Assembly: GCA_025917655.1 (NCBI GenBank)
Contig: CP084609.1
Span: forward strand, 496,001-560,000
From: Chlorella sorokiniana
Lineage: Eukaryota > Chlorophyta > Trebouxiophyceae > Chlorellales > Chlorellaceae
Direction: 5' to 3'
DNA: 64,000 bases
The notes under the pieces are model-generated. The model made no database searches. It saw only the letters and a list, made by a program, of their open reading frames with translations, and had not been told where the DNA came from. This document shows positions 1 through 64,000 of this stretch, piece after piece. Both the position numbers and the translations under genes were made by a program. Position 1 is the stretch's first letter, and every line of letters begins with the position of its first letter.

Positions 1-2043
1 ACCCGTCGGAACTCAAGTACAGCAGACAACAGGCTCAACTTCTGCTCTGGGGACAAACTTGAGTCTACGCTCTTCTATCTCAATCGAGCTGGCGAATTCT
101 TCTGCAGCTCGATTACGTAAGTTCCTTGCTTTTTTAGTATACTTCTTTTGCCTGACACACCGTACACTTTTGCGCGCCCAGATCTTCCTGTATTGCCTTT
201 AGGGCGAATACAACTATCGATAACTCGACTTCTGACAGACAGTTGTACACAACTCGACAGCTGTGTGCAATGTGGGGAAGCTGCCTATTCGCCAGTGCGC
301 ACAACCGCTCCGTTCATCTACAGCCGGTTCCTAGGTCCTACAACGCCTAGCATGCAGTTGATGGCAAAGTTGAAAACTGATATTGCCGAAGATGTCTTAA
401 CTTGGGATTTGTCAGCCTTTACAAGTCAAAAAGCCAACGGCAGCAATGAGATCCTCAGTGGTTGGACAGCATTTATATCACGAGCATCGGGAGATACTGG
501 GCTTGTTGAACAAAATTTCCTTTCAGATTTCAACCTGTTCTCCTCACAATTGACTCCTGAAGGCATGTGAAGGCAGCGGAGCGGTCATGCACCAGACACC
601 AACAGTTGTTGAGTTACATGCCACAGGTTTTTTATTGCCCTCCCTCCCGCCATCTTCCCTCCAAAGCACTCTGGACTACCTGGCACAAGAATGGATATCG
701 AAGAATTGCAATGAGAAGTCAACTTTAAAAAAAGCAGCCTATCATGTACCCTACATGAGTCTTGCATCTGCATTAAGTGCTGCAACGAACCTATACTACA
801 ACAACAATATCCGCGAGTGCTCAGCATTGCCTAGTAACTCCTTATATTATCAAGATGTTATGTGCAGCTTTGACATCCAGCTGGTCATTGTTTTAAAAAT
901 TACAAATGGTGCTCAAATGTTGGCCTTCCAAGGGCCACCAAATAGTCCCGCATATACATACATGCCTCCCCCACGTCTGGCACAGATAATTTTGGCCTGG
1001 CTTGGCATGATCCATTAAGCATCACTTTGACATTTACAGCAAGGGCTAACGAGGAGCGCTTGCTGAATTTTGACAGGAAATTGTATGAAAGAGCTTTGCT
1101 ACATGCATTCCCTGGTAACCGCTGTTGCAAAGATCCACAATTTCAGTCATACTTATCTTCCTAGTAACAAGCTTTCTCTTGTGTGAAGGTGGAGCTCTCC
1201 CTTCTGTCGTATCTCTCTGGGATGTTAATATAGACACAATGGTCTCAATTGGTATCGCCATCAATACTGTAGTCATGATTGAGAGCAGTTCGAACATATC
1301 CAGGGCATTGCAAGGACTTCCAGAACTTCAATCGCAGGCAGCTTTGATCTTTGGATCAGCATCTTCAAGGTTGCAAGTGGATAAGTTTCGGCTGACAAAC
1401 TGGGGCACGGAAAGTTGTTTTTCAACTAACGCACAATGTGGACTATATGGCAGACTTTATCCTACCCACACGTCCGGCTGTCTATGCTTTTGCAACAACG
1501 AGGCACATGACATGGCATGCTCCTCTCAGTTGCAAGGTTAGCTTTGGTTGCACACAGGGAAAACATATGATGGATGTCACATACGGCTAAGACTATGCGG
1601 ATAGCAGGTTGTGTGAATTGTTCAATGGACAGGATGATCCCCTACCTTGGCATGCCCTCGTCACCAGTTGTGTCAGTTGAAGACAGTAATTCCCTAAGCA
1701 TGGGTGCCTGGATCGCCATCAGTGGTGGCTTGCTGGCTCTGGGTAAGGCCATCTTCATCAGTGTTCCAGCTGGGTCACATTGTTTGTTTGAGTGGGCCCC
1801 ATTGCAATCGATCCCCCTCTTCCATGCAGGCTTTGTTGTGCTGCTATGTTACTGTCATATCAAGCATATATGGATGCGCTGCCTGTTGATTACTTGGCAT
1901 TGTGGCCACAAGAAGAGCGACGGACAACCTTCAAATCGCTTATTAAGTCTGCGGAACAAAGCTCAGCACCTATCTATGCAAATATGACAGCTGTGCGGCA
2001 CACGATTGAGAGCAGGGCAGAGTTGCAGCTTGCTGTCACATGA
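1..2043 (+). CDS. Unrecognised multi-exon gene, 3' part; possible multi-pass membrane protein
   Basis: Open stretches on the plus strand joined by plausible GT-AG introns run from the left edge to a stop at 2041-2043, so the 5' end lies outside the window. Around 1125-1305 a hydrophobic stretch is followed by a segment (SLWDVNIDTMVSIGIAINTV) that recalls the loop and helix of Patched/RND-type sterol-sensing proteins, and a second hydrophobic helix is coded near 1700-1770. The last exon (about 1830-2043) codes a hydrophilic tail containing QAYMDALPVDYLALWPQEER. I recognise no family firmly. The Patched/RND resemblance rests on one short segment, and the usual acidic residue of the family helix is not seen. 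Exon borders are uncertain. It is followed by 1.5 kb without a gene and then by the convergent SecY gene. Confidence 0.35.
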
Positions 2044-3509
2044 AGTATACCATGACAAGACGGTGGTGCTGATGGGGCTGCTGGCGGTGAGATCATAGGC
2101 CCTTGGAGTGCTGACAGCAGGCCAGAATGGGCGGACAATGACTACTACATTCCAGTGGAACAGAATAAGTTACAGCTTGCTGTAACTGTTGTGCTCTGCG
2201 GCCCCAGCCGGACGTGCCCTTTCGCTGTGCGCAGTACTGCCGACAGGCGGCGGCATGTAGCCACCGCCTCGCGCCAGTAGCCGCACTCTGGGCGGTGTCC
2301 AGATATCTCTTGCTTCTGCCTTGTGTTTCCAGCCCGCCCACCCTGCAGCGGCAGAGGACAGAACAGCAGACGGCGGCCCCGCCCGCAACGTTGGCCAGCG
2401 CCTTCCTGCGCCGCCGCCGGTGCATGTTCCATTTCCTGTATTGCATCCACGCGCTGCTATGCGCCTGGTAGCCAACCGCCTGTAACATGGGTAGTGGCTT
2501 TGTCCGGCCCTGCCCCTTACCGACAGACATGAGCAGCAGAGAACCAAAGAGAACATTGCTGTACAGAGGGACTGCAAATTTGCTACAGAAAATACTAATA
2601 TGAAATGTTGACTGAGAAAACTGTGCACTTCCGCCCTTACAGTCATATGACTGAGAGACAAACTGGTATGACATTCTTGAGCCTCATCATTTGGTAAGAA
2701 GATGCAAGAGTGAGCCAAGGAAGGCAGTGGACCGGAAACTTGCATAAAACATGCAGAATACGGCCATGCTCAAACGCCATAAAGTGCTGCCCAAACTGAT
2801 TGCTGTGCTCGTCTGCCTGTGACGCTCGTGCATAGGGTCAGCTGATACTCGTAAATCCTAGCACGCTGACCTCCAGGGCGGATGATGGTAACATGTCAAA
2901 AGGGGAAGAGGGCATTTACATCCAGAAGCGATGGGTCGAAGGCAGCAGCCACAAACTTGGGTGATCTATGCGACAAGCACATCACAGTCTGGAATGTGTC
3001 ACTACCATCCCTGCCTCTGGCGGTACAGCATATTAGCATACTAGCCTCTGGCGCCCCAGTACACTATGTTTGACATGCAACAAGTGCGCCATCAAGTCAC
3101 GAGCACCATGTGTTCACAAGGCAAGCATGAAGCAACACAACAGGCCATTTGACAGGATGTCAAAGTTAGATGCAGGGGCAGACCACAAACAACCCTGAAA
3201 TCGTTGGATCAATGGTGAAAGCTCAAACATCACCTAGCACTCCAGCCATTAAACCTCTTCGATTTGCCTTCTATGCGCCAGAGGTGCTGCTGCATAACGT
3301 CCTCAACAATGTGAGCTTTCACAATTAGCCAACCAGCGCCATGCATGAAAAGGTCAATGCGCTGCCATGTTTGAGATCACAACCCTCTTTGACCGCCAAA
3401 CCACTATAGTAGCCCAACCAGTTGCACATCAGTTCAAAAAAGAATCCTCATCCCATTGATCCCGCTTGAGTGTAGTAGGTGCATGTTATGAACTCGCACA
3501 TTGATACCT
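2044..3509. other. Intergenic stretch, no gene supported
   Basis: This lies between the stop of the left-edge gene and the stop of the convergent SecY gene. It holds a GC-rich patch at about 2200-2450 whose overlapping open frames on both strands (arginine- and alanine-rich) look like composition artefacts. No tRNA, no repeat array and no recognisable protein similarity were seen. It probably contains the 3' untranslated regions of both flanking genes. Confidence 0.5.
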
Positions 3510-3534
3510 CTATGAAGTCGCACATTGATACCTC
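3487..3534. repeat. 24-bp direct repeat, two copies, across the SecY stop codon
   Basis: Two adjacent 24-bp units, 3487-3510 and 3511-3534, differ at one base. On the minus strand the first unit met codes the last residues and TAG stop of SecY. The second repeats the same codons and another in-frame stop just downstream, so the protein end is duplicated in the 3' untranslated region. Confidence 0.85.
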
Positions 3535-5942
3535 GCGAGCAAGAAAGCTGCAGCCCTAGTGGTGAACATTGCGTTGACCTGCAGCAGACAGGATGCAGAG
3601 AAACCAACGAAGTCCCAAATGACCAAAGGAAACTGCAAGCATGAATGTTCTAGCAGTTTGCAACCCACCTGACGAGCCATTGCACCCAGAGTGCCACTAA
3701 TCAGTAGCAAACTGAGGCAGTCTACAGGAATCCCAACAAGAGTGATGCTTGCACTATCCACCGCGCGTGCAGCCAAGGACAGGCTAGCGAGGAATGCGGC
3801 ATTCAGCAACTTTATTCGATGTCGAACGACTGCCAGGTGGGTCCGAGTTTCGTGCCCAGGAATGTGTCCAGGGATGCCAACATTGTTCTACAGCAAAGGA
3901 ACATTGTCAGCGTTTTCAACCTGAAGGAGGGACCAAGGCAAGGCGCGGGGGGTGTTGGCAGGGCGCATGCATTCTCATCTCACTCGTGACAGAAATCCAG
4001 AAAGCTGTGTAGATGTGAGGTCTGGCAGCGCGACAGCTTCAGTGAAGAAGACTAGAAAAGCAAAGCCCAAAGCACTTTCAAACGGGCTGTTCATGCCGTA
4101 CCAACTGCATGCAAACGAAAAGAGGATAGTTTCCCCTCATCAAAGCTTCAAGCACAAACTGCACAGCTGGCCAGAAGCGTAAGCTCACACTCACCTGCAA
4201 GGAACTTTTAACAGCCTTGCCCAAAAAGTGGAAAAGAGGAGGCTGCGAGCACCTGTTGGACAAAGTCGAAAAGGAAACGATGAAAATGAATGGCCCTGCT
4301 CTGAAGCCGACGCATGTGGCTCTGTGCGGTCTGCTGGAGCACGGTTGCCGGAGGCATTTTCTATCAAATTGAATGATATGGATATGGTTTCACGCTCCTT
4401 CTAATGGGTGGAAAGCGGAACATTTGCATATTTGGCAACACATGAGCAACAACTTGCAGGGTCTTGCAAATGCACTGTGAAAGCTCACCTTCAGCAAGGG
4501 AAACCGTTCTGGGCGGTAGAAGACTATGGGAATTTTGAGCTCCACTGATTGTGCACATAATGAGAGGGCAACAAGGCCTGTGCACATAACGAGTATCATT
4601 AAGCTGGCCCATACTTCACATGGACTTGTTGTGAGTTGCAATTGGCTAGCTGTCAGGCCATGGATGTAATCTGCACAATCATCCTTGCGTCTGTGAATAA
4701 CCAGCATAAAGCAGCAGGACAAAGGGAGCTGTAACACCAGAGACTGCCACTTACTTACAGCGACTCCTAACGAAATGATAACTCCAGCTCCCTCTCCAAA
4801 CCTTCAAATAAAGCATGGGTTAGAAGCTTGATGTGACCGCCCTCAGCGAGCGCAACCAGTCGTTGGATTGATAATGTACGGGCCAACATGAGGGCGTAGA
4901 GGGTTCAGCAGTTACACTGTGCCAACAACGTACCCACTATGTTGAATCAGTTGGGAAGCAAGCTTGCAGATTGCAGCGCCCGCTGTAAGCAGAACGACTA
5001 CCCATGTTAGACTAAGTGGCTGAGCAGCAGGGCCAGCAGGCCCTGCTGCCTGCAATAAACCCTCCAAAGGTGCGCTCGGTAGATCCAGTTTTTGGGCATG
5101 CAGCCAGTGCCGAGCCAGATGAAATGCCTGGGTAACCAGAAGAGTAGGGCATCAATGCAAACAACATCAACAAACAGACACAAACATGAAGTGTTCACCT
5201 CCCAGGAGGCAAACAGAACGAAAAGCACTGAAACATAGGTTTGATAAATCTCTTGGCCTTGTGGCCCTTGCTCCCTGCATGTAAAAAGCGCATCCGAAGA
5301 AGGGCATATACATTGGCGAAGCACGTAGAGGAGCACCTCACGGAGCTGTTAACTGTTAAGGTGCACCTGAGAGCAGCAAAGTGTCTTTTTAGGGAGGTAT
5401 CAAGCTTGCCGCTGCCAGCGCAAAGTAGGCTGACATAAGCGGGGCAATCCTGCATTGAAATTATGCATTGAAATTAAAAAGTAAGGTTCAGCACTTCCAA
5501 TGTGTTTGGTACAGCTGGGATGCGCACATTTCTTGCAGAAGGCCTTACCCAAGAGAGAATACACTCGCAACAAGCCCACCCCCTCCCAGCGCAATGCTAA
5601 ACGCATTGTCACTGAGCAAGACACCCCGAGTTCCTGACGGGCACAAAAGTGCAACAAACGTGACGGTGCAAGAAACTTGGTCACTTTCAGACGGATGTGG
5701 CAAGCGTCAGCACAGCGAAGAACAAAATATAGTTTGCTATCCTCACCTTCAATCACGGGAATGAAGTGCCCGGCACGAACAAGACCAAGCAAGACGAGTG
5801 TAGCGCCGAGGCGGCGCGGGAGTTCACTAGTGCGGAGGGAAGCATTGGTTGAAAGGCGGCCGGAGATATGCAAGCCAGAACGGCTCACCGCAGAGCAGAC
5901 TTTGCAACGAGCCCCTACCCCCAAACTCCGGCAGAAGCGCAT
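3510..5942 (-). CDS. secY: SecY-type preprotein translocase channel, probably plastid
   Basis: Multi-exon minus-strand gene from an ATG at 5942 to a TAG at 3510-3512. SecY is the channel subunit of the Sec translocon; in algae the nuclear copies serve plastid thylakoid or envelope membranes. Family signatures appear in order: RRLGATLVLLGLVRAGHFIP after a roughly 45-residue presequence (TM1), EGPQGQEIYQTYVSVLF near 5230-5270, LTAGAAICKLASQLIQHSG near 4930-4990, FGEGAGVIISLGVA near 4760-4800, VELKIPIVFYRP near 4510-4550, the IPGH..THL..VRHRI loop and the helix LLISGTLGAMARQ near 3690-3860, then a short basic tail. Several exons in between are too diverged to fix by eye. The basic, Ser-rich N-terminus fits a transit peptide. 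SCY1 versus SCY2 is undecided. It is divergent from the dihydrodipicolinate synthase gene. Confidence 0.82.
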
Positions 5943-6187
5943 GGCTTTGAGTCAGAGCGACAGCAGCCGTAAAGCCTAAATTATTACCAAAGAATACAAT
6001 GTGTAAGTGCCACCGCAAAGAGCTATGGATGAGCTGAACGGCCTGCCCAGCACTACAGTACTTTCTCCGTGTGCAACAGAAAAGGTGAACCAAAAAGAAC
6101 CAAGCATACTGTCGATTGCTGCTATCCTGACCTTTGCCGATCGCTTAGACGGGCGATTGGGTACTCGAGCGCTATCGATTGCCAGCC
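5943..6187. promoter_or_regulatory. Divergent promoter region, SecY / dihydrodipicolinate synthase
   Basis: About 245 bp separate two ATGs that point away from each other, so both promoters and both 5' untranslated regions must lie here. I see no clear TATA box or other named element. Confidence 0.4.
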
Positions 6188-8230
6188 ATGCAAAGTATAA
6201 GAGGTGCCCCCTTCAACCCTTCCAGCAAGGCACGCCCTTGTTCAATGGCTCCGTATGAGCGTGCCCCAACGGCTCATTTCGCAAGCAACCGCACAGTTGC
6301 TGTTTTGGCCCCAACATCAGCTCAAGGAGCGAGGGAAGTGCAAGACATGAAGCAACTGCGCCTAATAACTGGTAAGCCATTGATCGCAATTGCAATCAGC
6401 CAATGTGCGGGGCCTTCTTCTCACAACCACCTGCTGCCACCTGATGCTTAGCCATAAAGACGCCCTACTTACACAATGGCAAGTTCGATTTGGACGCCTA
6501 TGATGCAATGGTCGAGCGTCAAATTGAGGTAGCATCAAGTCGGGCTTTGTTTGCCCACGCTTTCACACAGCCGATGCCGCTCAGTTACGTCTTTACTGCA
6601 ACTCCTTCACGTAGAATGGCGTTGAGGGTTTGATTGTGGGTGGCACCACCGGAGAAGGACAACTGATGTCATGGGATGAACATGTCATGTTGATTGCTCA
6701 CACAGGCAAGGCACATCTGTTTGTGCTGTGTCTCTCTGCACACTTTGTTCTTAAACTTTGACCCCTTAAATTGCAGTCAACCAGTTTGGCCGAGCAATAA
6801 AGGTCATTGGCAACACGGGCAGTAACAGCACCCGCGAGGCCATTCATGCAACAGAGCAGGTGCCGTTTTGAGGTTGGTGCAGCACGGCTGCGCAGGTTTT
6901 GCACCAATTATGACGTTCCTCCCTTGAAGGGTTTTGCTGTGGGCATGGATGCGGCTTTGCAAATTAACCCCTACTATGGAAAAACCTCTATGTCAGGGCT
7001 GGCAGAGCACTTCAGGCATGTGCTTATGCAGCACTCGCTAGAACTGTCTGGCCATGGCTGGGCTGGGCCGCCACGTGCTGGGTCTAGGGTGGGGTTGTCA
7101 TCAACAGAGTATCCTGGAGCGTGGAGAGTCATGTATTCATGTGTGCAGGGCAGTGCTAGCGGAGGGGCCTGCAATCATCTACAATGTTCCAGGCAGAACA
7201 GGTGCACAGCACCTACGCCTTTGATGTGTGCCCTCTTCAGGATTAGAAATTACAACTGTGCAGCATGCCCTGCTGTGACTTGACATGTCCCTTTCAGGCC
7301 AAGACATTCCTGATGACGTGATACTGGCCATTGCTTCGCACGAAAACTTTCTGGGGGTCAAGGAGTGCTCAGGTGCAGCCTGTGGACTCCTGTCTCACCT
7401 TACTCACTGTGTCATTTTTCTGGTTCCGCTCTTTGCAATTTTTTGTTTCCCATACATTGATTACAACAGGAAATGCTCGTATCGAGCAATATCACAGTTC
7501 TGGGGTGCTATGCTGGAGTGGAAATGACGACGAAGCACATGCTGGACGTCATCAGCACAATGCTCAGGTATCCCTTCTGCCTGCTGAGGCACGGTCTGGA
7601 TTGTTGGCTGTGGCAAGTTAAATACACATGAGCATGTTGACGTGCGCATGGCAGGGCGTTATTAGTGTTGCAAGCAACTTGGTTCCTGGGCTTTTTCTAA
7701 GTTGATGCACCAGGTGAGCAGCCTGCAAAGCAGCCTGTCTACTTATCCTTGATGTTTGAGACTGCAATAACAGCACATTGAATTGTCTTTGTCTCTGCCC
7801 TGCAGAGGGATGACGACCTTGCGGCAAGGCTTCAAGAATTAATCGCTTGGCTGTTTTGTGAGCCAAATCCCATCCCTTTGTAAGCAGCGGTGATGAGCTT
7901 GTACATGGAACGTCGGGGCTGCATTGATATTGAGTTGTTTTTTAAAGGTTCCTATTTGTTGATTTGTGCATTTCAGGAACACTGCCTTGGCCATGTGTGG
8001 CCTAACGAAGCCTGTCTTCCGCCTACCATATGTGCCGTTATCTCTTGAGCAGCGCACGCGAGGTGCAGCACTCTTGCAACAAGTGCAGGAACACATACCC
8101 GGGTGCAAGGTGGGCTAAGCACGACCCAAGTTCATTTCTTATCAGCCATTTTTCACTGCTCTCTCAGTGGTCGATGCAGGAAGTTCGCGTGCTGGCAGAC
8201 AGTGACTTCAAGGTATTGGTCGCGCCATAA
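6188..8230 (+). CDS. dapA: 4-hydroxy-tetrahydrodipicolinate synthase (DHDPS), plastid lysine pathway
   Basis: The enzyme condenses pyruvate and aspartate semialdehyde in the first committed step of lysine synthesis. About twelve exons give a plant-type [108 protein letters not shown] (with the catalytic Tyr), FLGVKECSG (with the Schiff-base Lys), [58 protein letters not shown] and a final [13 protein letters not shown] before TAA. The ATG at 6188 gives a roughly 55-residue Ser/Arg/Ala-rich presequence suited to a plastid transit peptide. In the exon at about 7654-7713 the frame needs one more base in the T-run or A-pair at 7692-7700 to reach a good donor site. Since this is a single-copy essential gene, a consensus error is more likely than a mutation. 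Confidence 0.93.
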
Positions 8231-8290
8231 TGCCGTGTACAAGTGGCTGTGTGTTGGATCGGCGTTGATCAAATCCACGGATGTAGAATA

Positions 8291-10994
8291 TCAAATTTGC
8301 AGCTGAAAAAAGGTCAAAAAACTAAAGAGTAGCACCTGCCAATCCAACAGCAATGGAACGATGCCTGCAAGGGTCGACAGAGGACGTCCTCCATTGAGGA
8401 CTGTGTCCAACAACAAAAGGGAAGTGAAACAAAAGAAAGAACTAAAATCACCTTGCAAATCATCTGTGCCCAGAACGAAACCAAGCAGATTTGCCGCCAT
8501 CAATGCCAAAAGAATGGAAGCAGCACCGCAGGCCGCCATGAACCGCACAACACCTGCAGAGCAGGCGATGTCTTGATCGAACAGTACAGTCTGGCGAGCG
8601 TGTCCAGCAGGGGCCCTTACCCGTCTCAAAGCACGCCACCAGGGCACGCATGCTCCGCTTGGCCAGCATTTCGATCATGAACGCGAGACAGACAAGAATT
8701 GCCCATGCCAACAGGCGCCACTGTAATTGCAACGCCCAGGGTGTGTTAGCCGTTGTACTGGGGCAAGCATAACAAAGCAAGCTTGCCTCAATGTCATGCC
8801 AGATTGCCACAAATAGAAACACAGGCCAAATGGCAAGAAGTCGTCGTCGATTTCCACCAAGCGGGATGTACAAATACCGCACAAGCCACGCGTTAAAGCT
8901 GGAGTGCCAGTTGCGCCAGAAGCCCTGCCCTCGTTATCAAGCCATCAGTTGACAGAATCACATGTAAACACTCAGAAGGGACACATGCAAACCTCAATAT
9001 CATAGTTGTTGGCGAAGCATCGGCGCATGTTCTCTGGGGGATCGATTCCATCCAGTAACGCAGCCAGCCTGCTGTGCAGATATACAATGTTAGGTACCAA
9101 GGCAGCTCCCTGCACTGGATCTGCCCCACCTGAAGAACCTCCATATTGTGGCAAACTTAAGCCACATAAAACAAAGAACCCAGAATGCTGTCGCGGCTGC
9201 AAGCAGCACTGGTTGTAATCATCATGTGTGCGGGTTGCTTGTTCAGCGCTTGGGAACAGCCATTCACACCCATTTCGCTTGAACCATATCGCAGACCATG
9301 TGATCGATACCGCAGCCCGATTTTGTGCTTTGCTATACTGTTGAGGAACAGGGAATGACAAAGGAGCTCCAAGCAAATCCAATCAGCCAAAAATCGGGTG
9401 CCATAGCACAGAACCTGGAACGGGTTTGCATAAATCACGCGAAATCAGTTTCATGGACGTTCTGAAGAACAATTACGGTTTTCAGGCTGCACCGTCTCTT
9501 GCCTGGCGAAAAGTCAATGTAGGTGGATGGCGCAATTGCCTCAGGAAATCTTGAAACGTAATAATTGGGCCAGCCAAGTACAATGGTGGATAGAACACAT
9601 ATGCCAAATACACCAAACAATTGGAGTCTTGTGCAAGAGCATGCAGAGCCTGCTGCTGCTGGACTGGGGTGTTCGACGACAAGCCACGCTGGTCACTCCC
9701 AGCCCAGGCCCCTTTCAATGTGAAATTGTCCATATGCTGCATGCCTTTGGCAGACTTGCTAGCTTGCTCACTTCTGGATTGAGCGAAATAATGCAAATCC
9801 AAAGAATAGCTGAGCATACGCAAGATGGTTAGATTAAAACAGATCTCCCAACGGAAAATGCCCCTGCAGGACTTGACAATGGGCAGTTGGTTGGACCATG
9901 CAGGGTAGCCATATGATGGTGATAAAGGATAAGCAGCCTGCATGTACCTTGAGCTGTCCAATATGGCCAGCTTAGTGTGCACGTGGGAAAACTTAAACCC
10001 GTGAGCATAACGTGCAGAGAGCAGCAACAGAACGTTGCAGGCCCATATGACAACAGCCCTGCAGTTCCACAGTAAGATTCATCTTCAAATGGCTTCCAGT
10101 TCCATTCTCTGCTTGGGCCCCATGCCCAAGGCTCACCCCCATCGCTGCCCAGCAGCCACTTTGGCCACAAAAAGCTGAAGATGGCAAGGGATACTACAAA
10201 CACAACACATGCCCCGTGTAAGTAGCCTGCACAGGTAACAGGTTGTTTAGACTGACAGCCATTGCAGCTCAGCCAGGACAACACGCAGGTGAGAGTTACA
10301 AAACCTCACCCATGAACAATAACGCAGCGGCAGCATAGAAGCAGGTGTGCCTGTGAAGCTTGACACACTGGGCCCGAAGTATGTGCGAAATGCAAGCGGT
10401 CAAGGTGAAGAGCACGGTCAACGCGGGCAGGCCAGAGCGGAAATGGCGCCATTGATCATCCGACAGATCCTGAAGGCAGGACAGAAAATGGAAACATGGC
10501 AGGGCTTGGCAAACCAGCAGAAATGCGTGGTACAATGAAGAACATGTTACAAGAAAGGCTAGATATGGCCCCCTGCCGATTTCGCAAGACTGAACAGTAG
10601 AAGGAAGACATTATAGGACTCGTGCTGCTTGGAAACAGCCATACTATTACTGTCAGCCCGCCGTCAGGCTCACCACAATGTGCCCCACTCAGGATACAAG
10701 CCAGGGGCATAGCCTGCCCACTGTCCACCCGGGAGAAACAAGCTGGACAACTTCCAGCCCCGCGCGACAAGATAGCACGCGGCAGCTGTTACGACGAACA
10801 GGTGAAAGCTCAATTCCACCCGGGAAGTGCCGTGCATATTCAGTGTTGGACGTGCCGTTTCTGGTGGGTCGTATCGCCCGTTGTTGCCTCGGTCTCTCCA
10901 AAATGGAGGTACTCTTATGAACGACGAGTGATCGGCGTTTCGCGTAATAAGCTTCGGATGGACTGCAATCTTCCCAACTTCCAAAGCTGGGCAT
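8291..10994 (-). CDS. GUP1: GUP1/HHAT-like MBOAT family membrane O-acyltransferase
   Basis: A multi-pass membrane enzyme that transfers acyl groups to a hydroxyl or lipid acceptor; yeast Gup1 remodels GPI-anchor lipids. Visible blocks: SPGWTVGR with [18 protein letters not shown] near the N-terminus, [20 protein letters not shown] (the GUP1 signature) at about 9535-9600, then [19 protein letters not shown] and [16 protein letters not shown] with the MBOAT His at about 8780-8880, and the C-terminal [15 protein letters not shown] helix before the TGA at 8291. Many hydrophobic segments lie between. The ATG at 10994 opens a frame that runs to PGWTVGR; a start further inside is possible because the N-terminal 80 residues are poorly conserved. 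It is convergent with DHDPS (60 bp between stops) and divergent from the PKS, about 200 bp away. Confidence 0.85.
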
Positions 10995-11195
10995 GACAGT
11001 CGATGCAGCAGCTCCTTAATGATCAGGCCCTGTAGTGCGGCATCGCGGTACGCGCATAAACACTAGCAGTTTAGTGTCCTGTACATTTGTGGAGTTCTGA
11101 ACCCGTCGCTCACCCACCAAGGGGCTCGTTGACAAGCGTTAATCTTTGATTCACTCCCCGAGTAGTAGCTTCGTTTTTGCCGCCCACTTCAAGTG
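10995..11195. promoter_or_regulatory. Short divergent spacer between the GUP1-like gene and the giant PKS gene
   Basis: Only about 200 bp separate the two opposite start codons, so the promoters of the acyltransferase and the PKS share or abut this DNA. No TATA box or obvious operator was seen. A shared promoter would allow joint control; this is inferred from spacing only. Confidence 0.45.
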
Positions 11196-14100
11196 ATGGT
11201 CGGCTTGCGACCGCACGACATCGATTTTTATCTTGAGCCCGATGTCTGGGCTGATGAGGAAGATGACGAGCCCGGGAGTGGCATACAAGTGAGCTCAGTT
11301 GGCTGGGTGCCGGCAGTGTTATAGCTTTCGCTGTGTGTTTCTCACTGCTGGTTTCGTCATTTTGGTGTGGCAACTTAACGGCGCCACGACTATTGTCACC
11401 AGCGGTCGGCTCTTACGGCAACCAACGGTTTCTGTGCTTGTCCGCTTGGCAGGACCTCGCTCCAGTGGCCCCAGTCGCACATGATTCGCATCCTAAAGCT
11501 CTCACGGCAAGTGTGTGGCGAGGACCTGCCGAACAAGCGCCGCTTGGAGATGCCTGCAGGACGGTGAGGAGGAACGCATTTGTTGTGTTGATCGACAATT
11601 CCTTGCGACATTGCATTGATACTGATACTGAGGAGACATACTGCATTTGCGTATTCAGGTGCCGCTCAATCGCTGGGACGTTGACAAGAGTGCCCTGAGC
11701 CGAGGTTCTCTGCCTAAACGCTTTGGGGCATTTTTGAGTGGTGCAGAGCTTTTCGACAGCGCATTTTTTTCCATTCCAGCAACAGAGGTGTGCCCACGTA
11801 GTGTATTCTGATTTCATAGGGGATACAAGGCTGGGTTTTCGTGTTTTATGCTACAATTGCTATGTAGTGTGCAGGCTGCTGCCATTGATGCGCAACACAG
11901 ACTTCTGCTGGAGGGCTGCAGCGAGGTATTGGCTTGTACCGCGATAAGTAGGCATGCGCTGCATGATCAAGGTACTGTTGCCTTGGAGGTGGGGGTCAGC
12001 ATTGGCATTAGCTATAACGAATACTTTCTCAACTCCAGCCACCAAGGCATCACTGCTTACTCTGCTACTAGCGGCACGCTGTCCGCTGCGTGCGGCCGTG
12101 TGTCATTCTCGCTAGCTTTGAAGGTGAGGCAAAGTAGACGTATCAGTATTTCACCTTCACCTTCAAGAGGTCGTAAACTATGTCCCTCCTCCGCTGCAAT
12201 GCTTTCAGGGACCTAGTGTCAGCATTGACACGGCATGCTCCTCATCCCTTGTGGCTGTGCACCTTGCATGCACGTCGTTCCTGGTGGCTGCATGTTCTCG
12301 CTGCCTTGCTGCTGGCGTCAACTTGACAATCCGGCCGGAGACTACTGCTATACTGAGCAAGGCTGGAATGCTTGCTGCCGACGGCCGATGCAAGACTCTC
12401 GATGCTTCAGCCGATGGTTATATGCGCGGGGAAGCCTGCGTTGTACATTTGCTGGAGGCACATTTGCCCAGCGCACATCGCTTCCCTCCCTCCGCCATTG
12501 TTGGGACTGCAGTCAACCAAGATGGGCGCAGCAGCAGCCTTACTGCTCCCCATGGGCCCAGCCAGCAAGCAGTTCTAAGGGAGGCCCTGAATCTCAGCGG
12601 TGTTGCGGCCCATGACATTGGAGTGCTCGAGTTGCATGGCACTGGAACTGCACTTGGTGACCCCATTGAACTAGGGGCAGCAATGTATATTCTACAGGTA
12701 CACTTGGTTATCTGTACCACATACCTGCGGTTGCGCGAGGCATTGCAGCCTGCTTTATAGCAATTAAGTTGTGGTTGCAGGGGTCATTAAGAACTCCCCT
12801 GCAGCTCCAGGCAATCAAATCGCGCATCTTGCACACTGAACCAGCCGCTGGTGCCGTTGGGTTGGCCGGTCTTGCGCTCTGCCTGGGGCGCAGTGGCAGG
12901 TACGGTCTGGGAAACCTGTCTGCTGCACATCTTGAAGGTATCTGGAATAATTCTGGTTGATGCTGTGAACAAACATGCAGTGACCACATATTCCACCTTC
13001 GAACAGTGAACGTTCACGTCCAGGGGGTCTTACAGGGAGGGGCAAGTCCCTCTGAAGCCGTATGCACTTACTTCATGCGGAGAATGCACGGTCCATCTTT
13101 CCAAAGGTAGTTACGCACTTTGCGACAATGGCGGCTTTCGACCTTGCGGTTATCATAAAACACCATGTCCCTTTTGTTGCAGCGTGCAAATGGTATGTGG
13201 TGGTGTAAGCTCATTCGCATACCAGGGCACCAACTCGCATGCTGTTTTATGTACAAGCATCCCATCGCAAGCAAGCCCTCAGTCTTTGATGTGGCAGCGA
13301 GTTACGGCGTGGTACCAGGCCAGCATCCATCCTGTTCTTCAGTTCTTTTTGAATGTGCCTCAGTTCAGGACCTCCACTTCTGCTCTGGAAGTTCGACTCA
13401 AAGGGAACGTGCAACATCCCTCATTCTCGTATCTTATAGAGAACGGGCTGTTCAACCAAACAATTATGGCTCCTGGTGCACTATTAGAAATTTGCACCGC
13501 TGCTGGGCATCTGTTAGTTGAACACAATCATGCAGATAGATTTGGGCATGGATCCCCTGTTCACGCAAACCTGCAGCCAGCAATGTTCACGTCGGAGACT
13601 CCTTTGCTTGTCTGCTTTTTTTTTCACGCTGGCATAATTTCCATGCAAATTGCTGGGCCATGCGCTCATTACTCTGCCAACGTCACTTACTTGCAAGCTC
13701 ATTGGCATTCTGATCCATTGCGTTCAAATGGCACTGGCTTTTGGGCGGCGTCCCAAAGTTCCTCACCCCATCTAGACAACTTTTCATCATTGTCAGCACA
13801 GTGTACACAATCTGCCTTGCGCTGGCTTCGCGGATCAAGTTGCGGCCCATTTGAAGTCGGAATAGGCACAGTCACCTGTGGGCAGCACCTTGTGGGTGGC
13901 TACTGCACCCATCCTACCCTATCAGAAGCACCCTTGCAACTACTGGGTGTTTGTCAACAGCAGCCAAGCATGCTGTGTGCTTGTGGCATGTACCTGCCTG
14001 ACAGGAAAGAGTCAGGTGGCGTCTTGTTCAGTGCAGCGCTGCAATTTACAAGCGGTGAGAGTTTTGTGCATTTAGAGAAGGACGCTCAGCAGCTGCTACG

Positions 14101-17100
14101 TGTCCATGAGACATTGGTCAAAGAGCTAACAACCATGAGCCAAGCGACTTCAATTGCACCTCATGATCCATCCCATCTGTCAACGTCCTGTGTAAAGAGC
14201 TCCACGTATCAAGGTCTTTGGAGGCGCATGCTACCCTCACAAACATCTGTATGGTGAGTGCAAATGATTTGAGCATATGACGTATTTATGGCCTTACGGC
14301 CCTCAGTCCAAGATAATGACTTTGATGCAGGATGGAGAGGTGGCTTGTTGTTGGCACGTATGATGTACAACGGTCAGTTCTTTGCAGAAATTTATCCTCA
14401 GAAGTTTCAAGCGCAGCGTACAAGTACGATGGAAGGTGGTTCAAGTGTGGAGTCACAGTTTTGACAGAGATAGTTGGCACCAGCGATTTGCACACCTATT
14501 GTCTGATGAAATACACTCACGTCGATGACATGCTTCTCGTACAGCAAGGTTTTTGTGCTGGTTTGCGGCGTAAAGAACCCTCATGCACGCCCTGCACTGA
14601 TGACTTTGAAGGCGTGCGGCATCAGCGGGCAGTTTACGATGTCAGCATGGCCTGGGCTGTACGGGCCAAACTGTTGGCTGCAGCACATTGCCGACTTTCA
14701 CTGATTTCTAAGGCCTCAGAAGACTTATCCTGCATGGTATTCAGTCAGTATAACCATCTTCAAGGGGCATGCATCATGAACGGACTTGCAAAGGGTGTGC
14801 ACAAGACATCGTTTCATGAGGACAGGGGTCAGTATGGTGTGTACTTGGATGTCGACAGCTTCAAGTCAACCACTCAAGAGCTCAGCTGGCTCATGCAGAG
14901 CAGCAAAGAATTTTGCTGTGCCATGCGAGGAGGTCACCTTTATGGCCAGAGATTGGTTAGGCAGACCACAGTGGCTCGACATCGCCGTCAACCCATAACG
15001 AACCAGGGCGGCACCTGCATTGTGACAGGTGGCCTGAAGGGTTTAGGCCTGGCTTATGCTTTCCAGCTGGCAAAGGGAGGGTGCCATGCCCTAGTGTTAG
15101 CATCCCGAAGCGGCATTCTTGCAGATCAGGACCTTTCTCTTCTACCAGGTAGGAAGAAACCATTGTGTGCCGAAAGATACAAAGGTTCATGACTTTTGTA
15201 CCTGTTGTGCTTGCAGGCACTGCCACATTTGTTGTGCAGCACGATGCATCAGACCCATTCTCATGCAAACGTTTTGCTTCTTGGGCTCACAACCACCTCC
15301 CAGCAGTGCACGTCTTTGCGCATGCAGCGGGTGTCCCTGCCTTTGATCTGATCATCGATATGGACTGGAAGCAATTCGCTGATGTGGTTTCACCAAAGGT
15401 GGGCAAATTGTGTTCGCAGAACTTGCACGTGTGACTGTGACTGATATCCGCCGATCACAATGTGCGTTTGGTTCCGAACTGCAGGTCGTAGGCAGTACTG
15501 TTGGAAGTGACTGCTTTCCAGTGATGTGCAAGTCTTTATTTTCTTCCACCTCAGCGGTTTGGAGCCAGGCTGGTGCGGCACACTACTCGGCTGCAAATTG
15601 TCACCTTAATTCGATTGCAGTTGCATGGCAACATGCTGGCATGCCAGCAACTGCAATTTGCTTTGGACCTTTTGGTGGGACTGGTATGGCTGCACAGTAT
15701 AGGTGGGACTTGCTTGTGCTGCTGCTGGCAGCTTTCAGCATGGTTGTAAATTGCGCCTTGCCTGGCCTGTGGCAGTGGCTCGATGAAAGCTGTCGGACTC
15801 CGTCTATTAGAAGCAAGCTGCATACTATCTGTTTTTGAACATGCACAGCTGGTATCCCAGCGATTGGAAGTCCGGTTGGTAATGCGTCAGTTCATTGGGG
15901 TCAACACCACCAAGGGAGCTTGGCTGCTTCTGGAACACTTGATGAGCTCCCCTCAGGCCCATGCCACGCAAGACAGCCCTGGCCCTCGAGCAATAGCAAC
16001 CTCGGTGTTGTTGCCTGCGCAAATGGCGATCGGCAGTGATCGCAATCAAGCTCCACCTCCATGCGGGTTAATATCAGCCTTCACATTGGATGAAGCGCGC
16101 CGCTTGGTGCTTGCCGCAGTGCAAGAGGTCCTGGGCGAGGGATGCCATATTGGCGTGGATGGCCAGTTCTCCCCAGGTGAGTTCCTCTCTTTCATTGAAG
16201 CATCTTCTATTTCTTTTATTGAAGCATGTGGGCTTCATGCAATGGTAAACTGGCAAAGTGCAAAAAAGCAACTTCATTGCTGAATACAGGGAGTATAGAC
16301 AGCCTTTCTGCTGTTGACCTCGTGCAAAAGCTTGGGCAGGCAGTTGGGATGGAGCTATCGAGCACTTTAATTTTTGACTACCCTACCGTGGATGCTCTTG
16401 CATTGCACCTTGTCCAGAAAGCGGTTCCTTGCAAGGAGCCGACAACTTTAGTTGAAGAAGATTTCCAGATTGTGGGTGCAACAACATCACGAGCAGCTCC
16501 GTACGCACGGCTGTCAATAGGCGCTCGCCTACCAAGCAAACTTGAGGATTTAGCCTCTCCACACCTTGGCTCCTGGGATGCCATTTCGAAAGTTCCCCTG
16601 TATCGGTGGGATCTCGATGTTCCGCCGGTGAGTTCTGCTTGTCAGCAAGCAAAGAAACTGAGAGATATCCAGATGTTTAAACACACACACCGACCTGAAC
16701 ACAGGACTCCCTCAAGGTCCAGTATGGTGGTTGGCTCCATGATGTTCATAGTTTTGATAGTATGTTGTTTGCTTTAAGTCGCATGGAGGCTGAAGCCATG
16801 GACCCCCAGCAACGCTTCTTGCTGGAACTTGCATTTGAGCTCATTCAAAGCATTGGTAAGAGGATCAGCCGACAAGCTTGCTGTTGCCAGTATAGAAAAC
16901 ATACTTGGGGACGTTGCTGCAGGCGTTCCTGGGAGTAGCTGTGCAGTGTTTGTTGGTATTCAACAGATGGAGTATGGCAGCCTTTTGCAGGCTCATTGCC
17001 ATGGGCTGAGCGCGTTCTCAGGTAGCTGAAGGCTCAGACGCCGGAAAAGGATTTGTCCAGAGACGTCTTTTACTTCTGCCCATTTGTGTAATAATGCAGC

Positions 17101-20100
17101 CGTTGGAACTCCATTAAGCGTAGCTGCTGGTCGACTATCATTCACATTCTCACTCACGGGCCCCTCAACGAGTATTGATACAGCCTGCTCGTCGGCATTG
17201 GTGGGCATTCACATGGCTATGCAAGGCTTCCAACTTTATACGGGAGAAGCTCTGTGCTCTGGCATAAATATGATGCTTGGGCAGCGCACTACACTCGCCG
17301 CACAGGCTGCAGGTTGGAAGTTTGCGTATATGTCTGCTGATGGACTTGTTTCTGCTATGCACAAGCAGCTTGGCCGGGTTGCCGCCCCCCGCCCCGGTGC
17401 CCCTCCCCCTCCCCCGGTGCTCCCCCCAACCCCCACCCCACACCCACCCACACCCACCCACACACACACACACACACACCACCACCACCACACACCATAC
17501 ACCACTCCCAAAACCGTGCGCGCACACAACAATCTACTAACAACAGCAACACACATTCCACACGCCACCCAACCGTTTAGGAATGCTTTCAATGGATGGT
17601 CGTTGCAAAACTCTGGACCGCACAGCTGATGGGTATGTCCGATCTGAAGCAAGCACACTCATGTTTCTGTCATCATGTTGCTCGGAAGTTAAGGCAGGCT
17701 CTCAGACAGAGCCCACATGCCAGCTATTAATGGGAACGCATGTTAACCAGGATGGACGGACAAGCAGCCTGACAGCACCTAATGGCCCCGCACAGCAACG
17801 AGCAATACACGGTGCCTTGGCTGCAGCACTACTGCACCCGGACCGCTTGATGGGCGTGGAAATGCATGGCACAGGTTTGTTAATCCTTATCTGAGCTTGT
17901 TGAACCTAGTGCCAGTGGCAGCCGCATTTTCATGACCTTTGTGTTGCAGGAACAGCACTTGGCGACCCCATTGAAGTCGGTGCTGCCGCTGGAGTGTTGG
18001 GCTCTGCACGTTCATACCGGCTTGGAGCTGCTAAATCTTGTGTGGGGCATGCAGAGCCTGCTGCTGGTGGCGTGGGCTTGATAAAAGCAGCGTTAGATTG
18101 CGGAACAGCATATGGAAGCTCCATCATGCACTTGATTGATGTGAATCCCTTCGTCGATAATGTGTTTAAGGAAAACATGGCCTCTGGAAAGTCACCAGCT
18201 TTCATTCCCAGACAGCGCGCGCCTATCCCGCTGACCATGAAAGCCACCACTCAACCAAATGAAGTTCTGGGCATTAGTGCATTTGCATTTCAAGGAACAA
18301 ATGCCCATGCTGTGGTTGCTGGACAAACCGCCAGCAGCCCAAAATTACTGCGAGGCTTGACATACCAGCTTTGGCAACGTAAATGCTGCTGGTACACTGT
18401 GCTACCACATGCTATTATCAGACAGTTTGCTTGGCAGCCAGAATGGATTACTTTCCAAGTCAACATGGATTCTGCATCTTGTGCCTACCTGAGAGACCAC
18501 AAGGTTTGCTGCAACAGCTGTTGGCAACAGCTCATACCACAAGCGAATTGAGACATTGACGTATTGTTTCGTCATGCAGGTGGATGACAATGTGATTATG
18601 CCGGCTACTGGTATGGTTGAAACGGCAGTAGCATCTATTAATGCAGCAATGAGCCCCGTAGACACACTTCCTTTATGGAGCGCAATGATCCAGTCCCCGC
18701 TTTTCATAAAACTCACAAAACACATAAAAGTGGGCTGCAGAATCTGCACATTAGATGGTCGTGTTGAGTTATGCAGTCAACAAGGCATACCATCTGCGAC
18801 TTCAAACACACACTTTTCAGCTGCCACAGGTAAAATGCTCGTCTGCCTCTGACATGAGAAGCCCCCATTAGGGCTACCTTTCACCATACCTTGCAGGGCC
18901 ACCTGTCGCCCCCATCGCTCCACTGTGCCCCTTCAGCAAAGAACATTCACTGCATTTCTGCAATCTGCCAGCTCTGCCTTTGCACGTCTCAAATTGAGAC
19001 CCAAGCAGGCTTTTCCACAAGTATACAAGAGTACAATATTGTCAGCGGTTGGATGGGTCTCTGGCTCTGGACAGTCAGCAGAGCAGCAACAACCAAGTGG
19101 CTACTTTGTTCACCCTGCTATCTTAGATGCTTCAACTCACACCACGGCCAGCATGTTTTCTTTGAGTAAAGATAGATCCACCACCTCCACCCACATACCA
19201 GTGGGACTTCATGCTTTCCTGAAACGCTCACCCCAACGGTGTGCCCAGAGGCACTTGCAAAAATCGTGGTGTATGGGCGTCTTTTCAGCGCTAGAAAGTC
19301 ACCTTTTAGCAAGTCATGCCGTTTGTTCTAAAAGACTGGGCGTCAGTGCCAGCATGCAGGGGCTGCAGCTGAAGGCATTGGCAAAGCACTCCGCAAACGC
19401 GCCGTCACCTCTTCTTTGCGCTGAGAAGGACGCTCCTAGAAACCCAAATTCATATGCAAGGGACCACTTGAGCCAACTGACATTGAAGAACCCTGCTAAG
19501 ATCCAACAGAAACTGCTTCAGATAGTAAACTCGTTACTCGGTGAAGATGTGCCCCCTGATCAGCCGCTCATGGAGGTTGGGCTTGACTCATTGGGTATGT
19601 ATGCCGAAATGCATCACGAGTTTCATGCGAGTTTGAAACAGCGCCAGTTGTGATGCACTGATTCCAGACCGTCCAACAGATCGGTGTACTGTGATGCTGA
19701 TGCAGGGGCAATGGAGCTCCACAAGCTTCTTTGCGCTGCTTTTGATGTTGATCTACCTGTGACAATCACGTTTGACTACCCAACGGTTGATGCAATATCA
19801 CGCATCATTGCTTCCGCCCTCGCTGCCGAGCCCGTTAACGTCAGCGCCTCAGCCGCCAATCTGACGTCGACAGGCATTGCTCAGCTACAGTATACAGTAA
19901 TCAACCCACAATCTCCACCTTCCTCAAGCTACATCACAGCGACTGTGAAGCGCCTGGTTGCGGAAGTCTTGGGAGGGAGGACCGCATCGGCGAGGGTACT
20001 CCTCTTGTAGAGGCAGGCATCGACTCTTTCAGTGAGGCAGTTGGCTGTGCAGATTGGATGACCAGATGCAGGTCATTATAAAGGTGATGGTTTGATGTGC

Positions 20101-23100
20101 AGGTGCATTACAGCTTCGCAGTTTGCTCAACAGTGCTTTCGATCTGGATCTGTCGGCTACTGTCGTGTATGACCACCCCTCGATTGCTGCTCTTGCAACT
20201 TTCATAGACTCCCAAATCAGTGCATCTAGTACCACCCCTCATCCAGAGCAACAGCCGTCTGAAGTGTTGGTCCATTTGAAGGCTAACAGGGTAGCAAGGG
20301 GTGGCATAACCACTGAGTCTGCGCGATTGCCTTCCCATGTTCATCATTCGCATGTCCTCAGTACATCCTCACCACTGGCACTTCAGCGCAGTCGGGGAAT
20401 GCCAGCGCTTCATACTGTCATGGTTGGCGCATCGGGAGGTACCCACATGCTGAGGAATCTGGAGGCTTGGCCGGCTTTTGGCAGCATATATTGCAGAACA
20501 CTGACGTGCCCACTGGCATACCCCTTCAGCGCTGGGATATTGAGCGGTACTATAGTGCCGAGGAGCCAGGACAGCCTGGCATGATGTATTTGCGTCTAGG
20601 ATCATTCATGTCAAACATTGATGATTTTGACAACGCTCTCTTCAGGTAACTCATTGTTCTGTTTGGTTCACATGTGTTGTGTGCTGATCGCAGTGTGCTG
20701 CTGTGTGCAGACTCAGCGTGGTAGAGGCGCTTGCAATGGAGCCGCAGGCTCGAATCTTGCTTGAGCAAACACTCGCTGCTTTTGTGGATGCGTGGGAACT
20801 GACAGGCAGCTTGCTTGACACAAAGACAGGTGCTGGGACTCCAGCGTGTGCTGCTGGCAGTGTGTGCACTATGGAAGCTTTACTCAAGGCTCACTGCTGC
20901 AGGTGTTTATGTTGGGTGCATGTACAGCGAGTACACGCAGCTTCAGCACAGCATGGGACTGCAGGTGTCGCCGAGCATAGTGACAAGCAATGGCCTTACT
21001 TATCTAGTTGGCCGTGTATCATATAGTTTTGGTTTGCAAGGTGCCATCCGCCTGGGATCACGCAAATGAATCGCTCAGACCTGGTCCAGGCGCGCATGCT
21101 TTGATCGCCCATTGGCACGCTTCCTCATTTGGCTTGCAGGCCCAAGCATCAGCACGGACACGGCATGCTCTTCCTCGTTGGTGTCTGCCCATCAAGCGCA
21201 TAAGGGCCTGCTCAGCCAAGAGACAGTGGCAGCGCTGGCAGGTGGTGTGAATACCATGCTGCTCCCCATCACCACCGCAAGCATCTGTGGTCTTGGGGCT
21301 TTGTCACCAACTGCAAGATGCAAGACATTTGATAAGTCAGCTGACGGCTATGGCCGGGGAGAGGGCGTGGGAGTTATTACGCTAGCGCCTCTGCAGTCAC
21401 AAGCGAGAGTAACAAAGGAGCCATTTGCGGTTATGTGTGGGTCAGCTGTAAATCAAGATGGGCGCAGCAGCAGTTTGACCGCGCCAAACGGGCCAAGTCA
21501 AACCGCGCTGGTCGTGGAGGCATATGCAACTGGCGCTGATACTGCTGGTAGTACTGGTTACATGTCCCTGCATGGAACAGGTGGGGCCTTGTGTAAGGAA
21601 CTTTTGCTGTCCTGATCCTCCTGTTGTACCTCATTCACATGCTGAAGCGCTGTGGAAGCAGGCACACCTCTGGGAGACCCAATTGAAGTGAACGCACTTG
21701 GTGAAGCACTCAAACTCCGCGGTTTTGTGAACGCATCGCTGGTGCTCGGGTCCATCAAATCCTGCTATGGGCACACAGAGGGCACTGCTGGAATGACAGG
21801 CATATTCCTAGCGTGTCAAGCACTACAACACCAAAACTGCCCTGCCGTGCTGAACCTTCGATGCGTAAATCCTTATGTGGAAGCAGCATTGCGTGATTGG
21901 CATACACCTGCAGCCCAAGGCAGGGTGCCAAGGCAAAGCAGCCCAGGCTGCTGTATGAAGTCCCAGATCATGGCGGGCTCCAGTTCTTTTGGCATGGGCG
22001 GCACAAACGCACATGCCACAATGACTGCAGTCACACCTTGGATATGTTGCAGTGACTGGACAGCCTGGCTTCGCAGCCGGTGAGCATTCGCCAGCATTTC
22101 CTTGTACGCTGTCTCCTGAGCAGTGTGCTCAATCTCCTGAGCAGTTTGCTCAAAATCCTGCGAACTGTTATCTTCAAATGGCGCATGTGCAGGTTTTGGC
22201 CGGCACCTAGATACCATCATCTTGCACACCGTGCTTCTCTTCATCGTGGTCGGCAGCGGTGCATGATTGAGGCACGGCTTTCTTCGCCCGGCCTCTTCCT
22301 CCTCTGGGACCATCAAGTGAGCCAGATGTCAGTGCTACCTGGAAGTGCCATGATGGACATGGCTGTCTCAAATGGACATGCACTGACACAACGGGCGCGT
22401 CCAAGTGGAGCCAGGGAGCCAACATTGGTTCTAACATCGTGTGTCATCCAAGCTCCTGTTCTTCTGAGCATATCCATGGCAGCACTGCTCCATATAGACA
22501 TCAGCTTGACAGAGGGTAGCTTTGCGATTCAAGATCTCACAAGTCGAGCAGCGCAGACTCATATGTCTGGCCGCTGCAGTGCTGTATGGATCAAGGAAAG
22601 GCCTGATCAGGCTTCGCAAGTCCTGTCAGCAGCCAAGCATTCTTTGACCAAGGACCAAAGGCCAGTGTTCTTGGCCTCTGTGAATGATCATTTGCAACAG
22701 CAGGCTCATAACCACACGGAGTGCATAGCAAACATGTTTCTTGCAACACAGACACGTACTGATGGCCATTGCTGTCATCCAGCCATCATGGACGGCTGCC
22801 TGCACCTCGCCACTTCTTTCCTGCGGCCACACAGCAAAAGGGCATCACTGGCAGTGCCGGTTGGCATGCGCTCCATGGTGGCGGAGCATGTTGAAAGTTT
22901 GTGGTGCAAGCAGAGTTTTTCTGCAAGCTGCCGCATGATGAGCTTAGCAGACGAACAAAAGAGCTACGAGAGCAATCACCTGGTGCTTGGTCCGTCTCAG
23001 ACAACGTGCGCGCCCGCAGCCAGCATCGCTGGCTTACAAGCTCGCGCAGCAGAACACATGATGGACACTCTCGGGTCAGTATCAGCCAAGCAGCGCAAAT

Positions 23101-26100
23101 TCGTTTTGGTACAAGGTGAAAGGCAAGGTGCCCCCGTTCAGCAAGAGCCTTTAATGTTGTATCACATAGTTTGGGAGCAGCCTGCATGGCAGGTCAGTCT
23201 AGCGGCAAGAGCGAACGGCGTCCGCAAGCTGATGCAATATTGGCTGCAGCGAGCTTCTCAAGTTCGGTGGCTGCCCAAGTAGTCAGCATACCCACCAAAG
23301 GCAGAGATGCTGCATTACCCCTTGGACAGTTGTTGAACCACTTTCAGCAGATTGCAGTGAAGAAGGTGATGCCGGACTTTAAAGTTTCAATATCTACGAC
23401 TGGCGTGGTATTACCTTCACGCTGCTTGCTCGCGGCTAATGGAAGCTCAGCTTCTGCGGGATCTTGGGGTATGCTGCGCGTTGCTGCCAGTGAGGTATCA
23501 AATGCCAAGTGGGGTATTGTTGATCGAGATTACGCCTCGGGCATGGGGCATTCAATGACAGATGCCACGGATGTGTATGGGTCTGTACAGAGCCACAACG
23601 TGGCTTTGCAGCCTATGCTTTACCCAGTGCGCCGACACACTTCTCAGCGCTCATCACACCGCTTGGCACTCCCAAGTGGAACCGTGCTTGTTACCGGGGG
23701 CCTTGGAGGTAGGTGCCACGACCATGCGCGTACCACCTGTGAAAGTGCTGTTGGTGATGTTCTTACACTCACACCAGATGAACTTTGGTGATGGCAGCAC
23801 TGGTGCACACCCCATGTCTGCAGGGATAGGCAATCTTGTCAGTAAATGGTTGGGAAACCAAGGTGGAGTGGAGTTGTTGCTCATCAGCCGTGCTGGACTG
23901 TCTAGTAGGGATGTGCTGCACTTGCGGGAGGCCCTCTTACCCGCAACAATTCTCCAGGGCGACACGTCCATTGCGCATGAAGCTGCAGCAGCTGTGCAAC
24001 GCGCCGGCATGAAGCAGCTGGTAGCCATCCTTCATGCTGGCGGTCTTCTGCAGGATGGCATGTTGGTGACACAGAGCGTAGGATCTCTGCGCAGCGTATG
24101 GGCTCCTAAACTGTGTTTTGTAGGGTCCACAGCCGCTAGTGCAAGGCGCCATACAGTGCAGCTTGTAGGCTTGTTCTCCTCAGTATCATCTTTCCTTGGA
24201 ACTGTGGGGCAAGTGAACTATGCAGCTGCCAACAATGCCTTGAATCACTGGGCAGAAGTTCTTCACCAAAATGGTGTTCAAGGTGAATGGATGGTGGCAG
24301 CAACTCGTTTGTATCGACTGGTCCCACCCTGCTTGCGTGCAAAAGCCAAACCTCAGTGCAGTGCACAGATTGATCAAGCCTGCCATACATTGGTCACCAA
24401 TGCCTGCAGGCAGCAGTATACTTTGGGGAGCTTGGGCAAACATCGGCATGACCTCCGGCAACAGGCTTGTGACAGCACGAGCAGAAAAGGCTGGACTCGG
24501 GCTGGTGGTTGCCACGCAGGGTCTTCAAGTGCTGCAAGGGCTGCTGTGCAACAGCTTGAGCGCCCGTCACGCTCAGGCATGCTTTGCAGCTGTGTGTTTG
24601 GGGCTCATGCGCTGCTGGGCCACCATCAATTTTGCTTTTGACATACGAGTTGACATCTGTTCATGACAGCGTCAACAAATGTGGCTGCTCTGCAGGGAAT
24701 TGCCAGCCCATTCAACTTCCATAAGCTGCTGGGAAACGTGAAAACCGTGCCTTATGTGTTCTCCTATGGGGCATCAGCCTCTCGAAGACCCAGCACTGGA
24801 GGAGTACCTGGGCGCTTTACGCAACTCCACGAAGACGTTGGCATCCAGGTTGCGGACGCTGCGGCTGTAAAGAAGCAAGTTGCTGCCCAGGTTCATTCGA
24901 TTGTTGGCGTCCAGGTTTGTCGTCTCGCATCCCAGACATGCAGCCTTTCGCTGCAGGCAACATTTTCAGGGCTTATGTCTGCAGGTTTCAGACACACAGC
25001 CGCTACTTGAGGCAGGGTTGGACTCCTTATCTGCAGTCGAGCTGCACCGTGTGCTCTCATCCACATTCAATCTGGAGATTGCTGCAACTGCGATTTTCAA
25101 TTACCCAACTATCAGCGAACTGGCAACTTATGTGTTTGAGCAGCTGCAGCAAATAGCAGCCTCTGAAGGGCATTCAGTGACGGTCAGCCCCCAAATGTGC
25201 CTGTTTCAGGACATCATACCATAGCCAGGTTTGAGGAAGAGATCTTAGGAGTTGTTGCCAGTATAATGGGTAGGCAGCCCATGCTTTCAGAGCCTTTAAT
25301 GGAGGCTGGCCTTGACAGCCTGGCAGCTGTGGAACTTCACCAAGCTTTGGAGCATCGTTTTGGGCAAGATCTGCCAAGCACAGTAATATTTGATCACCCT
25401 ACAGTGGCTGCTTTGGCAAGGCTTGTTGCTGTGCTGGTGGAACGGGCTGGACCCGTGCCATCTGCAAGCAGCGGATTTGCAATAGATGCTGGACTAGCGT
25501 CTCAGATGGAGAATGGCCCACGCAAGCCTGTCACTCACGTATTGGCCCTGTCCTGTCGGTTTCCCAAGCCTGCTGATGGGGCCGACAGGTTTTGGGCAGC
25601 GGCGATGCATGGTAATGACGTATCCCAACTGGTACCTCTTGCCCGCTGGGATCTCAACCTATATTATGAGCCAAGGGCCGCTTCTGGCAAGATGTACATG
25701 CGGTTTGGAATGTTTGTAAATGACATAGAGAATTTTGACCAAAAGGTGCCATGCGCACGGTGTCAACGGCCCTGACGTACTACAGCCTCGTGATCTCTTT
25801 ACTTGCTTGCCTCTTGCAGTTGTTCAGACTTTCTGTGTCGGAAGCACTGCCCATAGATCCACAGCAGCGAGTATTGTTAGAAGAATCATACTCTGCCCTG
25901 TACCACATCTACGCCAGGCGGGAAACCGCGACTTCAACTCTAACAGGCAAAGCTGTCGAGCACAAGCGCTCTTGCATTTGTTGACTGTGTAACTCACTTG
26001 TCAATTTACGTTGACGCAGGTGTCTACATTGGGTGCATGTATGCTGAGTATGCGCATCTGCTGCTGGAAGCTGGGATGGCAGTCTCAGCCGGCACAGCAA

Positions 26101-29100
26101 CGGGCAATTCGCTGTCGTTCATGGTCGGGCGCCTCTCGTACACTTTCGGTCTGTCAGGTGAAATTATACAATCACACCCATGCTTGTGTCCGGCTGCAGC
26201 ATCTGCGAACTTGTCTGTAGACATGCTGTCAAGGTATCAATGGCTTGCCACACTGCCGCAGGACCCTGCATTAGCACAGACACTGCATGTTCGTCTTCAT
26301 TAGTAGCAGTGCACCTGGCACACAGGGGTATGCTCGCGCGCGATGCTTCCGGAGCTCTTGCTGGTGGTGCAAATGCTTTGTTGCTTCCTGTCACCTCAGT
26401 TGCGATATGCCAGCTGCAGGTGATGGAAGACAGCATGTGTGCATGTTCCCTGTGCACTGGCAAAGATCAAGCCTAAAATACAGTCACCATTATTTGTTTT
26501 TGCAGGCACTGTCGACGGTTGGGCGCTGCAGAACCTTTGATGTGCTTGGAGATGGTTACGGGCGTGGGGAAGGTTTCTCGGTTGTATACTTGTCACATTC
26601 CAGCGACGGCAGCATCAAAGAAGTTGCTGTTCAAGGCAGCGCAGTGAATCAAGACGGGCAGAGCAGCAGTTTGACAGCCCCAAACGGGCCCAGCCAGACA
26701 CAACTTATGCTGGCGGCCCTGCAAGAGTGCTTGCAGCCCCCTGAGAGCCTCACATTTGTGGCAACCCATGGGACAGGAACGCAGCTGGGGGATCCCATTG
26801 AAGTTGGTGCTGCTGTCGAAGCTGTACGGGGACCCACAGGCGCAACTGCAGCACCCCTTACTCTTTGCGCACTTAAGCCGTACTACGGACATACAGAAGG
26901 TGCAGCAGGTGTTGCTGGCTTTCTGGCAGCTGTGCAAGCATCCAGACAGCTGAACGCCAATCCTTCTTTACACCTACGTTTCCTTAATCCCTACGTCCAA
27001 GCTGCCACAAGCCACAGCCGCTTAGGCGGTGCTTGTCCTGTTCAAATTCCTAGACAGCCTCAGGCTGCCCAGCTGCAGGACACATTGTCCGGCACCAGCT
27101 CTTTTGGAATGAGTGGTGTGAATGCACATGCACTTGTGACTTCTACAGCTTGGCAAGGTTCTCAGATTCGAAGCAGTGTCCAAGGAGGCTATCTTGTCAT
27201 GGATCGCCAGCGGCTGTGGCCTGTGCCCCTTCAACACAACCTTCTCTGTGCAATACGCACGGCAGCGGCACAGCAAACAGCGACATTTAGTTGTGTACTT
27301 ACCCACCCACTGGTTGCGCCAGTGCATGATTTGCAAATTGGGTCACAGGCTGTGATTGCTGTCGGAGCTGCTATGGAATTCATGGCTGCAGCCGTGGCCA
27401 GCCTGAGTGTGGGTTCTACAAGGCGAGCGTTAATAAACATACTATTCAACACGCCCATCCATTGTGCATCTGACTCGGTGATGAACTGCAGCATAAACCT
27501 TAGAACTGGCTGTGCCAGGTTGGGAAATGCTGCCGAGGCAAGCCTGGAACCAGCCACACAAAGAACGAGCAACCTAACAAGCGCACTTCATGGAAGGGCC
27601 CTGCGCCAGATGGGCTACTTTTTAGGCCCTTGCAAATGCAATCGCATGGCAGCATTGCAACGATGGCAGCATGCGACCATCAAGCTTCCTGCAACAATGG
27701 CCGGTACACCTATGTTCAAGCTGCCATCAGCTTGTTGAGCGTGCCTTGCCAGTCAAGGCTGCGTGCATGCAAAGCCTACACGCGAGACGACCTTAACTGT
27801 CCGCCAGCGTCCACCACAAACCATTCAAAGGGCCTAGCGCTGCTAGGACAGGCCAGCACGACTGCGTGTGGCTTGTATGAGGTGGACTGCCATGGTGAAG
27901 AACCAGTTCTCCCTGACAGGGTTCCTGCCCAGTCGCCGGCGTGGGAGCTTTTGTGGCAGCCCTATGAAGCAGAGCCTGCATTATGTTGCATAAGCAGGAG
28001 CTATATGCTTATAAGCTCGCGGGTGTGTAGACTTAGCAGTTTATGCAGACTGGAAATGAACTCTGCGCCGCTTTCAGCCTTGAACGCGGTTTGGAACGGC
28101 GTCAGCGACAACTTTGCCTGCCACAGCAGAGTCGATGGAAGGTCAGCCCCGGACCTCTTCTTTGGGACGGAGGCGCACCTCGTTATGCTGGTCCAGATCC
28201 TGCAACCTCGCTCTCGGTGCCTTTTTGTTCACAACCTGCGCTGCCTCACCGACACTGCACTTGCGTTAATCCTGTACCGCACCACAGCCAGAGTGTCTGA
28301 TCTCCAGCTTTCCCTCGTGACCACGGACAGTCACAAAAGCATCGGTAGCTTTGAGAACGTCAGCGTTTGCGAAACAGCCTTTTTGAGGGGTGAGAACAAG
28401 GAGTTCATGTCTGACCAGAGGGCAAGCTTGCCTGTGGCATGGATAGCAACTATGTTGGTGGTTATGCAGGACTTGCCCGCACTTTATTTATGGAAGCCAG
28501 GACAAGCTATTTGACCAGCATTGATTTGAGTCTGGCAAGTCGTGAAGCTTTGCCAGCCACAGTCCTCGCAGCCGCCACTGACCAGCCTTGCAGATATGAG
28601 ATTTCAGTTCGTGGTGGTCGATTGTACAAGTCAACAATGCTTTCTCGAGGGCTCAGGGTCCGGGCAAGGCAGTCCAGACTGAACAGTGCCTTTGTTTCGG
28701 GAGGAAGCCAGGTGCGAATGGTTGAGGATGGCGAGCCAAGTTGCCATGTTACCCCAGCCAGAAGGCTTCCACTTGCTTGTGATGCAGGGTTTGGGCCTTG
28801 AACATGGCCAGCAATGTGTGGATCGAGGTTGCCACCTCCTTGTGCTGACCTCCCGAAGTGGCAGCGTACATAAGGACGTTCTCAGCAGGCTCGCTAGAAC
28901 TGGGGGCACCGTCTTTGCCCTTAAAGCAGATTCAAGCTTTACACATCTGATAGCACAAGTGGTTGAATGGACCAGGGGTGCACTGCCATGCATTGATCAC
29001 TATGCGCATGCAGCTGGAGCTTCAGGATTTGCCATGCTTGCGGACATGGATCGTGCCGAGTTTCATCGCGTGGCTGCTACCAAGGTGAGTGGGGTGGCAG

Positions 29101-32100
29101 CACAACAGTCCACACTGTGGTTCCAACCCGCCTGAATGTTATCTGCAGATTGCCACCGTTGCTGCATTTCAACGAGCCGCAATGCCGTTGCAATCACAGC
29201 TAGCATTTTCGTCAGCATCAGCAGTTTGGAGCCAAGCTGGTGGCGCACATTATTCTTCTGGCAACGCGTTTTTGGATGCCTTTTCAAATCAGTGTCAGGC
29301 CGGTGGTCTGCCCTGCACTGCTATCCAATATGGACCGTTTGCGCACACCGGCATGGCCGCCTCACACACTCGGGAGCTTGAATTGCTTGGGTTGAGGGGT
29401 CTTCATCCAGACCAGGTGGGCAAGTATCCTTGAGCAGATGCTGGGGACTCCTATTACGTGTTTCCTTGTCCGTACTCCGTAGAACACTTGTTGAGAGCCA
29501 GCCAGGTCCTCCCCATGCAGATTACATGCTCGAGCCAGGCTGCTGGTGCTGCAAGCCAGCTATTGTATGTTAGAGCAAGTGTCACCCGCTTCTCCAAAAT
29601 CTACTCTTCGAAAGGAAGGTGGAGTCTGCTTGATGGCGCATTGTTGGTTCCGCAAACTTACGAGGAAGGCATTTGCGCCCAGAATGTGAGCCACGCAGCG
29701 GGGTTACACAAGATTACAGAATTGCCCGACTTGGCGAACAAGCGCTGCGTCACAAGGCACAGCCTTCATGAGGTGGAACAGGAGGTCAATGCTGCGCTTG
29801 CCAGTGTCCTGGGCGTAAGCGTGGAAGGTAAGTCATTGGCTTAAGGCTGAGATGGATGTCCTGTTGAATCTGTGATGTTATGTGATGTGTGATGTGATGC
29901 GTGCAGAGATTGTAGATGGGTCCTCTGGATTGTTCGACAGCCTTACTGCTGTTGAGTTTTCAAATTTACTAAGCGACACATTTGGCTTGAAACTTCCAAG
30001 CACGCTGGTTTTCGATTACCCATCTCCATCCTCCATGACCGCATACGTGCATGACCTGCTCAGGGTGCATGCAAATGACAATCATGCCCTCGTCGCAGCG
30101 GGAGGGCATGATTGGAACATCAACAACCAGGCGGACCCGGCCCTTTTTAATCCCCGTGTTGATATTGTCACTGCTAATGACGACAGCACGCATTTGGCCA
30201 ATCTTCTATTCGCAAATCGCCTTCCTCAAGAATACAAGAACTGCAACAGTGTCTGGCAGGGTGGTGACAGCATTTCCATCACTCCATTCAACAGATGGGA
30301 TGTTGATCAGGCGTTCCAGGCGAGTCCCCACATGAAGCTCTCCAAGCAGATTGCCCTGCGGGCGCAAAAACTCGCAGCTGAAGTACGACATGTGGCAAGC
30401 TTGACTGCCTTTTGCATGATTTGCAGTTTGGCATGTCCCGGATGCATGCTCGCTATGGGGGCTTCATGTTGGGGGTGGAACTCTTTGACACCTCTACCTT
30501 TGGTATTTCTGGGGCTGAAGCGGAGATCATGGATCCACAGCAGCGTGTGTTGTTGGAGGTAGGTTTGTTTTGCCACGAAAACGACTTTCCTTCAACTTGA
30601 CATTGACAAGCAGTATTGTTGTGCAGGTCGCATGGGAAGTTGTTGTCCAGGGCGGCATGTCACCAACTAGTGGGGCCTCTGCGACACAATGTTCAGTACA
30701 TGTTGGTATTCAACAGATGGAGTACACACGACTGGTGGGAACGCACTTTAGGTCCGTCAGCCCATTCTCAGGCAAGCTTGCTCATAGCAACTGACCAAGC
30801 TGCCATTATGCCAAGGACTCAAACTGCTTGCTCAGTCTGTCTGACAAATCTGTCTGCCTTGCCTGCAGCCACTGGAGGGAGCTTTTCGGTTGCTGCAGGT
30901 CGCTTGTCCTTCTCCTTTGGCTTTAGGGGACCCGCTGTGAGCATTGATACTGCATGTTCTTCAGCTTTAGTGGCAATACATTACGGCTATCTTGGTTTGC
31001 AAGATGCACACACGTCTCTAGCTGCTGGCGTTAACATGATGTTATCAGTCACTACAACTGCGGCTGCACAGTCAGCAGGTATGCTGTCCCAAGATGGACG
31101 CTGCAAAACGATGGACGCACTGGCAGATGGCTATGTGCGTGCGGAGGCATGCACTGCTATCCTGATGGAGGTCTCTTCGTTGTATAATTCCCACGCTGTT
31201 TACCTGCAAGCCACATACACCAATCAAGATGGCCGTAGCAGCAGCCTTACAACTCCCAATGGTCCAAGCCAGCAAGCAGTTATACGAGGGGCCCTAACTG
31301 CGGGGGGTCCACGGTCGTAATGTTGACATGTTGGAAATGCATGGCACAGGTAAGCCTCTCCTTCTGTGTGACGCACTGTGTGGCACAAACACCCTCAGGT
31401 TCTTGATTGCTTTCACTGGTTTGTATTTCAGGCACAGCGCTCGGCGATCCAATTGAGCTTGGGGCTGCACTGCCAATATTACAAGCTGGAGGCCTGAAGC
31501 TGTCTGCAGCAAAGTCTCGCGTTGGGCACAGCGAGCCTGTGGCAGGAGCTGTGGGAATGACACATGGAGCCAGAATGCTTGCTTACCAAACCACGAGCGC
31601 ACTCTTACATTTGCGCCACTTGAATCCCATGCTGGATGCCCTGGCCCATTCGCATATGAATGACGATCATGCTACAGCAGTCAGTCGGCAAGACAGCCCT
31701 GGAACACAAAGTCGTGGCAAATTCACAGCATGCAGCGTCAGCTCGTTTGCATTCCAGGGCACGAACGCACATGCCATTGTTGCGAGCACTGGCGGGCACT
31801 CGGGCAGCCGACTGACCCACACCTGGCAATGGCAGCGACAGCGTTATTGGGTATACCCCCAACTGTACTTGCTTGCAGCCTGGACAACAAGGGCAGTGAA
31901 AGCTACTGTTGCAGCCAAGATTGAAAGCTCTCTTTCATCCCCTAGCTGTTCGCTTCTTCGGGAGCATCAAGTGCAGGGGATGGCGCTTATGCCTGGGGCC
32001 GCAATGTTAGAGGCAGCATTTGCCGCCGGAACTCTTCTATCGAGCCCTTCCAGCAGCATTTCTACGGGTGCTGGGTCACCACCCTTCTTGAAAGCCATCC

Positions 32101-35100
32101 TTGGGGTGTCTATCCTTGCACCGATGTTGTTGCCGACCCTTGAAAACCAAGACACACAGGCCATCGTCTCAACGGCGCTAGACTTGAGGACGGGGAAGGC
32201 TACATTGCAAGGCCTGCACTCCTCTTCGCCAGCACAGGCACACCTGACCGGAAAGTTTGCACGGTTTAATGCAATTTCTGTAGTCAACGGGACTGTGCAG
32301 CTGGGAACAGTCCTTGCTTTTGCACAAGTGCCATTATCTTGTGCAGTTGGTTTGGGGATGATACCCGCAAGAACCCGCGCAGGCACCGCAGCATCCATAG
32401 CAGTCGTTCATCAGCAGCACAGACTCCCACCCCACGCACACCACGTTGATCCCATAGTCAGTGACAATGCAACACAGGTGATGCCCAGGTCCAGAGGCTT
32501 AGCCTGTCCTGTTACGTGTGTCAATTATAACACTTCATCACAATGCAAAATGGCCAAGTCATCTGCTCTAGTCCGCCCCAGGTTGGATCTGCTTTCTGGA
32601 TACCAGTGGATGTGGCAGACACCCGTGTGCCTGCTGCACTAGAGGCGTTCGCTATAGCATCTAACCCAAGCGATGCTTGCGACAAATGGCTCGCCCGTGG
32701 AGCCCTCTGCTCTGGAGACTCGAGCAAATCACTCCTGTGCAGCTACCAAGCGAGTCCTGCATCGCCATCAAGTGCAACTGTTTTGGACATGAAAAACATG
32801 CTGTTCAAAACCACAAATAGCAGCTGGCAAGTCAAGAGTCCACCTCATCAGATTGGGAGACAATCGCGCATTTTTCACCAGGAGCACCAGCCAACTCATT
32901 ATGGGGTCCAATGGCGGGCAGATCGTGGCTTAACTCTGATGCGAGCAAGCAGAACCAGCCCTTTCTCCGGGCAAACGATCACTTGGAGCTTGGCTCACAG
33001 CATCAGACTGTGTGCACAGACCATGCCAGGATTACATGCCTTGCATGCAGTAGCAAGCAGCCTGGAGGTGCTGCAGACCTCACGAGCGTCGCGCCTACTT
33101 CTCACATCCATGTTGCCGGACCCCAGGCTGCAGACCAGCAGCGCCGCTCATGGAGCGCTTGCTTCCCTGATGAAAGTAGCCGCACGGGAGAACATGGAAC
33201 GCAGCTTTGCAAGCATCGCGTATGACAAGCTGAGCGGCAAAATTGTAGACGGTATTGAATCGGATGTGTTTGGTATAGTTGTAGCAGGTAAGTCGTAACA
33301 GTTGTGCCTGGATGTTCATTGTCAACCTGACATCTTATTATCTCTTTGACTGCTGGGCAGGTCACACATCCTTGAAACCTTGCATGGTTACCATGCCAGG
33401 CATGCGGCTGCTTGAACATGGCGAGCGCAGTGAGCAAGGTAGCCGCTTGTTAGTGCATGGCGTGCTGGTTAGCGGCGGGCTCGGGAGCGTTGGTTACCTG
33501 GCTGCCAACTGGATGGCGAGAGCGTGCCCTGGCACGTCCATTTGGCTCATCGGACGGAATGGCCGCCTCAAGCACGACAGGCCTCTTGTACCATTTGTGC
33601 ATGGTTGCCTACGCTTCACAGCTAGAGATTTGGCTGTGGCTGCGGATACAGAAGACCTTGTTCATTGTGCTGCCAGCAGCGCCCAATTATGCACCAGCAT
33701 TCTGCATGCTGGAGCCAGCCTGCACGATGCATTGTTAACACAGCAGACAGCCCGTACGCTGCGCATCACATTTGCTCCCAAAGCGCAAGCAATTTTGCGC
33801 ATGGCATCCGCTGCAGCGCGCATGCCTTTGCGAGGTTCGATACTCTTTAGTTCCCTTTCAGCCGAATTAGGAACTCCTGGGCAAAGTAACTATGCTGCTG
33901 CCAATGGAGCGTTGGAAGGGATTGCTGAGCATCTTTCCAGGGCTGGGCTACAGAGCACCAGCGTAATCTGGGGCCCATGGGCGCTGGGCATGGCACTCAG
34001 CAACTCTCGGGCAACGGAACAATTTTATAAGGCGGGTCTGGAGCTTTTCACAGGTGATAGCCGTGACAGTGTAAGCAGTTTCAGCTACAGAAGTGCTAAA
34101 GATTGTTATCTACAAAAAACTAATGCAGGAGTGTCCGGCACACGCTTGCTCTACTCAGCGATGTCTCTGATGGCACAGCATTCCGCAGTGATTATTGCAA
34201 ATATTCAATGGTCACGGCTGCTATCACAGTCCACAGGACTGCCTCCATTTTTCGCTGTGATGAAAGAAAACGAGGACATGCAAAGTGGACAGGCCCCCAG
34301 AAAGGCCTCAAAAGCATCTATCATTTCTGCAGACAGCGGGATACAAGGTGGCAGCCACAGAAGGATGAGGGATGCTGCAGAGATTAAACACCTGGTCTCT
34401 GGGTCTCTGCGCAGCGTATGGGCTCCTAAACTGTGTTTTGTAGGGTCCACAGCCGCTAGTGCAAGGCGCCATACAGTGCAGCTTGTAGGCTTGTTCTCCT
34501 CAGTATCATCTTTCCTTGGAACTGTGGGGCAAGTGAACTATGCAGCTGCCAACAATGCCTTGAATCACTGGGCAGAAGTTCTTCACCAAAATGGTGTTCA
34601 AGGTGAATGGATGGTGGCAGCAACTCGTTTGTATCGACTGGTCCCACCCTGCTTGCGTGCAAAAGCCAAACCTCAGTGCAGTGCACAGATTGATCAAGCC
34701 TGCCATACATTGGTCACCAATGCCTGCAGGCAGCAGTATACTTTGGGGAGCTTGGGCAAACATCGGCATGACCTCCGGCAACAGGCTTGTGACAGCACGA
34801 GCAGAAAAGGCTGGACTCGGGCTGGTGGTTGCCACGCAGGGTCTTCAAGTGCTGCAAGGGCTGCTGTGCAACAGCTTGAGCGCCCGTCACGCTCAGGCAT
34901 GCTTTGCAGCTGTGTGTTTGGGGCTCATGCGCTGCTGGGCCACCATCAATTTTGCTTTTGACATACGAGTTGACATCTGTTCATGACAGCGTCAACAAAT
35001 GTGGCTGCTCTGCAGGGAATTGCCAGCCCATTCAACTTCCATAAGCTGCTGGGAAACGTGAAAACCGTGCCTTATGTGTTCTCCTATGGGGCATCAGCCT

Positions 35101-38100
35101 CTCGAAGACCCAGCACTGGAGGAGTACCTGGGCGCTTTACGCAACTCCACGAAGACGTTGGCATCCAGGTTGCGGACGCTGCGGCTGTAAAGAAGCAAGT
35201 TGCTGCCCAGGTTCATTCGATTGTTGGCGTCCAGGTTTGTCGTCTCGCATCCCAGACATGCAGCCTTTCGCTGCAGGCAACATTTTCAGGGCTTATGTCT
35301 GCAGGTTTCAGACACACAGCCGCTACTTGAGGCAGGGTTGGACTCCTTATCTGCAGTCGAGCTGCACCGTGTGCTCTCATCCACATTCAATCTGGAGATT
35401 GCTGCAACTGCGATTTTCAATTACCCAACTATCAGCGAACTGGCAACTTATGTGTTTGAGCAGCTGCAGCAAATAGCAGCCTCTGAAGGGCATTCAGTGA
35501 CGGTCAGCCCCCAAATGTGCCTGTTTCAGGACATCATACCATAGCCAGGTTTGAGGAAGAGATCTTAGGAGTTGTTGCCAGTATAATGGGTAGGCAGCCC
35601 ATGCTTTCAGAGCCTTTAATGGAGGCTGGCCTTGACAGCCTGGCAGCTGTGGAACTTCACCAAGCTTTGGAGCATCGTTTTGGGCAAGATCTGCCAAGCA
35701 CAGTAATATTTGATCACCCTACAGTGGCTGCTTTGGCAAGGCTTGTTGCTGTGCTGGTGGAACGGGCTGGACCCGTGCCATCTGCAAGCAGCGGATTTGC
35801 AATAGATGCTGGACTAGCGTCTCAGATGGAGAATGGCCCACGCAAGCCTGTCACTCACGTATTGGCCCTGTCCTGTCGGTTTCCCAAGCCTGCTGATGGG
35901 GCCGACAGGTTTTGGGCAGCGGCGATGCATGGTAATGACGTATCCCAACTGGTACCTCTTGCCCGCTGGGATCTCAACCTATATTATGAGCCAAGGGCCG
36001 CTTCTGGCAAGATGTACATGCGGTTTGGAATGTTTGTAAATGACATAGAGAATTTTGACCAAAAGGTGCCATGCGCACGGTGTCAACGGCCCTGACGTAC
36101 TACAGCCTCGTGATCTCTTTACTTGCTTGCCTCTTGCAGTTGTTCAGACTTTCTGTGTTGGAAGCACTGCCCATAGATCCACAGCAGCGAGTACTGTTAG
36201 AAGAGTCATACTCTGCCCTGTACCACATCTACGCCAGGCGGGAAACCGCGACTTCAACTCTAACAGGCAAAGCTGTCGAGCACAAGCGCTCTTGCATTTG
36301 TTGACTGTGTAACTCACTTGTCAATTTACGTTGACGCAGGTGTCTACATTGGGTGCATGTATGCTGAGTATGCGCATCTGCTGCTGGAAGCTGGGATGGC
36401 AGTCTCAGCCGGCACAGCAACGGGCAATTCGCTGTCGTTCATGGTCGGGCGCCTCTCGTACACTTTCGGTCTGTCAGGTGAAATTATACAATCACACCCA
36501 TGCTTGTGTCCGGCTGCAGCATCTGCGAACTTGTCTGTAGACATGCTGTCAAGGTATCAATGGCTTGCCACACTGCCGCAGGACCCTGCATTAGCACAGA
36601 CACTGCATGTTCGTCTTCATTAGTAGCAGTGCACCTGGCACACAGGGGTATGCTCGCGCGCGATGCTTCCGGAGCTCTTGCTGGTGGTGCAAATGCTTTG
36701 TTGCTTCCTGTCACCTCAGTTGCGATATGCCAGCTGCAGGTGATGGAAGACAGCATGTGTGCATGTTCCCTGTGCACTGGCAAAGATCAAGCCTAAAATA
36801 CAGTCACCATTATTTGTTTTTGCAGGCACTGTCGACGGTTGGGCGCTGCAGAACCTTTGATGTGCTTGGAGATGGTTACGGGCGTGGGGAAGGTTTCTCG
36901 GTTGTATACTTGTCACATTCCAGCGACGGCAGCATCAAAGAAGTTGCTGTTCAAGGCAGCGCAGTGAATCAAGACGGGCAGAGCAGCAGTTTGACAGCCC
37001 CAAACGGGCCCAGCCAGACACAACTTATGCTGGCGGCCCTGCAAGAGTGCTTGCAGCCCCCTGAGAGCCTCACATTTGTGGCAACCCATGGGACAGGAAC
37101 GCAGCTGGGGGATCCCATTGAAGTTGGTGCTGCTGTCGAAGCTGTACGGGGACCCACAGGCGCAACTGCAGCACCCCTTACTCTTTGCGCACTTAAGCCG
37201 TACTACGGACATACAGAAGGTGCAGCAGGTGTTGCTGGCTTTCTGGCAGCTGTGCAAGCATCCAGACAGCTGAACGCCAATCCTTCTTTACACCTACGTT
37301 TCCTTAATCCCTACGTCCAAGCTGCCACAAGCCACAGCCGCTTAGGCGGTGCTTGTCCTGTTCAAATTCCTAGACAGCCTCAGGCTGCCCAGCTGCAGGA
37401 CACATTGTCCGGCACCAGCTCTTTTGGAATGAGTGGTGTGAATGCACATGCACTTGTGACTTCTACAGCTTGGCAAGGTTCTCAGATTCGAAGCAGTGTC
37501 CAAGGAGGCTATCTTGTCATGGATCGCCAGCGGCTGTGGCCTGTGCCCCTTCAACACAACCTTCTCTGTGCAATACGCACGGCAGCGGCACAGCAAACAG
37601 CGACATTTAGTTGTGTACTTACCCACCCACTGGTTGCGCCAGTGCATGATTTGCAAATTGGGTCACAGGCTGTGATTGCTGTCGGAGCTGCTATGGAATT
37701 CATGGCTGCAGCCGTGGCCAGCCTGAGTGTGGGTTCTACAAGGCGAGCGTTAATAAACATACTATTCAACACGCCCATCCATTGTGCATCTGACTCGGTG
37801 ATGAACTGCAGCATAAACCTTAGAACTGGCTGTGCCAGGTTGGGAAATGCTGCCGAGGCAAGCCTGGAACCAGCCACACAAAGAACGAGCAACCTAACAA
37901 GCGCACTTCATGGAAGGGCCCTGCGCCAGATGGGCTACTTTTTTAGGCCCTTGCAAATGCAATCGCATGGCAGCATTGCAACGATGGCAGCATGCGACCA
38001 TCAAGCTTCCTGCAACAATGGCCGGTACACCTATGTTCAAGCTGCCATCAGCTTGTTGAGCGTGCCTTGCCAGTCAAGGCTGCGTGCATGCAAAGCCTAC

Positions 38101-41100
38101 ACGCGAGACGACCTTAACTGTCCGCCAGCGTCCACCACAAACCATTCAAAGGGCCTAGCGCTGCTAGGACAGGCCAGCACGACTGCGTGTGGCTTGTATG
38201 AGGTGGACTGCCATGGTGAAGAACCAGTTCTCCCTGACAGGGTTCCTGCCCAGTCGCCGGCGTGGGAGCTTTTGTGGCAGCCCTATGAAGCAGAGCCTGC
38301 ATTATGTTGCATAAGCAGGAGCTATATGCTTATAAGCTCGCGGGTGTGTAGACTTAGCAGTTTATGCAGACTGGAAATGAACTCTGCGCCGCTTTCAGCC
38401 TTGAACGCGGTTTGGAACGGCGTCAGCGACAACTTTGCCTGCCACAGCAGAGTCGATGGAAGGTCAGCCCCGGACCTCTTCTTTGGGACGGAGGCGCACC
38501 TCGTTATGCTGGTCCAGATCCTGCAACCTCGCTCTCGGTGCCTTTTTGTTCACAACCTGCGCTGCCTCACCGACACTGCACTTGCGTTAATCCTGTACCG
38601 CACCACAGCCAGAGTGTCTGATCTCCAGCTTTCCCTCGTGACCACGGACAGTCACAAAAGCATCGGTAGCTTTGAGAACGTCAGCGTTTGCGAAACAGCC
38701 TTTTGAGGGGTGAGAACAAGGAGTTCATGTCTGACCAGAGGGCAAGCTTGCCTGTGGCATGGATAGCAACTATGTTGGTGGTTATGCAGGACTTGCCCGC
38801 ACTTTATTTATGGAAGCCAGGACAAGCTATTTGACCAGCATTGATTTGAGTCTGGCAAGTCGTGAAGCTTTGCCAGCCACAGTCCTCGCAGCCGCCACTG
38901 ACCAGCCTTGCAGATATGAGATTTCAGTTCGTGGTGGTCGATTGTACAAGTCAACAATGCTTTCTCGAGGGCTCAGGGTCCGGGCAAGGCAGTCCAGACT
39001 GAACAGTGCCTTTGTTTCGGGAGGAAGCCAGGTGCGAATGGTTGAGGATGGCGAGCCAAGTTGCCATGTTACCCCAGCCAGAAGGCTTCCACTTGCTTGT
39101 GATGCAGGGTTTGGGCCTTGAACATGGCCAGCAATGTGTGGATCGAGGTTGCCACCTCCTTGTGCTGACCTCCCGAAGTGGCAGCGTACATAAGGACGTT
39201 CTCAGCAGGCTCGCTAGAACTGGGGGCACCGTCTTTGCCCTTAAAGCAGATTCAAGCTTTACACATCTGATAGCACAAGTGGTTGAATGGACCAGGGGTG
39301 CACTGCCATGCATTGATCACTATGCGCATGCAGCTGGAGCTTCAGGATTTGCCATGCTTGCGGACATGGATCGTGCCGAGTTTCATCGCGTGGCTGCTAC
39401 CAAGGTGAGTGGGGTGGCAGCACAACAGTCCACACTGTGGTTCCAACCCGCCTGAATGTTATCTGCAGATTGCCACCGTTGCTGCATTTCAACGAGCCGC
39501 AATGCCGTTGCAATCACAGCTAGCATTTTCGTCAGCATCAGCAGTTTGGAGCCAAGCTGGTGGCGCACATTATTCTTCTGGCAACGCGTTTTTGGATGCC
39601 TTTTCAAATCAGTGTCAGGCCGGTGGTCTGCCCTGCACTGCTATCCAATATGGACCGTTTGCGCACACCGGCATGGCCGCCTCACACACTCGGGAGCTTG
39701 AATTGCTTGGGTTGAGGGGTCTTCATCCAGACCAGGTGGGCAAGTATCCTTGAGCAGATGCTGGGGACTCCTATTACGTGTTTCCTTGTCCGTACTCCGT
39801 AGAACACTTGTTGAGAGCCAGCCAGGTCCTCCCCTTGCAGATTACATGCTCGAGCCAGGCTGCTGGTGCTGCAAGCCAGCTATTGTATGTTAGAGCAAGT
39901 GTCACCCGCTTCTCCAAAATCTACTCTTCGAAAGGAAGGTGGAGTCTGCTTGATGGCGCATTGTTGGTTCCGCAAACTTACGAGGAAGGCATTTGCGCCC
40001 AGAATGTGAGCCACGCAGCGGGGTTACACAAGATTACAGAATTGCCCGACTTGGCGAACAAGCGCTGCGTCACAAGGCACAGCCTTCATGAGGTGGAACA
40101 GGAGGTCAATGCTGCGCTTGCCAGTGTCCTGGGCGTAAGCGTGGAGGGTAAGTCATTGGCTTAAGGCTGAGATGGATGTCCTGTTGAATCTGTGATGTTA
40201 TGTGATGTGTGATGTGATGCGTGCAGAGATTGTAGATGGGTCCTCTGGATTGTTCGACAGCCTTACTGCTGTTGAGTTTTCAAATTTACTAAGCGACACA
40301 TTTGGCTTGAAACTTCCAAGCACGCTGGTTTTCGATTACCCATCTCCATCCTCCATGACCGCATACGTGCATGACCTGCTCAGGGTGCATGCAAATGACA
40401 ATCATGCCCTCGTCGCAGCGGGAGGGCATGATTGGAACATCAACAACCAGGCGGACCCGGTCCTTTTTAATCCCCGTGTTGATATTGTCACTGCTAATGA
40501 CGACAGCACGCATTTGGCCAATCTTCTATTCGCAAATCGCCTTCCTCAAGAATACAAGAACTGCAACAGTGTCTGGCAGGGTGGTGACAGCATTTCCATC
40601 ACTCCATTCAACAGATGGGATGTTGATCAGGCGTTCCAGGCGAGTCCCCACATGAAGCTCTCCAAGCAGATTGCCCTGCGGGCGCAAAAACTCGCAGCTG
40701 AAGTACGACATGTGGCAAGCTTGACTGCCTTTTGCATGATTTGCAGTTTGGCATGTCCCGGATGCATGCTCGCTATGGGGGCTTCATGTTGGGGGTGGAA
40801 CTCTTTGACACCTCTACCTTTGGTATTTCTGGGGCTGAAGCGGAGATCATGGATCCACAGCAGCGTGTGTTGTTGGAGGTAGGTTTGTTTTGCCACGAAA
40901 ACGACTTTCCTTCAACTTGACATTGACAAGCAGTATTGTTGTGCAGGTCGCATGGGAAGTTGTTGTCCAGGGCGGCATGTCACCAACTAGTGGGGCCTCT
41001 GCGACACAATGTTCAGTACATGTTGGTATTCAACAGATGGAGTACACACGACTGGTGGGAACGCACTTTAGGTCCGTCAGCCCATTCTCAGGCAAGCTTG

Positions 41101-44100
41101 CTCATAGCAACTGACCAAGCTGCCATTATGCCAAGGACTCAAACTGCTTGCTCAGTCTGTCTGACAAATCTGTCTGCCTTGCCTGCAGCCACTGGAGGGA
41201 GCTTTTCGGTTGCTGCAGGTCGCTTGTCCTTCTCCTTTGGCTTTAGGGGACCCGCTGTGAGCATTGATACTGCATGTTCTTCAGCTTTAGTGGCAATACA
41301 TTACGGCTATCTTGGTTTGCAAGATGCACACACGTCTCTAGCTGCTGGCGTTAACATGATGTTATCAGTCACTACAACTGCGGCTGCACAGTCAGCAGGT
41401 ATGCTGTCCCAAGATGGACGCTGCAAAACGATGGACGCACTGGCAGATGGCTATGTGCGTGCGGAGGCATGCACTGCTATCCTGATGGAGGTCTCTTCGT
41501 TGTATAATTCCCACGCTGTTTACCTGCAAGCCACATACACCAATCAAGATGGCCGTAGCAGCAGCCTTACAACTCCCAATGGTCCAAGCCAGCAAGCAGT
41601 TATACGAGGGGCCCTAACTGCGGGGGGGGTCCACGGTCGTAATGTTGACATGTTGGAAATGCATGGCACAGGTAAGCCTCTCCTTCTGTGTGACGCACTG
41701 TGTGGCACAAACACCCTCAGGTTCTTGATTGCTTTCACTGGTTTGTATTTCAGGCACAGCGCTCGGCGATCCAATTGAGCTTGGGGCTGCACTGCCAATA
41801 TTACAAGCTGGAGGCCTGAAGCTGTCTGCAGCAAAGTCTCGCGTTGGGCACAGCGAGCCTGTGGCAGGAGCTGTGGGAATGACACATGGAGCCAGAATGC
41901 TTGCTTACCAAACCACGAGCGCACTCTTACATTTGCGCCACTTGAATCCCATGCTGGATGCCCTGGCCCATTCGCATATGAATGACGATCATGCTACAGC
42001 AGTCAGTCGGCAAGACAGCCCTGGAACACAAAGTCGTGGCAAATTCACAGCATGCAGCGTCAGCTCGTTTGCATTCCAGGGCACGAACGCACATGCCATT
42101 GTTGCGAGCACTGGCGGGCACTCGGGCAGCCGACTGACCCACACCTGGCAATGGCAGCGACAGCGTTATTGGGTATACCCCCAACTGTACTTGCTTGCAG
42201 CCTGGACAACAAGGGCAGTGAAAGCTACTGTTGCAGCCAAGATTGAAAGCTCTCTTTCATCCCCTAGCTGTTCGCTTCTTCGGGAGCATCAAGTGCAGGG
42301 GATGGCGCTTATGCCTGGGGCCGCAATGTTAGAGGCAGCATTTGCCGCCGGAACTCTTCTATCGAGCCCTTCCAGCAGCATTTCTACGGGTGCTGGGTCA
42401 CCACCCTTCTTGAAAGCCATCCTTGGGGTGTCTATCCTTGCACCGATGTTGTTGCCGACCCTTGAAAACCAAGACACACAGGCCATCGTCTCAACGGCGC
42501 TAGACTTGAGGACGGGGAAGGCTACATTGCAAGGCCTGCACTCCTCTTCGCCAGCACAGGCACACCTGACCGGAAAGTTTGCACGGTTTAATGCAATTTC
42601 TGTAGTCAACGGGACTGTGCAGCTGGGAACAGTCCTTGCTTTTGCACAAGTGCCATTATCTTGTGCAGTTGGTTTGGGGATGATACCCGCAAGAACCCGC
42701 GCAGGCACCGCAGCATCCATAGCAGTCGTTCATCAGCAGCACAGACTCCCACCCCACGCACACCACGTTGATCCCATAGTCAGTGACAATGCAACACAGG
42801 TGATGCCCAGGTCCAGAGGCTTAGCCTGTCCTGTTACGTGTGTCAATTATAACACTTCATCACAATGCAAAATGGCCAAGTCATCTGCTCTAGTCCGCCC
42901 CAGGTTGGATCTGCTTTCTGGATACCAGTGGATGTGGCAGACACCCGTGTGCCTGCTGCACTAGAGGCGTTCGCTATAGCATCTAACCCAAGCGATGCTT
43001 GCGACAAATGGCTCGCCCGTGGAGCCCTCTGCTCTGGAGACTCGAGCAAATCACTCCTGTGCAGCTACCAAGCGAGTCCTGCATCGCCATCAAGTGCAAC
43101 TGTTTTGGACATGAAAAACATGCTGTTCAAAACCACAAATAGCAGCTGGCAAGTCAAGAGTCCACCTCATCAGATTGGGAGACAATCGCGCATTTTTCAC
43201 CAGGAGCACCAGCCAACTCATTATGGGGTCCAATGGCGGGCAGATCGTGGCTTAACTCTGATGCGAGCAAGCAGAACCAGCCCTTTCTCCGGGCAAACGA
43301 TCACTTGGAGCTTGGCTCACAGCATCAGACTGTGTGCACAGACCATGCCAGGATTACATGCCTTGCATGCAGTAGCAAGCAGCCTGGAGGTGCTGCAGAC
43401 CTCACGAGCGTCGCGCCTACTTCTCACATCCATGTTGCCGGACCCCAGGCTGCAGACCAGCAGCGCCGCTCATGGAGCGCTTGCTTCCCTGATGAAAGTA
43501 GCCGCACGGGAGAACATGGAACGCAGCTTTGCAAGCATCGCGTATGACAAGCTGAGCGGCAAAATTGTAGACGGTATTGAATCGGATGTGTTTGGTATAG
43601 TTGTAGCAGGTAAGTCGTAACAGTTGTGCCTGGATGTTCATTGTCAACCTGACATCTTATTATCTCTTTGACTGCTGGGCAGGTCACACATCCTTGAAAC
43701 CTTGCATGGTTACCATGCCAGGCATGCGGCTGCTTGAACATGGCGAGCGCAGTGAGCAAGGTAGCCGCTTGTTAGTGCATGGCGTGCTGGTTAGCGGCGG
43801 GCTCGGGAGCGTTGGTTACCTGGCTGCCAACTGGATGGCGAGGGCGTGCCCTGGCACGTCCATTTGGCTCATCGGACGGAATGGCCGCCTCAAGCACGAC
43901 AGGCCTCTTGTACCATTTGTGCATGGTTGCCTACGCTTCACAGCTAGAGATTTGGCTGTGGCTGCGGATACAGAAGACCTTGTTCATTGTGCTGCCAGCA
44001 GCGCCCAATTATGCACCAGCATTCTGCATGCTGGAGCCAGCCTGCACGATGCATTGTTAACACAGCAGACAGCCCGTACGCTGCGCATCACATTTGCTCC

Positions 44101-47100
44101 CAAAGCGCAAGCAATTTTGCGCATGGCATCCGCTGCAGCGCGCATGCCTTTGCGAGGTTCGATACTCTTTAGTTCCCTTTCAGCCGAATTAGGAACTCCT
44201 GGGCAAAGTAACTATGCTGCTGCCAATGGAGCGTTGGAAGGGATTGCTGAGCATCTTTCCAGGGCTGGGCTACAGAGCACCAGCGTAATCTGGGGCCCAT
44301 GGGCGCTGGGCATGGCACTCAGCAACTCTCGGGCAACGGAACAATTTTATAAGGCGGGTCTGGAGCTTTTCACAGGTGATAGCCGTGACAGTGTAAGCAG
44401 TTTCAGCTACAGAAGTGCTAAAGATTGTTATCTACAAAAAACTAATGCAGGAGTGTCCGGCACACGCTTGCTCTACTCAGCGATGTCTCTGATGGCACAG
44501 CATTCCGCAGTGATTATTGCAAATATTCAATGGTCACGGCTGCTATCACAGTCCACAGGACTGCCTCCATTTTTCGCTGTGATGAAAGAAAACGAGGACA
44601 TGCAAAGTGGACAGGCCCCCAGAAAGGCCTCAAAAGCATCTATCATTTCTGCAGACAGCGGGATACAAGGTGGCAGCCACAGAAGGATGAGGGATGCTGC
44701 AGAGATTAAACACCTGGTCTCTGGGGTTGCTCGAGGACTACTCGGTGAAGATGTGCCCCCTGATCAGCCGCTCATGGATGCCGGACTTGACTCACTAGGT
44801 GTGTTCCATGTAACGCGGCTCCCTGCCAACCCCGAACTTGGTTTCTTAATGTGTACACCTGAAATGCTTACCTAGAATGCCGTGCAGGAGCTGTTGAACT
44901 CCGAAACAGGCTTCAAATACGCACAGGTCTCGCTCTGCCCACAACATTGGCATTTGACTATCCATCAATCTCTGCTTTGAGTAATTTCTTGCTTTTAAAT
45001 CACACGATGAAAACTGAATCGACCAAGAATACCATCAACGCCATCGGTTTCACCGAGTTTCCCATGAACATCGATGAGGAAGTGATTGTCGGTGAGGTGC
45101 ACCGTTTGGTAGAGAGCTTGAGCGGGCTTGTACTAACTTCTGATCAGCCATTGATGCAAGCTGGCATCGACTCCCTAGGTGGGTTATGTGTGCGGTGTGA
45201 GGCTGGCAGGCACGATTTGATTAGCAAAAAAACTGATGAACGCAGGTGCTGTAGAGCTTGGGACTGCGCTTGCACAACGCTTTAACCTAGACCTCGCTTC
45301 TACAGTGGTATTTGACCATCCAACAATACAAGCGCTTGCGGTACACGTGAAACGTATGCTGTTGCACAATTTGCATTCGGGCTCGAGCACCGACATGATG
45401 TCTGGCGGTGTTCAACACAACAATTACTTCATGGATGATGATGGGCATCATCTGCACTTGCCGGTGACACATGTGGTGGGTGCATCCTCAATTTTTCCGG
45501 GAGACACACAAGGCAAGTTAACAAGGTCGTGTCCTCGGCTGTGTAATTACGTAAGGGCGTTTCTTTCACAGTTTACTATTGTGCTGAAGCTGAGGGCTTG
45601 CTGCAGGAGTTCCTGCCTTCTTCGAGGCCCTACTATTGGGAAACAACGTGCAGACCGAGGTGCCCATGCATCGATGGAACGTGGAGCCCCTGTACCATCC
45701 ATCACTCAACCCACCCAGCAAGGCGGTTTATGTTAGATTTGCAGCATTTTGTTCAGGTGTGCTTTTACGCAGTGATACAATACCTCGCAAACATCACAAA
45801 ACTGATGAATGTACCGTTCTGGGTCTTGCTGACCAGGTGTTTACCTCTTTGATAGAGAAGCATTCAAACTTACATCAAATGAAGCAGCTGCCATAGATCC
45901 TCAGCAACGAATGCTATTGGAGCTTACATTGCTGTCATGGCAGGAGGCAAGTTCAGCTTCTCCAAATGCCAGGCAGAGCACGGTTGGTGAGCACAAACAT
46001 GTTACATTTTTGGTGCTGAATCGATAATAACATTGACCTTGGTTGAGCATGATCGCTTATGACCATGCAGGCATGTATTGCGGTTGCATGTACACAGAGT
46101 ACAACACCTTGATCCTGTCACTTGGGCAGAGCTTACCTGCACAAGCTGTGATTGGGAGTGGCTTGAGCTATCTTACTGGACGCATGTCCTATATTTTTGG
46201 ATGTACAGGTGGGAAAAGATGAACAACTGCACTGCCTGCTTCGCATTGTAGTTATCAGTCATGAGGTCAATCTCGTTTCTTGCATTTGCTACATGGCTTG
46301 TTACATGCAATTGCTCTTCTACAAATTTTCACAACCTGTCTTTCCTTGAAGTGGGGTCTTCCGCTTGATGTTTCATGGGCCCCTAAGCGGAGGATAGGCC
46401 TCTGTGTACAATGCGAGGGGGAATAGGTTCCAAATTGAGTTGGCACACAACTGTGCAGGTCCATGTGTAAGCACCGACACAGCGTGTTCTTCATCATTGG
46501 TGGCCGGTCATCTTGCGCACAAGGGACTGTCATTGGGCGAATGCAATGATGCCGTTGTCGGTGGAAGTAATATCATGTTGCTTTCAGGGACGACAGCCGC
46601 AATCTGCTTGCTCCAGGTACCACCCATCACAGCGGTTGGAACATTCCTTGCAGCTTCTATAAGCCTATGTGCTGTCTGGTCTGGGTGCTGCAAAGTTCAA
46701 GCGCTTACACTCCTCCAAGCATTTGTGCATCCATGTGTCCAGGCTTTGTCCCCAGTTGGGCGATCCAAGACGCTGGAAGCTTCTGCAGATGGATATGGTC
46801 GCGCTGAAGGCGTTTCGTCTTTGGTTTTCACATGCAAAGCGCATCACAAGGTTGATCACCAAACATGTCGTGTATATGCAATGATTCAAGGCTCGTCCAC
46901 CAATCATGGAGGTCGCAGCAGTGGCATGACGGCCCCCAACGGGCCTGCGCAAACCTCTCTGATTCGTGGCGCAATGAAGGAGATTGGCGCGGTAAAGAGG
47001 AGGGTTTGCAGCCATAGTTTGCATGGCACTGGCACACCCTTGGGCGATCCCATTGAGATTGGCGCCCTGGGCAGAGCAGTATCAGGCAGTAATGAATCCT

Positions 47101-50100
47101 GGATGGAGATTGACACATTGTCTCTAATGTCTAGCAAGTCTTGCATGGGTCACACCGAGGGAGCTGCGGGAATCGCCGGTCTCCTGCTATCCATATCTGC
47201 GATGCGCAACCAGGAGACTCCTGGCATCATGCACTTGCGCATGCTTAACCCCTACGTTGGGGCCGCATGGGACGACTGGACGGACAGCAATGTGACCGCC
47301 TGTGCACCTCGACTGCGCGCTCCATGTCCTTCAAAGCATGCCGTCAAAGCTGCTGGCGATGCAACATTGTCGGGCACCAGCTCATTCGGAATGAGCGGCA
47401 TTAATGCCTTCATGCTTGTATCAGGCGGCAGCAATGACGAAGCAGTCATTTCAAAGGTAACTTCATGGTTATGGTTGATCATACTTAGGGTTGTGTGTGA
47501 GACTGAGCAATACTCCCAGCTGAGCAGGGGGAAGTAATGTGGACTCGTGGACGCTACAGCCATTTACCAAAGATGCATACAATGCTACAATCTGCTATGG
47601 GGATGAAGCATGCAGTTTCTTTCGCGTGCGCGCTTCTAGTTCCACAGCTGGAGGTCCTTTGGTCAATGGAGGTGCATGGTAAAACTTGCGTACCACTTGG
47701 GGCTGTTCTGGAGTTTGCCAGTGAAGCGCTTACAAGCTTTGGCGGTGAAGAAAATGTGAAAGAGCGGATGGTCGTACAACAGGCAATAACGTCAGGCCAG
47801 CTACAGATGGCAATGGGACAAGGAGAATCCATTTCAACCCTGGACCTGACCATATCAAATCATCAATTGCATGTGGCCTGCATGGACATACAGTCCTGGC
47901 ATTTTCAAGCAAGCATTAACCAGTGCTGGAGCATGAGCGCTGTAAGCTTGCAAAGGGCCACCGCTGCCACCGTTCCTTGCCGAACCTCGCCATTTCCGGT
48001 GAGTTACACGCATGGAATATCAAGCAACACAATCATTGGCGATCCTCAGAGGAAATCCTTCAAACCACGCTAAACTATCTATTGCAGACGGGGACTTTTA
48101 ATGCCCCAGAGTCGGCATGGTGCGCCACACTAGGGAATCCAGTGGATGCAGGGTTCGTGCTTCACCCAGTTCTTCTGGAGGTTGGAGTTTCAAGTTGCAG
48201 TTGCGCCCACTTGAATGAAATGCGCGCCAGCCTGCCGGTGGGCTTTGAGGTGTTGCGTCTGCCAGCTTTCAAGCTCCCATTGGACACTCTCATACGCACA
48301 GCAGGGGGCAGCACATTAGGTTCAGCATCACTCCCATTGTGCCAGGCACAATGCAGTGGAATAAAGTCTGACTGCATCGAGTTCCCACAAGGCTCAGCAA
48401 ATGATATGTTCCGGGACGTCCTGCATAAGCTAATATATGAAATGGAATGGAAGGCTGGCGAGCATCAGCAAGCCGTTGTTGTACCCTCTACAACGTGTTT
48501 GGCCCCGAACTGGCATTCGGCAAGTTTTAGCAGGCCTTCCCTTGCGAGACCAGTGGAATTGTGCCAGGCGGCAACGGCAAGCACAGCAAGCATGTTAGAA
48601 ATCATCACTGCTGCAAAGCTGTCGGGAGTTAGGAATTTGCAAGCTCAAGCACGGAGGTGCCTGCTGGTTGAGCATTGCATTGCGTCATCCTTCACCAGTA
48701 CAAGCTCCGCGGCTGCCCTTGCAATTCTCAACAACCTTCCCTATGAGCTACCATCAATCACGGCACATCTGTGCCAAAGTGATCAAGGCCGGCTTGGGAA
48801 GGACTCTACTGTGTCCTTGGGGTGGCAGCCCTCTGAATATGACATGTATGGAGTGGCAGCAATGGGAGGCGTCAATTTCCAACCAAAGCTTGTTTATACT
48901 TATGACAGCCATACTGGGCCAAGTGTCGCGACATTTATGACATCTGCACAAGAAACCACACGCTTCACTTGCGTTGTCACCGGGGATTAGGGGGCCTTGG
49001 AATGCTGACAGCCCAGTGGCTGAGTTCAAGCACACCTTGTGCTCTTGTGCTTTCAAGCCGGCTAGGTCTTGCACAAGGTACACACAAACGCATCTGGGAA
49101 GGAGAGGCCAACCTCGTGACATGTGCCAAGTGCGATGTTTGCTTCATGGAAGGCACGCAAGCCTTGGTCTCTATAGCTAGTAGCCAAGATCAGAACTTCT
49201 GTGGTACTGTGCATGCTGCTGGAGCACAGGTATGCTGGTGCTGATGCGGACTGCGTATGGTTGGGTAGCATCAATGTGCTAAAACTTGTATTCAATTGGT
49301 CAGGTGGAGGCACGTTTAGCGGCACAGTCAAGTCAGACAATGCGGACAGGAATAGCTCCAAAGCTTGGGGCCATCACAAACATGCATGATGCCACACCTG
49401 GACATGGTGCACAGTTTTCAATTTACTTCTCTTCGGTTTCAAGCGTTGTCGGGCTGTCATCTCATGCCAACTACTCGGCAGCCAATGCTACTCTAGATGC
49501 GTATGCACAGGGAACTGCCACCGCAGGTCATCGCAACCTTGCGGTGCAATGGGGAGCCTGGGCAGCTGTAGGTAAGGGGAGCAGCAAGGCTTGACCCCTC
49601 TCGAACCAGGCCACTAGTACCCCATTGTTGAACTGCAGGGATGGTGACAAACAGACAAAATAATAGTAAGCAGCAAGCCTCGGTATCTTTTGGTATGCTT
49701 TCCAGTGCGCATGGCTTGCTGGCGATGAATGCACTGCTAATCAAACAACAGTTGCAACACAAGGCAGTGATTGGGGCAGCAAGACTGGAGTACTGGCATG
49801 CTCTTTTAGTCAATGCGCCCCAAGTCCCAGCCTTGTATGAGGAACTTACAAACACGAGTGGCTTACGCCGTGTCTCCGTGCTGCCCAGCAGTCCCTCCTG
49901 GGCTGGATTCCCCACCGCCATGGCAGCAGAAGTAACATCAGCCAGCCATTCCCTGGATGATAGGATAAGAGGTGCGGTGACATCTGTCCTGGGTGGTCCA
50001 AGTGTGGATCCCACGCTGCCGTTGGCGTCGCAAGGACTGGACTCCCTTGCCGCTTTGGAACTGAGGCAAACAATCCAGGTACGGTGTAGTGAAAACGTGT

Positions 50101-53100
50101 CACATGATCATAGCGAGACACAGGTAGCGTGTTACTAGAAAGATTACCTTCATTCTGTTTTGCCTAAATGCAGGCTGAAACCGGGTTTGACATTGTGCAG
50201 CTGATCGAAGACCCTCAGTCTGTGACGTTGAACCAGTTGCTACTTGAAGTAACTGCCCATGGCAAAAGCACCGCATTCACACAATCTGACAAAACGACGC
50301 TATTGAAAAACAACCAAGCAAGCCAGATTCAAACACAGCCAGACACAGCCCCTGTCGTGGGCAGCCCATGGATAGCTCCAGCTCCAAGCTTCATCAAGAT
50401 GCGCGTGTTTTGTCTGCCTTACGCGGGCGGCGTGTCAGAGAACATATTTGCACGGTGCGCTGTTGTTCAACATGCCAGACGCCACTGTTCCAGTTCGATT
50501 TAACTGATTGAGAATTCTACATGAGCGCCTTTCCTACACTTTGTCACCTGTTGTGCCTGCAGCTGGGCTCAAATGTTGCCTGCATCTGTGCAAATCTGTC
50601 CGGTTGAGTTACCTGGCCGTGGTCGGCGTGGAGGCGAGGCAGCTATAGATAACGTGCAGGAACTGGCGCGTTTGTTGGCTCGCAGTCTCCCACTTAGCGA
50701 CAAGCCTTATGCTATCTTTGGCACTTGCCTGGGTGCCATTATTGGGTATGAAGTTGTTCGTGAAGTGGAGCAAACTGGGTCTGTGCCACCCCCAGTGGCT
50801 TTTATGCCAGCAGCAGTCTCCCCACCTCATCTATATGCCTTAGCAGTCATGAAAATCTACTTAACTAGGAAACTAAGTAAGTGGCGCTGTGCAAGGGAGA
50901 AAAGCGCAGTGTGTGTGTGTTGGGCAGCTGGGTGGCGGAAGGGGGAGGGGGAGGCGGTCCCCTCCGTGCAAGCGTTTGGATGCTGTGGTTGGTGTGGCAC
51001 TGGCCCTTGCAGCGGAAACAGCCAGGTCGCTGCTGTGAAATGCCTGCTCTGAAGCTCCTGTGTTGTGTCATTGTAGGGCGTGGCGAGTCTCCGCCGGTGG
51101 ACGAAGTCATGCGCATCCTGCGTGGATGGAAAGAACTGCCTAAAGAGCAGCTTTTGAGAGCCTTTGAGGCAGGTCACTTTGCTGGCATAGAAGAAATGAA
51201 GCAAAATGATCGTCTTTTCCAACGTGTGGCGCCAATGGCAGTGAATGACATCATGATGGCCGTGCAGTACAGGTAGCACTCACTGAATCCTCTCATGTGT
51301 AGTCCAGGTCCAAAAGAGACTTGCTCTTGCTGTATTTGACTGTTTCTTTCTGTAATATCAGGTATATTAACCGCCGACCACTTGCAATTCCAATTGTTGC
51401 CTTTGATGGACGTTTAGACAATACAATTGATAGGGGCAATATGCGTCAGTGGCATCACTATACAACAGCACAGAGCCGCATAGTTGCAGTAAAAGGCGAC
51501 CACTATTTTGTTTCAAAGCAGTACAAGGAGGTATCCGTTAACGACAAACGTTTACTTAAGTTTGGTATGATAAAAGTTTAACTGACGAAATTGGGCTGCA
51601 ATTACAACCGCAGGTGACACAAGTAATAGGGCAGGAGTGCTTATCAATTCTAGGTAGACTTCGGGGTGGGCTTCTTGGCGAAAACCACTCATGGATTCAA
51701 CCCTACAGCAGTGCGGATTTCAGGGCAAATTCTCAGACGTGGAAGGCTCCAGGTGCATCCCAAGCAGTCACAGGTGGACTGTCAGCAGATACCCACTTGC
51801 AGCTCTCATCTCTAAACAAAACAGGCGTTGCAATTCTGTCAGCACAACAAGACATATCAGTTGCAGACATCGAGTCAGTCGTCACGAATCTTACAGCAAA
51901 GTACGTGTCAAACTTTGATAAGAAGACACCCCTCACGTTGCAAGGCTTGGACTCATTAAGTACATTGGAACTGCGCAAAGCATTGCAGCAAGCGACAGGT
52001 TTGGAGCTGTACGCATTGGTCGAAGACTTAAGTGTGGCATCTGTTGACAGTATTGTCCAGGAAATAGCCAATGCTTTGCAATCACCGCTGAAACAGCGCA
52101 AAACACATCAGCCAGACACAGCCCCTGTCGTGGGCAGCCCATGGATAGCTCCAGCTCCAAGCTTCATCAAGATGCGCGTGTTTTGTCTGCCTTACGCGGG
52201 CGGCGTGTCAGAGAACATATTTGCACGGTGCGCTGTTGTTCAACATGCCAGACGCCACTGTTCCAGTTCGATTTAACTGATTGAGAATTCTACATGAGCG
52301 CCTTTCCTACACTTTGTCACCTGTTGTGCCTGCAGCTGGGCTCAAATGTTGCCTGCATCTGTGCAAATCTGTCCGGTTGAGTTACCTGGCCGTGGTCGGC
52401 GTGGAGGCGAGGCAGCTATAGATAACGTGCAGGAACTGGCGCGTTTGTTGGCTCGCAGTCTCCCACTTAGCGACAAGCCTTATGCTATCTTTGGCACTTG
52501 CCTGGGTGCCATTATTGGGTATGAAGTTGTTCGTGAAGTGGAGCAAACTGGGTCTGTGCCACCCCCAGTGGCTTTTATGCCAGCAGCAGTCTCCCCACCT
52601 CATCTATATGCCTTAGCAGTCATGAAAATCTACTTAACTAGGAAACTAAGTAAGTGGCGCTGTGCAAGGGAGAAAAGCGCAGTGTGTGTGTGTTGGGCAG
52701 CTGGGTGGCGGAAGGGGGAGGGGGAGGCGGTCCCCTCCGTGCAAGCGTTTGGATGCTGTGGTTGGTGTGGCACTGGCCCTTGCAGCGGAAACAGCCAGGT
52801 CGCTGCTGTGAAATGCCTGCTCTGAAGCTCCTGTGTTGTGTCATTGTAGGGCGTGGCGAGTCTCCGCCGGTGGACGAAGTCATGCGCATCCTGCGTGGAT
52901 GGAAAGAACTGCCTAAAGAGCAGCTTTTGAGAGCCTTTGAGGCAGGTCACTTTGCTGGCATAGAAGAAATGAAGCAAAATGATCGTCTTTTCCAACGTGT
53001 GGCGCCAATGGCAGTGAATGACATCATGATGGCCGTGCAGTACAGGTAGCCCTAGACATGTCTCCATATGCTTTCTGGTACCTGCCTTGCTCAACACAAG

Positions 53101-53676
53101 TTTTGAACGTGCAGATACGTGAATCGAGCCCGTCTATCAATGCCAGTGATTGCTTTCGAAGGAACATTGGATAATACGATCCCTCGAGGTTACATGAGGG
53201 AATGGAAGCAACATGCCACGATTTATCGCCATAAACTGATTAGAGGTGGAACACATTATTTTGTGTCCACTCATTATCAGAAGGTGATATTTAGCTCAGT
53301 TGCGAATGTACCTAGGCAGCCATTGAACGAAGCTCATGGCTTTGCATTTCAGGTAACTTATGAATTGGGAAATGAATGTTTAAGGCTTCAAGAGGCACAG
53401 CAGGATGGTAGGCTTGGTGCAAATCACTCGTGGATGTCGGGATCGAACAGGCAGCTGGAGATGCGCAATGCCAGCGAGCAGGTCGTCCATGCCAAAAAGG
53501 AATCTCTTGCTGACAAAATCCGCCAGCTGTCATACATTGTCAGAAATGCAAAAGAAGATGTTTTGGATGCATTGGCAGAAGAAGTCAGGTGGTCCAAGCT
53601 GCAAACTTGTGTCGCAATAGTTTTGGGGTGGCTAGGACTTTTGATGCTGTCAGCAATTGCCTTGGACTTGAACTGA
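11196..53676 (+). CDS. Giant AT-less multimodular type I polyketide synthase, eight KS, tandem TE
   Basis: One plus-strand, multi-exon gene of 42.5 kb codes a polyketide assembly line. The ATG at 11196 opens a 31-codon exon ([18 protein letters not shown], then an acidic run) spliced in phase 0 to 11453-11563 and then to KS1. There are eight KS domains with Cys-His-His triads, eight DH-like domains, seven full KRs plus one half KR, about thirteen ACPs and two thioesterases, ending at the TGA at 53674-53676. Each KS is followed directly by DH; the gap is far too short for an AT, so malonyl units must be loaded in trans. No ER, no loading module and no methyltransferase were seen. The gene carries a 10.3-kb internal tandem duplication. 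About seven single- or double-base frame breaks, mostly in homopolymers, look like consensus errors. It could be split into two transcripts, but no internal stop-plus-start region was found. The product is unknown. Confidence 0.9.
11657..13265 (+). other. PKS KS1 domain
   Basis: Ketosynthase opening with [30 protein letters not shown] and [12 protein letters not shown]. The active-site Cys lies in [18 protein letters not shown] (about 12215-12270), the first His in [14 protein letters not shown] (about 12625-12670) and the second in [13 protein letters not shown] (about 12813-12850). It ends with [14 protein letters not shown]. The Cys is present, so it is not a decarboxylating KSQ. It belongs to the class with the EPAAG motif. 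Confidence 0.9.
13290..14065 (+). other. PKS DH1, probably inactive dehydratase
   Basis: Double-hotdog fold inferred from position and from [15 protein letters not shown] and [14 protein letters not shown]. The catalytic His of the HxxxGxxxxP motif is replaced by Asn ([15 protein letters not shown]) and the Asp of the second motif is Glu. Module 1 should therefore leave a hydroxyl. Confidence 0.6.
14205..15720 (+). other. PKS KR1 ketoreductase
   Basis: The structural half starts near YQGLWRRM. The NADPH site is [20 protein letters not shown] (about 15020-15080), followed by [11 protein letters not shown]. The catalytic Ser, Tyr and Asn lie in [19 protein letters not shown] (about 15541-15600). 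It looks active. It shares the WSQAG..HYS variant with KR4 and KR6. Confidence 0.85.
16078..16430 (+). other. PKS ACP1 (single carrier)
   Basis: Helix I is [19 protein letters not shown]; an intron then leads to [15 protein letters not shown] with the phosphopantetheine Ser, then [18 protein letters not shown]. It is the only carrier before KS2. Confidence 0.88.
16590..18350 (+). other. PKS KS2 domain
   Basis: [54 protein letters not shown] (active Cys), [16 protein letters not shown] (His), [12 protein letters not shown] (His), [14 protein letters not shown]. Complete triad, EPAAG class. An intron at about 17313-17580 inside it carries a C-rich and CA-rich low-complexity tract. Confidence 0.9.
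17385..17500 (+). repeat. C-rich and (CA)n low-complexity tract in a KS2 intron
   Basis: Runs of C broken by single bases are followed by a pure CA run and then CAC triplets. It lies wholly inside an intron whose flanking exons code AAQAAG and [13 protein letters not shown]. Length here may vary between strains. Confidence 0.9.
18365..19370 (+). other. PKS DH2, probably active
   Basis: The first motif is LRDHKV, then after an intron [14 protein letters not shown], with His kept. The second is [13 protein letters not shown], with Asp kept. No KR follows: the sequence goes straight to a carrier near 19490. Confidence 0.75.
19495..20225 (+). other. PKS ACP2a-ACP2b carrier doublet
   Basis: ACP2a: [28 protein letters not shown], intron, [26 protein letters not shown]2b: [27 protein letters not shown], intron, [32 protein letters not shown]. 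Both keep the Ser. In ACP2b the frame slips by one missing base at about 19966-19980, within a T/G-rich run. Confidence 0.82.
20415..22040 (+). other. PKS KS3 domain
   Basis: VGASG, then [18 protein letters not shown] one base out of frame at about 20433-20438 (GGG run). Further: [53 protein letters not shown] (Cys), SLHGTG and [10 protein letters not shown] (His), [12 protein letters not shown] (His), [13 protein letters not shown]. Triad complete, HTEG class. Confidence 0.88.
22290..23070 (+). other. PKS DH3, probably active
   Basis: [20 protein letters not shown] keeps the His and [20 protein letters not shown] keeps the Asp. It follows KS3 with no room for an AT. Confidence 0.8.
23150..24600 (+). 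other. PKS KR3 ketoreductase
   Basis: The structural half starts at [11 protein letters not shown] one-base frame slip lies at about 23187-23196. The NADPH site [20 protein letters not shown] is split by an intron, followed by [13 protein letters not shown] and [20 protein letters not shown] with the Ser-Tyr-Asn set. The 10.3-kb duplicated unit begins inside this domain at 24084, just before RSVWAPKL. Confidence 0.85.
24830..25460 (+). other. PKS ACP3a-ACP3b carrier doublet
   Basis: ACP3a: [15 protein letters not shown], intron, [38 protein letters not shown]3b: [48 protein letters not shown]. Both serines are present. Confidence 0.9.
25525..27145 (+). other. PKS KS4 domain
   Basis: [76 protein letters not shown] (Cys), [16 protein letters not shown] (His), [13 protein letters not shown] (His), [14 protein letters not shown]. 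Complete triad, HTEG class. Confidence 0.92.
27210..27770 (+). other. PKS DH4, probably inactive
   Basis: The first motif keeps a His ([14 protein letters not shown]) but the Pro is Val. The place of the second motif reads [12 protein letters not shown], without the HP pair or Asp. The T-run at 27619-27623 has five T here and six in copy B; five T breaks the frame. Confidence 0.55.
27930..29420 (+). other. PKS KR4 ketoreductase
   Basis: The structural half begins near [12 protein letters not shown], and [10 protein letters not shown] follows an intron at 28390-28469. The NADPH site [21 protein letters not shown] is joined over an intron (about 28711-28788). [14 protein letters not shown] is followed by [20 protein letters not shown] with Ser, Tyr and Asn. 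It looks active. Confidence 0.82.
29765..30065 (+). other. PKS ACP4 (single carrier)
   Basis: [20 protein letters not shown], an intron with GTAAGT donor, then [19 protein letters not shown] with the Ser and [17 protein letters not shown]. Confidence 0.85.
30285..31800 (+). other. PKS KS5 domain
   Basis: [71 protein letters not shown] (Cys), [17 protein letters not shown] (His), [12 protein letters not shown] (His), [19 protein letters not shown]-type class. The G-run at 31302-31307 has six G against eight in copy B, which breaks the frame here only. Confidence 0.9.
31850..32500 (+). other. PKS DH5, probably active
   Basis: [20 protein letters not shown] keeps the His, Gly and Pro. [14 protein letters not shown] matches the second motif with Asp kept and the usual His replaced. 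Confidence 0.7.
32900..34060 (+). other. PKS KR5 ketoreductase
   Basis: [12 protein letters not shown] opens the structural half. [20 protein letters not shown] is the NADPH site (about 33466-33525), [14 protein letters not shown] follows, and [20 protein letters not shown] carries the Ser, Tyr and Asn. [11 protein letters not shown] closes the fold. It looks active. Confidence 0.87.
34350..34920 (+). other. Duplication junction: ACP stub fused in frame to the back half of a KR
   Basis: The first ACP helix of module 5 ([10 protein letters not shown]) stops at 34403 and runs on, without a stop or shift, into [14 protein letters not shown], the C-terminal half of a KR. The stub lacks the carrier Ser. 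The half KR has the Ser-Tyr-Asn region but no NADPH-binding glycine loop, so neither part can work alone. The ACP doublet that follows can serve module 5. Confidence 0.92.
35150..35780 (+). other. PKS ACP5a-ACP5b carrier doublet (copy of ACP3a-3b)
   Basis: Same sequence as 24830-25460. By position it now serves KS5-DH5-KR5 upstream and feeds KS6. Confidence 0.9.
35845..37465 (+). other. PKS KS6 domain (copy of KS4)
   Basis: As KS4 with three substitutions near 36159-36205; one changes SVSEALPID to SVLEALPID. Catalytic Cys and both His are intact. Confidence 0.92.
37530..39740 (+). other. PKS DH6-KR6 (copy of DH4-KR4)
   Basis: DH6 has the same lost second motif as DH4 and is probably inactive. 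KR6 is complete, with SGGSQ|GLGLE and [13 protein letters not shown]. The frame is open at the first T-run (six T at 37939) but broken at the second (four T at 38701), just before the KR6 intron donor. Confidence 0.8.
40085..40385 (+). other. PKS ACP6 (single carrier, copy of ACP4)
   Basis: Same as ACP4 apart from one base at 40146 near the donor site. The Ser is present in [11 protein letters not shown]. Confidence 0.88.
40605..42122 (+). other. PKS KS7 domain (copy of KS5)
   Basis: As KS5. Here the G-run at 41622-41629 has eight G and the frame runs on through [17 protein letters not shown]. Triad complete. Confidence 0.92.
42172..44382 (+). other. PKS DH7-KR7 (copy of DH5-KR5)
   Basis: DH7 keeps [14 protein letters not shown] and [10 protein letters not shown]7 keeps VSGGLGSVG and [12 protein letters not shown]. 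One substitution against copy A was seen, at 43843. Confidence 0.87.
44690..45370 (+). other. PKS ACP7a-ACP7b carrier doublet
   Basis: ACP7a: [30 protein letters not shown], intron, [36 protein letters not shown]7b: [27 protein letters not shown], intron, [34 protein letters not shown]. This is the native partner that copy A lost. Confidence 0.88.
45455..47440 (+). other. PKS KS8 domain
   Basis: [71 protein letters not shown] (Cys), [16 protein letters not shown] (His), [12 protein letters not shown] (His), [14 protein letters not shown]. In the last motif NAHA is replaced by NAFM. HTEG class. Confidence 0.9.
47540..48300 (+). other. PKS DH8, probably inactive
   Basis: The first motif reads [20 protein letters not shown], where the residue nine before the Pro is Met rather than His. 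The second is [11 protein letters not shown] with Asp changed to Glu. This is the same pair of losses as DH1. Confidence 0.55.
48437..49580 (+). other. PKS KR8 ketoreductase
   Basis: [12 protein letters not shown] opens it. The NADPH site reads CVVTG, then [14 protein letters not shown] one base out of frame at the G-run 48982-48985. GTVHAAGAQ and [19 protein letters not shown] carry the catalytic set, followed by [10 protein letters not shown]. Confidence 0.83.
49960..50275 (+). other. PKS ACP8
   Basis: [34 protein letters not shown] with the Ser, an intron, then [20 protein letters not shown]. It delivers the chain to the first thioesterase. Confidence 0.88.
50336..51277 (+). repeat. 942-bp direct repeat in the thioesterase region, copy 1
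   Basis: Identical by eye to 52109-53050 (offset 1773 bp), covering exons and two introns of the thioesterase. The sequences on both sides are related but strongly diverged. Confidence 0.95.
50395..51690 (+). other. PKS TE1, type II-like thioesterase with Cys nucleophile
   Basis: Alpha/beta hydrolase: [17 protein letters not shown], intron, [31 protein letters not shown] with Cys where GxSxG has Ser, [12 protein letters not shown], intron, [17 protein letters not shown] lid, then [12 protein letters not shown] (Asp) and VKGDHYFV (His). The fold resembles RifR/TesA-type thioesterases, here fused to the assembly line. Confidence 0.85.
51845..52085 (+). other. PKS ACP9, carrier between the two thioesterases
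   Basis: [36 protein letters not shown] with the Ser, [20 protein letters not shown]. It is coded without an intron. Confidence 0.85.
52109..53050 (+). repeat. 942-bp direct repeat in the thioesterase region, copy 2
   Basis: Second copy of 50336-51277. Identity stops four bases past the splice donor at the end of the exon coding DIMMAVQY; the next exon differs from its partner at about half its residues. Confidence 0.95.
52168..53400 (+). other. PKS TE2, second thioesterase with Cys nucleophile
   Basis: Same front half as TE1, including [12 protein letters not shown]. The back half differs: [19 protein letters not shown] (Asp kept) and [13 protein letters not shown] (His kept). Confidence 0.85.
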
Positions 53677-53700
53677 GGCAACATGCGTCTCGCAGTGTAA
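53400..53700 (+). other. C-terminal tail: probable decayed carrier remnant
   Basis: After [10 protein letters not shown], which parallels [10 protein letters not shown] at the end of TE1, the frame codes [20 protein letters not shown], then a hydrophobic stretch ending [13 protein letters not shown] and stop. Position and the LSAIALDL ending match the carrier that follows TE1 ([11 protein letters not shown]), but the Asp-Ser pair is missing. It could instead act as a hydrophobic anchor. Confidence 0.4.
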
Positions 53701-55437
53701 ATGCATCCTATAAAGAAAGAACGAGTGAAGGACAAGGGCTAAAACACATCACACACAGAATTATGTGTGAGGCAAATACCGGGCGTATCGCTGACAGCCC
53801 ACCAAGCGCGGAAACCTTGGACAAAATCGTCTCCTTTCATAGCCTTGGTTGGCATGTTTGCTGTCACTTGCACAATACACATTGGCTGCAATGCGTTAGG
53901 CACCAGAGCGTTGTTCATATTGCTGCATTGAAACGTCGGGCCTAGCAAAAGGGGAAGGGCTCTGCAGGATAAGAGGCCCCTAGTGAGGGCTGTTTGGGCT
54001 ACTTCACCACAGGAAGACATTGCACAAAGAAAGGTTGTGTTGCAAAACGCTGGTTGTGACCGGTGGGTGAGACCGCAAGAAGGAAAGTAGTGGTCCAAGC
54101 AAGAGCAGATTAAGGCCATGGAGGGATTTTATTTAGGAGCATGCTGAGCAATCATAGTAAGCACTCATAGTACAGTAAATGCCAGTGCAAACGCGCCCAC
54201 CGCATCTTGCCACACGCGCGTTTCGGCTTATGCTGGTGCCAGTGCGACCCCTATAAAATCTTGGTACCCCAAACAGCTGCCGGTTGCTCATTTGCTGCTA
54301 AGCATAGGGCCTCTTGGGCGACAACAGGTGCTGCGAACCTTTCAATTTCCAACAAAGCGTCCCCAATCCTGAAGGCGACTCGGCCCCACATTTGCAATGA
54401 ACAGTGGGACATCTGCCTGACATTCGCCTACCATGCTGGCCCTCAAAACCTTTTAAGCCATGCCTGACAATCGCTGTCGCTTGTGCCTCTATCAATCATC
54501 GCCATGAGCTCACTTCGGCCTCGGTTGCTGGTTCTTTGAGGCAGTGTGTGTAATGACCTGCTATTGCGGGTCAACAAACAGGACCAAGAGCCTTTTCAGG
54601 GACTCACCTAGGCGGAGGGTTGCGCTGCATGCCCCTTAAAACTGCCTAGAGTGTTGTCTCTCATCCGCAAACATGTACGTACAAACATACTGCTGTGATG
54701 TATTCAAATCGTGTGCAGGTTTACTCCTGGATCATATGCATGCTGGCGTCATCGGCAGCACATGAGAGGCTGTTTGAGCAACATATTGTTGGTTGCGCTT
54801 CCACGTCAGCCCAATAGGAGTACTCGGCGTTCGGGGGTGGAACCTGAGCTCTAGGGCTGCAAACCCAGAAATTCTCCAGCACGTGCCAAGTGACGGGCCA
54901 AGCTAGAACTAGCCCGTACAGGGGTCTGGCACGTCAAAAATCGGGCGCGGGGCCAAATCATGCCACCGGCGGCAGTGCCACGCCCCGCTAAGTGCTTTGC
55001 ATTCTCAGCGCCCTCCTTCACTGCTCTCTTCTTCTATGCACACGCAGCTTTTACCTCTCACACTGTCCTTGAGAGTGTCAGCTCAGTTTTAGGGTGTAGA
55101 GGAAGGAGTTGCAGCAGGGTCAGAAGATGCGGGCGCATTTGAAATGGCGGCCTGGCGGAATTGCTGGCTGTGGACCTCGCATCCCTGGGCGCGCAGGTTT
55201 CGCACTCATCCGAGGCCTTCCAGTGGTTCGAGCAATATGGGTGACAGAGCAAGAAAGGCTCCCGAGCTGCGCGAGAAGGCGTGCTGCTCGAGGTGCACAG
55301 TACGGGCGAGCGCAGCGAGCAACGCAACTTCAGCCCGTGCCAGCCGGCGGTCAGGAGCAAAAGATGGCCCGTGCCAGAGAGACTAAACTAAAACCGCCCG
55401 TCTAAGACAGGGGCCCCAAGGTTCCGCCTTGGCTGAC

Positions 55438-55520
55438 ATGGCACCTAATGCACACCCACGGGGCTCCAACTTCAACCCTCGAATGAACGCAGCTCCCGTT
55501 GGGTGCATGTGGGTGCCAAG
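55438..55520. repeat. Imperfect inverted repeat, arms of about 25 bp
   Basis: GGCACCTAATGCACACCCAC at about 55439 is roughly mirrored by GTTGGGTGCATGTGGGTGCC ending near 55519, with a loop of about 40 bases. The match has several mismatches and no known function. It could be a hairpin or a worn element end. Confidence 0.4.
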
Positions 55521-56920
55521 GGCCTGACTGAGGGTTAGTGCTCCTTGGCGACTGTCATCGGGCTTTCAGGACGCAGGACAGGGAGAAAGACAATATCCGG
55601 GAAGTAATGCGCAAGCAGCGGAAGAATCTGGCGAACAACAAACGAAGCTGTCCTGCGGCATGCCCCGCGGCGCAGCGCGTGCCGTGGTCACAAGGCTGGG
55701 TGGGCCCTGCTACAGTCCAATTGCTCTGATCAGTCAATAACGGCACCAGGTATGGCATAGTTGGCTGTGACATCAAGGCATTCCGCAGATGGCATGATTG
55801 CTGAGACATCCCTGGGCTTTCGATTCATACAACAATGGGCACGTCAACAATATCACGCGCTCGTTGGGACCGCTTGGGTTCGCCGCTTGCTTTGCCATGA
55901 GTGGCGTCACTTACCAACCTCGAAGGATTGTGTCCACTCTGGCACTATCACAGTGTTTATGGGAAAACAAAACATGCGCAGCACGCTTTCGACGGGCCCC
56001 AGATTGTCATGGCAGTCCCACGATAAGGGACTATTGGGTCACTGCTGCACCCTCATAAGTCACATCAGCAGGTGCACAGCACTTTCCATAAGCCTGCGGC
56101 GCTACCACTACCCTGCCGGCGCAGTGACTGCCACCGCCGTTATTCGAGCCTAGTGTCGCCTGCGCTCCGGTGTTCCCCAGCATCGACCCTTCCTTTGCCT
56201 GCCCCTGGCAATTTCACATTCTGCTCAAGAATTTTGCCAGCGTCTTGCCAGCTATCTTGTCAGCAAGAGATTGCCCTTGGGCTGCAAGAGTCTACAGGAG
56301 CAGCCTCTGAACCTGGCGGGCAGCAGTATGGAAACAGGGCCAATTGAGCGGCTAGGCTGCCGCTTTTGACTACTTGGATAGCCAGCGTTGTAACAGCCAG
56401 TGGTGCCTCAGCCATATGAAAACCAGCCAATCAGCAGGCTGACTCCCTGGCACCGCCACAATCAGCCATCTTTGGACTGTTGTGCAAATCGCCCAGTGCT
56501 GCTGCGACACGCTCCACATCACTTACTCGGGCACAAAGCGACCAGCACACCTTGAGGACTAACAACTGCCCATGGCTGTGCAACTTAGCCAGTGCAATGC
56601 AACTATACTTCATATTTGTTTTAAAGTGTGCCACACTTAAACAAGTGGGAAAGCAGTCAAATGCTGTTTGCAGTTTTGCTCTGCACCCGCAGGCTCATGG
56701 GCTTGATTGTGCTATTTTGAACACATCACCTTTCATAGCTGAGAGTGAACTGGTTGGCAAATTGTTTTCGGCAGAAACAGTGGCCTTGGAAGTGCATAGG
56801 AGTCTTTGACATCAACTCCATAAACTGGATATTGCCTCAATTCCTGCACTTAACCTCTGATAGGGAGTTAGCTGGCTGTAACAATGTCAAACTTTGTCAT
56901 GTGCGGGTGGGCTGGAAAGG

Positions 56921-56950
56921 GTGTGTGTGTATGTGTGTGTGTGTGTGTGT
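56921..56950. repeat. (GT)n microsatellite
   Basis: Thirty bases of GT with one interruption, in DNA with no assigned gene. Confidence 0.95.
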
Positions 56951-57344
56951 TATGATAAAGGGTTGCCAAGGCAACAAAGCGCACCTTAAAACCCTTCATT
57001 GCAAAAACAGCAGCGCTAAACAGCGATTGGCCCAGTGCCTGCAAAGAGTTCCAAAGGTTTACGGCTTGCATGACCCGTTTAATTTCTTTTAATTTATTTA
57101 GTTATAACCTCAACATAAGGCGGCAAACTCGAACCTTGATACGACTTGCACAGCGTTGGAAAACACTTGATCCAACATCCATGATAGAATAATATGCTTT
57201 CAATCGCTCCTGTAAACAAGATAGTCACATTTGTAAGAACTTTCACCAGTGTTAGCAAAGGCCACAGCCAACATATCTTGCAGCGAGCGCGGACCCCTGC
57301 CCGCCTGCCCGTGCCGCGCGCGCGGGCCCCCGCCGCCGGCCCCC

Positions 57345-57346
<2 letters not shown>

Positions 57347-57399
<53 letters not shown>
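57347..57399. repeat. (CA)n microsatellite next to a CG-alternating patch
   Basis: About 26 CA units follow a C run and a CGCGCGCG patch at about 57315-57325, both able to form Z-DNA. It lies at the 3' end of, or in a last intron of, the monooxygenase gene. Confidence 0.95.
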
Positions 57400-57400
<1 letters not shown>

Positions 57401-57437
57401 ATGCAGCTGAAACTCCCAAAAGCAAACCACTCCACGA

Positions 57438-59829
57438 TTAACATGCTTCAGAGCTTACCTCCATATTGATACTGAGGTTTGAGCACCAGCTTTTGTAAGC
57501 AAAAAAAGTTATTGTCTGACCAGCAGATCTAGGCTTCTCAGCCAGTGCTGTTGTTTTATCAACACTTGCAACCCGTCCATCATGAAAAAGTTTCCCTTCA
57601 TTGTTCAATTGAGTGGGAAACATTGCACTTCTGACTTCCTGCGCAACTGATTTTCCTAATACTTCAGCAAAGAACGATTAGAAATTGCAGTGATGCACTG
57701 CACCTTCATATTTACCTGCTCTTTTCCAGCCTTGATTTGTTCGACAGCATGGAAATACATCTCCAGTTGCCTCTTAGGACCTTCAGGAACAAAAGCTGCA
57801 TGGCAACATTCAGGTAGTCCGTGTTGATGTGACAGTTGCTGAACAGGCGTGCGAACCTTAGTCATATCAACCTCACCAAATACAAAGTCGCAGGCAGTGC
57901 CAATGCGAGGATTGTTGCCAAGAAAGCAGAAGTTGTGCATATTATGCAAACCTGCATGTTCTCTCAATGTCCTTAGTTTTTCTTCCTCCGACATTGTTAT
58001 ACCGTTTTACAATGCCTGTTAGCACCTACGCCCAATTCGCGAAGAAAATCAGGTGAATGATTGTAATGGCAACCAGCAGCACACACAAAGACGTCGGCAT
58101 CTAGTTTGCCAAAATTCTCAAGCTCTGCAATGTTGCCAACATTTTTCGCAAACTGTGACTCATTTATCAAATGCGATAACGACTTTTGTAACAGGTCCAA
58201 GTGTGATACAGAAGTACCAATGGACACAGATCACTGTAGTGTCCAGCTTACCAACATGCTTCTCGGCCAAGCATTTGACTTGGTCAATGACGACTGTAAG
58301 TTTCTTCTGGAACGCCAAACGAAAAAGACCATCGTTGCTTTGTCCTACAATACCAATACGGCCCTCAATAACACACAACTTAGTGGCATACGTTGCAGTT
58401 TAAGCCCACCACCCCAGTCTTGTTGTTCAAGCCGGCCTGTTGGAGGGAGGTGCTCAAGCCCAACTGGTTTGAAAAAGTACTTGTTAAGATACCACTGCGA
58501 AAGGCAGATGATGCGCTGTTCAGCCGTCGAACGTCTAGATGGATGCAAAGTAGACGCAGCTGCTCACTCCTGCTATACTTAATTTTAGTGACCAGGGCAG
58601 CAATGGTAGAAGCATTATAAATCTGAACATATACTGTCGAGAAAATGGAAGTATCCACCTGCAATTGCAACGCAATCAATTTGTGGTTTTCACCTCTCCT
58701 TGCCTCATGGATCCTACAAACCGCTGGACTCACTTTCTTCGAGGGCGCGAAACTAGGTAGATGTGTTTAGCGTTACTCCGTTCCGCAGCCTCCATGGCCT
58801 CCAAGGCAAAGGCGCCAGTTCCCATGATCACCACGTCCTTCACTCAAGATAAAATGAACAGATTGAGTCAGAATCAACAAAGACGTAGGTGGGCAATGCA
58901 GCATACTTTTCCAGACAAATCAGTATGGCCCACAGCAGAATCTACTCCATTCATGCGTCCACCATAGGTCGTGATGCCTTTAAACTTTTCAGTACCTTTA
59001 ATGCCGCGTTCCACTGATGTGAACTGCCACAAAGAGGGAAGATCTCTTAGACATCAGACGCACAATGTCCGATTAACGAGGGTCAGACCCTCACCTGACG
59101 CCCAAGGATACCGGCTGTGACAATAATGTAAGCGGATTTGATGTGGATGACTTTACCAGAAAGCAGGTTTTTGCATATAGACAAGAAGCTGAAGGAATCA
59201 TGCAAGCAGCAGAGCCAGAAACATACTCAACCGGGCATAAGTCTGCTTGCGTAGAAGTATGACACGCTCACCTTCCATCTTGCTGGTGGCGCACAGTTTG
59301 CACTACAGTGTTTAAGCGAGTGAACCTGTCTATGACATTGTCGTACGCAAACTTCCTCAATGTGTGCAAGACAGCCAGGGCGCTATTCTTGGTGAACTCG
59401 TCATTGTTCAGGCGATAGTCTTTGTCCCATCGGTATCCTGACTCGTAGGCCTAAGGACCACAGAACATGGGGGTGCTGATCGACGCATGCAGGACCTGCC
59501 AGCCCCTCGGCCGCCCGCCGCCAGTGGGGGCAGGTCACTGGTCATAATGGTGTGAGGTTGACTCGTAAGCGCAACAGACAACAGCATAAATGCAGCATGA
59601 AGATATCCTTATGGGCAAGCCCGACCTGCAGGTATGAGTGCCTATTGGCTAGAGTGCTCCACACCCCTCCGAGCTCCGGGTTGCGTTCAATCATGACGTA
59701 GGGCCATTGCCGTTTCGAGCATTGCTTCGCCGCCAAAATCCCGCATATGCCTCCACCTACAATGACGAACTCAGTTTCTATAAACTCGTCCGGTGGCTTG
59801 CCCTGACTTGCAGCCCGCCCCTGAGCCAT
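57438..59829 (-). CDS. Flavin-containing monooxygenase / Baeyer-Villiger-type oxidase
   Basis: FAD- and NADPH-dependent oxygenase of the class B (FMO) group. From the ATG at 59829: EFVIVGGGICGILAAKQC (FAD loop) and NPELGGVWSTLANRHSYLQ, intron, AYESGYRWDKDYRLNNDEF at about 59400-59455, GKVIHIKSAYIIVTAGILG near 59110, FKGITTYGGRMNG near 58960, DVVIMGTGAFALEAMEAAER (NADPH loop) near 58800, DADVFVCAAGCHYNHSPDFL near 58050, and HNFCFLGNNPRIGTACDFVF near 57900. The FxGxxxH signature reads FKGITTYGG, so the usual His is not there. Exons between 58150 and 58730 are poorly resolved. The C-terminus is uncertain: the stop at 57438 is one choice, but a donor-like GTAAGC just before it may lead to another exon near 57100-57180. 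The substrate is unknown. The gene is convergent with the PKS. Confidence 0.78.
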
Positions 59830-61138
59830 GCTGTCGACTAGATCCACACACAATCAAAAGGCCTATCAACAGTCCTTGTTACAGCAGTAAAACCTGCGTA
59901 CATAATGATGCATGCTGCTGAGGCTGCTGTGCCAGGGCACCCCCTCGTCTTCCCGGCTGCAGGCCAGGTTCGCCAGCACTGCACCCTTTACAAGAGCTCC
60001 ATCCCTGGCATCGCCGGCTGCATCCAGCCTGGAAAGATTGTTTGGGCGTCTTGCTGGCCATTGCTCTTAAAGCTGACCCTGCAACAACATCAGCGGCTTG
60101 CGGTCGTCGCCATGGGGCATGGAACGGAGCTGCTGCAGTTGCTTGGCCTGTGGTTCTGCGTAAAGACATCAGCGTTACAAACCTGGAGGGCATGACTTGT
60201 TGAAGCACAACCAGAAGGATGGGGTCGAGCCCTGCAGCAAAGAAAGTGTATGCAGGAAAGAATGTGTATTGCTGAAGGGACAGCTGGTGCGAGACATGCA
60301 TCTGGGTATGGGTGCGTGCATCAGGCAGGCTTGCATCTCATTGCAGCATGAGGGGAGAAGGACAGACCGTCGGTCTGCGCTAGAATCATTCTGCCTACGC
60401 ATAATATCAATGCCAAATGAACAAATAGTGCAGTGTTTTCCAATCCAGCTGGGGAAACTTTCACACGAAAGTTCCTTCTTCAGGGTCTTTTACACAACAC
60501 CCATGCCACTGTTGAGGTCAGCAGGCCATGCGGCAGATGGACCTCAGTTGCGGCATCCTTCCCAAGTACTGCTCAAAGATCTTCCAGACCGGGGCTGTCT
60601 GCCTGCTGCACATACTCAAACAAGCCACTCAAGCACAACTTAGGCATAAGTACCCACATGTGCTTATGGCATCTGGCAAGGGAAGCACAGGCCCTTGCGC
60701 AAAGCTTTAACTGACAATGCACGTTGCTGGATTGTTGGTCACCCTCACACTTCAGTGGCAAAAAACATTCAAAAAAGGAATCTGTCATGCTGCATCGGCC
60801 ATAGTTCCAGACCACGTGCATACGCAACTTGGCAGATTGCATGCTCTGGCAAGACAACTTGTTGGGACCCATTCCCTCATATTAATGTGCAATGCCATCT
60901 GTTAACACCTGTGCTGCCCAGCTTAACACGTGATGCAATTAGCAGGCCAACCAAAACATTTTGGGGGTAATCTCCGAAGTCCCCTGTGTTTAACGTTTGT
61001 GCATTCTAGATCGATCATCCTGCATGATCCAGCTTCATCAACCTGCTTTGTGTCAAGGTACTCGGCTTCATCAATAAAACAGACACGGGAGTATGTCGTC
61101 ATGATGAGCAAGTGAGACTTTCACTTGCAGATTACATG
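59830..61138. other. Intergenic stretch, no gene supported
   Basis: It lies between the monooxygenase start and the PCI-protein stop, both genes on the minus strand. It must hold the monooxygenase promoter and the PCID2-like 3' untranslated region. Open frames on either strand are short and without recognisable similarity. Confidence 0.5.
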
Positions 61139-63579
61139 TCAAGCTGTGAGCAGCACTGAGGCCAGTATCGGGAAGGGATTATGCTTAGCCAACACTGCTG
61201 TTTTCTTGTCATGCGAGAGGTATGCCTTCACATACTTTCGATAAATCAGGTTGGCAGCAATGCATTCCACTTCATCCATGTCCAACACAAGGTCCTGCAC
61301 CAGGCGTGCCCACAGTAGGTCAAGACATGCTTTCAGGACAACATGAACAATCGACAACTTCAAGCACCTGTGCGGCCATGGCTGCCTGAAACTGCTCCAA
61401 AGGGAGCTGAGTGCGCCGTTCAGGCTCCAGAACCGCACGCACCGCATGCACTTTCCGCAAGAGACGTCTGTACACTGTGTAGCGCAACTTCTCCAACAAT
61501 AAGTATGTGCCCTGTTGCAGCATCACGTTGCACAATTTATTTCTTGACACATCAGCACATATTCTAACGCCCAGATGCCACACACCTCTTGAATAAACTG
61601 GTGCTGCTGGTGAGCCAGAGCGTCCTCCAGCAGCTTGACATTGCCTGTTCGCATGGCAGCAACGAGAGGCTGGTACTGTTGCAGGCCATATGCGGCCACT
61701 TGAACTGATGCTGGTAGCCTCCCCAGGAGGAGTTGGACCTGCAAGGAAGAGCAGAGAAAGAAACTTACGTGGGCCTGCATCAATAAAGTTTCTCAGCCAA
61801 GGGCCTGTTAATTGCAGGCGGGCAATCTGTTCACAAGGAGGGCCTACCGGTACCAGATACTTCAAGATGAGTGCCTTGTTACGCACAGCAGATTGATGGC
61901 AGTGGCTGAATGCATACTGCAAGCTTTCTTGTGCATCATGCTGCAAGGAAGAGGTACGTGTGTGCGTGTGTCAGTTAAAGGATGGAGAGGAGGTTGAGAA
62001 ACCGCAGAACTGGAGGCAACGGCGGATGTGACGGCCTTGCACAGAGCTGATATAAGCTCCTATGCTGCTGCCCACTGCCAATGGAACAATGTTTTGAACT
62101 TCCAAAGCTCACGTATTTTTCATCGAACACAGCCAGGCGTCCAGCATAAAACTTGTAAGTTACGCGCTGTGAAATGGGAAACTGATCAAAGCTTGCAAAT
62201 TGGGGGAGTCCACGGTTCGCATCAGATTCTTGCACAATCGCAGGGTGTTGAGGCGAAAGTATATTTTAAAGCTGACGTTCACAATGTCGAGCGCTGCAAG
62301 TTTTTTCGCTTTGTTTCCTGCAGGTAGCATTGACTGCTTAAGATGGACAGATCACCTGCAGGCGAGGCAGGACCCCAACGCTCGCCACTCAGGGCACTAT
62401 GCCGTGGCCCACCTGGCGCTTGCAAGCTCAGCGCAAAACATTTGCGAAGCTGGTCACCACAGTCACCCAGCTTGCTCGTCTGTCGCCCAGCCTGCTTTGA
62501 TTCCGCATCCGCAGCCATCGCCACGATGCTAAGGTTATGCACCATGCTGTGCATAGGTTGCACTACCCAGGCGCCTCTGTCTTCTCGAAATACCTGTGGA
62601 CGTGGTACTGTTTTTATCGTGTGTATGTGTATGTGTGTGTGTGAATGGAACGGAAGGGGATGGGGTGGGGGTGGGGGTGGGTGGGGCCCCCACAAGCATG
62701 CTCCCGCGGATTCTGCCAGCAATTGCTTCTGATTACGCGAGCGCACAATGACAATGGCCTGCTCTACTTACCTTGAGAAAAGTTTGAAGGGCAGCCACCA
62801 GCTTGGAGTAAGCCTTATCAAAATCTTTGGCATGAATTGCTGATAAACAGGCAACATGCAGCGCTATGAAATCGGACCAGTCGACAGGCAAACGAGCCTG
62901 GGCAAGGTGTGTAACAGAACCATCTGCCCCTCCAGCAGATGCTGAGCTGAGATCCAGTAGATGCTTTAGATGATATCCTGCAGCAACCAGCAATAGAAAG
63001 GTAAAGAAGTTTGGTGAGAATTTGTGGTTCGTTGTTGTACTTTCACTGTTGTTCCATTGATTCAGGGCTCAGTGTAACAGCCACAGGTAACGTGCATCCA
63101 ATTGAATTGATGCATGAGTTTCTTGTTGAGAAAAGCCACTAGATACAACTTTTCCTCAGCCCCTGCTGCAATGATAAGCGACCATCTTGTACCCGCAGTA
63201 GCTTTTTCCGAGCCCCTGCTGCAATACTTAAGCGACCTTTTATGCCAGCAGTTGCGCACTACAGACATTGGGTTCACAGGCTACGTAAAACTATGCTTGT
63301 CCTACACATGAATGCAATACAGCAAGCCACCAACACCCTTAAAATGCCGCATTTTGGTCAAAACAAATATAAGTGACAACTTTCCCTACCCCCCAACCAC
63401 CAGCCTCCGCACAAGAACTTCCGTCCTCCCGACCATGGCTTGCACAGACTTTTATTGATCGCATTTAGCGTGCCAGTACTAGCACACTTAAACTGGGCAC
63501 AGCGAGTAGCAGGGAAGCAGCAATCACCATCACGTTCTTGAATCGCCCTAGCAACATTTTCCTCGTACGTCGCAGCCAT
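61139..63579 (-). CDS. PCID2: PCID2/Thp1-like PCI-domain protein of the TREX-2 complex
   Basis: Scaffold subunit that couples transcription to mRNA export at the nuclear pore. Exons from the ATG at 63579: MAATYEENVARAIQERDGDC; VDWSDFIALHVACLSAIHAK and FDKAYSKLVAALQTFLK (about 62775-62890); MVHNLSIVAMAADAESK and GDQLRKCFALSLQAPG (about 62420-62570); VSFKIYFRLNTLRLCKNLMR (about 62220-62280); FPISQRVTYKFYAGRLAVFD (about 62120-62190); YAFSHCHQSAVRNKALILKY (about 61860-61925); QLLLGRLPASVQVA and MRTGNVKLLEDALAHQQHQF; LLLEKLRYTVYRRLLRKVHA; DMDEVECIAANLIYRKYVKA and HNPFPIL before the TGA at 61139. The order and spacing match the family from end to end, including the winged-helix part of the PCI domain. 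One intron (about 62605-62770) holds GT-rich and G-run low-complexity DNA. Confidence 0.9.
62610..62690. repeat. GT-rich and G-run tract in a PCID2 intron
   Basis: A GT run at about 62620-62643 is followed by several runs of four or five G (62656-62686) that could form a G-quadruplex on the plus strand; the transcript carries the C-rich strand. Confidence 0.85.
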
Positions 63580-64000
63580 GATGTGATCCCGTGGTGATGG
63601 GCGGCTTTGGTAAGGGCTTTGTTGCTGTCGTATATACAACCGGGCTTTGCGGTGAACAGAAGGACGATGAGGAGGAGGGGCAAGAAGAAGGTATTTGAGG
63701 CTTTCAGTCGCGGCGCTTAAAATGATGCGTGGGGCTAGCCAATGGTTCCCAGACTTTCCACCTAGCCGATCCGCCGCCGCTCTTGCTGCCGTTGAGGTTT
63801 TGGCTGGTGATGCAGGCTGCGGATTGTTGAGCTGCACAGCACAGTGAGGCTGCTGCCATAGGTTCAATCAATATATATTTGCAGGTGTGGGTTGTTGTTT
63901 TGTTGTTGCATGTCCTTCAAATGGGACAATGCAAGTGGGACAATTTGGCAAACAAGTTCAGGTGCCTTTTTGTGACTTCATGCTAAGCAGATTGGTGCCT
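63580..64000. other. Upstream region of the PCID2-like gene
   Basis: It should hold the promoter and 5' untranslated region of the minus-strand PCI gene. A TATATAT stretch lies near 63870. The open frame that runs up to 63867 on the minus strand is an extension of the first exon without a better start. Nothing else was seen. Confidence 0.4.

Follow-up and report, generated by a model that had tools for sequence, protein, structure and literature searches.

One PKS gene of a presumed green alga carries a 10.3-kb direct tandem repeat, which we interpret, at a probability of about 0.6, as a real and young intragenic duplication produced by non-homologous joining in a type I PKS that appears to lack an AT domain. 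Counted for this reading are the exact and gapless repeat, the open and in-frame junction, outer borders that appear to be ancestral, and unit ends whose terminal 8-mers agree at 7 of 8 bases; counted against it are the error-prone assembly, the failure to find the junction in a second genome or strain, the broken reading frames of both copies as assembled, and the larger number of frame breaks in them than in the rest of the gene. The repeat lies in the 64,000-nucleotide stretch of DNA that was analysed (the window), as follows:

11635..53050, + strand: PKS gene (approximate extent), with eight KS motifs and thioesterase matches at its end
24084..34403, + strand: copy A of the tandem unit, 10,320 bases (self-BLASTN and alignment)
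34404..44725, + strand: copy B of the tandem unit, 10,322 bases (self-BLASTN and alignment)
34396..34411, + strand: new junction, where the unit end TCTCTGGG meets the unit start TCTCTGCG

The structure of the gene was drawn from open frames, motifs, and Pfam and tblastn matches, and its ends and introns are approximate. Its eight KS motifs (at 12227, 17177, 21157, 26279, 30946, 36599, 41266, and 46476), together with the KR, ACP, DH, and terminal TE matches, all lie on the + strand. A scan for integrated AT domains in the three + frames of positions 1-34404 and 44726-54726 (stops read as X, with copy B covered through its match to copy A) gave no Pfam match to PF00698 at E values up to 0.001 or 0.01, and the gene is, as predicted from its sequence, a multimodular type I PKS without an integrated AT domain (trans-AT type). 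Genome-wide, PF00698 returned no candidate for a free-standing AT, in a search that did not return the fatty-acid malonyltransferase either; because that enzyme is expected in any alga, an exon-split gene would escape the search. The locus lies on a 2.54-Mb contig (C8) of an assembly that also holds a separate plastid contig with psbA and rbcL, and we therefore take C8 to be nuclear and the organism to be photosynthetic; the assignment to the green algae is our reading of rbcL and psbT.

Self-BLASTN of the window returned the repeat as a 10,326-column direct match at 99.88% identity. Alignment of 24084-34403 with 34404-44725, which stand head to tail, gave exactly seven substitutions (copy A positions 25839, 25874, 25885, 29515, 29826, 30141, and 33521) and three differences in homopolymer length (T5/T6 at 27618/37939, T5/T4 at 28380/38700, and G6/G8 at 31301/41622). 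This bears out an earlier note on this DNA, which had described a 10.3-kb tandem of about 99.9% identity, with these same numbers of differences, inside a single PKS gene. A 10-kb direct repeat at 99.9% is far beyond chance. Identity is even across the 10.3 kb, introns included, and stops sharply at non-homologous borders; because the edge bases differ (A at 24083 against G at 34403, and T at 34404 against G at 44726), leaving no microhomology along which a border could slide, the unit coordinates are exact. No gap letters separate the copies, and the window contains no N. When the first 1,001 bases of the unit were used as a query against the 38.8-Mb genome, both of the two scored candidates were copies A and B (these counts being lower bounds). 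A survey of 264 kb of the contig, made up of the window and the 200 kb that adjoin it on the left, for repeats of 150 bp or more above 99% identity added just two, a 2.5-kb inverted and a 946-bp direct one, and no second direct repeat of comparable size and identity. Four of the seven substitutions are synonymous, against an expectation of 0.34 for each (P = 0.19 as a test of selection), and the seven could be true changes, errors, or some of each.

Motifs and Pfam matches give each unit two KS, two whole KR, and three ACP domains, with the left edge inside a KR domain and the right edge at an ACP start:

23820..24284, + strand: KR of module 3; the left border cuts through it near profile position 100 of 180 (interpolated)
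24985..25427, + strand: two ACPs in succession, copy A (24985-25134 and 25239-25427); copy B GxDSL motifs at 35335 and 35628
25539..26976, + strand: KS of module 4, copy A; active-site motif at 26279, copy B motif at 36599
28785..29343, + strand: KR of module 4, copy A (Pfam)
29933..30049, + strand: ACP of module 4, copy A; copy B motif at 40250
30406..31613, + strand: KS of module 5, copy A; motif at 30946, copy B motif at 41266
31917..32174, + strand: N-terminal half of the DH (PF21089) of module 5, copy A (Pfam)
33462..33983, + strand: complete KR of module 5, copy A; copy B at 43784-44305
34404..34604, + strand: C-terminal stub of the module-3 KR, repeated directly past the junction (second KR stretch of the open frame 33285-34958)
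44735..44812, + strand: first part of the ACP past the unit (Pfam match from profile position 9 of 67)

The right border at 44725 lies three residues ahead of this last match. The unit had been described as two complete modules in the order KS-DH-KR-ACP-KS-DH-KR. Two extra KS domains are indeed added and whole modules are present, but the edges of the unit do not fall at module borders, and the proposed order fails on two counts: the unit has three ACPs, and between KS4 and KR4 Pfam detects no DH at E values up to 0.01.

At the junction (34403/34404), no base is common to both sides of the joint. The terminal 8-mers of the unit end and the unit start are equal at 7 of 8 positions (chance 0.0007 at the exact ends, 0.02 with three bases of slack either way), which hints that the event was guided by sequence and that the joint is not just the arbitrary end of a contig. 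As had been claimed, the reading frame is kept at the joint: an open frame (33285-34958, 558 codons) spans it and fuses the start of an ACP to one half of a KR, whereas two exons joined at random would stay in frame one third of the time. Used as a query, this open frame drew seven matches, of which only the JGI protein P0001 is close; P0001 tracks it as far as residue 378, five residues beyond the joint at 373, and then diverges, and the seven include no close relative of the junction. Scans of IMG/VR with the right border, the junction, and P0001 gave no matches (records near the window’s genome may be excluded there), a prokaryote genome scan with P0001 gave four distant bacterial loci, and the junction did not turn up in a second genome or strain. 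Both outer borders of the unit are, on comparison with relatives, apparently ancestral, since independent proteins cross them: P0008 (78% identity, 124/158 residues) has a KR unbroken across the left border, and P0001 (412/413 residues identical) crosses the right border into the ACP. Relatives near 99% were absent from the 15 JGI matches for the left border and from the 120 JGI matches listed for KS4; the JGI contigs behind P0001 probably do not extend to either place, and therefore give no verdict on copy number.

Each of the three homopolymer differences breaks a reading frame in copy A or copy B, and as assembled both copies are frame-broken; the copy A frameshift, at the G run 31302-31307 inside the second KS (module 5), would terminate the protein. 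An intronic position for the T-run difference at 27618 was considered and rejected, as P0023 (86%) and P0024 (72%) read through the site; both sequences also continue beyond the second T run. Elsewhere in the assembly, the reading frame of plastid rbcL is split at a short run of A, and G/C runs are scarce at lengths 6 and 7 (33 and 9, versus 74 and 18 expected) and over-represented at length 5 (404 versus 305 expected). The three indels between the copies are best explained as residual consensus or sequencing errors. Because these indels break frames, because rbcL and another PKS, the C1 PKS, are frame-broken, and because G/C runs of 6 and 7 are depleted, the differences between copies are unusable as a clock; the assembly is too error-prone for dating or for excluding an artefact, and two truly identical copies could show the same differences in it. 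The contention that the duplication is seen almost at the moment it happened is accordingly not supported in that form, with substitutions that are errors or mutations, indistinguishable from one another, alongside indels that are probably errors.

The main alternative, unlikely if far from negligible, is that the tandem is an assembly error in which overlapping consensus stretches of one 10.3-kb segment, from two haplotypes or from two error-laden versions, were placed end to end and left unmerged, the 10 differences then being either differences between haplotypes or consensus errors. The residual errors just described point this way, as do the three frame-breaking homopolymer differences among the 10 and the unit borders lying away from domain borders; false duplications of this kind, both homotype and heterotype, are documented in PMC9516828, which also names gaps separating the copies as a primary mark of them, whereas this junction has no gap letters. 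Frame breaks are commoner in the copies (three, verified by eye) than in the remaining 21.4 kb of the gene (none with at least three queries, one with a single query), a comparison made uneven by close relatives being at hand for only part of the unit. The surplus can mean a poorer consensus there, as an assembly fault would leave, but true repeats are likewise harder to polish, and when support from three queries is required, the copies, with one place in 20.6 kb, fare no worse than the C1 PKS, with 10 places in 60 kb. An arbitrary misjoin also fits poorly with a joint that runs from open frame to open frame, with the agreement of the unit ends, and with the lack of any comparable direct repeat in the 264 kb surveyed.

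An older real duplication, kept near-identical by gene conversion between the copies, would make identity uninformative on age, and we regard it as quite improbable. The clustering of three of the seven substitutions in 47 bases (chance 0.002) is a pattern that conversion tracts or their borders might produce; the modules of the C1 PKS share patches at 95-99% identity; and near the end of the gene studied here a second near-identical direct repeat, identical for about 940 bases while the adjacent ACPs are diverged, has a conversion-like appearance:

50333..51277, + strand: thioesterase repeat, first copy (thioesterase domain)
52105..53050, + strand: thioesterase repeat, second copy (self-BLASTN and Pfam)

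Such conversion is hard to square with the uniform identity throughout the 10.3 kb, in introns as elsewhere, and with its abrupt end at non-homologous borders. An origin of the clustered substitutions by conversion from another KS of the genome was rejected, the best candidates being copies A and B only, with no outside donor found.

Under the preferred reading of a real and young duplication, which presumes a correct assembly at the tandem, the ACP start after the module-5 KR would have been joined to the middle of the module-3 KR through end joining or template switching. The enzyme would gain two extension modules, KS4-KR4 and KS5-DH-KR5, with an ACP after each, and the half-KR stub at the joint would be a useless remnant. 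The further suggestion of the earlier note, a chain two extension units longer, is not supported in that form, since it needs the stub to be tolerated and since the frameshift in copy A would end the protein. We tentatively propose, with rather less confidence than in the duplication itself, that this PKS has been caught soon after a two-module duplication by non-homologous joining within domains, as opposed to homologous exchange between modules, and that it works with an in-frame half-KR scar; if so, PKS lines can tolerate a crude joint that is trimmed later. If the duplication is real, it shows how PKS growth in a eukaryote begins, in raw form, and where the break falls, which need not follow module or domain borders, and offers a testable pair of products from before and after; should it prove an artefact, counting the modules of giant algal PKSs in unpolished long-read assemblies can mislead.

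Near-identical modules are also found in bacterial modular PKSs, such as that of the mycolactone locus, where they are taken as recent duplications, and our gene shares with these the very high module identity within one assembly line; the bacterial genes are intronless and cis-AT, and are usually read in terms of homologous exchange between modules. False assembly duplications likewise present two almost identical copies close together, but with the gap that PMC9516828 describes and that is absent here. For algal type I PKSs, near-identical module duplications have already been published (Shelest et al. 2015, PMC4661987): modules 1-3 of OluPKS3 are 89-98% identical overall, with KS and ACP at 98-100% at the protein level. 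The PKSs reported there are chlorophyte, as ours probably is, and like ours multimodular, very large, and without an integrated AT, with near-identical neighbouring modules. The present tandem, if real, adds one case to them, and differs in its DNA identity of about 99.9% with introns included, its two-module unit, and its ends, one of them within a KR and the other at the start of an ACP.

The 10.3-kb tandem in this multimodular type I PKS gene is borne out: copies A (24084-34403) and B (34404-44725) differ by seven substitutions and three homopolymer-length differences, and by no others, and the borders of the unit cannot slide because the bases flanking it differ at the joint. The earlier note described the unit as two complete PKS modules, with about 99.9% identity between the copies. 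Each unit does contain two KS with KR; its domain order, as listed here, therefore makes it a rotated pair of modules with cuts within domains.

Domains of the repeated unit
23820-24284, + strand: third KR, cut at 24084, second half in the unit
24985-25134 and 25239-25427, + strand: two ACPs, copy A
26279 (motif), + strand: KS4, copy A
28785-29343, + strand: KR4, copy A
29933-30049, + strand: ACP after KR4, copy A
30946 (motif), + strand: KS5, copy A
31917-32174, + strand: N-half of a DH, copy A
33462-33983, + strand: KR5, copy A
to 44725 (right border), + strand: linker as far as the beginning of the following ACP (its Pfam match begins at 44735, profile position 9)

No DH was found behind KS4 in three frames at E up to 0.01. 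The frame is open across the junction (ORF 33285-34958), where the domain order runs KR5, the start of an ACP, half a KR, two whole ACPs, and KS4 again. Every added KS is still followed by a KR and an ACP, which makes two further extension steps plausible, provided that the stub is tolerated. Over its full length the gene has eight active-site motifs of KS domains on the + strand, accompanied by KR, DH, and ACP domains, and closes with thioesterase matches. The domain scan of the three + frames (1-34404 and 44726-54726, at E up to 0.001 or 0.01) returned no AT, and a genome search for a free-standing AT, to which an intron-split gene is invisible, gave no match. The same gene holds a second near-identical direct repeat that carries a thioesterase domain (50333-51277 and 52105-53050, about 940 bases, zero substitutions), which looks like conversion or a fresh TE copy; the ACPs preceding its two copies (50034, 51944) are diverged. 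A 66-base stretch surrounding the ACP serine motif is 89% identical between two modules of the window (19535-19600 and 44739-44804).

Comparison with proteins of relatives bears on both borders and on the joint. In P0008, from another data set (78% identity over 158 residues), an intact KR spans the left border, and the JGI protein P0001, which shares 412 of 413 residues with the ORF at the right end of copy B, continues through the right border; copies A and B agree at the single residue where P0001 differs. The unit borders are thus ancestral. Used as a protein query, the junction ORF returned 7 matches, with P0001 the sole close one; it tracks the ORF up to residue 378, five beyond the joint, and the stub is matched once more by the KR of P0001 itself. 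Six of the 142 proteins fetched align across the joint by at least 10 residues on each side, all at 28-49% identity, and their ranges suggest ordinary KR alignments in every case, as opposed to a KR with another half KR after it. Among the proteins compared, no other occurrence of the junction was seen. For KS4 and the left border the JGI searches gave no match near 99%; copy number therefore cannot be read from the contigs that P0001 comes from.

The window (G000:C8:496001-560000) belongs to a 38.8-Mb genome in 15 contigs, of which C15 (117,793 bp) is the plastid genome with psbA and rbcL, marking a photosynthetic eukaryote; we take it to be a green alga from the rbcL and psbT sequences, plus the PKS relatives. 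Most of the 39 KS C-terminal matches fall at three sites (C1 4.16-4.22 Mb, C2 19-70 kb, and the window), the remainder on C3 (two), C5 (one), and C8 at 653 kb (one). The second multimodular PKS, on C1 (G000:C1:4160001-4220000, L026-L031), contains many inter-module patches of 85-99% DNA identity, including three stretches in succession, 93-97% alike, at local 29235-30264. Elsewhere on C8 lie two short minus-strand RuBisCO large subunit matches (364001-364271), possibly a plastid-derived insertion in this nuclear contig, and a 2.5-kb inverted repeat (368067-373252, L013; arms 99.56% identical, spacer about 170 bases) that may be genuine or may be a fold-back made in assembly.

At the G run in KS5, copy B continues into a conserved motif and copy A drops out of frame; at each of the two T runs, the relatives P0023 and P0024 continue in a frame that is kept by one copy only, the frame being lost in copy A at the first run and in copy B at the second. 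Each of the three indels therefore costs one copy its frame. In the plastid rbcL, too, a short A run (L032 on C15, 1941-2060) carries a frame break that splits the gene, which points to consensus errors left in this assembly. Counting as a frame break two adjoining tblastn segments of one query shifted by 1 or 2 bases, in at least 3 queries, we obtained one in copy A, none in copy B, and none in the remaining 21.4 kb of the gene (one extra there has single-query support), and 10 places in 60 kb of the C1 PKS, nine of them mostly -1 shifts; a run of at least 4 identical bases was present at 6 of the 9 C1 places inspected. In 264 kb of C8, G/C runs of 5, 6, and 7 number 404, 33, and 9 versus 305, 74, and 18 expected from five order-2 Markov sequences, while A/T runs are closer to expectation (302, 58, and 17 versus 302, 75, and 22). 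A shortage of runs of 6-7 and a surplus at 5 are what homopolymer compression in a long-read consensus would be expected to leave; such compression does not explain the excess of the longest G/C runs (14 versus 5 at length 8; 11 versus 1 at 9 or more). Over C8 296001-560000, G/C runs of at least 8 number 25 versus about 6 expected, despite the depletion at 6-7. Long-read errors cause frameshifts and stops, according to PMC12007338. Given one-copy frame breaks together with these signs of assembly error, the three indels are most likely errors.

Six of the seven substitutions are transitions, four are synonymous and three not, and three cluster inside 47 bases (P = 0.002); they may be real, errors, or both. 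With green-algal mutation rates of about 3e-10 to 1e-9 per site and generation, 7 in 10.3 kb would at face value correspond to roughly a hundred thousand to one million generations. The proposal that PKS growth was caught almost as it happened is not supported: the differences are unusable as a clock, and the face-value age is recent without being the moment of origin.

We put the probability that the duplication is real and young at roughly 60%, counting it as real because there are no gap letters, the joint is in frame, and the 8-mers at the unit's end and start match at 7 of 8 bases (P = 0.0007 at the exact ends, 0.02 if they may shift by up to 3 bases). All three observations argue against an assembly artefact, a less likely but serious alternative that draws on the general assembly quality, the copies' three confirmed frame breaks versus none well supported elsewhere in the gene, the fact that the junction has not turned up independently, and the known tendency of assemblies to duplicate falsely (PMC9516828). 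The signs named in that source include a depth that is halved or very low, gaps separating the copies, discordant pairs, and one-copy k-mers; the gap sign is the one checked here, and it is absent. An older duplication kept alike by gene conversion seems improbable.

Near-identical adjacent modules, and module duplication as a growth route of algal PKSs, are already published (PMC4661987). Titles and abstract beginnings in the open-licence literature yielded no DNA-identical, intron-inclusive two-module tandem with within-domain borders, and it is the border structure that makes this tandem unusual. The architecture of the gene is that of the chlorophyte multimodular trans-AT PKSs reported by Shelest et al. 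(PMC4661987).
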